Of a DNA stretch of 64,000 bases, positions 1 through 64,000 are shown piece after piece. The stretch covers positions 1,665,436 through 1,729,435 of the forward strand of contig OX422183.1 in NCBI GenBank assembly GCA_949130485.1, read 5' to 3'. Under the pieces are notes generated by a model. That model saw only the letters and a program-made list of their open reading frames with translations. It did not search any database and had not been told where the DNA came from. Position numbers and translations under genes: made by a program. Position 1 is the first letter of the stretch. Each line of letters starts with the position of its first letter. The stretch comes from Agelas oroides (lineage: Eukaryota > Porifera > Demospongiae > Agelasida > Agelasidae).

Positions 1-78
1 TGTGTGTGTGTGGCTGTAGTGTGTGTGTGTGTGTGTGTGTGTGGCTGTAGTGTGTGTGTGTGTGTGTGTGCGTGTGTG

Positions 79-121
<43 letters not shown>

Positions 122-128
122 CTGTAGT
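1..128. repeat. Interrupted (TG)n microsatellite
   Basis: Almost pure TG dinucleotides with three GGCTGTAG interruptions. The short cysteine/valine-rich reading frames across it are artefacts of the dinucleotide repeat. Nothing recognisable lies between this tract and about 317. Confidence 0.95.
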
Positions 129-317
129 GTGCACACGAGATGCAGTGTACAGTGTGTATTACATTCCACTCCACCCTACATGCTGAGAATCACACAGTAC
201 TTCATGAATGGAGTTCTTCGCAGCCTCATCCAGTGACTTAGGGGTATATAAGTTTGTACATGTACAGTTATCTTTGCATTCCAATTAACTACCTAACGAC
301 TTTCTTGTAACAGTCCT

Positions 318-918
318 TTACAATACCTTGGGTGAGGAGAGCCACTTTGTTTCTAACCACTCCTGTACTTGTTGGTTATGCTGCCCTGTCTTCAGGTTGT
401 CAACATGCTGCTGATAGTGATGATCAACAGGAAGATCCAAAGCTGTAGGAGAGGGAGCATGAGCGCAGTCTGGTAGGAGGCTGAACAGCACTTTTGCATC
501 ATCAGAAGGCAGGCCCATGCTTTCGATCTTTAGTCCACCACTCCCATGACTGCCCTCTGTGGAAATCACACAGGTACATCTGGCAAGTGGGAAAGACAGT
601 TGTAATTGCACCCATCCTCAGCCTCCGAGTAATCAGTATGGAGGTTGCCATTCAGGGGTATTACAAGATGACAGCTTCCGCTATTCGGTCTGCAGTTTCT
701 GACTGCACCACAACTTCTCCCACCACTGAATAACCAATGTTTGTCTTCACTGCAAGAAAGAACAGGGCTAACTGACACTTGGTGGTGGTTTTGTATGTAG
801 CGTCCATAAGTGAGATGATGTTGCCATATCTTTTCATATGTTGTTGCCACGGCTCTTGGTGGACATAGAGTAGTGTCTGTGTGTAGATGCTCTCCTTCTT
901 CAAGTGACTCTTTGTCAC
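318..918 (-). pseudogene. Decayed MULE/CaRF-type transposase-like gene fragment
   Basis: Reading the minus strand from 918 down, one frame gives LMDATYKTT followed by LFFLAVKTNIGYSVVGE. This resembles the DDE-containing core shared by MULE transposases and the calcium-responsive transcription factor (CaRF)-like proteins that are abundant in invertebrate genomes. The match continues in other frames: TDYSEAE near 620-600, then MYLCDFHRGQSWE near 575-535, then a helical C-terminal stretch ending at about 318. At least two frame changes are therefore needed to read the domain, so this copy is broken or interrupted by unrecognised introns. The family assignment rests on recalled motif order, not on a search. 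A possible upstream exon lies at 1203-1464 on the same strand. Confidence 0.5.
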
Positions 919-1202
919 TGTCTAGTGTTGACTTGTAGGGGTGGAAGTGGAAGTGAGACTGTGAGGTTTGTTTTTGCCACTGTTCTATTTTTTCCTGATA
1001 GCAGAAACAGTGTATGGTGTGTTGTCAAAGTCTACTGTACAGCCTTCTATGGTTCGGCTCCAGAAGAACCTTGTTTTGGCCTGAGTGTATGTAAAAAAAT
1101 ATTGTTACTACTCACAATATCACTACTACTCTTGTACAAGTGTTTACAGATGGTGGTATAAATTTCTCAATATCAGGTATCAGCTTTGAACTGTAACAAT
1201 TA

Positions 1203-1464
1203 CCTTGTATGTAGCGTCTTCATGATTTTCTTTGCCACCAGTGGTACAAGAGTGAGCTTTCTTGGTGGAGCTTCTCATTCCAAAAGAACACTGAGTTGCA
1301 ACCTTGTGCCTCTCCATCAGCTCTTCAGCATTTTCAACAACACCAGCATAGTAGTGCAGTCCAACAGGAAAAAGATGGTCAGCCCATGATGGGTGTTCAG
1401 CCATGACTGAATCTTCATACATTCCCGCATAGGACGCACACATGCATGCACAATTGGGATGCAT
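1203..1464 (-). CDS. Possible upstream exon of the transposase-like gene
   Basis: An open frame on the minus strand starts with an ATG at 1464 and contains HPSWADHLFPVGLHYYAGV and ENAEELMERHK. It runs to a good donor (ACATACAAG followed by GTAATT) at about 1202. It sits upstream, on the same strand, of the transposase-like fragment at 318-918, and an acceptor-like CACTAG precedes that fragment. I do not recognise the protein segment with confidence. It could be the N-terminal part of the same decayed gene or an unrelated fragment. Confidence 0.3.
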
Positions 1465-1662
1465 GTGCGCAATGCAGTCGCGCTAGTATGGCACACCGTT
1501 TGTAACAAAATTCGAATTGCTTATGGTAACCACGTATGCTTACAAGTCACCACGTAAGCTTAGCACATTGTAAAATTACAAAGTGTTGTGTAAAACTACA
1601 AGACGCCATGTAAAAGCCCACATTTTGTAAGACACGGAAAAAAAAAAAAAGGAGTGCATTCT

Positions 1663-1679
1663 AACCCTAACCCTAACCT
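1663..1679 (-). repeat. Short interstitial telomeric repeat
   Basis: About three CCCTAA units in a row (TTAGGG on the minus strand), next to an A-rich tract at 1639-1651. This fits the vertebrate-type telomere motif used by most animals, and the same motif recurs in the 39-58 kb array. The stretch 1680-2060 shows nothing else I can identify. Confidence 0.8.
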
Positions 1680-2069
1680 TCTACCACAGCTTAGTGTGTG
1701 TCAATTGCTGGAGAAGTTGGTAGATGACGATGCCATTAAACGTTACAAGTGAAATTTTTCATGGCGGGAGCATGCCCTAGGTCCCCTAGCAGATGTGTGT
1801 TACTCACGCACTGAGTGTGCCCCTGCTGTGCCCACATAACCTGCTCATCCTGGCTACGCCACTGCTCACACATGTGTTTTGTCATCAGATATTGACAGAT
1901 CTTCACAGCACATATGACCCCCACTCTTAACAGAGGTTCAACAACCCTTCATACTGTGGTACTGTAGAAGAGTTCTCATTCACTTGTACTTTCTCTGACC
2001 AAAAAGCACTAGGACTCACTTGATGGAGGTATGTCTTCACTAAGGATACCTACTCTGACATGCAACACT

Positions 2070-2866
2070 GTTAAAAAAGGGTGTGATCCCAACTGCATTA
2101 CAATCACATTCCTTATTCCTTAAAAAAGGGTGCTACAATGCCTGTTCAAATATAACACCCCTGGAGTGTTAATATACAAAGTTTGTCACAAAGACTTCAA
2201 CCTTCATTAGAATCTTTACAAAGTTTCCCTATGATAGCCAAAATATAGCCACTGATAAAATATGAAGTTACCATGGCAACCATGCACAGCAGGTGTTACT
2301 TTAGTATTACCATACATGGTACTGATGATGTTACTGTTATACATTCATCTCAGCATCTGCATGGTCTCCTTTGGTGGACCTAAGGTGCAACATTCATGTG
2401 CTATGAATACTTGGTGCATACAGTATTCATTTCATAATTACATGCTTGTACCAGAGAAGGGGTGGAAATCTGCCTATATTCATGGCACTCTGTGTTTGTG
2501 TCAGAGAAGGGGTGGCTATATTCATGTATTATTGGCTGGACTTAAACCATGGCAAAAAGTAGGAGGTGAGCCGAGGCCTGGGCCTGGATCAGGCCAAACT
2601 ACAACTGAGATGACCCATCATGGGTTAAATCAATCTCTGATTTTCTTACAGTGGCATGGGCAGTGTTTTGTACATATGCTAGAAATATCTGCAAATGCAC
2701 AGTCATAATATTAACAGCATCATTACCATGTATGGTAATTCTAAAGTAACCCTGCTGTGTATAGTTGCCATGGAAAACTTTGTAAAAATACAAAGTTTGA
2801 AGGCTACCTTTGTATATTAACACACGGGTGTTTTATTTAAACAGGCATCATAACACTCTTTTTTAA
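2070..2866. mobile_element. Non-autonomous element with long imperfect inverted repeats
   Basis: The left arm (about 2070-2350) and right arm (about 2700-2866) are imperfect inverted copies of each other. Both carry the TTAAAAAAGGGTG-like end, TGTTAATATACAAAG, TACAAAGTTTTCC, CCATGGCAAC and ATTACCATACATGGTA in matching order. The middle contains a short direct repeat (AGAAGGGGTGG followed by TATATTCATG, near 2455 and 2507). The 148-residue plus-strand frame inside it has no recognisable domain and is best read as chance. Target duplications were not resolved, so the superfamily is unassigned. Confidence 0.7.
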
Positions 2867-2879
2867 CATGACTGGGTTA

Positions 2880-4194
2880 TGGCCTTTTCAAAGTGTCTCT
2901 ATTTAGAACCACTCCACATTATGCAGTTACATACACAAGGGTACCTTGCATTACGTACTGCATGCATAGTGTGGGGAAGTTTGAAGCAGAATGGACTGCA
3001 ATCAGCCTATGATCTACCACCTGACAGCATAATGAACCAATTCTGTCAGGATTTCATGACGTGTTATTCCTCCCTTACATTCATTCATTCCATTCTCCTC
3101 AGACTATTGAAGCAGAGGATAACATGCAGAGAGAAGGAAGAGACCTATTATATCATGGCACAGTTTTCTTGAATGCCCACCTATTCAATAACTCCTGTAT
3201 ACATCATCATAAGCTAAAAAGCAGTTTTTGTTTATGAAAAATTCACTTCACTCCACTCCCAGTGGACCTTGCCAGTCATGGCTATCCTGAAGCTTGCAAA
3301 TAACATAAAATCGTTGGAACTAGAAGCTGACTCCTAAGCACACCAGCTTATAGATAACAGAATGCAGTTATATTGGCTCAGAAATGCAATTAATGACCTT
3401 ACAGTCATGTGGTAAAGAGTGCTAGTGCTGTGCTGCAACCAAATTGCAGACCTCAATATCAGCCAAAAACAATCTTTGCATCCTGGCTGTATATTACACC
3501 TAATTCCCTTACAGTGATGTGCATGCGTCATAGTCATTCCTCATCCCATCATGTTCTAGATGCCAGTATTGAACTGAGTGTGACAGAAAGCTGTCTCTCT
3601 TACTGAACCTTGTCATATAAAACCCATTCGTTTTTCGACATGAGCCATTCTGCATATTTTTTACGTAACAGTGAACAACCGTATTGTCCCCATAATTTCT
3701 TATCCTGGTGAAACCAGACCCGAGGAATGTGATTAAACGCAGCGATTTCAATCACCGAATGCCTGTCTGCTTGTTCTGTAGTGTGATTGGACTGCAATTT
3801 TCTACAGCGAGTACAAAAACGCAATATAGGTTTGCGCCTGCAAGCCGACTACCTTCTCCGGGCTCCCAAAGCTGAATGATCCGTTTTGTGAGCTCATTAC
3901 CGATTGGAGCTCTTCCCTAGACAGTGGCCCGGAAGATTGCCTCTCGCTGAAACACTCTCTTTTGCGAACGTTCCCTCAGTACATAAATCGCGTCCAAAAC
4001 TGATCGATTGAGTGACTCGTTGCAGCCCCTTCCACCGCTCAAGTCGAAGTGAAGTTTGCGATCGCCTTCCAAAAGTTGATCGTTACATCTGGCACACCTG
4101 ATGTTTGAGTAAGGAGGAACTTTGAATTTCAGTGTTGAGTTAGTGAAGTGCACTTTCTTTTTGGTAGTAGTACATTATCCATGGCAGTGACCCC
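2880..4194. other. No gene recognised
   Basis: Several short open frames exist on both strands, none with a domain or convincing splice structure. The GC content and CpG density rise from about 3720 onward towards the Mutator-like element at 4195. I see no RNA gene or clear repeat here. Confidence 0.5.
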
Positions 4195-4735
4195 TAGCCT
4201 CGTTCCCAGGCTCTCCTCCCCGACGAAAAATAAAAACGGAGGGGGAGAGCCTGGTATCGATTCGCACGTGATATCGCGGCGCGACGCCTTTGCACTATAA
4301 CTACAAAATAACCTGAAACGTTACTCAGGTGAAGACTGCGAAGTAGCCGCGAGGTATGCAGGTCAGGAGTTTGTTACTACAGCTCGTTTTTTGTTGTGTA
4401 GCTATGTTGGAGCTTTAAAATGTGGCTGTAATTTTATTTTGTACGCTAGAGTGTAGCGCTAACCAAGTAAAGTCTTTCTCCATAGCTTCGTGGCAATATT
4501 TTTCAAAGCGGACCATTGTAACAGTAAATAGGTAAAGCCTTACTTCCACACTGGGTACTTCTCTGCCGTCGCTGCTGTTTAAACCGTGCCAATTAGGTCT
4601 CACCAATGCAGTTGCAGCTCAGTTTTTCAGTAATATCGAGTCAACCTGTCACGTGGCTACATAATTGCGTGCGAATCGATAGCAGGCTCTCCCCCTCCGT
4701 TTTTATTTTTTGTCGTGGCGAGGGGCGAGCCTGGG
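4195..4735. mobile_element. Mutator-like MITE (TAGCCTCGTTCCCAGG family)
   Basis: The left terminal repeat starts TAGCCTCGTTCCCAGGCTC and its inverted partner lies at about 4660-4735 (GAGCCTGGGA at the end). A 9-bp duplication AGTGACCCC flanks it (4186-4194 and 4736-4744). Long terminal repeats with 9-bp target duplications fit the Mutator superfamily. The last ten or so bases of the right end appear to be missing. The interior matches, in reverse orientation, the interior of the copy at 58543-59830. No transposase is encoded. Confidence 0.8.
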
Positions 4736-5322
4736 AGTGACCCCAGCAAGCAATGTTGGGGTGTTATAGTGACGTGCATTTGGAGACATAGCCACTTTCC
4801 TTCACATTAGGCCATACCAAATTGATTTGATGTTTGACGGATCCGGCCGGGTCTTTTTCTTGAAAATTGAAAAAAAAATGTCGATTAATATGTACACGTA
4901 ATCCAGTACTCACCAGCCTCGCTCCGGGCCTTCGCGCGTTCCTCGTACTGCAAGTACTCACCACATGGCAAGAATGGAGGATGGCAAGCAGTTTTGTGTG
5001 GCTGAGTGGTACCTAATTAAATTTATGAGAAGTTTGGTTATTTTTATTTATATTTTTTTGCCTGCCTACCGGGTCATGTTTCTGACCTAAGCAATCCGTG
5101 AAACATAAAATTAATTTGGTATGGCCTTAATAACTAGATGACACTAAATCCTATAAAGCCTTGAGGAATCTACCATTGGTAATACAGATCTTGCTTGGAA
5201 TGAGTCTTATTGGTTACTAGTTTATACTTGCAGATCGATAACATTAGGCACTGTAGAAGTAAGTATACTCAAAGCGCAAGTGTACAAGTCATTTATCCAA
5301 CTGCAAGTGTCATATGTAGCGA

Positions 5323-5379
5323 TAGTCTCGTGTAGCCAGACTCGCTGGAAGGTCGTGAGAGTCTGGCTATGCGAGACTA
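5323..5379. repeat. Short foldback (hairpin)
   Basis: TAGTCTCGTGTAGCCAGACTC and the near-reverse complement GAGTCTGGCTATGCGAGACTA are separated by about 13 bases. The same TAGTCTCG-type end appears on the larger element at 6950 and inside the foldback at 7112-7340, so it is probably a very short derivative of that family. Confidence 0.7.
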
Positions 5380-5675
5380 AGTGAATAGACCCTTCACTAA
5401 AGACTTATACTCAGACGGTTGTCTACGCCATAATATTGAAGGAGAAAGTTACAGTTACACTCAAAAAAGACTGGGACCTGGATGTGAGGCTGAAACTACC
5501 TCACACCATGCTGCACATGCACTAAGCAAAAATTAAGCAAGGCCTCACTGCTGTTGTAGCTTCATGTTTAAACAGAGAGAATAGTGTGTCCATGAAGACT
5601 AAAATCCATCATGTCTAAACCTACAGGAGAGTGAGGTCTCATAAGAGAGCACAAAAGTGATTTTTAGCACAAAAA

Positions 5676-5720
5676 ATGTCAGTCCACCAGTCCAGTCCAC
5701 TAGTCCAGTCCAGTGAGTGT
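5676..5720. mobile_element. Fragment of the TGGACTGGA-rich hAT-like family
   Basis: Three closely spaced copies of CCAGTCCA/CAGTCCAGTC resemble the subterminal repeats at both ends of the hAT-like element at 24038-25599. Only one end is visible, so this is probably a solo remnant. Confidence 0.5.
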
Positions 5721-5847
5721 AGACTACCGCAGCAGCTAAGCTCGATTTGAACTGAGAAGCCAACAAAACATGTCACACTTGGCAACAACCGTGTGATGTC
5801 ATTTGCTTAGCAACCGGTGACACAAAACACTTACATCCCACCTACTC

Positions 5848-5885
5848 GGGATGTATCCGGTTTAAATTTAAACCGGATACATCCC
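5848..5885. repeat. Perfect 38-bp palindrome
   Basis: GGGATGTATCCGGTTTAAA is followed at once by its exact reverse complement, with no loop. Weaker complementarity extends outward on both sides (about 5830-5905). No function is evident; it may be the remains of a foldback element. Confidence 0.9.
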
Positions 5886-7111
5886 TCGTAGATGTGATAT
5901 AACTATTACCTACATGAAAATATAGCTTGAGCTTGTGACATGCCTGTGGGGTAAGTACTGCTATAGCGACGAACTTGAGTGCTAGGCACAGAAGTCTTGG
6001 GTAAGATCAACTGACTCAGATTGAGGCTATAGTTCTAATGCAGTGCGTTAATTGGTTTCACAATTTCGCCTTCGAAGAGTCTGCCCAAGGAGTTGTTTTT
6101 ATTCATCTGCCTTCACAAACGATTATAGCCAAGGTACACAATGGTAGGCACAAATACAGCTATGTCTTTGGCCAGTGGTAGCTCATCAGCAGCTGAATCC
6201 CTCAAGTCCACCCTTGCCTTGCTAAAAAAAATTGTACAAAGTGCAAAGTACGAAGTTCAGTATGCACATGCGTAGCACGGAAATACTTACCCGGTGAGAT
6301 ACAGCAGGCTAGAAACTGCATCTCTGCACGGATTCCCACCGCAGCAAGCGTCTGGAGTTTACCACTATATGTTTAACTCCAAATTTTATCAAGTCCATGA
6401 TATAAAGTTCCTTCAAATCAATGTCAGCAATTGTTTCAAGGTGGTTAACATCAATGTATTGTAGAAAATTGACCGAGGAAGTATATAATGCTGTAGCTAT
6501 CTGTATGTTTTATGACAAATACTCAGGAAATGCTTGTCTGAGGTGCACTATAGTGTATACTCTTGGTGCTGTTTCTACACTAGAGTTTTAAATTAAGGCT
6601 AAACTAAAACATGTAGTGCTACACTGCACCTACTGGGTTAACTTTAACACTACATAAATAGCACTCCTGGTGTTGGTATGACACCTCCCTTTCTTGCGTG
6701 TATCATGTGAACCTCACATTGGTGTCAATCCTACTCACTGGTGGTTTACACTTAGCCATGCTGGTGCTGAACTAAACAACCAAGTGTTATACTACACCAC
6801 ATGGGTTGACATTTGCACTGCACATATATGCTTACTTTAACACTACCGATGTTAATTCACACCTCTATTTTAACAGTGTAGAAATGCAGCTAGTGATCAT
6901 CTAATTTTGATTATAGTGGGTACTCTAATTATGACCATATAGATAGCTAGTCTCGTGCCTAGACCCCTTTCAGAAAAATCGAGAAGGGGTCTGGCAACAC
7001 GGCCTTGTCCCGCGCGGACTGTGGAATGCGCGCCAATCAGATCGCAGAGTTCAGTTATGTCACGTTAATCGCTACGTGATCAAATCTGTGCACAAGTTGG
7101 CGTTGTTACAA

Positions 7112-7340
7112 AAGAGTGGGGTCTAAAAAGTTGTTGCTGAAGCAAAGGGAGGTAACTGATGTTTTCGCTTCTGGGAGAGATACATTCGTCAGTGTTCTGC
7201 CACCAGTAGTCTCGCGTGGCCACAACGGGGTGTGGGTGTGGCCACGCGAGACTACTGGTGACGAATGTATCTCTCCCAGAAGCGAAAACGTCCGCTACCT
7301 CCCTTTGCTTCAGCAACAACTTTTTAGACCCCATTCTTTT
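7112..7340. repeat. Foldback element with arms of about 95 bp
   Basis: The left arm (GGGGTCTAAAAAGTTGTTGC through the TCTCGCGTGGCCACA motif) is almost exactly reverse-complemented in the right arm, around a short GGTGTGGG-type centre. Because of the symmetry, both strands give the same short open frame beginning MGSKKLLLKQRE. This is an artefact of the palindrome and not a gene. Confidence 0.9.
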
Positions 7341-7373
7341 AAACTCTTTAAGTACTAGTTAATGTACCGTAGC

Positions 7374-7501
7374 GAGTATACTATGGGAATTATTTGCACG
7401 AGGGGAGTGGCCGAGATGCTAATACAGCACGAGGCGAAGCCGAGTGCTGTATTAGTGTCGAGGCCACTCCCCGAGTGCAATAATTCCCGTAGTATACGAG
7501 C
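7374..7501. repeat. Second foldback with GAGGCGAAGCCGAG centre
   Basis: Arms of about 58 bases (GTATACTATGGGAATTATTT, CACGAGGGGAGTGGCC, TAATACAGCAC) surround a GAGGCGAAGCCGA centre. The structure would form a long hairpin as RNA or single-stranded DNA. It lies only 33 bp from the previous foldback. Confidence 0.9.
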
Positions 7502-7599
7502 ATAAATGGTGCATTAATAACTGGTTTGTTGTACAGCTAATCTAAATTTGAATTGTGTTGAGTCATTCTAGCTGTAGTGGTAGCGCTCTCTGTCACGCT

Positions 7600-7900
7600 T
7601 CAGCGATAGATTCGACTGTCGATGCTGAGAATCTTGCTATTGACCCAAAGTTGCTGGGACAGCTGGAGAACTTAGAAAGAAGCCAAAACTTTCCGGCACT
7701 CAAAAAGAATCGCCAGCCGTTGAAGAACGCTGCACAAACACGGCACAATTTGCCTCTCCAGTGACAGAAGAGACTTACAGTGAGGCTGGAAAGAGAGTGG
7801 TACCAGCGAATACGAAGCAGTGTAGCAGCTGGGCTCTGCGAACATTCCATGCCTGGGTTGCGGAACGAAACAAACGGGTGCACGTCTTCCGATTATGTGC
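7600..7900 (+). pseudogene. Fragment resembling a DUF3504/Crypton-type protein N terminus
   Basis: One frame gives TVDAENLAIDPKLLG and related sequence, then shifts near 7750 into FASPVTEETYSEAGKRVVP followed by NTKQCSSWALRTFHAWVAER. The segment 'P-x-NTK-x(4)-WAL-x(2)-F-x-AWV-x-ERN' resembles the start of the DUF3504/KIAA1958-like proteins derived from tyrosine-recombinase (Crypton-like) transposons, as I recall them. Stops follow shortly after, and no catalytic core is visible. Treat it as a low-confidence remnant inside the 6950-9270 element. Confidence 0.3.
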
Positions 7901-9279
7901 CTAGTGGGATTCTAGCTGACACGCTGGGGTTGTATGCAATACGTGTCCTCGACTCTGAGTTCAAAAGACGGTGAACCTGACAATTTGAAGCCTTCTTTAT
8001 AGTGGAGTTTGAACTCGGCCCTCATCTGTATTTTTTGTCCCGTTTTGTTTTGTTTTTTTTTGCTGATTGACTTGTACATGCAATTGTACATTTTGGCTTG
8101 TGGTTTTTTCGAGGTTCAATAATTTCCCTACAGTTCAATAACTTCCAATTAGGACTTATATGGCACTGTGTTCTCTTGTATGGTACTGTTGGTGCCTTTG
8201 ATCCGCCCACGCCTCATACAACAACTACGGATGACGACTATAGTCGTCATCGAAATTCGGCTGCATGTTATCAGTTGGCGCAATCCGTTTTGAAGATAGG
8301 TTCTGCGCTAGCAGAAAGGGTGGGACAGGGGAAGGTGGGTGGGTGCACCGCTCTGGCTGACGGTGCATGGCAGCTGTTGCAGCTGGCTATAGAAAGGGCC
8401 TGGTCAGCGCTGGATGGCCCATTCTTCTGCTTTCTTGTACAAAGAGCGTAGAAAACGGTCCTTTCACCTTGTAGGGACTCAATTTCTGGCTTTTTAGGCA
8501 GCTTTCAGTCTGGAGGAGCGTTCTCTGGTCGGAGGGACCTGACTATTGAACGCTCCGTAATGAGTGGGTGTGGTCAGGGTCATGAACCTGCAAAGAACTT
8601 CTGAAGGAAGCTGTGGATCAAGTTTCTCGGGCTAACACCTAGCAGAAGTGGAAATACGGGTGAAAGAAGGTGGGACTAGTCTACACAAGACCTTTGGGGA
8701 AATTAATTTAGCATATAAAGGGCTAAACGTAACAATGCAACTTGCGAACGGGGCGTCGCCACGCGAGACTATCCGACCAGTTACGGTATAAGAACTTTTG
8801 CTACGGTTGCATTTCCACAGCATAGCGGATATTGTTGAGAAGAGTTTTACTGAGCTGCAAATATGATTTGAACGGCGAGAATACGCGTTCTACGCATATT
8901 AAAAGTGTGGCTGATCAGACCATTCTGTTCCTACAATAACATGCGTAGCTCTAGCGCTTTCGGCTTCACGATCTTTTGCCAAGCAGCAGTGTATACGTTG
9001 CTTGCTGATGTATCGTGGCAGCAGTCTTCGCGAGGCTAGTGCTTCACCGCCACACGGTAACAAAAGAACTAACATTATTTATAGTATTTACTGACCGATC
9101 CAATCACACAAGCCATGCAACTGCGCACACCTTCAATTTTGACTGCGTATACAAACGTTAGCATGTGGTTGCGGGACTGAAATGAATTCCTCTGGGACAA
9201 GGCATTGTATGGCCGTGTTGCCAGACCCCTTCTCGATTTTTCCGAAAGGGGTCTGGGCACGAGACAGATTAGATAGCTA

Positions 9280-10208
9280 CATGGACAGGTTGAGATAACG
9301 TGACACCCTCACTGGGTGAACAACTATATATATAAGCATTTGTGTATGATACCAGATAGTACATTACAGTCTGTCTACACCCTTGTTCCCAGGCCCCGCC
9401 TAGCTTTCCGTCGCTTGCAGTATGGAAAAGCGGTAGAGGACCTGGAATAATTTATCACGTGAGTGACGTAGGGGTAGAGAGAAGGGTAGAGAGGACTTAA
9501 TTGAGCGTAGGCGGATTGTCGATGTGCCCACGCACGTAATTGCGGATCGATCGATAATCGACAGTACACGTAGCCGTGTTTTAGTAGGAGCCCGTTCTGG
9601 CAGTTTTTTTTCGAACAATAACAGCAGAGAAGACTTGAGCAAAGCCTAGGAAAGGGCTGCCTTGGGGTTTAATAGCGCCTTGAAAACCATTCTCCGGGGT
9701 ATACAGCGGTCAATTTGCCTAGGTAAGCAAGTAAGTTTAGCGTGGTTTTCGAATGTACGCTCTGAATACGCTCACCATAGCTTGCCGTACTGCCAGGTAA
9801 TGTAGCGTAGTGCTCATATGTGGCTTGAAATAGGGATCACTTAACTTTAGTCTACAACCAGTTTTAGTGGTTTTAGAGGTTTTATGTTTTAGTGGTTTTT
9901 ATGTTTTGGTTGTATATGGGTTGTGTCCTTATGCTGGCACAGGTGATCTGTGTTACTAAAGTTTTAGTTGTTTGTGATCTGTGCAGTTGTTTGTGATCTG
10001 TGCAGTTGTTTGTGATCTGTGCAGTTGTTTGTGATCTGTGCATTTCTGAAGTTGTTTGTGTTGTTGTCTGTGAGTTGTGGAGTTTTTTGAGGCTGTCTGT
10101 GGGTTGTGGAGGTTTTTGAGGTTGTATAGGTAGGCTAAGCTAGCTGTGTTAGGTCCACAATGGTACCCACTTTCTGGAATTATCTTTGATGCCATCTTTA
10201 CTTTCTAG
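9280..10208. other. Intergenic or 5' region with small repeats
   Basis: At about 9388-9475 lies a solo left end of the TTCCCAGGCCC Mutator-like family: the TTTCCGTCGCTTGCAGTA and TCACGTGAGTGACGT motifs match the element at 19275. Its right end is absent. TTTTAGTGGTTTT-type simple repeats occupy 9855-9910. A tandem 19-bp repeat follows at 9963-10045. No promoter element was identified for the downstream exon at 10230. Confidence 0.5.
9963..10045. repeat. Tandem repeat, unit about 19 bp
   Basis: About four copies of AGTTGTTTGTGATCTGTGC in direct tandem, decaying into related GTTGTTTGTG/GTTGTCTGTG copies to about 10120. Confidence 0.9.
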
Positions 10209-10256
10209 CAGCAGCATACTGACATAACAATGGGCAATGGGGAGTCATCTGAGAAG
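10209..10256 (+). CDS. Candidate first coding exon: MGNGESSEK (coding 10230-10256)
   Basis: An acceptor-like TTTACTTTCTAG ends at 10208. The exon then has 21 bases of 5' leader and an ATG at 10230 in a good context (ACAATGG). It encodes MGNGESSEK and stops at a donor (GAGAAG followed by GTGTGT) after a complete codon (phase 0). An in-frame stop at 10206 shows that the frame does not extend upstream. Gly2 and Ser6 fit an N-myristoylation signal (MGxxxS), which would anchor the product to membranes. I infer that this is the start of the Roc-COR-death-domain gene. Joined to the 19-nt exon at 26932 and the Roc exon at 28607 it stays in frame, and the microexon array lies in the intron between. 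Without transcripts this link is unproven; unspliced, the frame would end after 24 codons. Confidence 0.5.
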
Positions 10257-10325
10257 GTGTGTGTATTGTGTTGTTGTGAGGGAATATGCATGCACATGGA
10301 ATAGGATAGTGTTGCATAACAAACT

Positions 10326-10392
10326 TAGTCTCATCTCCAGACCAAGTTTTTCACGCATCGCCTCATCGAAAAATAGGGTCTGGAGAATTTCA
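10326..10392. repeat. Small inverted repeat (TCTCCAGACC / GGTCTGGAGA)
   Basis: TCTCATCTCCAGACC and GGGTCTGGAGAAT surround a short centre with TTTTTC/GAAAAA complementarity. It resembles a minimal derivative of the GGGGTCTGG-ended element at 6950-9270. Confidence 0.5.
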
Positions 10393-10416
10393 CTGGGAAT
10401 ACTGGGGCCTAATGTA

Positions 10417-10905
10417 CAGTGGAACCCTGCTTAACAGACACCCCTCAACAGCAGACACCCATGATATAACGGACAATTCTGAAAGTCCCGAGTGCATGTC
10501 CTTCAATTTACTTCAATGCTTAAGCAACCCCTGAATAGCGGACACCCCGCTACTCCGTATAGCTAACGGACAGTTTTCGCAGTCCCAATTGTACGCAAAC
10601 AATACTCAACGACCCCGATTTAGCGGACACTTATCGACCTTTTCAGCAAGATTGTCCACCACTGCTGCAGTGCTGCTGTAGTTAACAACTTGACATTAGA
10701 TTAGCACTGTTACTCCTAGTACTAGCTATTAGCCTTCCCTGCCAGCGTACAGCAAAGGAAAGCTCTGAAAATGCAGCCATGTTGTATTCAACAGCCTGAT
10801 TACGACTACTGGAAATATACAGGAAGCCCCTGAGTTGGGGACACCTCGCTATAAGGGACAAAATATTGGTTCCCAATCGTGTCCATTATAGAGGGGTTCC
10901 ACTGT
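10417..10905. mobile_element. Tc1/mariner (pogo/Tigger-like) MITE
   Basis: The left end CAGTGGAACCCTGCTTAACA and right end GGGGTTCCACTG are inverted repeats of the type found on pogo/Tigger-like elements. TA precedes the left end; TG followed by TA follows the right end, a mutated or shifted TA target. Internal motifs such as AGCGGACAC and AACGGACA are degenerate copies of the terminal repeat. It encodes no transposase. Confidence 0.75.
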
Positions 10906-11284
10906 GTAGTGTATGGGCATATTCAATATTTGTTGCACCAATCAGATTGTTTATACATCATCGAAGATAGCCAGCTTTCAGATTATTGATGCCAGGGCTT
11001 ATGCTATCAGTAACTGCATGATAATGTGGTACATTAATTACTGACCACTTTATATGAACTGGCCTCAGTTTTCCTGTGCTCAGGCCAATCCTCTGGTGAA
11101 CCAAGTTGACATTTCAAAACATTTTGCATTGCACCCCCTCAAAAACTACTTGGATACCATAGTAGAGAGGCAAATTTTACCACTGTAAGGGAAGTGCTAC
11201 ATGTTAATTAAAAGTGAAAGGAGATGTAGGGATGGCACACCAAAAAGTACACAAACAAGAAAGGGAGGATGTGAGAGTGAAGGG
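10906..11284. other. Intron sequence before the cassette array
   Basis: AT-rich sequence with no domain-bearing frame. If the gene model is right, this is intron 1 between the first coding exon and the array. Confidence 0.4.
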
Positions 11285-14200
11285 AAATTCCCTTCTTATT
11301 CCCTTCTCGCCTCCCCCACTTCTCTTTTCCACTTCTCTTTTCCTCCCATGTCCCACTCACTTCCATCCCATGTCTAACATTTTTTGACCTCACTGTCACA
11401 ATACCATCCATATCAGCAAACAAACCTGATATGCAATAGATCAGTGAGCATGATAACACACAGCTAGTGTGTGACAAACAATGGTATGCATAAATTTAAC
11501 ACGACAATCTTTTGCTGGTCTTGTCATATTGTAGACCTTCATTAGTATAATTTCTGTAAGGAGGTTACATAATAATGCTGTTTCACTTGGTTATCTTCTT
11601 TCCCCACATGCACTGTTGCATTCACTCCTACTCAGGAGGTAAGTTGACTATTGGAATGATAAATGTGCACATTGTCATACAGTTCCACTCATAGGCAAAC
11701 ATGCATGATTTAGTACGAAACTGTGTCACATGCTGGTCCCCCTTTCTCCCCTTCTTATTCCTTCCTCCCACCCCCCCACTTCTGTTTCCCTCCCATGTCC
11801 AACCCTCTTCCCTGTCTTGTCTAAGATCTTTTTGCCCTCACTGTCACAATACCATCCATATCAGCAAACAAGCAAGATATGCAATAGATCAGTGAGCATA
11901 TAACACACAGCTAGTGTGTGACAAACAATGGTATGCATAAATTTAACACGACAACCTTTTGCTGGTCTTGTCATATTGTAGACCTTCATTAGTATAATTT
12001 CTGTACGGAGGTTACATAATAATGCTGTTTCACTTGGTTATCTTCTTTCCCCACATGCACTGTTGCATTCACTCCTACTCAGGAGGTAAGTTGACTATTG
12101 GAATGATAGATGTGCACATTGTCATACAGTTCCACTTATAGGCAAACATGCATGATTTAGTAAGAAACTGTGTCACATGCCGTTCCCCTTTCTCCCCTTA
12201 TTCCTTCTCTCCCACCCCCCACTTCTGTTTCCCTCCCATATCCAACCCTCTTCCCTGTCTTGTCTAAGATCTTTTTGACCTCACTGTCATAATACCATCT
12301 ATATCAGCAAACAAGCCAGATATGCAATAGATCAGTGAGCAGATAGCACAAAGCTAGTATGTGACAAACAATGGTATACATAAATTTAACAAGACAATCT
12401 TTTGCTGGTTTTGTCATATTGTAGACCTTCATTAGTATAATTTCTGTAAGGAGGTTACATAATAATGCTGTTTCACTTGGTTATCTTCTTTCCCCACATG
12501 CACTGTTGCATTCACTCCTACTCAGGAGGTAAGTTAACTATTGGAATGATAGATGTGCACATTGTCATACAGTTCCACTCATAGGCAAACATGCATGATT
12601 TAGTAAGAAACTGTGTCACATGCTGGTCCCCCTTTCTTATTCCTTTCTTCCAACCCCCCACTTCTGTTTCCCTCCCATGTCCAACCCTCTTCCCTGTCTT
12701 GTCTAAGATCTTTTTGCCCTCACTGTCACAATACCATCCATATCAGCAAACAAGCAAGATATGCAATAGATCAGTGAGCATATAACACACAGCTAGTGTG
12801 TGACAAACAATGGTATGCATAAATTTAACACGACAACCTTTTGCTGGTCTTGTCATATTGTAGACCTTCATTAGTATAATTTCTGTACGGAGGTTACATA
12901 ATAATGCTGTTTCACTTGGTTATCTTCTTTCCCCACATGCACTGTTGCATTCACTCCTACTCAGGAGGTAAGTTGACTATTGGAATGATAGATGTGCACA
13001 TTGTCATACAGTTCCACTTATAGGCAAACATGCATGATTTAGTAAGAAACTGTGTCACATGCCGTTCCCCTTTCTCCCCTTATTCCTTCTCTCCCATCCT
13101 CCACTTCTGTTTACCTCCCATGTCCAACCCACTTCCATATCCTGTCTAACATTGTTTGACCTCACTGTCACAACACCACCCATATCAGTAAACAAGCAAG
13201 ATAAGCAATAGATCAGTGAGCATATAACACACAGCTAGTGTGTGATAAACAATGGTATGCATAAATTTAACATGACAATCTTTTGCTGGTCTTGTCATAT
13301 TGTAGACCTTCATTAGTATAATTGCTGTAAGGAGGTTACATAATAATGCTGTTTCACTTGGTTATCTTCTTTCCCCACATGCACTGTTGCATTCCCTCCT
13401 ACTCAGATTGTAAGTTGACTATTGAAATGATAGATGTGCACATTGTCATACAGTTCCACTCATAGGCAAACATGCATGATTTAGTAAGAAACTGTGTAAC
13501 ATGCCGTTCCCCCTTTTCTCCCCTTCTTGTTCCTTCTCTCCCACCCCCCACTTCTGTTTCCCTCCCATGTCCAACCCTCTTCCCTGTCTTGCCTAAGATC
13601 TTTTAGACCTCACTGTCATAATACCATCCATATCAGCAAACAAGCAAGATATGCAATAGATCAGTGAGCATATAACACACAGCTAGTGTGTGACAAACAA
13701 TGGTATGCATAAATTTAACACGACAACCTTTTGCTGGTCTTGTCATATTGTAGACCTTCATTAGTATAATTTCTGTACGGAGGTTACATAATAATGCTGT
13801 TTCACTTGGTTATCTTCTTTCCCCACATGCACTGTTGCATTCACTCCTACTCAGGAGGTAAGTTGACTATTGGAATGATAGATGTGCACATTGTCATACA
13901 GTTCCACTTATAGGCAAACATGCATGATTTAGTAAGAAACTGTGTCACATGCCGTTCCCCTTTCTCCCCTTATTCCTTCTCTCCCACACCCCACTTCTGT
14001 TTCCCTCCCATATCCAACCCTCTTCCCTGTCTTGTCTAAGATCTTTTTGACCTCACTGTCATAATACCATCTATATCAGCAAACAAGCCAGATATGCAAT
14101 AGATCAGTGATCATGATAACACAAAGCTAGTATGTGACAAACAATGGTATACATAAATTTAACAAGACAATCTTTTGCTGGTTTTGTCATATTGTAGACC

Positions 14201-17200
14201 TTCATTAGTATAATTTCTGTAAGGAGGTTACATGATAATGCTGTTTCACTTGGTTATCTTCTTTCCCCACATGCACTGTTGCATTCACTCCTACTCAGGA
14301 GGTAAGTTAACTATTGGAATGATAGATGTGCACATTGTCATACAGTTCCACTCATAGGCAAACATGCATGATTTAGTAAGAAACTGTGTCACATGCTGGT
14401 CCCCCTTTCTTATTCCTTTCTTCCAACCCCCCACTTCTGTTTCCCTCCCATGTCCAACCCTCTTCCCTGTCTTGTCTAAGATCTTTTTGCCCTCACTGTC
14501 ACAATACCATCCATATCAGCAAACAAGCAAGATATGCAATAGATCAGTGAGCATATAACACACAGCTAGTGTGTGACAAACAATGGTATGCATAAATTTA
14601 ACACGACAACCTTTTGCTGGTCTTGTCATATTGTAGACCTTCATTAGTATAATTTCTGTAAGGAGGGTACATAATAATGCTGTTTCACTTGGTTATCTTC
14701 TTTCCCCACATGCACTGTTGCATTCACTCCTACTCAGATGGTAAGTTGACTATTGGAATGATAAATGTGCACATTGTCATACAGTTCCACTCATAGGCAA
14801 ACATGCATGATTTAGTAAGAAACTGTGTCACATGCTGGTCCCCCTTTCTCCCCTTCTTATTCCTTCCTCCCACCCCCCCACTTCTGTTTCCCTCCCATGT
14901 CCAACCCTCTTCCCTGTCTTGTCTAAGATCTTTTTGCCCTCACTGTCACAATACCATCCATATCAGCAAACAAGCAAGATATGCAATAGATCAGTGAGCA
15001 TATAACACACAGCTAGTGTGTGACAAACAATGGTATGCATAAATTTAACACGACAACCTTTTGCTGGTCTTGTCATATTGTAGACCTTCATTAGTATAAT
15101 TTCTGTACGGAGGTTACATAATAATGCTGTTTCACTTGGTTATCTTCTTTCCCCACATGCACTGTTGCATTCGCTCCTACTCAGGAGGTAAGTTGACTAT
15201 TGGAATGATAGATGTGCACATTGTCATACAGTTCCACTTATAGGCAAACATGCATGATTTAGTAAGAAACTGTGTCACATGCCGTTCCCCTTTCTCCCCT
15301 TATTCCTTCTCTCCCACCCCCCACTTCTGTTTCCCTCCCATATCCAACCCTCTTCCCTGTCTTGTCTAAGATCTTTTTGACCTCACTGTCATAATACCAT
15401 CTATATCAGCAAACAAGCCAGATATGCAATCGATCAGTGATCATGATAACACACAGCTAGTATGTGACAAACAATGGTATACATAAATTTAACAAGACAA
15501 TCTTTTGCTGGTTTTGTCATATTGTAGACCTTCATTAGTATAATTTCTGTAAGGAGGTTACATAATAATGCTGTTTCACTTGGTTATCTTCTTTCCCCAC
15601 ATGCACTGTTGCATTCACTCCTACTCAGGAGGTAAGTTAACTATTGGAATGATAGATGTGCACATTGTCATACAGTTCCACTCATAGGCAAACATGCATG
15701 ATTTAGTAAGAAACTGTGTCACATGCTGGTCCCCCTTTCTTATTCCTTTCTTCCAACCCCCCACTTCTGTTTCCCTCCCATGTCCAACCCTCTTCCCTGT
15801 CTTGTCTAAGATCTTTTTGCCCTCACTGTCACAATACCATCCATATCAGCAAACAAGCAAGATATGCAATAGATCAGTGAGCATATAACACACAGCTAGT
15901 GTGTGACAAACAATGGTATGCATAAATTTAACACGACAACCTTTTGCTGGTCTTGTCATATTGTAGACCTTCATTAGTATAATTTCTGTACGGAGGTTAC
16001 ATAATAATGCTGTTTCACTTGGTTATCTTCTTTCCCCACATGCACTGTTGCATTCACTCCTACTCAGGCGGTAAGTTGACTATTGGAATGATAGATGTGC
16101 ACATTGTCATACAGTTCCACTTATAGGCAAACATGCATGATTTAGTAAGAAACTGTGTCACATGCCGTTCCCCTTTCTCCCCTTATTCCTTCTCTCCCAT
16201 CCTCCACTTCTGTTTACCTCCCATGTCCAAACTTCTTCCATATCCTGTCTAACATTGTTTGACCTCACTGTCACAACACCACCCATATCAGTAAACAAGC
16301 CAGATATGCAATAGATCAGTGAGCATATAACACACAGCTAGTGTGTGACAAACAACGGTATGCATAAATTTAACACGACAAACTTTTGCTGGTCTTGTCA
16401 TATTGTAGACCTTCATTAGTATAATTTCTGTACGGAGGTTACATAATAATGCTGTTTCACTTGGTTATCTTCTTTCCCCACATGCACTGTTGCATTCACT
16501 CCTACTCAGGCGGTAAGTTAACTATTGGAATGATAGATGTGCACATTGTCATACAGTTCCACTCATAGGCAAACATGCATGATTTAGTAAGAAACTGTGT
16601 AACATGCCGTTCCCCCTTTTCTCCCCTTCTTGTTCCTTCTCTCCCACCCCCCACTTCTGTTTCCCTCCCATGTCCAACCCTCTTCCCTGTCTTGTCTAAG
16701 ATCTTTTAGACCTCACTGTCATAATACCATCTATATCAGCAAACAAACCTGATATGCAATAGATCAGTGAGCATGATAACACACAGCTAGTGTGTGACAA
16801 ACAATGGTATGCATAAATTTAACATGACAATCTTTTGCTGGTCTTGTCATATTGTAGACCTTCATTAGTATAATTTCTGTAAGGAGGTTACATAATAATG
16901 CTGTTTCACTTGGTTATCTTCTTTCCCCACATGCACTGTTGTATTCCCTCCTACTCAGATGGTAAGTTGACTATTGGAATGATAGATGTGCACATTGTCA
17001 TACAGTTCCACTCATGGGCTAACATGCATGATTTAATAAGAAACTGTGTCACATGCTGTTCCCCCTTTCTCTCCTTCTTATTCCTTCCTCCCACCCCCCC
17101 ACTTCTGTTTCCCTCGCATGTCCAACCCTCTTCCCTGTCTTGTCTAATATCTTTTTGACCTCACTGTCACAATACCATCCATATCAGTAAACAATCCAGA

Positions 17201-19274
17201 TATGCAATACATCAGTGAGCAGATAACACACAGCTAGTGTGTGACAAACAGTGGTATGCATAAATTTAACAAGACAATCTTTTGCTGGTCTTGTCATATT
17301 GTAGTCTTTCATTAGTATAATTTCTGTAAGGAGGTTACATAATAATGCTGTTTCACTTGGTTATCTTCTTTCCCCACATGCACTGTTGCATTCACTCCTA
17401 CTCAGCGGGTAAGTTGACTATTGGAATGATAGATGTGCACATTGTCATACAGTTCCACTCATAGGCAAACATGCATGATTTAGTAAGAAACTGTGTCACA
17501 TGCCGTCCATGAATGTAGATACTTTTCTCATTTCTTCCCTTCTTATTCTCTCTCTCCCATCCCCCACTTCTGTTTACCTCCCATGTCCAACCCACTTCCA
17601 TGTCCTGTCTAACATTGTTTGACCTCACTGTCACAACACCACCCATATCAGTAAACAAGCCAGATAAGCAATAGATCAGTGAGCATGATAACACACAGCT
17701 AGTGTGTGATAAACAATGGTATGCATAAATTTAACAAGACAATCTTTTGCTGGTCTTGTCATATTGTAGACCTTCATTAGTATAATTTCTGTAAGGAGGG
17801 TACATAATAATGCTGTTTCACTTGGTTATCTTCTTTCCCCACATGCACTGTTGCATTCACTCCTACTCAGGTGGTAAGTTGACTATTGGAATGATAGATG
17901 TGCACATTGTCATACAGTTCCACTCATAGGCAAACATGCATGATTTAGTAAGAAACTGTGTCACATGCTGGTCCCCCTTTCTTATTCCTTCCTCCCACCC
18001 CCCCACTTCTGTTTCCCTCCCATGTCCAACCCTCTCCCTGTCTTGTCTAAGATCTTTTTGCCCTCGCTGTCACAATACCATCCATATCAGCAAACAAGCA
18101 AGATATGCAATAGATCAGTGAGCATATAACACACAGCTAGTGTGTGACAAACAATGGTATGCATAAATTTAACACGACAACCTTTTGCTGGTCTTGTCAT
18201 ATTGTAGACCTTCATTAGTATAATTTCTGTACGGAGGTTACATAATAATGCTGTTTCACTTGGTTATCTTCTTTCCCCACATGCACTGTTGCATTCGCTC
18301 CTACTCAGGTGGTAAGTTAACTATTGGAATGATAGATGTGCACATTGTCATACAGTTCCACTCATAGGCAAACATGCATGATTTAGTAAGAAACTGTGTC
18401 ACATGCTGGTCCCCCTTTCTTATTCCTTCCTCCCACCCCCCCACTTCTGTTTCCCTCCCATGTCCAACTCACTTCCATATCCTGTCTAACATTTTTTGAC
18501 CTCACTGTCACAACACCACCCATATCAGTAAACAAGCCAGATAAGCAATAGATCAGTGAGCATGATAACACACAGCTAGTGTGTGATAAACAATGGTATG
18601 CATAAATTTAACATGACAATCTTTTGCTGGTCTTGTCATATTGTAGACCTTCATTAGTATAATTTCTGTAAGGAGGTTACATAATAATGCTGTTTCACTT
18701 GGTTATCTTCTTTCCCCACATGCACTGTTGCATTCACTCCTACTCAGGGGGTAAGTTGACTATTGGAATGATAGATGTGCACATTGTCCTACAGTTCCAC
18801 TCATGGGCTAACATGCATGATTTAATAAGAAACTGTGTCACATGCCGTTCCCCCTTTCTCTCCTTCTTATCCCTTCTCTCCCACCCCCCCTCTTCTGTTT
18901 CCCTCCCATGTCCAACCCTCTTCCCTGTCTTGTCTAATATCTTTTTGACCTCACTGTCACAATACCATCCATATCAGTAAACAATCCAGATATGCAATAG
19001 ATCAGTGAGCGGATAACACACAGCTAGTGTGTGACAAACAATGGTATGCATAAATTTAACAACACAATCTTTTGCTGGTCTTGTCATATTGTAGACCTTC
19101 ATTAGTATAATTTCTGTAAGGAGGTTACATAATAATGCTGTTTCACTTGGTTATCTTCTTTCCCCACATGCACTGTTGCATTCACTCCTACTCAGTGGGT
19201 AAGTTGACTATTGCAATGATAGATGTGCACATTGTCATACAGTTCCACTCATAGGCAAAGATGCATGATTTAGT

Positions 19275-19721
19275 TAGCCTCGTTCCCAGGCCCGCGCCCA
19301 GCTTCCCGTCGCTTGCAGTACGGTTAAGCGGGAGAGGGCCTGGTACATTTTCTCACGTGAGTGACGTCACGGACAGGGAAAATTATGCGAACGTGGGCGT
19401 CATGTAAACCACAAAAATATTCGCTCGCACGCACCTTGAGCGCGACTATTCCGAGTCGAAATATAGCAGCGCACGAAGGCGCTTTTATGACGCTATTCAC
19501 GAGACAGTCTGGAGGACAGAGAGTTTTACCAAGCCAAAACAGTGAACACACACACCAGCAATCAGTTAGCAATTTAGTCGTGCTCGCCCACGTTCAATTA
19601 AAGTCTTTCTACCGCCTTTCTACCCTTGACGTCACTCACGTGAGAAAATGTACCAGGCCCTCTCCCGCTTAACCGTACTGCAAGCGACGGGAAGCTGGGC
19701 GCGGGCCTGGGAACGAGGCTA
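19275..19721. mobile_element. Mutator-like MITE inserted in the cassette array
   Basis: The inverted ends TAGCCTCGTTCCCAGGCCC and GGGAACGAGGCTA extend inward for about 95 nearly perfect bases (GCTTCCCGTCGCTTGCAGTA, TTTTCTCACGTGAGTGACGT). A 9-bp duplication TGATTTAGT (19266-19274 and 19722-19730) is exact and comes from the cassette's own GATTTAGTAAG motif. The insertion therefore happened after the array formed. It lies about 80 bp downstream of a TGG microexon (19196) and leaves it intact. No protein is encoded. Confidence 0.92.
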
Positions 19722-20219
19722 TGATTTAGTAAGAAACTGTGTCACATGCTGGTCCCCCTTTCTTATTCCTTCCTCCCACCCCCCCACTTCTGTTTCCCTC
19801 CCATGTCCAACCCACTTCCATGTCCTGTCTAACATTGTTTGACCTCAATGTCACAACACCACCCATATCAGTAAACAAGCCAGATAAGCAATAGATCAGT
19901 GAGAATGATAACACACAGCTAGTGTGTGATAAACAATGGTATGCATAAATTTAACACGACAATCTTTTGCTGGTCTTGTCATATTGTAGACCTTCATTAG
20001 TATAATTTCTGTACGGAGGTTACATAATAATGCTGTTTCACTTGGTTATCTTCTTTCCCCACATGCTCTGTTGCATTCACTCCTACTCAGGAGGTAAGTT
20101 AACTATTGGAATGATAGATGTGCACATTGTCCTACAGTTCCACTCATGGGCTAACATGCATGATTTAATAAGAAACTGTGTCACATGCCGTTCCCCCTTT
20201 CTCTCCTTATTCCTTCTCT

Positions 20220-20240
20220 CCCCCCCCCCCCCCCCCCCCC
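20220..20240. repeat. Poly-C tract in a cassette
   Basis: About 20 consecutive C residues replace the usual CCCACCCCCC segment of the cassette's pyrimidine tract. A similar poly-C run lies at about 28472-28491 in the intron before the Roc exon. Both are places where assembly length could be wrong. Confidence 0.85.
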
Positions 20241-23200
20241 ACTTCTGTTTCCCTCGCATGTCCAACCCTTTTCCCTGTCTTGTCTAAGATCTTTTTGACC
20301 TCACTGTCACAATACCATCCATATCAGCAAACAAGCCAGATATGCAATAGATCAGTGAGCAGATAGCACAAAGCTAGTGTGTGATAATCAATGGTATGCA
20401 TAAATTTAACAAGACAATCTTTTGCTGGTCTTGTCGTATTGTAGACCTTCATTAGTATAATTTCTGTAAGGAGGTTACATAATAATGCTGTTTCACTTGG
20501 TTATCTTCTTTCCCCACATGCACTGTTGCATTCACTCCTACTCAGGAGGTAAGTTGACTTTTGGAATGATAGATGTGCACATTGTCATACAGTTCCACTC
20601 ATAGGCAAGCATTCATGATTTAGTAAGAAACTGTGTCACATGCCGTCCATGAATGTAGATACTTTTCTCATTTCTTCCCTTCTTATTCTCTCTCTCCCAT
20701 CCCCCACTTCTGTTTACCTCCCATGTCCAACCCACTTCCATGTCCTGTCTAACATTGTTTGACCTCACTGTCACAACACCACCCATATCAGTAAACAAGC
20801 CAGATAAGCAATAGATCAGTGAGCATGATAACACACAGCTAGTGTGTGATAAACAATGGTATGCATAAATTTAACAAGACAATCTTTTGCTGGTCTTGTC
20901 ATATTGTAGACCTTCATTAGTATAATTTCTGTAAGGAGGTTACATAATAATGCTGTTTCACTTGGTTATCTTCTTTCCCCACATGCACTGTTGCATTCAC
21001 TCCTACTCAGGATGTAAGTTAACTATTGGAATGATAGATGTGCACATTGTCATACAGTTCCACTCATAGGCAAACATGCATGATTTAGTAAGAAACTGTG
21101 TCACATGCTGGTCCCCCTTTCTCCCCTTCTTATTCCTTCCTCCCACCCCCCCACTTCTGTTTCCCTCCCATGTCCAACCCTCTTCCCTGTCTTGTCTAAG
21201 ATCTTTCTGCCCTCACTGTCACAATACCATCCATATCAGCAAACAAGCAAGATATGCAATAGATCAGTGAGCATATAACACACAGCTAGTGTGTGACAAA
21301 CAATGGTATGCATAAATTTAACACGACAACATTTTGCTGGTCTTGTCATATTGTAGACCTTCATTAGTATAATTTCTGTAAGGAGGTTACATAATAATGC
21401 TGTTTCACTTGGTTATCTTCTTTCCCCACATGCACTGTTGCATTCACTCCTACTCAGTGGGTAAGTTAACTATTGGAATGATAGATGTGCACATTGTCAT
21501 ACAGTTCCACTCATAGGCAAACATGCATGATTTAGTAAGAAACTGTGTCACATGCTGGTCCCCCTTTCTCCCCTTCTTATTCCTTCCTCCCACCCCCCCA
21601 CTTCTGTTTCCCTCCCATGTCCAACCCTCTTCCCTGTCTTGTCTAAGATCTTTTTGCCCTCACTGTCACAATACCATCCATATCAATAAACAAGCCAGAT
21701 ATGCAATAGATCAGTGAGCATGATAACACACAGCTAGTGTGTGACAAACAATGGTATGCATAAATTTAACACGACAACATTTTGCTGGTCTTGTCATATT
21801 GTAGATCTTCATTAGTATCATTTCTGTGAGGAGGTTACATAAAAACGCTGTTTCACTTGGTTATCTTCTTTCCCCACATGCACTGTTGCATTCACTCCTA
21901 CTCAGGTGGTAAGTTAACTATTGGAATGATAGATGTGCACATTGTCATACAGTTCGACTCATAGGCAAACATGCATGATTTAGTAAGAAACTGTGTCACA
22001 TGATGGTCCCCCTTTCTCCCCTTCTTATTCCTTCCTCCCACCCCCCACTTCTGTTTCCCTCACATGTCTAACCCTCTTCCCTGTCTTGTCTAAGATCTTT
22101 TTGCCCTCACTGTCACAATACCATCCATATCAGCAAACAAGCAAGATATGCAATAGATCAGTGAGCATATAACACATAGCTAGTGTGTGACAAACAATGG
22201 TATTCATAAATTTAACACGACAACCTTTTGCTGGTCTTGTCATATTGTAGACCTTCATTAGTATCATTTCTGTGAGGAGGTTACATAAAAACGCTGTTTC
22301 ACTTGGTTATCTTCTTTCCCCACATGCACTGTTGCATTCACTCCTACTCAGTGGGTAAGTTGACTATTGGAATGATAGATGTGCACATTGTCATACAGTT
22401 CCACTATAGGCAAACATGCATGATTTAGTAAGAAACTCTGTCACATGCAATCCATGAAGGTAGATACTTTCCTCATTTCTTTCCTTCTTATTCCCCTTCA
22501 CCCATCCCCCACTCCTCTTTCCCTCCCATGTCAAACCCACTTCCATGTCCTGTCTAACATTGTTTGACCTCACTGTCACAATACCACCCATATCAGCAAA
22601 CAAGCCAGATATGCAATAGGTCAGTGAGCATGATAACACACAGCTAGTGTGTGACAAACAATGGTATTCATAAATTTAACACGACAACCTTTTGCTGGTC
22701 TTGTCATATTGTAGTCTTTCATTAGTATAATTTCTGTAAGGAGGTTACATAATAATGCTGTTTCACTTGGTTATCTTCTTTCCCCACATGCACTGTTGCA
22801 TTCACTCCTACTCAGTGGGTAAGTTGACTATTGGAATGATAGATGTGCACATTGTCATACAGTTCCACTATAGGCAAACATGCATGATTTAGTAAGAAAC
22901 TCTGTCACATGCAATCCATGAAGGTAGATCCTTTCCTCATTTCTTTCCTTCTTATTCTCTCTCTCCCATCCCCCACTTCTGTTTACCTCCCATGTCCAAC
23001 CCACTTCCATGTCCTGTCTAACATTGTTTGACCTCACTGTCACAACACCACCCATATCAGTAAACAAGCCAGATAAGCAATAGATCAGTGAGCGTGATAA
23101 CACACAGCTAGTGTGTGATAAACAATGGTATGCATAAATTTAACACGACAATCTTTTGCTGGTCTTGTCATATTGTAGTCCTTCATTAGTATAATTTCTG

Positions 23201-24037
23201 TAAGGAGGTTACATAATAATGCTGTTTCACTTGGTTATCTTCTTTCCCCACATGCACTGTTGCATTCACTCCTACTCAGCGGGTAAGTTGACTATTGGAA
23301 TGATAGATGTGTACATTGTCATACAGTTCCACTCATAGGCAAACATGCATGATTTAGTAAGAAACTGTGTCACATGCAGTCCATGAAGCTAGATACTTTC
23401 CCCGTTTCTTCCCTTCTTATTCTCTCTCTCCCATCCCCCACTTCTGTTTCCCTCCCATGTCCAACTCACTTCCATGTCCTATCTAACATTGTTTGACCTC
23501 ACTGTCACAATACCACCCATATCAGCAAACAAGCCAGATATGCAATAGATCAGTGAGCATGATAACACACAGCTAGTGTGTGATAAACAATGGTATGCAT
23601 AAATTTAACACGACAGTCTTTTGCTGTACTTGTCATATTGTAGACCGTCATTAGTATAATTTCTGTACGGAGGTTACATAATAATGCTGTTTCACTTGGT
23701 TATCTTCTTTCCCCACATGCACTGTTGCATTCACTCCTACTCAGCGGGTAAGTTGACTATTGGAATGATAGATGTGCACATTGTCATACTGTTCCACTTA
23801 TAGGCAAACATGCATGATTTAGTAAGAAACTGTGTCACTGCCATTCCCCTTTCTCCTTCTCTCCCACCCCCACTTCTGTTTCCCTCCCATGTCCAACCCT
23901 GTTCCCTGTCTTGTCTAAGATCTTTTTGACCTCACTGTCACAATACCACCCATATCAGCAAACAAGCCAGATATGCAATAGATCAGTGAGCATGATAACA
24001 CAAAGCTAGTGTGTGACAAACAATGGTATGCATAAAT

Positions 24038-25599
24038 GATCGTCTCTAATCGCTGTACTGGATTGTGGACTGGATCGCTGGACTGGACTGCTGGACTGGA
24101 TTACTGGACTGACCTTTGAACTAAAATTGTGTGTATCACATGACATCCACCCAATCAGATGTGCTGAATTGGGTCACATGTTCGATGCTTAGCGGCTAAT
24201 AGATTGCCGAGAAACAAAGGACGCGGCATGCAGCAACTGTGGGAGTTTTGTGCCTAAGAGACCTTGAAAGGTATGCATATACTACGGCAGATGGAGCAGC
24301 TTGGTAGGACAATTGGCACAATAATCTATTCCAAGGCCTCTCGCTGACCAAGCATAGTTTTTACATGGCTACATTCAACAAGACTGTGGGTATTACATAG
24401 CCTGGTAGCCACTAACCAGTATAGCATTTGACACCAGCGATCTCCATGACACTCCGGCAGTACATTGTTTTTAGTAAAGAGGCCTTTGTCAGTACTTTTG
24501 ATGATCTTTTGCACGCTTGCTATAGTCAGAGGGTGCTTTTAGCTCACTGCGTGTACACCATGAATTCATGATGCATATCTGTCCATGTAGTTTGTGCATT
24601 GTGCGCTCATGTACATTCCCTAGCATGCAGTGGGAAGATGAGGCCACTCCAAGTTGATTCATTGTTTCCCATTACACTGGAAACTTGAGGACATGCGGGC
24701 AGGCGGTTCACTATTCATTATTCATTACCAGAGGCTATGACCCAGCTAGGCGGGGTGTGATGTTAGACACGAAGAAATCGATGAACGAATGCTCTTCATC
24801 TGCCACGGCAGCATCGTACATTTGGTTCACACAGAGTAAACGCAACACTGTAAAAACATTTAGGTTACTTCAACCATATTTCGGTTATCTCAGTTGCATG
24901 TGTGTGGTGTACACATCATGAATTTCAAGGAATGCTTCCAAACAGAAGAGCTTGAAATCAAAATGTTGAGAAGCGCTTCTCTTTTAATTAAACCCAGTCT
25001 TCTTTTCAGAACTCAACACCTATCAATTATCATTTCTGGAAAAGGTTTGGTTGCATACTTATGGTAAATGCCAGTAATGTAGCCAAATAGGATTTCTGAT
25101 AGAAAAAACTAATTTAACTAAAGAAGAAGTTCTTGGATGGAATTTCAAGAAACCTTTTTAGAAGCATTCCTGAGACTTCTGATAATGATACCACTCTGGT
25201 GCAACTGAGATAACCTATAAAGATGCTTAAAGTAACCTAATTTTTTTATGCAGTGAAACGTTTATAATCGTGCCGGCCATTCGAAATCAATCATCGAGCA
25301 CAGGACTTCGACAGTTCATGACAGTTGTGGGCAAGCACGTGGTCGGTAAGTTGTTCACGTGATCTGCAGCACCATCAATAATGATAAACGTGTACATAAT
25401 GCATAAAATAGATGTGGGTGGGAAATGGGAAACAATGAATTAATTTGGAATGGCCTGAAGTGCAGTTACTGTAACCAAATTTATGACATTTGATTGGATG
25501 GAGGTCATGTGATATGAACAAATTAAGTCCAGTAATCCAGTCCATCAGTCCAGTCCAGCAATCCAGTCCACAATCCAGTCCAGTGATTAGATACGACCT
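24038..25599. mobile_element. hAT-like non-autonomous element interrupting the last cassette
   Basis: The element splits a cassette exactly at GCATAAAT, which is duplicated on both sides (24030-24037 and 25600-25607). An 8-bp target duplication is the hAT hallmark. The ends are inverted: GATCGTCTCTAATC on the left matches the complement of GATTAGATACGACCT on the right. Both ends are followed by several TGGACTGGAT copies, as expected for subterminal transposase-binding repeats. The roughly 1.4-kb interior has no recognisable transposase. The segment near 24640 (AGGCCACTCCAAGTTGATTC) is related to one near 61345. Confidence 0.88.
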
Positions 25600-26050
25600 G
25601 CATAAATTTAACACGACAATCTTTTGCTGGTCTTGTCATATTGTAGTCCTTCATTAGTATAATTTCTGTAAGGAGGTTACATAATAATGCTGTTTCACTT
25701 GGTTATCTTCTTTCCCCACATGCACTGTTCCATTCACTCCTACTCAGTTGGTAAGTTGACTATTGCATGTACACGTCATACAATGGCACTCGTAGACAAA
25801 CATGCAAGGTTTAGTAAGATATATGCCGTCCATGTAGGTACATACCTCTCCCCATCCTTTCTCTTTTTATTCCTCTTCTCCTTTTCCCTTTCTCTCCCAT
25901 TACCCTCCCTATTTTGTTCTGTAATGTTCTACGACCCCGCTGTCACAAGAGATTATAATGCCCCACATATTGGCAGACAAGCCAGACATGCACTAGAACA
26001 GTGGTTTACTCCGAGTGCGGTAACACACAACTAGTGTATGTGATAAACAG
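25600..26050 (+). repeat. Terminal, half-diverged cassette
   Basis: This is the remainder of the unit split by the hAT element. From 25600 to about 25764, including the acceptor, TTG triplet and donor, it is nearly identical to the other cassettes. Downstream of about 25765 it is strongly diverged, although ACATGCAAGGTTTAGTAAG, a C/T-rich tract and ACACACAACTAGTGTATG can still be aligned. The array ends here. Confidence 0.85.
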
Positions 26051-26320
26051 CTCCTCCCCATCCCACTTCTCCACTTCTCATTTCCTATCTCTTTCTTCAT
26101 TTCCTCCTTCCTCTCTTTTGTTTTTGTATGTGTATACGATATTGCTGTTTACTAATCACCTTTTTTCTCAATTTCCCACTTACTGTCCATAAATTCAGGC
26201 CTGTCGACAGAGGAGAGGGGCTCTTGGGAAAGATTTTGCGTGCTTTGCGCATGAAACTAATTTAGTAGGCATGGTCACTTAATTAACAGTTTTGATTAGT
26301 GAAATGTACCACGTGTTTAC

Positions 26321-26636
26321 CAGTGGCGTAGCCAGAGTTCAGCGATTACCAGGGCACTTGGTGGGTGTGGCCACGTGCTATCACAAGGTGAACTTTGACC
26401 CCAGCTTTGAGACAGCGTAGCTCGCACCTGGGGTTCATATTTGTTGCTGAAGTTGACGGGCAAAGAAGCTAAAAATCGTAGATAAGTGGCATTGGCAGCT
26501 TTATTCTACATGACATAATTCTATATACAGCAATGCTGTTGCGGTTCAGATAAGTTGACCTCGCATGATTTACCAGGGCACCCAGAAATTCACCAAGGCC
26601 TGGGCCCGTATGGGCCCGGGTGTAGCTACGCCACTG
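26321..26636. mobile_element. hAT-type MITE with CAGTGGCGTAGC ends
   Basis: CAGTGGCGTAGCCAGA at the left and GTAGCTACGCCACTG at the right are inverted. GTGTTTAC is duplicated on both sides (26313-26320 and 26637-26644), an 8-bp hAT-type duplication. It is 316 bp long, non-coding, and lies in the inferred intron downstream of the array. Confidence 0.88.
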
Positions 26637-26931
26637 GTGTTTACACGTGTCAAAGTGTTTCTTTACTGAAAGCGTTACTGATCAATCTATCCAAGCATTC
26701 ACTGACAATGCAAGGGAAATATATGTCTGGTGCTGAAAGCGAAAGAAAACAAAACAGCATGAAGATGCAGCCCAGAAAGGTAAAATAAAAAAACCTCATG
26801 GGGCCCCTTTTCAGGAAAAAGTTTGGGGTTCCCGGAGAACTATCCCCTGCTCCCCCACCCTGTCGGTAGGCCTGAACAACTTCACTCCTACTTAATCCAC
26901 TGGTATTCCACTACCTTCTTGATAGGAACAG

Positions 26932-26950
26932 CGAGAGAAGAAGATGAAAG
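26932..26950 (+). CDS. Candidate 19-nt exon (REKKMK + 1 nt) of the Roc-COR gene
   Basis: The acceptor CTACCTTCTTGATAGGAACAG is followed by 19 bases and a strong donor (GAAAG followed by GTGAAG). Read in phase 0 it encodes REKKMK plus one G. Joined to the Roc exon at 28607 (starting AT) that G makes Asp, giving REKKMKDYQEALKLGKLL, a continuous charged helix leading into the GTPase domain. The phases fit both neighbours: phase 0 from the first coding exon or any 3-nt microexon, and phase 1 into the Roc exon. It is short, so chance is possible. The support is the phase match, the splice signals and the plausible peptide. Confidence 0.5.
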
Positions 26951-28606
26951 GTGAAGTTTTTATGCACGTTTGTTACATGCTAGCCTTATGTCAACTGCAC
27001 AAATGGAAACATGAATTTCTACCTGGGAAGCTTGGGGGGGAGGGGGTGATTCCATACATGTTCTTACTAAAAGAAGTATCTCCAGCAGACAGAGAGCCAG
27101 ATGGTTCCCTTACACACTTTTGGGAATGATTTGGGTGAGGAAGCTTATGTGAGCGAGGCTAGTGCTTTCCTTGGAAATGTTTCTATTACATCTAATCCAG
27201 AATTGAAATATTATTTTCCTTCTGTAGTGTTGTAATAAAAACAGAATTGCCGTCTCATCAAATGATTTACATTTTGGTTATTTAATCACAACTAACCCAG
27301 CTACCATTGGCTGCTGGTTTGGGTGAGGCCATTCTCCAATATCTCTCGAAATAGCTTAGAAATAGTCAGAGGTCAGTGCATTTAAAACAAAAAATAACTG
27401 TATTAGCTTTATGGATAAATGACATTGACTTCGAGTGAACAAGCTTGTCCAACAGTGTTACCAAGATGAACAACTGAGTTGACTAGCGACAAAGATTGTC
27501 CATCAAACCAGAATCAACATTGGACAGGGCAAGCTGATAAGATGGTACCTACTATATTGTGCTACACACTGAAATAGTGCAGTAGACTTGTGCATAATTG
27601 GATAACAAAAATTTTAAGAATAGGATTTCTTTCAGTAGACTATTGGGGAAAGACTGAGTGAGCCCCATATGAGTTTTGAGGTGCATCAAAGCATGTGTCT
27701 GTTGGTTTGCAACAAGATATATTTTGTACTCCAACCTTCCAACAAGTTTTGAAGTTTGACCAGTACAACAAGCGGGTTTGCTAGACTAACTTGAATGCTT
27801 GATGACTTGCGGCAAGTGTTCTTCTATACAGGCTAAACTCACACCTTCACTCTGTGACTCTTCTCACTACAGCTAGTATGTACAAGCTTTTTACAGTGTA
27901 CCATTGTCGGGAAGGTAACTCACTCAGACTCACCCCCACAATGCCTTGTATTGATATTTTGACCTATAGCTAAGCAACTACCTCAGTGTGTCCTTTTGCT
28001 AAGTTCAATCACCGCCAATCACCAAGGGGGCTGGGGCCCTTGTAACCACCACCAATGATGTGGAACAGTAGGTGTTATAACTCTGCAAGCTTTTTGGGTA
28101 TCTCAATGAAATGCTAAGCTGACCAAAATATTATTCAAGTGTTTTTTCAAGTTTCCTAATAAACAAGAGAGTCTAGACTGAGGAAACCAAATTTTGTGAG
28201 TGTTGTAAATCATTCAGGTTACTGTCTTTTACAATGAAGAAATAAACGTTCAATTTTGCAAACCGAGAGTACGAATCATTTCACCAACTTTTAAAGCACT
28301 TCTGCAGCTCTGCACCTTTTCAGCCATCAAATCCACTTCCTACCTCTTTTTGTGACCAGTTTTTCTAGCTTACTTGGCAACCAGTTGAGTAGTTCATGCA
28401 CAATAAATGTGATTTTTGCTAGAAAAGAAGTGGCTACTATGAGCGTTTGATTCTTTTAGATGGTACTAGGCTCCCCCCCCCCCCCCCCCCCACCCACATT
28501 CACACAACTATTCAATTTTGTACGGTAGGTGAAATGTTGCATGGGTGTTAGGTGACAGTATTTGCTCATGTAGCATTGGTAGACTGCTACTAATTCCTGC
28601 TTGCAG
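26951..28606. other. Inferred intron before the Roc exon
   Basis: No convincing exon was found on either strand. It contains AT-rich unique sequence and a poly-C run near 28475. The intron would end at TTCCTGCTTGCAG (28606). Confidence 0.45.
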
Positions 28607-31600
28607 ATTATCAAGAAGCTTTGAAACTTGGCAAGTTGTTGGTAGCTTACGCACGAGTGATGATGGTTGGTCCAGGAGGTGTTGGCAAGAGCAGTCTTCT
28701 TAGGGGACTCATGAACCAGAGTCTACCTCAAGATGCTGAGAGTACTATTCTTGCAGACACTAAGGTAGTCAAACGACAGTTTTGGGCCAAACCAGGAATG
28801 TCTGCTGACAGCTACTGGGCTGAAGTCACTGATCAAGATGAAATTGAAGAACTGGCCGGACTGTTCCAGCTAGTACTATCAAAATTACATCCATCTAAAG
28901 TGGCTACAGATAATCAAACTGGACTGTTCCAGCTAATACAATCAAAATTACGTCAATCTAATCTGGCTAAAGTTAATCAAACAGTGGTTGCATCTGCTGC
29001 TGTTGGTGAGTTTGGCCCACAAGGATACAAACCACAAAGAATTCAAACCATCAATGATGAGTATGTGTCCAGTATCAAGGACAGTGATGTTCGAAGTGTG
29101 CTCCAACAGGTTGCAGAACGTGCATTAAGTCGCTCCAAAGATCAAGCTGTCCCACATACAGAAGTACTGATGCATGTGTGGGATTGTGGTGGCCAACCTG
29201 TCTTCCTTGATGTCCTTCCAGCCTTTCTGACATCCAGGACAATATTCCTTCTCTTCTTTGATGCACGTCAAAATCTACTTGACAAATGCAGATCATTGTC
29301 TCACAAAGCAGGGAGGCTAGTTTCCAAATCTGAACAGAGTTTCACCACACTGCAGCTCCTTACTCAGTGGATGGCCAGCATTCATGCTATGTACATACGA
29401 AAGGATGCAATAGAAAGTGCCAACCAAAAAGCATCCACTACACCATCAGAAGGTGAAAGTCCAGCTACACAAGGAAGGAAAACACATACCTCTGATCCTG
29501 CTCATGATCACAAAGAGCAACAAATTTCTGCCGGAAACCAGCACAATTTTGGGGAGAGCACCGTCCCAAAGTTCCCATGCATTATTCCAGTTGGTACACA
29601 TGGTGATGAAGTACAAGAAAAAGAGAAAATCCTCAGCACCCTCCTATCTCACTGTGAGGTTAAAGCATATGCTCCTCTACTTCTGAACGGTGTCATTGTT
29701 GACAACACCACAGCTGGCCAAGGCAAGGAGTGTGAAGACGAAGGGTTCAGATATATCCGAGAAAGAGTGCATCAATTTGCCTCAAAGCATCTTGCAGTTC
29801 AAACGCCAGTAGCCTGGGTTCTGTTTAGGAAAGTCCTTCAAAAGGTTGCAAAAGGCACCATTGTCTCATATGAGCAAGCAGTTGCAGTAGGACAAGCTTG
29901 TGGGATAGCGGAGGATGTTGTCCCCAGTGTTCTTCATTTCTATCATGAGCTAGCTGTCTTCCTCCACTACACTCAAATTGAGAGCCTCTCCGACAAGGTG
30001 ATTGTTGATCCACAGTGGCTGGTAAGGCAGCTTGGCAGGCTACTAGCACCAGAAGGGTTGGAACAGAAAGTTTCAAGCCAATTGCTTTGGAAACCACTGC
30101 ATGAGAAGGGCATCCTTGTTCAAGCTTTGTATGAAGAAGTTTGGTATGAAAGCAACCTAAAACCACAACCACTTGCTGACCTTCTTGAGCACTTCCTTCT
30201 TGCAGCTGAAATTCATCCTCCAAAATCAGTTACTCCATATGAAGGCCGAAAATACTTTGTCCCCTCTGTTCTGAAGCCCTCAATGCAGGATACTGACAGC
30301 ACGCCTAAATCCAAGGAACCTGTGAAGATGTCTTCTCCTCTTCATCTCACATTCAGCACACAGTATGTACCTCCTGGCTTCTTCACTCGCCTAGCAACTA
30401 CTCTGACAAAGGAACCAAAATGTGAACCACTCTTTGAACACAATGTCTACCGCAACAAGTTAACATTTGCCTATGACCAAATTGATGAATTTACAATCTG
30501 TGAACAGTCCTCAAGTGTGCAAATCAATGTAGTTCGTCGCCAGTCACACAAGATAATGACTTTTGGAAACACTTGCTGTGCTATCATGGAACTAATTCAG
30601 GCATGTTCTACCATAGTTGGTCAATGGCTACCTTCAGTAGAGGTAAAAGCAGCCTTCCTATGTGAAAAGTGTCCAGACTTCATCACCATTCCATGTGGTG
30701 CTGATACAGGTTTAAATGTCTACTGTAAAGCACGTCATCACTGCAATCTCACCAGGGAAAAACAGTACTGGCTGAAAATACCTAGTACTCCAGAGGTTTG
30801 TTGTTTGTGTAGTTGTTATAGGTGTTGGTTTGCACGTTTCTGCTATTGTGATACATCACCAGTGCATAATTATGAGAGAATTATTATGCGCTCCTGTATG
30901 TTTTTGATAGCATTCCAATTTCACTAAACGTATATTTGCTTAAGACTCATCCAAATACATTATAGGGACATATTCATTACGCATATTTTATTTCTGTAGT
31001 GCCTTGCACAGAAGGGTGACCTCAGTGATGCAGAGTTGGAAGGAGTAGCCAATGATATCCAGAAATATGACAAACTAAAACAACTAGCAGATGAATTGGA
31101 AATGGTTCCCCAGCTAGAGTCACTACCACGTGATGTGAATGCCCCACTAACACTACTTCATCGTTGGCGTTATGAGATAAAGAATGGGTTAGAAGCTCAC
31201 TCCTTCTTGGTATATCATCTCAAATGCATTGGATTGCCAGGAACATCTGACAGGTACCATTTGCGTTACAAGATGTACAATCCAACATGTTGACAACTCA
31301 AGATGTGAACCAGATCTAATGATAATTTGTGTCACCTTTATCTCTTTCACAGACTCTATTATCGAGAGTTTCTTTCACCCTCTAAAACGAATCCCACTGC
31401 AGTAAGTCAATATAATAGCACTGTATGTGGTAAAGTATTGCAAAGAACATCCCATGTTCACACTGTAGTTATTTTCTGCAGAGGACATGCTGAGGTAAAT
31501 TAACCATGCAAACATGGAATGTTATAATTCCTCTGATACTTAATGTGAATTCACATATCAAATAATAGTGCATAGTGTCATATTACTGTAGGACCACCAG

Positions 31601-32546
31601 TTTTTGTTCCATAATTGCTGCAATGTTTTTGATATTAGGTTTGAATATTTGGAGGTATGTTGGTTTGTGGGTGTTCATTTACTCAGCTATAACAAAGTGC
31701 CTTCATTCATTCCTGTAGGACAACAATGGAGCTGCAAGAGACGGTGGTCGTGCTTGTGAACTAGTCAGTTCAGTTGACAATACTTCCAGAACAACCAGAG
31801 GTAGTGTTTCCCACTATGATACAGTTGATAGTACTTAAAATTTCAGGGTCAGAATTTTCTTAGTAAATGTGTATAGGCAGTACAGTATCTACACATTTCT
31901 TGCAAATTCGTACTTTTCCTCCTCCCAGGTAAATTGGACCGTTGTCAACCACAGAATTTGAAGTGGGAGAATGTGGATGACACTCCATTAGGCAAGTATA
32001 TATCACATCACATTATATGAAGCAGGCACAGTCCATGAAACTGACTATATAGTGTTCCTGGAGCCACTTCATGTACCAATTATACAATTACAATATGTAT
32101 TGATCATTGTTCTAGTACTACTTCAAATCCCCAGAGATTTTCCCAGTAACTCACCAAGATTATACCTTGGTTACTTCAACTGTGCAAGATGTACTTCTTA
32201 GTTAGGTGCTAATGTGTTGTGCATTGTGTGCATTACAATCTCTATTGTCTCCAACCCTTCAGCGAAAGACTCCTTGAGGACTATTCTAAACAGCATTTCC
32301 ACCCTCACAGCAGAGTGGTTCAAGCTTGGTGTGGCACTTGGACTGTCTTATGACACATTGACAACAATTGAGTCTAACTACCCAAAAGATGCACACAGGT
32401 GTCAGACAGAAATGGTGATGGCATGGTTGCAAATGAAAGATAATTCACAGCCCAGTTGGCAGTCATTAGCTTCCGCTCTAAGTTCACCATCAGTAGGCAG
32501 AATTGAAGTAGCCACTTTGATTGCTGCAGAACACCTGCCACATTAG
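28607..32546 (+). CDS. Roc-COR GTPase with two C-terminal death-fold regions (Roco family)
   Basis: Six exons: 28607-30795, 31000-31253, 31353-31401, 31719-31800, 31929-31991 and 32263-32546 (stop). The phases match throughout. The first exon begins after a clear acceptor with no nearby ATG, so the N terminus lies upstream (probably 10230 and 26932). The Roc domain shows the P-loop GPGGVGKSS (28669-28695), the G3 motif DCGGQ (29182-29196) and GTHGD (29593-29607) at the G4 position. A low-complexity insert (about 29410-29560) precedes G4. The COR domain covers about 29800-30640, followed by a Cys-rich segment (FLCEKCPDF). Exons 2-3 encode a divergent death fold (LSDAELEGVANDIQKYDKLK). The last exon encodes a typical death domain (WFKLGVALGLSYDTLTTIES, CQTEMVMAWLQM, PSWQSLASAL). 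Roco proteins are GTP-regulated dimers, and death domains recruit signalling partners, so a role in innate-immune or cell-death signalling is likely but inferred. Intron 5 uses a GC donor. Confidence 0.9.
28858..28983 (+). repeat. 63-bp in-frame tandem duplication inside the Roc domain
   Basis: 28858-28920 and 28921-28983 are two diverged copies encoding GLFQLVLSKLHPSKVATDNQ and GLFQLIQSKLRQSNLAKVNQ. The duplication lengthens the segment between the P-loop and G3 by 21 residues and keeps the frame. Confidence 0.9.
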
Positions 32547-33079
32547 TTGACGATTTGAATTGTAACATAGCTGTGCACACATGGTTCTTCATTTCTTCAT
32601 TGCATTGTATGTATTACATTTTTATTCTAACAATTAATTTTAATGCTTGCATGAAAGTATGTTGATGAACTAGCCTTGTTCCCAGGCCGTTACAACTGTT
32701 CATGCAGTTTCTTACTAACAAAATTTGTGTTTTCATATACTGTATGTAAGTGATCAAAAACTGGAGGCTATATTGATGAACATCACTCAGTGTAGTTAAG
32801 GACTGGGTCCAGTAAATTTTCAGTCCACAGATCAGTGATTTTCCATGCAGATTTCTTGGACAGTAATGTATTTATACCAGTCACTGGTGCATGGAATGAA
32901 ATAATCATTCATCACCTTCAATTTAATGTTGTTAATTTAATTAGCACACGTCACATGATGGATCAAGGGCCACCCAATACCACACCCCCTCAAGATACAT
33001 TTTGCAAATTCCAACATTTTTCCCAATGGCTAAAGGAGTTCATTGTATGTTAGAAATAATTTAGTGGATACCATCTAAC
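32547..33079. other. 3' flank of the Roc-COR gene, no second gene seen
   Basis: No canonical AATAAA was found close to the stop; ATT- and AAT-rich sequence around 32610-32640 may serve for 3'-end formation. CTAGCCTTGTTCCCAGGCC near 32671 is a remnant of the Mutator-like MITE end. Confidence 0.4.
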
Positions 33080-33225
33080 TTTTCACCGAGGTGCTTCTCG
33101 AAAGCTCATTCCTATCTATTTTTAGCCGCAATTCTTTGATTTTTGACCTCTGACAACACTCACATTTTTTGCCGTTTCTCAAAAACAAATGGGAGTATCA
33201 AAAAGCACCTCGGTAGATTCTAATG
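33080..33225. repeat. Small foldback with ACCGAGGTGCTT ends
   Basis: CACCGAGGTGCTTCTC near 33087 and AAAAGCACCTCGGTAGA near 33200 are inverted. Further partial complementarity lies inside, and the centre is AT-rich. It is probably a short MITE of unassigned family. Confidence 0.65.
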
Positions 33226-33680
33226 ATTTATGAAGACACTGCGAAAAGTTGAACTTGATGGTAGATACGGCCCCGGGAAGAATGTTGGACAGTCACATCG
33301 TGACGAGCGAGCTAAGTTGTGCGGCCATTACTGCCGTAAGTGTCGAAGTCACGTGGAAATCATGCACTCCGATGTGGCGCTGAGTTCCCGGTAAACTTTA
33401 GAGCAACTGTTCTAAGTGTTATCTAGTGTTTGTTGGCAATGAAAAACCATTTCTTGGATGCAAGATCGGTGCTTGAACTATTCTAGATTAATGCAAGCAC
33501 ATTGAGACGTTCTGAGCCTGACTTACTGTCCATATCAAGGGATCCGAGGTTCCAGACTCTAAAATTGTCCACCTTTTTGACGTATCTTGCCAGTTCATGC
33601 CATCGCAATCGTATATACGAAGGTGTCTAGTCCAAATCGCGGATATAAACTAGCATCACGGTGCCATAGAGATTTATATA

Positions 33681-34400
33681 TTGTACTCATCTAATCTGGA
33701 ACTAGTCATGAAGGGCATAAAGAAAGACAAAGCAAAGTCCACCCAACCTTGTCCCCGGCTTCCAATAACAGTTGAAATCATGGTCAAGCTGAAGAGAGTA
33801 CTCCAGGGCTCCGATAAGGAGCACGACAGCATCATGTTATGGGCCGCCTGCTGTTTAGCCTTTTTTGGCTTCCTACGGTGCGGGGAGTTTACAGTGCCGG
33901 CCCAGGCTACATATGACCCTGAGGAGCACCTCTCAGTAGCTGACATAGCAATTGATAACAGACTCTCCCCATCCGTGATTCAAGTCAAAATCAAACAATC
34001 AAAAACAGACCCATTCCGCCAGGGAGTGCAACTGTACTTGGGTAAGACTGATGAAGTTATTTGCCCCATCACAGGAATTCTACCCTATCTGGCCATTAGG
34101 GGAGCGAAACCTGGACCCCTGTTCATTTTGAAGGATGGCACATACTTGACGCGACAACGATTCGCTGCGCTCTTGTCACACACACTGCTTCAAGCAGGAA
34201 TATCAGACAAGCGCTACACAACCCACAGTTTTCGTATCGGGGCCGCCACCTCCGCTAAGGATTCGGGGATATCTGATGTGCACATAAAAATGCTGGGGCG
34301 CTGGAAGAGCAATGCGTATCAATTGTATGTTCGAACCCCCAAAGAACAACTAGCAAAACTCTCCAAGCAGTTAGTGTCCAGAGACCCAAACACCAAGTAA
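33681..34400 (+). CDS. Tyrosine recombinase catalytic domain of a YR retroelement (5'-truncated)
   Basis: The frame has 239 codons counted from the in-frame TTG at 33681. It can extend only to about 33654, where a stop lies. It shows the tyrosine recombinase signature: Arg66 in FLRCGEF, Lys108 in KQSKTD, His182 and Arg185 in THSFRIG, Trp208 in LGRWKS, and a likely nucleophile Tyr216 in YQLYVR. It cuts and rejoins DNA through a covalent phosphotyrosine. The N-terminal core-binding domain is missing except for its last helix (NLELVMKGIKK), and no ATG start is in place. The gene is therefore 5'-truncated, or its earlier exons are unrecognised. The B1-A2-B2 repeats immediately downstream identify the parent as an Ngaro/PAT-like YR retroelement. 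No reverse transcriptase or RNase H is present in the window. Confidence 0.85.
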   Translation: MYSSNLELVMKGIKKDKAKSTQPCPRLPITVEIMVKLKRVLQGSDKEHDSIMLWAACCLAFFGFLRCGEFTVPAQATYDPEEHLSVADIAIDNRLSPSVIQVKIKQSKTDPFRQGVQLYLGKTDEVICPITGILPYLAIRGAKPGPLFILKDGTYLTRQRFAALLSHTLLQAGISDKRYTTHSFRIGAATSAKDSGISDVHIKMLGRWKSNAYQLYVRTPKEQLAKLSKQLVSRDPNTK

Positions 34401-34552
34401 CTCAACAAGTTGTATTATAGATGGTACAGTTTGCCACATGTATATATCAGTCTTTTCCCAATGTTTTGACCCACTCCTTACAGTGTTTGGTAACATTTTG
34501 TTCCTGTCTTGCTTGGCGGGAAAGGCTCAAGCGGGTTCTTTCACCTTTCTTT

Positions 34553-34809
34553 GGCATCGGATTCGGAGGACCCAATAAGGGCCTCCAAATACCCCTCCAA
34601 GCTTTTAAATTAATGAGGGTAAAATAATATGCCCCAGTTGTTGGTTTGTTATAAGAGGTATCAAGGGTGATTGTTTCCAACCCCCAGCAACTACAGAACA
34701 TTAAATCGGTAAGATCCAGGACCCTGTACACCCACCAAATCTGCACCTTTTTCTATTGGATCAACGGTGCCACATGAAAGCTGGCAGAGGATAACCCGAA
34801 CAACATTAA
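34553..34809. repeat. B1 copy of the split direct repeat
   Basis: 257 bp starting GGCATCGGATTCGGAGGACC, repeated essentially exactly at 35046-35302. It lies 152 bp after the recombinase stop codon. Confidence 0.92.
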
Positions 34810-35045
34810 ATGAGGTTTTACGTCAGTTAAACCAAGTTAATGTTGGAGTGGGGGGCGCGCGCCGGCCTTGGTTGTATGGGGTCCTGAGCACACAAAGCCT
34901 TTTTTGCGCATGCGTCATGTAAGTACCTCGTGCACTCACTCGCCAAAAGAGGGACAAAGCTGTTTACCCACCCACCCATAACCCACTAATTCTCCGCTCC
35001 ATACTATGGGGCGTGATAGTACAGGGTCTTCAGTGTTTAGTGCTG
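34810..35045. mobile_element. A2 segment between the split repeats
   Basis: 236 bp of unique sequence with a GGGGGGCGCGCGCCGGCC motif. In Ngaro-like elements the order at the 3' end is B1-A2-B2, and A2 matches the A1 sequence at the 5' end of an intact element. No A1 copy is present upstream in this window, which agrees with 5' truncation. Confidence 0.65.
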
Positions 35046-35302
35046 GGCATCGGATTCGGAGGACCCAATAAGGGCCTCCAAATACCCCTCCAAGCTTTTA
35101 AATTAATGAGGGTAAAATAATATGCCCCAGTTGTTGGTTTGTTATAAGAGGTATCAAGGGTGATTGTTTCCAACCCCCAGCAACTACAGAACATTAAATC
35201 GGTAAGATCCAGGACCCTGTACACCCACCAAATCTGCACCTTTTTCTATTGGATCAACGGTGCCACATGAAAGCTGGCAGAGGATAACCCGAACAACATT
35301 AA
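35046..35302. repeat. B2 copy of the split direct repeat (3' end of the YR element)
   Basis: Same 257 bp as 34553-34809, ending GAACAACATTAA. The sequence diverges immediately afterwards, so 35302 is the likely 3' boundary of the element. Confidence 0.92.
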
Positions 35303-35931
35303 CAAGCTATTGATACATGGATACAAGCTTTTCTTATACGGTAACTACTTTTCTTATACGGTGGATGGAAGTCAGCTAAACACAAAAGTGTGCGCTAGCA
35401 AAAGTGCCATTTTTCTTATTCTTCTTTCTTTCTCGAAAATACGCCCACCCTACTTTTTTGAATGAAGTTGTTGCAAAGGGTGCTTTTCTCTCAAAAGTAC
35501 GCTCACCTACTTGTGCTGTAGTACATGGGTTATGTTAAGCAAGAAGCAGTATTGTGTAAGAGGAGGGACTAACAAAGGCAGACAGCATTTGCTGTTGTTG
35601 CATAAGTGCGTGCATGACAAAAGAGGTACAACAACTAGGGCTAGACTAACTGCATGTGAGGTGGACGTATTTATAATATCACAACTCTTGAAAATGTGCC
35701 CACCCCCTTAAGTTCATTGCCCATGGTGTATTTTTGAGAGATTACGGTAATGACAAGTAAGTGCCTGATGGAAAAAAACAAACAAATCTATACTCTGTCT
35801 GGCCTAACATAGTGATGCACTGTTGAAGTGTTAAAAGTTGTCACTAATCTTGACTCTATGGCAAATTTTTCTGGGAAACCACACCTATCCTCCCTCCCCT
35901 CTCTTCCCTTTCTCCTCTCCTCTTCTCGTAG
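35303..35931. other. No gene recognised
   Basis: AT-rich sequence with two copies of ACTTTTCTTATACGGT near 35333-35362. A pyrimidine-rich stretch at 35880-35931 leads into the exon at 35932. Confidence 0.4.
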
Positions 35932-36093
35932 CTTGAGAAGCATGACTCCAAAGAGGCAGAGGAGAAAGGACAATTCCGAACCAGTGAGGAGATGGGGTCT
36001 GAAGCAAGACGGCTAGCAGAGTTGCTAAAGAACAATTTGCAATTGGCTTCTGATACTAACATTCTTACCAGACCAATAAATATTCTGTTCTAG
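35932..36093 (+). CDS. Candidate terminal exon of an unidentified gene
   Basis: A long C/T tract ends in a strong acceptor (CCTCTTCTCGTAG), followed by 53 open codons and a TAG. The peptide is strongly charged and helical: LEKHDSKEAEEKGQF, then EARRLAELLKNNLQLASD. This suggests a coiled coil or linker helix at the C terminus of some protein. No upstream exon could be recognised, and the YR element lies between it and the Roc-COR gene. It might belong to a gene split by the insertion, or be an alternative 3' exon, or be chance. Confidence 0.35.
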   Translation, partial: LEKHDSKEAEEKGQFRTSEEMGSEARRLAELLKNNLQLASDTNILTRPINILF

Positions 36094-36613
36094 AAAACAC
36101 ACCTGTATGCATCATGTAAAGTACTGTAATTCTGAATTCTGTAGCCAGGTATTATTACAGTCAACATCCTCCGCAGGCCTACATTTATATGTGCATTGCA
36201 GGGTTTCATTGGGGGGGGAGCATTCCATCTTATTAATATGCTACACATTGCTTATGAAAGGTGTGCAACATAGGTAGTAAATGTATAACTATTTCTTCAG
36301 TCAATGTTGCTTTTTTAAACAGCTATTCTGTATTATCATATCAAGATCATTGCCAGATATTTTTATTATTAAGTTTGATAAGCTAATTTTCCTCTCTATA
36401 AACGTACTAAACTAGTCATGATGGCCCTCCAATGCCACCTTATGAATCACAAAATTATCCTCTTATTGCTACTTCAAGAGAGAACCATTTTACTTTCTTG
36501 TGCCCCCTTACTTTTGTACATATCCCCCTGAAACTGTTCTAAATGAAATCCTTGTTGCATGTGGCTATAGATTGTATAGGCCTACATGAGAATGAGCATG
36601 GAATGTGTATGTC
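36094..36613. other. No gene recognised
   Basis: AT-rich sequence without domains, with a run of nine G near 36211. If the exon at 35932 is real, this would contain its 3' UTR. Confidence 0.4.
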
Positions 36614-36727
36614 TAGCCTCATTCCCAGGCCTCCCACATTTTACGTTTTTCGCCGGCCCTCCGCTCCTGTGTATTGTTGTTAACCCAAACGGAAGGTAAA
36701 AAAATGGGGGAGGCCTGACAACGAGGC
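36614..36727. mobile_element. Minimal Mutator-like MITE (about 114 bp)
   Basis: TAGCCTCATTCCCAGGCCTC and the inverted GAGGCCTGACAACGAGGC form the ends, with CCCACATTTTAC/GTAAAAAAATGGGGG continuing the stem. It is a shortened relative of the elements at 4195, 19275 and 58543. Confidence 0.75.
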
Positions 36728-38593
36728 GCAACATATGTATATATACGTTGCCGCTATTTTGCCATTTGACTTCAAGACAATACTATTATTAAACAGCAGG
36801 ATATGGCAAATACAAGTTTTCATGACAGTTTGACAATGTCACTAGCTAGGGTAGTGAGTTCCACATCACAAAGCACTTCTGCTAGTGTTCCCCAAGTAAC
36901 TGGCTGTTCACCTTCGCCAGCAAACCATAGCTTGAAAATCTCCATATTGATCTGCATCATTCAAGTGTTTGCACACCAAACTGGTTGCATTTGGTACCGA
37001 TCTCCTTGGGAATGTTTATCCCTCTGCTTCTCCCTTAAAATCTGATCAAGTCCATCATAGTGGGAAAGTAACACTCACCTACATACGTAGAGTCATGTTC
37101 AGACTATGACTTGCAAATCCACATCTGCACAACAACAGCAGAGAGTCCCCGTTCCCAGTCCACCTTTAGAAGACTGGTGAATTCAACTCCCCCGCAGGAC
37201 TGCTCTACAACAGGTATAATGTTTGTAGACAGTTCATTCATAATAGTAAGTATGCTATTGTATAGCTATTTCAAGTCGTTGTCCCTGTTAGCACAACTGT
37301 CATAGTAGACGTAGGGTAGAGTATAGCATGATCAGTATCAGCTGGTAGTCAAGTTGCATGGCTCTTTCTTTTGCTGTGTTTACACGTTAGGGGAAAGGCA
37401 AGCAAAAATTTCTAGTCCCTACTGGTGTATTTTCTGTGTCATGTTTTAGCTTCATCCTTATACAGCTAGATCTATTGCAATTTGTGTCATGTTTTAGCTT
37501 CATCCATATACAGCAAGATCTATTGCAATTTGTGACTTCGTGTCTTGTGGGGTTGGGAATTTGAACCCAAGTGTGACAAGGATGAATGTGTGCTCCAGCA
37601 GTTGCTGGGAGCATAGGAGTTGTTAGGAAGTCTGAACATACGTCAATGGCAGTTAATTTGACTGATTCCACATGTCCACATTGTTGCTCAGACACTAACT
37701 CAGTTCTTAATTGAAGGTTTATTGAGATTTTCTGCAATGAAAAAGTAGTTCTAAGAGTGCAGCTCTTGTAGCAATTTTGTCTACCAATGACAGGAACTAA
37801 AATAGAACGAGGAAAGAGACTGTTTGGTCACAATTATGTAAACTAAGGTGATCACAGTATACATGTTTATCTATAAAACCCGCACATGTTCTGTACTTCA
37901 TTCACACCCACTGCATAACTAAGGACTCGATGCTAACATGTATGCAGAAGATGGTCGCCACTCCATTTCATCACGAGTTGAGATTTTTTTGTATTCAACT
38001 TTCATAAGACAGGTGTATAAGGTTAGATCAGAACTGTCAGATCTGTAAATCATGCACTTGCAGTGTTGTAAGCGTTGTATGTGGAGTTGGAAATTTTATA
38101 ACAAACAAACAAAACACGTACAATAACAACGATAAAGTGTAAGGAATGCTTACAGCATAAAAAATAAACATAACATAACAATGCAGTCAAACTGAAAGGA
38201 TGCCATATTGCAACCATAGAGATTTATGTATTGTACTCATCTAATCTCTCATATTGGTGGTCATCAGCTGGGTTCTGTTCATGATCATGGCTGTCATAGG
38301 CAACATTACCATGAACAATCAACGAACCACATCTCCCTTATAAAACAGGCCTAGATGAATACTGATATCAGTTGTGCCAGGACGTACTTGATCATATGCA
38401 ATGTTACTGTGGAGATTGATCACCGTTGTGTCTGGAAGAGCTGCTGGATTTTTGTGCTTCTGGAATCTTCCTGGAGATGGATTTATAATAGATTAATGTT
38501 CTTGAACATCTTGCCTCAGCTGTCAGCTGGAAAGTGAAGACAGGTTGTTTGTTTTGAGGCGAAGGAGAAGAAAGTATATGGAGAGGATTGTGA
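36728..38593. other. No gene supported; minor repeats
   Basis: A 49-bp tandem duplication (GTGTCATGTTTTAGCTTCAT unit) lies at about 37437-37535. The open frame from ATG 36803 (Ser/Thr-rich, MANTSFHDSLTMSLARVV) and a possible exon ending at a GTATAA donor near 37210 do not form a convincing model. 38214-38247 matches 33664-33697 over 34 bp with one mismatch. Confidence 0.4.
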
Positions 38594-38715
38594 GGGCTGG
38601 TGGTTAAATTGCCCAGTGGTCGTAGGTCAGTGGTCACAGAGCATTGGCAGCTCAAGCCAGGGGTCCTGGGTTCGATTCCTGGCAGGTGCCAGCTTTTCAC
38701 TTTCTTCCCCTCCAC
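38594..38715 (+). mobile_element. tRNA-derived SINE fragment
   Basis: The plus strand has GGTCAGTGGTCACAGAGCAT (A-box-like) followed by CCTGGGTTCGATTCCTGGC, a typical B box/T-arm. The minus-strand translation gives LPGIEPRTPGLSCQCS, a peptide often seen where tRNA-derived SINEs are conceptually translated in invertebrate proteomes. The 5' acceptor-stem half does not pair, so it is not a functional tRNA gene. Confidence 0.7.
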
Positions 38716-38870
38716 CTCAAAACAAACAAGCTGTCTTTATAGTACATGAATACCTGACTGGTCTACATAAAATGTATGAGCCCCACCCATAACAGAAGCT
38801 CAGCAATACAGTGCTTCAAATGAAATTCGTAACTAAATAATCTATCCAGGACTGCCATATTGCTCTCATA

Positions 38871-38968
38871 CCGTAGATCTGGAAATTTTCGTTGTAAAAA
38901 TATCTTCGTGGTTTGCGTAAACTACGAAAATAAAAAACATGAAGTATATTTTACAACGAAAATAAATC
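38871..38968. mobile_element. AGATCTGGAAATTTTCG-ended MITE-like repeat
   Basis: TAGATCTGGAAATTTTCGT followed by AT-rich sequence with internal TACGAAAATAAAA and ACAACGAAAAT inverted motifs. A second copy lies in the opposite orientation at 59909-60005. Confidence 0.6.
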
Positions 38969-39106
38969 ATTATGGTCAGCACATTTTGCACGCACAGTTT
39001 CACAACACAGCTAGTCATTAGTTGTTTTGTGCAAGACGGCTCTTCGTTTTAGCACAGCTAGATAGTTATTTCGCATGAGAGGGCCTCCAAGTTCGATAGC
39101 TGCAGT

Positions 39107-39836
39107 TTAAGGTGGCACGGTCGTCCCTCGGCGGAGGTTAACGAAAACATAAACTTGGGTTACAGTTAGGACCAGGGTTACTCCTAGTTTCAGGGTTAGG
39201 GTTTGGTTTAGGGCAATCTTGCTTTGCCTAATTTTAAAAAGGGTTTTAGTAGCTCATTAATATATTCATGAACCCAAAATTGCCACTCGATGGACGCATC
39301 TACACGCTCACTGTAGGTAGCGTCCCAACCACCAATGTATCTCAAATCAATCTATGCCAGCTTTTGTTCAAAGCTACTCTCAAAGTCAGGCTAGACTCAT
39401 GTTTGTCACTACTCTTGGAATGGACAACTTTGACTGCACCAAAATGAATGCACATTTCGAAAAATTCACAGCTTGTCTACGGGAGGGGCTCATTCACGAG
39501 TGGAAGCAAGCATTACTAGCCCCACCTCTCCCCCTTATGTCGCTAAACAACTCACGGCTCTGTTCCACACACAGCCACCGTTCAGCTCCCTTGTCTGTCA
39601 GACTGTAGCACAAACGATAAATTGCGTATTCTAGTTAAAGCCCAGCCCAGCACTCGAAGCACCTGGCCACGGTCACCAACTAGACTAGGCATACGGCCGC
39701 GAGACCTGGGCCTACTCAACAAATACAGTCTTGGCCACTGTGGCCTTTCTGCTGCTTCTAGACACAAGCTTGCTTTCACAAGCAGGCATCACGCACTACT
39801 CACAGCTACTGACACTACAGCACTCTACTAAGCTCC

Positions 39837-39870
<34 letters not shown>

Positions 39871-40131
39871 GTCGATCTAAGCTTATCTTCAAAGTTCCGA
39901 GCACCACATGAAGGGTGCCGCCAGGCCACATCTTAACTAACTTAATTATAAACTGATTATTGGATGGCAATGCCGACAGGAAATGGGGAAAATCCCCAAT
40001 TTTACGGACCGTGAACGGTTTGAGACTCCCAAAACGGAATGTGCACTAAAATTTTAACAAGACAAAGAAGACTATCAACTTGGACTCCAGGTTTGTTGAC
40101 CTTGAAAATACAGGGTACCGTGCCACCTTAA
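39107..40131. mobile_element. Full-length TTAA-ended inverted-repeat element (left boundary copy)
   Basis: 1025 bp with 15-bp perfect terminal inverted repeats that include TTAA, the piggyBac-type target. No transposase is encoded. It contains a T27 tract (39842-39868) inside a 49-bp segment flanked by CTAAGCT direct repeats. TTAGGG-like motifs lie near 39200. The superfamily assignment rests only on TTAA. The right boundary copy (57382-58406) has the same structure. Confidence 0.7.
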
Positions 40132-40811
40132 GATGCTACACATAACTTATTCAACATGTCACATTTGTCAAGTCAACCCAATCCAGTGCTACCACAGAAC
40201 AAACACGACACCACTAATCATGTTCTTGAGGACCAATGAACGGAATGTTGCCTAGGGGTGCCACACAGAGCTAGCTAAATTCAACTATTAATATGCATGA
40301 GGGGAGAGATTGCCTGACTTCCACCCGGAATTACACGCCTTTAATGAGATTCATTGATCTCAATTCGGACATTAACAACATCCACAAGTATCTACAGAGG
40401 GTTAATGAGATTCATAGCCCTGTTCTGTTCGGGTTTGGGTCCACCAAAGGCTTAGGTCATACTCATGAATATTCAACATCATTTACCCATTCCTTTCAAC
40501 CCCAAGCCAAGCTGCCAATGCTTCAACAGAAGTTCAATAATGAGGTTCATGAGAGTCAACATACTCTAACCCTCCCATTGGACAGTTGACTGAACCCAGG
40601 GTTGTTCATGGGTAATGCTGAGGTCTAGTTAAAGCCAACTCATTAATATTCATGAGGTGGACAGAAACACCCCAGATTATAGAGCTCTGTCGGGCTTTAA
40701 TTAGATTCATAGGCTCAATTAGGGTTAGGGGGGTTCGGGTTAATGAGATTAGGGTTAGGGATTTTAGGGTTAAGGCAAACTAGGGTTAGGGCTAGGGCTA
40801 GGCTTAGGGTT
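40132..40811. repeat. Spacer unit with telomere-like 3' part (first of 11)
   Basis: The first half has several ATTAATAT(T/G)CATGAG and TTAATGAGATTCAT motifs. The last 100 bp (about 40715-40811) is made of TTAGGG, GCTAGGG and GGGTTAA variants running straight into the next element. It has no protein-coding signature. Confidence 0.85.
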
Positions 40812-43800
40812 TTAAGGTGGCACGGTCGTCCCTCGGCGGAGGTTAACGAAAACATAAACTTGGGTTACAGTTAGGACCAGGGTTACTCCTAGTTTCAGGG
40901 TTAGGGTTTGGTTTAGGGCAATCTTGCTTTGCCTAATTTTAAAAAGGGTTTTAGTAGCTCATTAATATATTCATGAACCCAAAATTGCCACTCGATGGAC
41001 GCATCTACACGCTCACTGTAGGTAGCGTCCCAACCACCAATGTATCTCAAATCAATCTATGCCAGCTTTTGTTCAAAGCTACTCTCAAAGTCAGGCTAGA
41101 CTCATGTTTGTCACTACTCTTGGAATGGACAACTTTGACTGCACCAAAATGAATGCACATTTCGAAAAATTCACAGCTTGTCTACGGGAGGGGCTCATTC
41201 ACGAGTGGAAGCAAGCATTACTAGCCCCACCTCTCCCCCTTATGTCGCTAAACAACTCACGGCTCTGTTCCACACACAGCCACCGTTCAGCTCCCTTGTC
41301 TGTCAGACTGTAGCACAAACGATAAATTGCGTATTCTAGTTAAAGCCCAGCCCAGCACTCGAAGCACCTGGCCACGGTCACCAACTAGACTAGGCATACG
41401 GCCGCGAGACCTGGGCCTACTCAACAAATACAGTCTTGGCCACTGTGGCCTTTCTGCTGCTTCTAGACACAAGCTTGCTTTCACAAGCAGGCATCACGCA
41501 CTACTCACAGCTACTGACACTACAGCACTCTACTAAGCTTATCTTCAAAGTTCCGAGCACCACATGAAGGGTGCCGCCAGGCCACATCTTAACTAACTTA
41601 ATTATAAACTGATTATTGGATGGCAATGCCGACAGGAAATGGGGAAAATCCCCAATTTTACGGACCGTGAACGGTTTGAGACTCCCAAAACGGAATGTGC
41701 ACTAAAATTTTAACAAGACAAAGAAGACTATCAACTTGGACTCCAGGTTTGTTGACCTTGAAAATACAGGGTACCGTGCCACCTTAAGATGCTACACATA
41801 ACTTATTCAACATGTCACATTTGTCAAGTCAACCCAATCCAGTGCTACCACAGAACAAACACGACACCACTAATCATGTTCTTGAGGACCAATGAACGGA
41901 ATGTTGCCTAGGGGTGCCACACAGAGCTAGCTAAATTCAACCTATTAATATGCATGAGGGGAGAGATTGCCTGACTTCCACCCGGAATTACACGCCTTTA
42001 ATGAGATTCATTGATCTCAATTCGGACATTAACAACATCCACAAGTATCTACAGAGGGTTAATGAGATTCATAGCCCTGTTCTGTTCGGGTTTGGGTCCA
42101 CCAAAGGCTTAGGTCATACTCATGAATATTCAACATCATTTACCCATTCCTTTCAACCCCAAGCCAAGCTGCCAATGCTTCAACAGAAGTTCAATAATGA
42201 GGTTCATGAGAGTCAACATACTCTAACCCTCCCATTGGACAGTTGACTGAACCCAGGGTTGTTCATGGGTAATGCTGAGGTCTAGTTAAAGCCAACTCAT
42301 TAATATTCATGAGGTGGACAGAAACACCCCAGATTATAGAGCTCTGTCGGGCTTTAATTAGATTCATAGGCTCAATTAGGGTTAGGGGGGTTCGGGTTAA
42401 TGAGATTAGGGTTAGGGATTTTAGGGTTAAGGCAAACTAGGGTTAGGGCTAGGGCTAGGCTTAGGGTTTTAAGGTGGCACGGTCGTCCCTCGGCGGAGGT
42501 TAACGAAAACATAAACTTGGGTTACAGTTAGGACCAGGGTTACTCCTAGTTTCAGGGTTAGGGTTTGGTTTAGGGCAATCTTGCTTTGCCTAATTTTAAA
42601 AAGGGTTTTAGTAGCTCATTAATATATTCATGAACCCAAAATTGCCACTCGATGGACGCATCTACACGCTCACTGTAGGTAGCGTCCCAACCACCAATGT
42701 ATCTCAAATCAATCTATGCCAGCTTTTGTTCAAAGCTACTCTCAAAGTCAGGCTAGACTCATGTTTGTCACTACTCTTGGAATGGACAACTTTGACTGCA
42801 CCAAAATGAATGCACATTTCGAAAAATTCACAGCTTGTCTACGGGAGGGGCTCATTCACGAGTGGAAGCAAGCATTACTAGCCCCACCTCTCCCCCTTAT
42901 GTCGCTAAACAACTCACGGCTCTGTTCCACACACAGCCACCGTTCAGCTCCCTTGTCTGTCAGACTGTAGCACAAACGATAAATTGCGTATTCTAGTTAA
43001 AGCCCAGCCCAGCACTCGAAGCACCTGGCCACGGTCACCAACTAGACTAGGCATACGGCCGCGAGACCTGGGCCTACTCAACAAATACAGTCTTGGCCAC
43101 TGTGGCCTTTCTGCTGCTTCTAGACACAAGCTTGCTTTCACAAGCAGGCATCACGCACTACTCACAGCTACTGACACTACAGCACTCTACTAAGCTTATC
43201 TTCAAAGTTCCGAGCACCACATGAAGGGTGCCGCCAGGCCACATCTTAACTAACTTAATTATAAACTGATTATTGGATGGCAATGCCGACAGGAAATGGG
43301 GAAAATCCCCAATTTTACGGACCGTGAACGGTTTGAGACTCCCAAAACGGAATGTGCACTAAAATTTTAACAAGACAAAGAAGACTATCAACTTGGACTC
43401 CAGGTTTGTTGACCTTGAAAATACAGGGTACCGTGCCACCTTAAGATGCTACACATAACTTATTCAACATGTCACATTTGTCAAGTCAACCCAATCCAGT
43501 GCTACCACAGAACAAACACGACACCACTAATCATGTTCTTGAGGACCAATGAACGGAATGTTGCCTAGGGGTGCCACACAGAGCTAGCTAAATTCAACCT
43601 ATTAATATGCATGAGGGGAGAGATTGCCTGACTTCCACCCGGAATTACACGCCTTTAATGAGATTCATTGATCTCAATTCGGACATTAACAACATCCACA
43701 AGTATCTACAGAGGGTTAATGAGATTCATAGCCCTGTTCTGTTCGGGTTTGGGTCCACCAAAGGCTTAGGTCATACTCATGAATATTCAACATCATTTAC

Positions 43801-46800
43801 CCATTCCTTTCAACCCCAAGCCAAGCTGCCAATGCTTCAACAGAAGTTCAATAATGAGGTTCATGAGAGTCAACATACTCTAACCCTCCCATTGGACAGT
43901 TGACTGAACCCAGGGTTGTTCATGGGTAATGCTGAGGTCTAGTTAAAGCCAACTCATTAATATTCATGAGGTGGACAGAAACACCCCAGATTATAGAGCT
44001 CTGTCGGGCTTTAATTAGATTCATAGGCTCAATTAGGGTTAGGGGGGTTCGGGTTAATGAGATTAGGGTTAGGGATTTTAGGGTTAAGGCAAACTAGGGT
44101 TAGGGCTAGGGCTAGGCTTAGGGTTTTAAGGTGGCACGGTCGTCCCTCGGCGGAGGTTAACGAAAACATAAACTTGGGTTACAGTTAGGACCAGGGTTAC
44201 TCCTAGTTTCAGGGTTAGGGTTTGGTTTAGGGCAATCTTGCTTTGCCTAATTTTAAAAAGGGTTTTAGTAGCTCATTAATATATTCATGAACCCAAAATT
44301 GCCACTCGATGGGCGCATCTACACGCTCACTGTAGGTAGCGTCCCAACCACCAATGTATCTCAAATCAATCTATGCCAGCTTTTGTTCAAAGCTACTCTC
44401 AAAGTCAGGCTAGACTCATGTTTGTCACTACTCTTGGAATGGACAACTTTGACTGCACCAAAATGAATGCACATTTCGAAAAATTCACAGCTTGTCTACG
44501 GGAGGGGCTCATTCACGAGTGGAAGCAAGCATTACTAGCCCCACCTCTCCCCCTTATGTCGCTAAACAACTCACGGCTCTGTTCCACACACAGCCACCGT
44601 TCAGCTCCCTTGTCTGTCAGACTGTAGCACAAACGATAAATTGCGTATTCTAGTTAAAGCCCAGCCCAGCACTCGAAGCACCTGGCCACGGTCACCAACT
44701 AGACTAGGCATACGGCCGCGAGACCTGGGCCTACTCAACAAATACAGTCTTGGCCACTGTGGCCTTTCTGCTGCTTCTAGACACAAGCTTGCTTTCACAA
44801 GCAGGCATCACGCACTACTCACAGCTACTGACACTACAGCACTCTACTAAGCTTATCTTCAAAGTTCCGAGCACCACATGAAGGGTGCCGCCAGGCCACA
44901 TCTTAACTAACTTAATTATAAACTGATTATTGGATGGCAATGCCGACAGGAAATGGGGAAAATCCCCAATTTTACGGACCGTGAACGGTTTGAGACTCCC
45001 AAAACGGAATGTGCACTAAAATTTTAACAAGACAAAGAAGACTATCAACTTGGACTCCAGGTTTGTTGACCTTGAAAATACAGGGTACCGTGCCACCTTA
45101 AGATGCTACACATAACTTATTCAACATGTCACATTTGTCAAGTCAACCCAATCCAGTGCTACCACAGAACAAACACGACACCACTAATCATGTTCTTGAG
45201 GACCAATGAACGGAATGTTGCCTAGGGGTGCCACACAGAGCTAGCTAAATTCAACCTATTAATATGCATGAGGGGAGAGATTGCCTGACTTCCACCCGGA
45301 ATTACACGCCTTTAATGAGATTCATTGATCTCAATTCGGACATTAACAACATCCACAAGTATCTACAGAGGGTTAATGAGATTCATAGCCCTGTTCTGTT
45401 CGGGTTTGGGTCCACCAAAGGCTTAGGTCATACTCATGAATATTCAACATCATTTACCCATTCCTTTCAACCCCAAGCCAAGCTGCCAATGCTTCAACAG
45501 AAGTTCAATAATGAGGTTCATGAGAGTCAACATACTCTAACCCTCCCATTGGACAGTTGACTGAACCCAGGGTTGTTCATGGGTAATGCTGAGGTCTAGT
45601 TAAAGCCAACTCATTAATATTCATGAGGTGGACAGAAACACCCCAGATTATAGAGCTCTGTCGGGCTTTAATTAGATTCATAGGCTCAATTAGGGTTAGG
45701 GGGGTTCGGGTTAATGAGATTAGGGTTAGGGATTTTAGGGTTAAGGCAAACTAGGGTTAGGGCTAGGGCTAGGCTTAGGGTTTTAAGGTGGCACGGTCGT
45801 CCCTCGGCGGAGGTTAACGAAAACATAAACTTGGGTTACAGTTAGGACCAGGGTTACTCCTAGTTTCAGGGTTAGGGTTTGGTTTAGGGCAATCTTGCTT
45901 TGCCTAATTTTAAAAAGGGTTTTAGTAGCTCATTAATATATTCATGAACCCAAAATTGCCACTCGATGGACGCATCTACACGCTCACTGTAGGTAGCGTC
46001 CCAACCACCAATGTATCTCAAATCAATCTATGCCAGCTTTTGTTCAAAGCTACTCTCAAAGTCAGGCTAGACTCATGTTTGTCACTACTCTTGGAATGGA
46101 CAACTTTGACTGCACCAAAATGAATGCACATTTCGAAAAATTCACAGCTTGTCTACGGGAGGGGCTCATTCACGAGTGGAAGCAAGCATTACTAGCCCCA
46201 CCTCTCCCCCTTATGTCGCTAAACAACTCACGGCTCTGTTCCACACACAGCCACCGTTCAGCTCCCTTGTCTGTCAGACTGTAGCACAAACGATAAATTG
46301 CGTATTCTAGTTAAAGCCCAGCCCAGCACTCGAAGCACCTGGCCACGGTCACCAACTAGACTAGGCATACGGCCGCGAGACCTGGGCCTACTCAACAAAT
46401 ACAGTCTTGGCCACTGTGGCCTTTCTGCTGCTTCTAGACACAAGCTTGCTTTCACAAGCAGGCATCACGCACTACTCACAGCTACTGACACTACAGCACT
46501 CTACTAAGCTTATCTTCAAAGTTCCGAGCACCACATGAAGGGTGCCGCCAGGCCACATCTTAACTAACTTAATTATAAACTGATTATTGGATGGCAATGC
46601 CGACAGGAAATGGGGAAAATCCCCAATTTTACGGACCGTGAACGGTTTGAGACTCCCAAAACGGAATGTGCACTAAAATTTTAACAAGACAAAGAAGACT
46701 ATCAACTTGGACTCCAGGTTTGTTGACCTTGAAAATACAGGGTACCGTGCCACCTTAAGATGCTACACATAACTTATTCAACATGTCACATTTGTCAAGT

Positions 46801-49800
46801 CAACCCAATCCAGTGCTACCACAGAACAAACACGACACCACTAATCATGTTCTTGAGGACCAATGAACGGAATGTTGCCTAGGGGTGCCACACAGAGCTA
46901 GCTAAATTCAACCTATTAATATGCATGAGGGGAGAGATTGCCTGACTTCCACCCGGAATTACACGCCTTTAATGAGATTCATTGATCTCAATTCGGACAT
47001 TAACAACATCCACAAGTATCTACAGAGGGTTAATGAGATTCATAGCCCTGTTCTGTTCGGGTTTGGGTCCACCAAAGGCTTAGGTCATACTCATGAATAT
47101 TCAACATCATTTACCCATTCCTTTCAACCCCAAGCCAAGCTGCCAATGCTTCAACAGAAGTTCAATAATGAGGTTCATGAGAGTCAACATACTCTAACCC
47201 TCCCATTGGACAGTTGACTGAACCCAGGGTTGTTCATGGGTAATGCTGAGGTCTAGTTAAAGCCAACTCATTAATATTCATGAGGTGGACAGAAACACCC
47301 CAGATTATAGAGCTCTGTCGGGCTTTAATTAGATTCATAGGCTCAATTAGGGTTAGGGGGGTTCGGGTTAATGAGATTAGGGTTAGGGATTTTAGGGTTA
47401 AGGCAAACTAGGGTTAGGGCTAGGGCTAGGCTTAGGGTTTTAAGGTGGCACGGTCGTCCCTCGGCGGAGGTTAACGAAAACATAAACTTGGGTTACAGTT
47501 AGGACCAGGGTTACTCCTAGTTTCAGGGTTAGGGTTTGGTTTAGGGCAATCTTGCTTTGCCTAATTTTAAAAAGGGTTTTAGTAGCTCATTAATATATTC
47601 ATGAACCCAAAATTGCCACTCGATGGACGCATCTACACGCTCACTGTAGGTAGCGTCCCAACCACCAATGTATCTCAAATCAATCTATGCCAGCTTTTGT
47701 TCAAAGCTACTCTCAAAGTCAGGCTAGACTCATGTTTGTCACTACTCTTGGAATGGACAACTTTGACTGCACCAAAATGAATGCACATTTCGAAAAATTC
47801 ACAGCTTGTCTACGGGAGGGGCTCATTCACGAGTGGAAGCAAGCATTACTAGCCCCACCTCTCCCCCTTATGTCGCTAAACAACTCACGGCTCTGTTCCA
47901 CACACAGCCACCGTTCAGCTCCCTTGTCTGTCAGACTGTAGCACAAACGATAAATTGCGTATTCTAGTTAAAGCCCAGCCCAGCACTCGAAGCACCTGGC
48001 CACGGTCACCAACTAGACTAGGCATACGGCCGCGAGACCTGGGCCTACTCAACAAATACAGTCTTGGCCACTGTGGCCTTTCTGCTGCTTCTAGACACAA
48101 GCTTGCTTTCACAAGCAGGCATCACGCACTACTCACAGCTACTGACACTACAGCACTCTACTAAGCTTATCTTCAAAGTTCCGAGCACCACATGAAGGGT
48201 GCCGCCAGGCCACATCTTAACTAACTTAATTATAAACTGATTATTGGATGGCAATGCCGACAGGAAATGGGGAAAATCCCCAATTTTACGGACCGTGAAC
48301 GGTTTGAGACTCCCAAAACGGAATGTGCACTAAAATTTTAACAAGACAAAGAAGACTATCAACTTGGACTCCAGGTTTGTTGACCTTGAAAATACAGGGT
48401 ACCGTGCCACCTTAAGATGCTACACATAACTTATTCAACATGTCACATTTGTCAAGTCAACCCAATCCAGTGCTACCACAGAACAAACACGACACCACTA
48501 ATCATGTTCTTGAGGACCAATGAACGGAATGTTGCCTAGGGGTGCCACACAGAGCTAGCTAAATTCAACCTATTAATATGCATGAGGGGAGAGATTGCCT
48601 GACTTCCACCCGGAATTACACGCCTTTAATGAGATTCATTGATCTCAATTCGGACATTAACAACATCCACAAGTATCTACAGAGGGTTAATGAGATTCAT
48701 AGCCCTGTTCTGTTCGGGTTTGGGTCCACCAAAGGCTTAGGTCATACTCATGAATATTCAACATCATTTACCCATTCCTTTCAACCCCAAGCCAAGCTGC
48801 CAATGCTTCAACAGAAGTTCAATAATGAGGTTCATGAGAGTCAACATACTCTAACCCTCCCATTGGACAGTTGACTGAACCCAGGGTTGTTCATGGGTAA
48901 TGCTGAGGTCTAGTTAAAGCCAACTCATTAATATTCATGAGGTGGACAGAAACACCCCAGATTATAGAGCTCTGTCGGGCTTTAATTAGATTCATAGGCT
49001 CAATTAGGGTTAGGGGGGTTCGGGTTAATGAGATTAGGGTTAGGGATTTTAGGGTTAAGGCAAACTAGGGTTAGGGCTAGGGCTAGGCTTAGGGTTTTAA
49101 GGTGGCACGGTCGTCCCTCGGCGGAGGTTAACGAAAACATAAACTTGGGTTACAGTTAGGACCAGGGTTACTCCTAGTTTCAGGGTTAGGGTTTGGTTTA
49201 GGGCAATCTTGCTTTGCCTAATTTTAAAAAGGGTTTTAGTAGCTCATTAATATATTCATGAACCCAAAATTGCCACTCGATGGACGCATCTACACGCTCA
49301 CTGTAGGTAGCGTCCCAACCACCAATGTATCTCAAATCAATCTATGCCAGCTTTTGTTCAAAGCTACTCTCAAAGTCAGGCTAGACTCATGTTTGTCACT
49401 ACTCTTGGAATGGACAACTTTGACTGCACCAAAATGAATGCACATTTCGAAAAATTCACAGCTTGTCTACGGGAGGGGCTCATTCACGAGTGGAAGCAAG
49501 CATTACTAGCCCCACCTCTCCCCCTTATGTCGCTAAACAACTCACGGCTCTGTTCCACACACAGCCACCGTTCAGCTCCCTTGTCTGTCAGACTGTAGCA
49601 CAAACGATAAATTGCGTATTCTAGTTAAAGCCCAGCCCAGCACTCGAAGCACCTGGCCACGGTCACCAACTAGACTAGGCATACGGCCGCGAGACCTGGG
49701 CCTACTCAACAAATACAGTCTTGGCCACTGTGGCCTTTCTGCTGCTTCTAGACACAAGCTTGCTTTCACAAGCAGGCATCACGCACTACTCACAGCTACT

Positions 49801-52800
49801 GACACTACAGCACTCTACTAAGCTTATCTTCAAAGTTCCGAGCACCACATGAAGGGTGCCGCCAGGCCACATCTTAACTAACTTAATTATAAACTGATTA
49901 TTGGATGGCAATGCCGACAGGAAATGGGGAAAATCCCCAATTTTACGGACCGTGAACGGTTTGAGACTCCCAAAACGGAATGTGCACTAAAATTTTAACA
50001 AGACAAAGAAGACTATCAACTTGGACTCCAGGTTTGTTGACCTTGAAAATACAGGGTACCGTGCCACCTTAAGATGCTACACATAACTTATTCAACATGT
50101 CACATTTGTCAAGTCAACCCAATCCAGTGCTACCACAGAACAAACACGACACCACTAATCATGTTCTTGAGGACCAATGAACGGAATGTTGCCTAGGGGT
50201 GCCACACAGAGCTAGCTAAATTCAACCTATTAATATGCATGAGGGGAGAGATTGCCTGACTTCCACCCGGAATTACACGCCTTTAATGAGATTCATTGAT
50301 CTCAATTCGGACATTAACAACATCCACAAGTATCTACAGAGGGTTAATGAGATTCATAGCCCTGTTCTGTTCGGGTTTGGGTCCACCAAAGGCTTAGGTC
50401 ATACTCATGAATATTCAACATCATTTACCCATTCCTTTCAACCCCAAGCCAAGCTGCCAATGCTTCAACAGAAGTTCAATAATGAGGTTCATGAGAGTCA
50501 ACATACTCTAACCCTCCCATTGGACAGTTGACTGAACCCAGGGTTGTTCATGGGTAATGCTGAGGTCTAGTTAAAGCCAACTCATTAATATTCATGAGGT
50601 GGACAGAAACACCCCAGATTATAGAGCTCTGTCGGGCTTTAATTAGATTCATAGGCTCAATTAGGGTTAGGGGGGTTCGGGTTAATGAGATTAGGGTTAG
50701 GGATTTTAGGGTTAAGGCAAACTAGGGTTAGGGCTAGGGCTAGGCTTAGGGTTTTAAGGTGGCACGGTCGTCCCTCGGCGGAGGTTAACGAAAACATAAA
50801 CTTGGGTTACAGTTAGGACCAGGGTTACTCCTAGTTTCAGGGTTAGGGTTTGGTTTAGGGCAATCTTGCTTTGCCTAATTTTAAAAAGGGTTTTAGTAGC
50901 TCATTAATATATTCATGAACCCAAAATTGCCACTCGATGGACGCATCTACACGCTCACTGTAGGTAGCGTCCCAACCACCAATGTATCTCAAATCAATCT
51001 ATGCCAGCTTTTGTTCAAAGCTACTCTCAAAGTCAGGCTAGACTCATGTTTGTCACTACTCTTGGAATGGACAACTTTGACTGCACCAAAATGAATGCAC
51101 ATTTCGAAAAATTCACAGCTTGTCTACGGGAGGGGCTCATTCACGAGTGGAAGCAAGCATTACTAGCCCCACCTCTCCCCCTTATGTCGCTAAACAACTC
51201 ACGGCTCTGTTCCACACACAGCCACCGTTCAGCTCCCTTGTCTGTCAGACTGTAGCACAAACGATAAATTGCGTATTCTAGTTAAAGCCCAGCCCAGCAC
51301 TCGAAGCACCTGGCCACGGTCACCAACTAGACTAGGCATACGGCCGCGAGACCTGGGCCTACTCAACAAATACAGTCTTGGCCACTGTGGCCTTTCTGCT
51401 GCTTCTAGACACAAGCTTGCTTTCACAAGCAGGCATCACGCACTACTCACAGCTACTGACACTACAGCACTCTACTAAGCTTATCTTCAAAGTTCCGAGC
51501 ACCACATGAAGGGTGCCGCCAGGCCACATCTTAACTAACTTAATTATAAACTGATTATTGGATGGCAATGCCGACAGGAAATGGGGAAAATCCCCAATTT
51601 TACGGACCGTGAACGGTTTGAGACTCCCAAAACGGAATGTGCACTAAAATTTTAACAAGACAAAGAAGACTATCAACTTGGACTCCAGGTTTGTTGACCT
51701 TGAAAATACAGGGTACCGTGCCACCTTAAGATGCTACACATAACTTATTCAACATGTCACATTTGTCAAGTCAACCCAATCCAGTGCTACCACAGAACAA
51801 ACACGACACCACTAATCATGTTCTTGAGGACCAATGAACGGAATGTTGCCTAGGGGTGCCACACAGAGCTAGCTAAATTCAACCTATTAATATGCATGAG
51901 GGGAGAGATTGCCTGACTTCCACCCGGAATTACACGCCTTTAATGAGATTCATTGATCTCAATTCGGACATTAACAACATCCACAAGTATCTACAGAGGG
52001 TTAATGAGATTCATAGCCCTGTTCTGTTCGGGTTTGGGTCCACCAAAGGCTTAGGTCATACTCATGAATATTCAACATCATTTACCCATTCCTTTCAACC
52101 CCAAGCCAAGCTGCCAATGCTTCAACAGAAGTTCAATAATGAGGTTCATGAGAGTCAACATACTCTAACCCTCCCATTGGACAGTTGACTGAACCCAGGG
52201 TTGTTCATGGGTAATGCTGAGGTCTAGTTAAAGCCAACTCATTAATATTCATGAGGTGGACAGAAACACCCCAGATTATAGAGCTCTGTCGGGCTTTAAT
52301 TAGATTCATAGGCTCAATTAGGGTTAGGGGGGTTCGGGTTAATGAGATTAGGGTTAGGGATTTTAGGGTTAAGGCAAACTAGGGTTAGGGCTAGGGCTAG
52401 GCTTAGGGTTTTAAGGTGGCACGGTCGTCCCTCGGCGGAGGTTAACGAAAACATAAACTTGGGTTACAGTTAGGACCAGGGTTACTCCTAGTTTCAGGGT
52501 TAGGGTTTGGTTTAGGGCAATCTTGCTTTGCCTAATTTTAAAAAGGGTTTTAGTAGCTCATTAATATATTCATGAACCCAAAATTGCCACTCGATGGACG
52601 CATCTACACGCTCACTGTAGGTAGCGTCCCAACCACCAATGTATCTCAAATCAATCTATGCCAGCTTTTGTTCAAAGCTACTCTCAAAGTCAGGCTAGAC
52701 TCATGTTTGTCACTACTCTTGGAATGGACAACTTTGACTGCACCAAAATGAATGCACATTTCGAAAAATTCACAGCTTGTCTACGGGAGGGGCTCATTCA

Positions 52801-55800
52801 CGAGTGGAAGCAAGCATTACTAGCCCCACCTCTCCCCCTTATGTCGCTAAACAACTCACGGCTCTGTTCCACACACAGCCACCGTTCAGCTCCCTTGTCT
52901 GTCAGACTGTAGCACAAACGATAAATTGCGTATTCTAGTTAAAGCCCAGCCCAGCACTCGAAGCACCTGGCCACGGTCACCAACTAGACTAGGCATACGG
53001 CCGCGAGACCTGGGCCTACTCAACAAATACAGTCTTGGCCACTGTGGCCTTTCTGCTGCTTCTAGACACAAGCTTGCTTTCACAAGCAGGCATCACGCAC
53101 TACTCACAGCTACTGACACTACAGCACTCTACTAAGCTTATCTTCAAAGTTCCGAGCACCACATGAAGGGTGCCGCCAGGCCACATCTTAACTAACTTAA
53201 TTATAAACTGATTATTGGATGGCAATGCCGACAGGAAATGGGGAAAATCCCCAATTTTACGGACCGTGAACGGTTTGAGACTCCCAAAACGGAATGTGCA
53301 CTAAAATTTTAACAAGACAAAGAAGACTATCAACTTGGACTCCAGGTTTGTTGACCTTGAAAATACAGGGTACCGTGCCACCTTAAGATGCTACACATAA
53401 CTTATTCAACATGTCACATTTGTCAAGTCAACCCAATCCAGTGCTACCACAGAACAAACACGACACCACTAATCATGTTCTTGAGGACCAATGAACGGAA
53501 TGTTGCCTAGGGGTGCCACACAGAGCTAGCTAAATTCAACCTATTAATATGCATGAGGGGAGAGATTGCCTGACTTCCACCCGGAATTACACGCCTTTAA
53601 TGAGATTCATTGATCTCAATTCGGACATTAACAACATCCACAAGTATCTACAGAGGGTTAATGAGATTCATAGCCCTGTTCTGTTCGGGTTTGGGTCCAC
53701 CAAAGGCTTAGGTCATACTCATGAATATTCAACATCATTTACCCATTCCTTTCAACCCCAAGCCAAGCTGCCAATGCTTCAACAGAAGTTCAATAATGAG
53801 GTTCATGAGAGTCAACATACTCTAACCCTCCCATTGGACAGTTGACTGAACCCAGGGTTGTTCATGGGTAATGCTGAGGTCTAGTTAAAGCCAACTCATT
53901 AATATTCATGAGGTGGACAGAAACACCCCAGATTATAGAGCTCTGTCGGGCTTTAATTAGATTCATAGGCTCAATTAGGGTTAGGGGGGTTCGGGTTAAT
54001 GAGATTAGGGTTAGGGATTTTAGGGTTAAGGCAAACTAGGGTTAGGGCTAGGGCTAGGCTTAGGGTTTTAAGGTGGCACGGTCGTCCCTCGGCGGAGGTT
54101 AACGAAAACATAAACTTGGGTTACAGTTAGGACCAGGGTTACTCCTAGTTTCAGGGTTAGGGTTTGGTTTAGGGCAATCTTGCTTTGCCTAATTTTAAAA
54201 AGGGTTTTAGTAGCTCATTAATATATTCATGAACCCAAAATTGCCACTCGATGGACGCATCTACACGCTCACTGTAGGTAGCGTCCCAACCACCAATGTA
54301 TCTCAAATCAATCTATGCCAGCTTTTGTTCAAAGCTACTCTCAAAGTCAGGCTAGACTCATGTTTGTCACTACTCTTGGAATGGACAACTTTGACTGCAC
54401 CAAAATGAATGCACATTTCGAAAAATTCACAGCTTGTCTACGGGAGGGGCTCATTCACGAGTGGAAGCAAGCATTACTAGCCCCACCTCTCCCCCTTATG
54501 TCGCTAAACAACTCACGGCTCTGTTCCACACACAGCCACCGTTCAGCTCCCTTGTCTGTCAGACTGTAGCACAAACGATAAATTGCGTATTCTAGTTAAA
54601 GCCCAGCCCAGCACTCGAAGCACCTGGCCACGGTCACCAACTAGACTAGGCATACGGCCGCGAGACCTGGGCCTACTCAACAAATACAGTCTTGGCCACT
54701 GTGGCCTTTCTGCTGCTTCTAGACACAAGCTTGCTTTCACAAGCAGGCATCACGCACTACTCACAGCTACTGACACTACAGCACTCTACTAAGCTTATCT
54801 TCAAAGTTCCGAGCACCACATGAAGGGTGCCGCCAGGCCACATCTTAACTAACTTAATTATAAACTGATTATTGGATGGCAATGCCGACAGGAAATGGGG
54901 AAAATCCCCAATTTTACGGACCGTGAACGGTTTGAGACTCCCAAAACGGAATGTGCACTAAAATTTTAACAAGACAAAGAAGACTATCAACTTGGACTCC
55001 AGGTTTGTTGACCTTGAAAATACAGGGTACCGTGCCACCTTAAGATGCTACACATAACTTATTCAACATGTCACATTTGTCAAGTCAACCCAATCCAGTG
55101 CTACCACAGAACAAACACGACACCACTAATCATGTTCTTGAGGACCAATGAACGGAATGTTGCCTAGGGGTGCCACACAGAGCTAGCTAAATTCAACCTA
55201 TTAATATGCATGAGGGGAGAGATTGCCTGACTTCCACCCGGAATTACACGCCTTTAATGAGATTCATTGATCTCAATTCGGACATTAACAACATCCACAA
55301 GTATCTACAGAGGGTTAATGAGATTCATAGCCCTGTTCTGTTCGGGTTTGGGTCCACCAAAGGCTTAGGTCATACTCATGAATATTCAACATCATTTACC
55401 CATTCCTTTCAACCCCAAGCCAAGCTGCCAATGCTTCAACAGAAGTTCAATAATGAGGTTCATGAGAGTCAACATACTCTAACCCTCCCATTGGACAGTT
55501 GACTGAACCCAGGGTTGTTCATGGGTAATGCTGAGGTCTAGTTAAAGCCAACTCATTAATATTCATGAGGTGGACAGAAACACCCCAGATTATAGAGCTC
55601 TGTCGGGCTTTAATTAGATTCATAGGCTCAATTAGGGTTAGGGGGGTTCGGGTTAATGAGATTAGGGTTAGGGATTTTAGGGTTAAGGCAAACTAGGGTT
55701 AGGGCTAGGGCTAGGCTTAGGGTTTTAAGGTGGCACGGTCGTCCCTCGGCGGAGGTTAACGAAAACATAAACTTGGGTTACAGTTAGGACCAGGGTTACT

Positions 55801-58111
55801 CCTAGTTTCAGGGTTAGGGTTTGGTTTAGGGCAATCTTGCTTTGCCTAATTTTAAAAAGGGTTTTAGTAGCTCATTAATATATTCATGAACCCAAAATTG
55901 CCACTCGATGGACGCATCTACACGCTCACTGTAGGTAGCGTCCCAACCACCAATGTATCTCAAATCAATCTATGCCAGCTTTTGTTCAAAGCTACTCTCA
56001 AAGTCAGGCTAGACTCATGTTTGTCACTACTCTTGGAATGGACAACTTTGACTGCACCAAAATGAATGCACATTTCGAAAAATTCACAGCTTGTCTACGG
56101 GAGGGGCTCATTCACGAGTGGAAGCAAGCATTACTAGCCCCACCTCTCCCCCTTATGTCGCTAAACAACTCACGGCTCTGTTCCACACACAGCCACCGTT
56201 CAGCTCCCTTGTCTGTCAGACTGTAGCACAAACGATAAATTGCGTATTCTAGTTAAAGCCCAGCCCAGCACTCGAAGCACCTGGCCACGGTCACCAACTA
56301 GACTAGGCATACGGCCGCGAGACCTGGGCCTACTCAACAAATACAGTCTTGGCCACTGTGGCCTTTCTGCTGCTTCTAGACACAAGCTTGCTTTCACAAG
56401 CAGGCATCACGCACTACTCACAGCTACTGACACTACAGCACTCTACTAAGCTTATCTTCAAAGTTCCGAGCACCACATGAAGGGTGCCGCCAGGCCACAT
56501 CTTAACTAACTTAATTATAAACTGATTATTGGATGGCAATGCCGACAGGAAATGGGGAAAATCCCCAATTTTACGGACCGTGAACGGTTTGAGACTCCCA
56601 AAACGGAATGTGCACTAAAATTTTAACAAGACAAAGAAGACTATCAACTTGGACTCCAGGTTTGTTGACCTTGAAAATACAGGGTACCGTGCCACCTTAA
56701 GATGCTACACATAACTTATTCAACATGTCACATTTGTCAAGTCAACCCAATCCAGTGCTACCACAGAACAAACACGACACCACTAATCATGTTCTTGAGG
56801 ACCAATGAACGGAATGTTGCCTAGGGGTGCCACACAGAGCTAGCTAAATTCAACCTATTAATATGCATGAGGGGAGAGATTGCCTGACTTCCACCCGGAA
56901 TTACACGCCTTTAATGAGATTCATTGATCTCAATTCGGACATTAACAACATCCACAAGTATCTACAGAGGGTTAATGAGATTCATAGCCCTGTTCTGTTC
57001 GGGTTTGGGTCCACCAAAGGCTTAGGTCATACTCATGAATATTCAACATCATTTACCCATTCCTTTCAACCCCAAGCCAAGCTGCCAATGCTTCAACAGA
57101 AGTTCAATAATGAGGTTCATGAGAGTCAACATACTCTAACCCTCCCATTGGACAGTTGACTGAACCCAGGGTTGTTCATGGGTAATGCTGAGGTCTAGTT
57201 AAAGCCAACTCATTAATATTCATGAGGTGGACAGAAACACCCCAGATTATAGAGCTCTGTCGGGCTTTAATTAGATTCATAGGCTCAATTAGGGTTAGGG
57301 GGGTTCGGGTTAATGAGATTAGGGTTAGGGATTTTAGGGTTAAGGCAAACTAGGGTTAGGGCTAGGGCTAGGCTTAGGGTTTTAAGGTGGCACGGTCGTC
57401 CCTCGGCGGAGGTTAACGAAAACATAAACTTGGGTTACAGTTAGGACCAGGGTTACTCCTAGTTTCAGGGTTAGGGTTTGGTTTAGGGCAATCTTGCTTT
57501 GCCTAATTTTAAAAAGGGTTTTAGTAGCTCATTAATATATTCATGAACCCAAAATTGCCACTCGATGGACGCATCTACACGCTCACTGTAGGTAGCGTCC
57601 CAACCACCAATGTATCTCAAATCAATCTATGCCAGCTTTTGTTCAAAGCTACTCTCAAAGTCAGGCTAGACTCATGTTTGTCACTACTCTTGGAATGGAC
57701 AACTTTGACTGCACCAAAATGAATGCACATTTCGAAAAATTCACAGCTTGTCTACGGGAGGGGCTCATTCACGAGTGGAAGCAAGCATTACTAGCCCCAC
57801 CTCTCCCCCTTATGTCGCTAAACAACTCACGGCTCTGTTCCACACACAGCCACCGTTCAGCTCCCTTGTCTGTCAGACTGTAGCACAAACGATAAATTGC
57901 GTATTCTAGTTAAAGCCCAGCCCAGCACTCGAAGCACCTGGCCACGGTCACCAACTAGACTAGGCATACGGCCGCGAGACCTGGGCCTACTCAACAAATA
58001 CAGTCTTGGCCACTGTGGCCTTTCTGCTGCTTCTAGACACAAGCTTGCTTTCACAAGCAGGCATCACGCACTACTCACAGCTACTGACACTACAGCACTC
58101 TACTAAGCTCC

Positions 58112-58145
<34 letters not shown>

Positions 58146-58542
58146 GTCGATCTAAGCTTATCTTCAAAGTTCCGAGCACCACATGAAGGGTGCCGCCAGG
58201 CCACATCTTAACTAACTTAATTATAAACTGATTATTGGATGGCAATGCCGACAGGAAATGGGGAAAATCCCCAATTTTACGGACCGTGAACGGTTTGAGA
58301 CTCCCAAAACGGAATGTGCGCTAAAATTTTAACAAGACAAAGAAGACTATCAACTTGGACTCCAGGTTTGTTGACCTTGAAAATACAGGGTACCGTGCCA
58401 CCTTAATACTCATGGCAAACATGTGATGACTTTCTCTGTATCCGATAATCATCCATCTTTACTGCCACAGCACATGTACACAGCGTTCCTTTGTACCCTT
58501 ACGCATGCGAGTAGCTCGCCAACAGCTGCAGCAAGCTGTTTG

Positions 58543-59830
58543 TAGCCTCGTTCCCAGGCTCTCCCCTCGCCCCGACGAAAAATAAAAACGGAGGGGGAGA
58601 GCCTGGGACCGATTCGCACGTGATATCGCGGCACGTAGACGTCACAGCAATAATTACAAAAGTCGTGACGCAATTATGCAGCCACATGATTGGCTGACTC
58701 GAACAGCTACGATATAGAGTAACCCACCGTTATCGGACACCATCATGCGGACAGCACGATATCTCTCGGACTGCTGAACGCTAAGCGTCCGTACTTGTGA
58801 CACTTCTTCACATCATCAAGACAAACAAGATAGATAACTGCCAGACTCACTCGATTAAGATCTATGCAGTCACAGCTGTAAAAGTAGCAATTGTCCGAAC
58901 CATCGGTACTCGGAAAGTGACCCCTAACTGCGGACTATGTTTCTGTAGGGTTGTAGCAAATAGGCTACAGCTGCGCTACACACAAATAGCTAGCTAGCAC
59001 TCCGATGTTCGATCGGAGCGTACTCTCGACACGGAAGCCACGGCAATGTTTGCGTACATGCATGCGGCTATGCAGGCGCTCGCTGGAGGGGGGCCTACAA
59101 CCAACTCAATGTAAACAGCTTGGGTCAATGTCACCACTGCCTACAACCTCTCGCAAACCGAACGGGAGTGGTTTGCCCAAGCACATGGCGCGCCTTCGAA
59201 ACGAAATAGGGGAAGTGTGGAACGAGGAAATGGGAACTGGGGAACGAGGACATGGAAAGGAGAAATTCATTGATTATGTCATGGTCTAGCTAGAGTAGGT
59301 CAGATCAGCTAGCAGCTATACGACCTTTAAAGATTTGTTGTCCGACACTTTGATGGTGTCCAGAATTAAGTGGTGTCCGGTGATTGATGAGCTACTCTAC
59401 TACTGAAACAAGTGAGCTGTGACTGCGTCGGTGAGACCTCGGCACGGGTCAAACAGCAGCGACGGCGGAGAAGTACCCAGTACGTAGGAAAAACTTTGCC
59501 TATTTACTGTTACCATAAAACAAATTGCTACGAGGCTATGAAGAAAGACTTTAGTTGGCTAGCGCTACACTCTTGCGTACAAAATATACTCACAACCACA
59601 TTTTAAAGCTCCAACATAGCTACACAACAATAAACGAGTTGTAGTAACAAACTCCTGAGCTGAGAGTACTTCGCGGCTCCTTCGCGGTCTTCACGTGAGT
59701 GACGTTTCAGGTTATTTAATGGTTAGTGCAAAGTCGTCGTGCCGCGATATCATGTGCGAATCGGTCCCAGGCTCTCCCCCTCCGTTTTTATTTTTTGTCG
59801 GGGCGAGGGGAGAGCCTGGGAACGAGGCTA
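58543..59830. mobile_element. Mutator-like MITE carrying a nested insertion
   Basis: TAGCCTCGTTCCCAGGCTCT and AGAGCCTGGGAACGAGGCTA form the ends of nearly 100-bp inverted repeats. A 9-bp duplication AGCTGTTTG flanks the element (58534-58542 and 59831-59839). Its interior matches the copy at 4195-4735 in reverse, except for an extra block at 58717-59397. No transposase frame is present. Confidence 0.9.
58717..59397. mobile_element. Nested TA-flanked element (Tc1/mariner-like MITE)
   Basis: GAGTAACCCACCGTTATCGG at the left and CCGGTGATTGATGAGCTACT at the right are imperfect inverted repeats flanked by TA on both sides. GGACACCATC/GATGGTGTCC motifs repeat inside. Comparison with the 4195 copy shows that the block is absent there, so it is a later insertion. 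Confidence 0.65.
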
Positions 59831-59908
59831 AGCTGTTTGTACTCCATGTTTCTTGACGTGGGTAGTCTCGTTCCAGATCATTAAACCTGGGCACGTAGAA
59901 TCAATTTA

Positions 59909-60005
59909 ATAAATTTTCGTGGGTGTCCTAGACCATGAAAATATTTTACACGAAAAAATAAAACATGAAAATTTTGTAACACGAAAATTTCCAGATCTAT
60001 GGTAT
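59909..60005. mobile_element. AGATCTGGAAATTTTCG-ended MITE-like repeat, second copy
   Basis: Ends in GAAAATTTCCAGATCTA and contains ACACGAAAAAATAAAACATG, matching the repeat at 38871-38968 in inverse orientation. It lies just downstream (minus-strand sense) of the transmembrane exon. Confidence 0.6.
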
Positions 60006-60026
60006 ACTGAACATGTATTCACGTAC

Positions 60027-62468
60027 CTGCTACAAGTACTCCACAGAAGAAGACAAGTAGGAGGATGCAGACAATCGACACTAGCCCAACAATGGTTCCC
60101 ACTGCAATACCAGCAATGGCTCCAGGGGACAAACCAGGCAGAGTCGTGGTCACAGGTGGTGTAGCTGTGGGAGAAGAGAGTATACCCTGCCACTTGCCAT
60201 GGTGTATAACATGCACTGGAAGCCAAAAGAATGGCACCTCCTATTTAAGCCCGGCATGCACTATGCAGAACACCTAGACACTTGTGCAGCAGTGGCAGTG
60301 TGTTGTGTAGCAACTGTGTGAGTGCTGCCACTAAAGATAATGTACACAGAGTACAGACAATATGCACCAGACCTGTACAGCTAGCATGCATGAGGTCTAA
60401 GGATTTCATTGGGGTGAGCCAACTGAAAAAATAATTTATTTTGGGCATGTGGCCAGCACACCCATGGGAAAAAACCCCTCTAAAAACCTCAGTGAGGAAA
60501 AACATTTTTGAGGGGAAAAAACCAAATGAAAATTAACACCCCAGAGGCTAAACAGAGTTCATCAAGAGCTCATTGCCGATCGATGACTTTTAGGTCTCCT
60601 CACATCTTCCAGGCTCTTCTTTCCTGCACATGTGAAAGACTAGACACCCCATGATAAGGAATTGGTGCCTGCAAACTGTAGCTTCAAGGCTTGAGCCCCA
60701 TCTTCTCTGCTTCCTGTAGCAAGATACTTCACAAAAAATAAAAATAAAAAATAAAAAAATGTTTTGCTTCAGTGGCAGCAGGAGTGTAGTTGCTGAGAGA
60801 ATGCTACCTCCCGCTCAACTCCTGCTTTAAATGCACATAACTCCAGCATTCCACAGTATCCCAGCAATCTTGCATTCCCCCATCACCAATAAACTATCTT
60901 GCATTCCCTTGTCTCCAGTAAACTATATTACACCAATCTTAACTATATCTCACTTGTCTCCATCTCCAGCAGACCTTGTCTGCACTACCAGCCCCACCCC
61001 CCAAATGCCTGCACAATGTCAACAATTGGAGCTTATTTTCCGTCTAATTCATTACATTCAAACGACAGAAAATACATTAAGTAAGCTTACCTAGGCCCTC
61101 CGCACAATCATATAAATGAATGAATCTGTACTGTAAGTGACAGTGAACTGAGAACAAGGCTAAAGTAAATTTATACGTTGTACTTTTTGTGTTTGTGCAT
61201 GCATGCATGTTTGTGCTACTTTTCATGCCTTAATCTGCTTGACACTGTATTCAAAATGTGTGTTTATAAAGTATCATAATACAGTCACCAGATCTCTAAA
61301 CATCTGAAGGTCATGTGGTCAGCATGAACTATAGTTAAGTATAAGGCCACTCCAATTTGATTGGTTGTTTCTCATTTCATGTGCCTCATGGATTTGTTCA
61401 TTATTGCAGAGTTGATTCATTATTCAGAATTACTAGGTTTTGAACACTTTCAATTGCTGTATGAAGTACACAGTCACGCTGGCAAACACTGCTAATACTG
61501 GGATGTTACAGTGACAGGTAATGCTTTCACCATTCTCATGAGGTCAGTGCATTCGACGTTCAGTAATGAACAATGAACCACATGTCCTAAGACTTGTGCA
61601 ATGGGAAGTAAGAAAGCAACTTGGAGTGGCACAATATTATGCTTCACATGAACTGCATGCCATTATGACATCATATGCTGGTTCCTCACTTGCAGTAGTT
61701 GGCGGCTCCATCACGACCAGGTTGAACATGGCAATCACACCTTCTGCCGAGCACTGATACACCCCACCATCCTCCACCCCGGGCATTTCAATACGTAGCA
61801 CGTTCCCATTAGGTCAGTTTGGGAGGGGACGGCCATCGTCCCAAGACCATGTCACCATGACATCACGAGATACATTACAAACAAGCACCACTGTCTGCCC
61901 AGCTGTGATGGTAGAAGGTCCGTCAATGGTTACACTAGGTGGAGGTGCTGTGAGGGGAGGAAGGGAGGGGGAAGGGAAGGAAGTTTATTATGGAATCAGT
62001 AGCTCATCACTTGGGAGAGAAGGAAGCTGTTATAGCGAGACAGCTGTAAAAAATGAGGGAGTAAAAGATTGAGAAAAGAAGGAAGAGAAATACGATAGAG
62101 AAGGCAAGGGGAAATGAAGGAGGCAATTGTTTTACAAAGATTAAATTACTTGAGAAGACAGGTCCCTAGCTCTTACGCCGTGTGGTGAAGGTAGCCTCTG
62201 GACTCCACTCTGACTCTCCATTGGCATTGCGGGTCCTGATACGGAGGTCATATGTAGTGTTGGGGAGGAGCCCGTTGATGGAGACAGAGGTCCAAAAGCC
62301 CATGACACTGATGTCTCTTACATCATTAGGAGAGGTCCACTCGACACTGCTCAGTTTGTACTGGATGTTGTAGAAGTCCACATACCCTCCTGGGAACTGC
62401 CAGCTGACATCAATGGAGGTGTTGGTGAGGTTTGCGGTTGTGGGAGCGGTTAAGAGAGGCCGGGGGGG

Positions 62469-62566
<98 letters not shown>

Positions 62567-62780
62567 ATGTGTGTGCATAGCATACTTGCAATAGTACACA
62601 TCGAATGTTTGATCCACCCAAGGTAGTAATGAAGATGTATAGTGTATGCATACATGCTGTTGCAATTTCATTATGTGCAGCTGCATTATTTGGTTGCTAT
62701 GGTTACCTATGGGCTGTGTGGTTCCTACTGCAGTAGAACTGTCGCCAAATACAACACCATTAAATGCAGTTACACGTACC
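60027..62780 (-). CDS. Type I membrane protein with FN3-FN3-Ig-transmembrane modules (partial gene)
   Basis: Four minus-strand exons were recognised: 62780-62707 (end of an FN3 domain, VRVTAFNGVVFGDSSTAV), 62470-62177 (complete FN3, with IDVSWQFPGGYVDFYNIQY and LPNTTYDLRIRTRNANGES), 61947-61690 (Ig domain, with VVLVCNVS, WSWDDGRPLP and GGVYQCSA) and 60164-60027 (TTTLPGLSPG followed by a transmembrane helix AGIAVGTIVGLVSIVCILLL). The junctions are phase 1 after the first exon, the typical arrangement of shuffled extracellular modules. FN3 and Ig domains mediate adhesion or ligand binding, and a single helix anchors the product. The N-terminal part lies beyond the window or the 63.2-kb foldback. 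The cytoplasmic exons after the phase-1 donor at 60026 were not found. The Ig exon contains an in-frame TGA (61814-61816), so this allele may be truncated, secreted or a pseudogene. Confidence 0.75.
60165..61689 (-). other. Intron between Ig and transmembrane exons
   Basis: No exon of compatible phase was found. A cryptic acceptor-donor pair at about 61082-61121 would carry a stop in the required phase. AAAATAAAAATAAAA simple sequence lies near 60735. The segment near 61345 resembles part of the hAT-like element around 24640. Confidence 0.5.
62471..62564. repeat. (GT)n/(CA)n microsatellite abutting a splice acceptor
   Basis: About 47 GT dinucleotides. On the coding (minus) strand the CA repeat runs directly into the CACAG acceptor of the FN3 exon at 62470, taking the place of a normal polypyrimidine tract. 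Confidence 0.95.
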
Positions 62781-63200
62781 CTGTGAGGGTGTGAGGATGT
62801 GTGAGGTTAAGTGAGAAAATATATATTTACCTACACCCCAAGATGCGAATTAAAGGATCCATGTAATATAAATAAATAATACAAATAAGTTAAGACACAG
62901 GATTGGATCTCAGATCTGAGTGCATAGTGGGTGCAAGTGGGTTAGTGCCATGGTGCACCTTCCCCAGGAATGAAACTTTTGTTCACCAACAAGCATGAGA
63001 AAGTAGTGCTAAAATTAATAAAGAAAGAATAAATGGTCTCTGCGTTTGCTCACGCACGTTTTCATACAGGTGTACGGTATTAATGTTATGTCTACCTCAC
63101 GAATGTGAAGTAAGTGCTATGTCAACTATAAAAATGCTAAATCAGAGGTAGTTGAAAGTAATTAGTGACACACACAATAGACCTTTCCCATTAAGACGCA
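62781..63200. other. No further exon recognised
   Basis: The first half of the upstream FN3 domain would be expected on the minus strand here or beyond, ending in a phase-2 donor. I could not find it before the foldback element. Confidence 0.4.
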
Positions 63201-63990
63201 ATGGAATGCAGTATACGTGACATCACGTCTGGGGTGCCTCAGAAGGCTTGCTGGGGCCTACGTTCAGACGGCTGCTGCTTCGTGTACAGGGGAAATACCG
63301 AGCTGCCTTGACACCGATCCAGAGTTCCAGCATCGGCCTTTCAACAGTGGTAGTTTGAACTCCGTCCGACTTGTTTGACACGGGACAGAGCGGTTGGCTA
63401 CCACCAGGTACAGGAGGGATTACTATCGGTGAGCGGAGCTGTAGAGCTAGCCAAAACGTCTAAAATGTACATTTATACGTACTACTTACCAATTTATACG
63501 TACTACTTACCAGTCACTACCTAGCTTAGCTTCAAGTATCTACATGTAGTTACTAGATAACTTTTTCTCGAGTACATAGGTTACTCGCACGCTTTCGTGG
63601 GTGTTAGGCAGCGCAAAGCTATGCTACGTAGGCCAACACTGGACGACAGACACTTTGGGTTGGTGCACACCGCTGTAAGTTGTACTCGACCAGAACTTAC
63701 GATGTTAGTAGACAGTTAGTAGCCACCACAAACCGTTGGGCGCACACAAGACACGTTCATCTAACAGCTCCATGGCGGTGTCGAAAAAAGTCGCACGGAG
63801 TTCGAACTACCACTGTTGAAAAGGCCGATGCTGGAACTCTAGGTCGGCGTCTAGGCAGCTTGGGATTCCCCTGTACGCGAAGGCAGCAGCCGTCTGAACG
63901 TAGGCTACGTTCCCGTATAAAGCAATGGAGAATTCACCCCAGCAAGCCTTCCGAGGCACCCCAGACGTGACGTCACGTATTCCGCACATA
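63201..63990. mobile_element. Large foldback element with arms of about 170-190 bp
   Basis: The left arm (about 63208-63370: ACGTGACATCACGTCTGGGG, TGCCTC, AAGGCTTGCTGGGG, GTTCAGACGGCTGCTGC, CCAGCATCGGCC, AACAGTGGTAGTT) is repeated in inverted form at about 63800-63983. The centre includes a duplicated ATTTATACGTACTACTTACC (about 63470-63510). Short frames on both strands inside it reflect the symmetry and are not genes. Target duplications are not resolvable because the window ends. Confidence 0.85.
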
Positions 63991-64000
63991 TTTTGATGTT

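Follow-up and report, generated by a model that had tools for sequence, protein, structure and literature searches.

A tandem array of 28 three-nucleotide sites, each bounded directly by an acceptor and a donor splice signal, lies between the first two coding exons of a predicted Roc-COR GTPase gene in the window (the whole 64-kb stretch of Agelas oroides DNA that was analysed), and we put at roughly three in four the probability that these triplets are translated single-codon exons, whatever the mode of joining. An exact pattern match finds 28 CTACTCAG-NNN-GTAAGTT sites in the window and reproduces exactly the sites and coordinates of the initial annotation, together with its ten triplet counts (GAG 10, TGG 4, CGG 3, GTG 3, ATG 2, GCG 2, and ATT, GGG, GAT and TTG 1 each). 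The features are listed below, with a slash marking splice boundaries; all candidate microexons are pattern matches.

10230..10256, +, exon 1 coding part, MGNGESSEK, phase 0, AAG/GTGTGT; first ATG after in-frame TAG at 10206
11329..24037, +, tandem array of ~447-bp units; TRF period 447, 28.4 copies, 88% matches
11636..11638, +, candidate microexon 1, GAG (E)
12083..12085, +, candidate microexon 2, GAG (E)
12526..12528, +, candidate microexon 3, GAG (E)
12965..12967, +, candidate microexon 4, GAG (E)
13407..13409, +, candidate microexon 5, ATT (I)
13855..13857, +, candidate microexon 6, GAG (E)
14299..14301, +, candidate microexon 7, GAG (E)
14738..14740, +, candidate microexon 8, ATG (M)
15185..15187, +, candidate microexon 9, GAG (E)
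15629..15631, +, candidate microexon 10, GAG (E)
16068..16070, +, candidate microexon 11, GCG (A)
16510..16512, +, candidate microexon 12, GCG (A)
16959..16961, +, candidate microexon 13, ATG (M)
17406..17408, +, candidate microexon 14, CGG (R)
17871..17873, +, candidate microexon 15, GTG (V)
18309..18311, +, candidate microexon 16, GTG (V)
18748..18750, +, candidate microexon 17, GGG (G)
19196..19198, +, candidate microexon 18, TGG (W)
20091..20093, +, candidate microexon 19, GAG (E)
20546..20548, +, candidate microexon 20, GAG (E)
21011..21013, +, candidate microexon 21, GAT (D)
21458..21460, +, candidate microexon 22, TGG (W)
21906..21908, +, candidate microexon 23, GTG (V)
22352..22354, +, candidate microexon 24, TGG (W)
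22816..22818, +, candidate microexon 25, TGG (W)
23280..23282, +, candidate microexon 26, CGG (R)
23745..23747, +, candidate microexon 27, CGG (R)
24038..25597, unstranded, insertion in the last array intron; from sequence and TRF rows, limits approximate
25748..25750, +, candidate microexon 28, TTG (L)
26926..26950, +, exon 2, EQREKKMK; in phase 0 ATAG/GAACAG, out phase 1 AAAG/GTGAAG
28607..30924, +, exon 3, DYQEALKLGKLLVAYARVMMVGPGGVGKS..., Roc GTPase and COR-A; acceptor TTGCAG/ATTATC and frame check, end is the ORF limit
32202..32543, +, Death domain ORF; Pfam Death E=5.8e-7

Each array intron starts with GTAAGTT and ends with CTACTCAG. The exceptional site spacings are 895 (once) and 2003 (once), the latter containing the insertion at about 24.04-25.60 kb, which carries inverted CTGGACT-type repeats at both ends (24052-24111 and 25526-25583) and by its sequence is probably a mobile element; array unit sequence picks up again past the insertion and runs to microexon 28. 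An Rfam scan of the window gave no match, nor did comparison of one array unit with plasmids.

The surrounding gene is a ROCO gene by the order of its domains, Roc GTPase and then COR, both found in exon 3 (Pfam Roc E=3.1e-11, Ras 1.1e-7, COR-A E=3.7e-12), and the Death ORF is presumed to be its C-terminal exon. Paralogous genes share the layout, which supports the earlier placement of the array between the MGNGESSEK and REKKMK exons. Specifically, i) exon 2, with both splice sites and frame, is found in all six loci aligned, and its start at 26926 (AG/GAACAG, acceptor in 6/6 loci) is more probable than the 26932 of the initial annotation (AG in 2/6), the frame being kept by either; ii) exon 1 is present in four of the six loci, its homologues at loci A, C, and D differing in length by whole codons and having an identical AG/GTGTGT donor, and did not turn up in the sequence read at loci E and F; and iii) the array is upstream of, and on the same strand as, the Roc-COR gene in all six loci examined first. 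A conserved myristoylation start at MGN was considered and dropped, as other loci begin MSR or MSD. A scan of 122 sequences (two from the window plus the 120 listed among 704 related proteins) found none with the exon 2 peptide before Roc, and those listed related proteins that do have residues upstream of Roc resemble unspliced genomic ORFs.

Judged by sequence, the window array belongs to a system spread across the genome. TACTCAG-NNN-GTAAGTT has 837 matches in the 259-Mb genome (reversed-pattern control, 2), and an 18-base pattern with one C more has 746 exact matches, 314/432 by strand (reversed control, 1). There are at least 17 close Roc-COR relatives (58 of 277 candidates scored), and 15 of the 17 listed have same-strand sites upstream, the nearest known lying ~2-21 kb from the Roc match; all of the 100 T-class sites listed (of 152) are clustered upstream of Roc genes. 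For a close relative on C17, no array occurs within the 10 kb read; for another at C1:8.63 Mb, the only listed site is 103 kb away; and the array at C9:8.67-8.71 Mb lacks a COR match on the side where one is expected. Unit lengths differ between loci. C10 carries a lone unit, and C6 and C5 carry isolated matches to the pattern.

The triplets have several features expected of codons, some of them confounded. Genome-wide, TAA and TAG each occur in 0/837 matches and the single TGA is the lone unit on C10; no stop triplet occurs in 351 units of ten arrays, with about 5.6 stops expected among the distinct triplets per array if columns are independent. Together with phase 0 neighbouring exons this agrees with phase 0 coding, the TAG part being confounded by acceptor avoidance: the absence of TAG could reflect avoidance of YAG, and CAG occurs in 0/297 units of the first eight arrays (23 expected), but such avoidance is at most partial because CAG occurs in 9/837 matches genome-wide. 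Within arrays, third-base alternatives occur in none of 40 codon boxes where they are unable to change the amino acid and in 14 of 38 where they are able to do so (Fisher p=9.4e-6), a contrast that largely follows the second base: second-base A boxes are all split and second-base C boxes all fourfold; within second base T the contrast is 0/12 versus 5/13 (p=0.039); and within second base G there is none (0/13 versus 0/5). Stratified in this way, the boxes give weaker support for coding, and U1 pairing, in which an A before the last base tolerates a non-G last base, could explain part of the contrast. The same confounding of second base and splicing applies to the synonymy test, in which 6 synonymous pairs were found within arrays against 17.6 expected (P=0.0006, assuming independent columns).

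Because the splice sites are strong, close, and near-identical, serial joining is the simplest expectation, and we give about even odds that the triplets are spliced in series to encode a variable peptide ahead of the Roc GTPase. Every triplet would then be a complete one-codon exon in an array flanked by exons 1 and 2 of a Roc-COR(-Death) gene; the spliceosome would take out the short array introns successively, splicing exon 1 to triplet 1, the strong GTAAGTT donor of that triplet to triplet 2, and onward; and up to 28 residues (serial reading EEEEIEEMEEAAMRVVGWEEDWVWWRRL) would be inserted between MGNGESSEK and EQREKKMK, ~30 residues ahead of the Roc P-loop. Any unit could be skipped with the frame kept. 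The peptide would be rewritten in evolution as intron-plus-codon cassettes are duplicated, deleted, and exchanged, selection for amino-acid change would act on it, and we infer that it may serve a Death-domain GTPase in specific assembly or in recognition.

The order of the triplets lends weak support to serial use. One C9 array, read as KPDIQPEILILKDIQPEKIELPLEIPGPIDIPLTPHTPFPLEPSR, has no two identical units side by side (P=0.0017, uncorrected for the choice from ten arrays); against serial use, identical neighbours are in excess in three arrays. Autocorrelation of hydrophobicity along the serial peptides of eight arrays (excluding those at C9 8.67-8.71 Mb and C1:5.87 Mb) gives, for lags 2 and 3, z of -3.1 and 3.9; these become -2.8 and 0.9 when two block-duplicated arrays are left out and -2.3 and 1.9 when repeats are removed. 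RNA folding of eight consensus introns gave z of -0.35 to +1.88, and we claim no structure.

It is possible, if doubtful, that each molecule uses just one of the single-codon exons or some varying subset of them, which would give each gene an N-terminal peptide repertoire. Every combination would keep the frame, splice sites this alike dictate no evident order, most distinct codons of an array encode different residues, and redundancy would make skipping tolerable; but nearest-neighbour joining is favoured by strong donors and short introns, many units carry a repeated codon (10 GAG in the window), and docking/selector pairing was not seen in seven of eight tests, which fell within their shuffles, the eighth (upstream of D) lying beyond all, with only 4 shuffles each, a weak control. 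On the same splice-site grounds, the choice of ten residues at one position that was originally offered becomes the less likely mode. More tentative still, and rather unlikely as a whole, is a splicing-based peptide writer in which each cell would join a different in-frame series of codons, placing N-terminal barcodes on an intracellular Death-domain GTPase, with a huge barcode repertoire serving self/non-self or pathogen discrimination and the germline shuffling the cassettes.

Three further explanations compete with single-codon exons. A BLAST search in which the exact core was not required found 256 units in six arrays, and 252 with full coverage were analysed (one window unit and three from array D were dropped). 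Departures from the array consensus occur in 0-0.6% of cells for the 15 flanking bases and in 1-7% for the ~100 neighbouring bases; triplet positions 1 and 2 change in 37-64% of units and position 3 in 7-62%. Owing to the shared ancestry of units, independence is overstated by unit counts throughout. The invariance of the flanks around the triplet, as first described, is thus borne out. Core length is 3 in all 339 exact-flank cores read, with none at 0-2 or 4-30; no gap occurs near the triplet across the 252 units; in eight array consensuses, the acceptor and donor columns rank with the best conserved; and, as expected of a microexon, the splice signals lie directly at the ends of the triplet (TACTCAG/NNN/GTAAGTT).

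We consider it improbable that the sites are recursive-splicing ratchet points which remove a long intron stepwise, the triplet being incidental. Acceptor-donor pairs repeated in tandem along a 16.7-kb intron do look like ratchet points, which excerpts of PMC8605326 describe in long introns of Drosophila as an acceptor and a donor placed side by side, but the zero-nucleotide AG/GT site is absent (0/339 cores), the triplet is hypervariable between fixed flanks and lacks TAA and TAG, and the evenly spaced sites are more numerous than stepwise removal requires. Slightly less credible again is an untranslated satellite-like array of intron copies with triplet diversity due to mutation only: tandem arrays evolve fast and unit length does differ between loci, but mutation would have had to spare the flanks and change the triplets of the very same units, and to leave the exon 1 and exon 2 frames conserved and TAA and TAG absent. 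A self-spreading mobile element or introner, with the triplet as a 3-bp target-site duplication, would suit the intron-like unit (GTAAGTT start, CTACTCAG end) and the lone unit and matches on C10, C6, and C5, but is very improbable given the clustering of all listed T-class sites upstream of Roc genes and the fact that successive triplets differ where a duplicated target should stay constant along a head-to-tail array. The single-codon microexons of the initial annotation gain support from the layout at paralogues, the fixed length of 3, the lack of TAA and TAG, and variation that fits the code (partly confounded); their splicing we infer.

Our searches of open-access literature found no described system of single-codon exon arrays. 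Brown-algal ROCO genes, according to excerpts of Teng et al. 2024 (PMC11378527), have tandem 72-bp LRR exons of one LRR each in phase 2, with exon shuffling, diversifying selection, and alternative splicing proposed for immune diversity; Roc-COR class and tandem in-frame exons are common to both, whereas here there is one codon per candidate exon, phase 0, and a Death domain downstream by Pfam. Schistosome micro-exon genes, in excerpts of PMC10526429, have 10-20 exons per gene, mostly of 15 bp in a range given as 3-81 or 6-81 bp, and are similar in their many short, mostly in-frame exons, much longer introns, and variable products; those excerpts describe no repeated homologous introns or hypervariable triplets. 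The sponge genes fall outside the schistosome type, as 3-bp candidate exons feed a Roc-COR exon of >2 kb. Arthropod Dscam has tandemly duplicated homologous exons, one chosen per cluster through docking/selector pairing; the duplication and diversification of homologous exons are alike, but Dscam exons are far longer and the present arrays have no clear docking/selector pairing at 4 shuffles per test. A 3-bp exon is reportedly present in RPS24. According to excerpts of PMC8605326, PMC8831610, and PMC7821500, splicing can handle exons as short as 1 or 3 nt, and these, like recursive splicing, share tandem acceptor-donor pairs with the arrays; each case described there is a lone site in an ordinary gene, unlike an array with tens of homologous exons of one codon.

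Ordinary annotation and many aligners would overlook such arrays, so other genomes may contain them too. If confirmed, the Agelas arrays would represent a protein segment coded one codon per exon, with tens of kilobases of intron spent on tens of residues; would set the limit to how finely a coding sequence can be divided into exons; would provide a natural test of the spliceosome on serial 3-nt exons; and would constitute a new route to diversifying a receptor-like intracellular GTPase.

The initial annotation had listed 28 CTACTCAG-NNN-GTAAGTT sites in the window, and their count, coordinates, and triplets all proved exact. The sites belong to a tandem array with a period of 447 bp and 28.4 copies (TRF), the exceptions among the site spacings being one of 895 and one of 2003; the latter houses an insertion whose two ends carry inverted CTGGACT-type repeats. 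Each unit would consist of an intron and a single codon, and the predicted exons that frame the array are as follows (window positions).

10230-10256: predicted exon 1, reading ATG...AAG up to a GTGTGT donor and opening at the first ATG past an in-frame TAG
26926-26950: predicted exon 2, with both splice sites present in 6/6 loci
28607 (start): predicted exon 3, continuing the frame as ...EQREKKMK-DYQEALKLGKLLVAYARVMMVGPGGVGKS

Joining exon 1 to exon 2 keeps the frame whatever the number of triplets in between. Exon 1 has homologs at three other loci (A, C, and D), all with the donor retained and with lengths that vary by whole codons; none was found at loci E and F, where the 6.4 kb (E) and 8.9 kb (F) leading up to the first unit were examined.

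The search for further sites covered one genome, the 259-Mb assembly of 141 contigs in which the window lies on contig C1. An 18-base pattern gave 746 matches, against 1 for the reversed control, and 837 against 2 when the first C was dropped. T-class sites number 152, and the 100 listed are all clustered on C1, upstream of Roc genes. Among the matches listed, two besides a unit on C10 (below) appear to stand alone, one with the triplet CCA (C6:1056646) and one with AGT (C5:10188487), the sole AGN genome-wide.

Divergence was measured in 252 of the 256 units that BLAST located, a core not being required: triplet positions 1 and 2 depart from consensus in 37-64% of units and position 3 does so in 7-62%; the figure is 0-0.6% for the 15 flanking bases and 1-7% for about 100 neighboring bases. 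The core is 3 nt long in all 339 exact-flank cores at the loci read. The 351 units of ten arrays carry 32 triplets encoding 19 amino acids, without Cys, and include no stop triplet, although unit counts overstate the independent evidence because units are related by duplication, a kinship for which tests on distinct triplets per array correct only partly. Genome-wide, TAA and TAG account for 0 of 837 matches and CAG for 9; TGA occurs once, in a lone array unit (L032, G000:C10:7817423) that is the sole core in the 3 kb around it and looks like a relic.

Triplet variation may also follow the genetic code. Counting, among the distinct triplets of each array, the pairs with identical first two bases, we find that i) such sharing occurs in 0/40 fourfold-degenerate boxes vs 14/38 split boxes (Fisher p=9.4e-6; p = 5e-7 without the TA and TG boxes); ii) synonymous pairs within arrays number 6, vs 17.6 (sd 4.0) expected (P=0.0006); and iii) G is favored directly before the donor, and 85 of the 104 non-G units specify amino acids for which no codon ends in G. 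Box type closely tracks the second base, so we take this test as supporting, not decisive: with second base T only, the contrast is 0/12 vs 5/13 boxes (p=0.039; third-base composition p=0.066); with second base G only there is none (0/13 vs 0/5; third-base p=0.52); and for A and C the code effect and the second-base effect are inseparable. Bases other than G in the last position may be better tolerated when A precedes them, since A pairs with U1, but this account itself presupposes that the donor is used.

Block duplications are present within arrays. Sixty unit pairs have at most 4 differences across both flanking introns (47 in E, an array of 100 units; 9 in A, 2 in D, and 2 in a further array, O), and the triplet differs in 7 of the 60, all in array E; two E pairs have one difference per intron, yet their triplets (CGG/GAG and CGG/TTG) differ at two bases. 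The triplet differences among such near-identical pairs could stem from units exchanging very short tracts or from strong selection on the codon; both fit.

Exon 3 of the window gene codes for Roc and COR-A domains; a Death domain is encoded by an ORF farther along. The 777-residue ORF of exon 3 has, itself included, at least 17 close relatives (13 on C1, 3 on C9, 1 on C17; 64-100% identity), a lower bound since 58 of 277 candidates were scored. Same-strand sites lie upstream in 15 of the 17, the nearest known being separated from the Roc match by about 2 to 21 kb, and some arrays extend much further from it, e.g. at C1:5.87-5.94 Mb; the relative at C1:8.63 Mb has, among the matches listed, its sole upstream site about 103 kb away, and no site was found in the 10 kb examined for the C17 relative. 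At all six of the loci examined first, the array lies ahead of the Roc exon. COR-A matches number 132 genome-wide at E <= 0.001, some of them below the curated cut-off, and represent a very large ROCO expansion; they include dense clusters on C3 and C20. One array differs in its surroundings.

C9, ~8.671-8.708 Mb, minus strand: array with units of ~633-685 nt (loci L033, L034, and L036)

No COR match lies on its expected downstream side, and it may belong to another gene family.

Other features share the window with the array. By eye, an ORF at 31000-31290 resembles another Death-type domain, located ahead of the Pfam-identified one. The Death-domain ORF is closely followed, at 33654-34397, by a tyrosine recombinase-like ORF (Pfam Phage_integrase match at E=4.2e-5, short of the curated cut-off), possibly derived from a mobile element. 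The stretch 40301-56870 is made up of ten 1657-bp units arranged head to tail, each 99.9-100% identical to a reference copy, with TTAGGG-like stretches; a partial or diverged copy follows, to ~58100.

Our search of the open-access literature, aimed at microexons and exon arrays and at ROCO and schistosome genes, found no array of single-codon exons among the results listed; such arrays may have been described outside that literature. The closest systems found are brown-algal ROCO genes, whose tandem exons are 72-bp LRR exons (PMC11378527), and schistosome micro-exon genes (PMC10526429); work on ratchet points (PMC8605326) and on plant exons of 1 nt (PMC8831610) shows that exons on this tiny scale can be spliced. 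No exon-array or microexon system considered here fits these arrays, although if any tandem exon array counts as the same kind, the single-codon array would be a variant.

Array introns are 258-483 nt long in eight arrays and ~630-682 nt in the C9 array (from spacings); their donor is strong and their acceptor conserved, and stepwise joining of nearest neighbors would be the simplest expectation. Docking/selector pairing was not detected in 7 of the 8 tests that yielded numbers, each set against four shuffles only; in folding, unit introns did not outperform shuffled sequences. There are weak signs that codon order along arrays is non-random. Read serially, the triplets look like peptide segments: by eye, the C1:1.10-Mb gene gives a charged, helix-like string and the C9 array one rich in spaced prolines. 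Judged from sequence, serial inclusion would rank first among the predicted modes, ahead of variable subsets and, last, an exclusive single choice.
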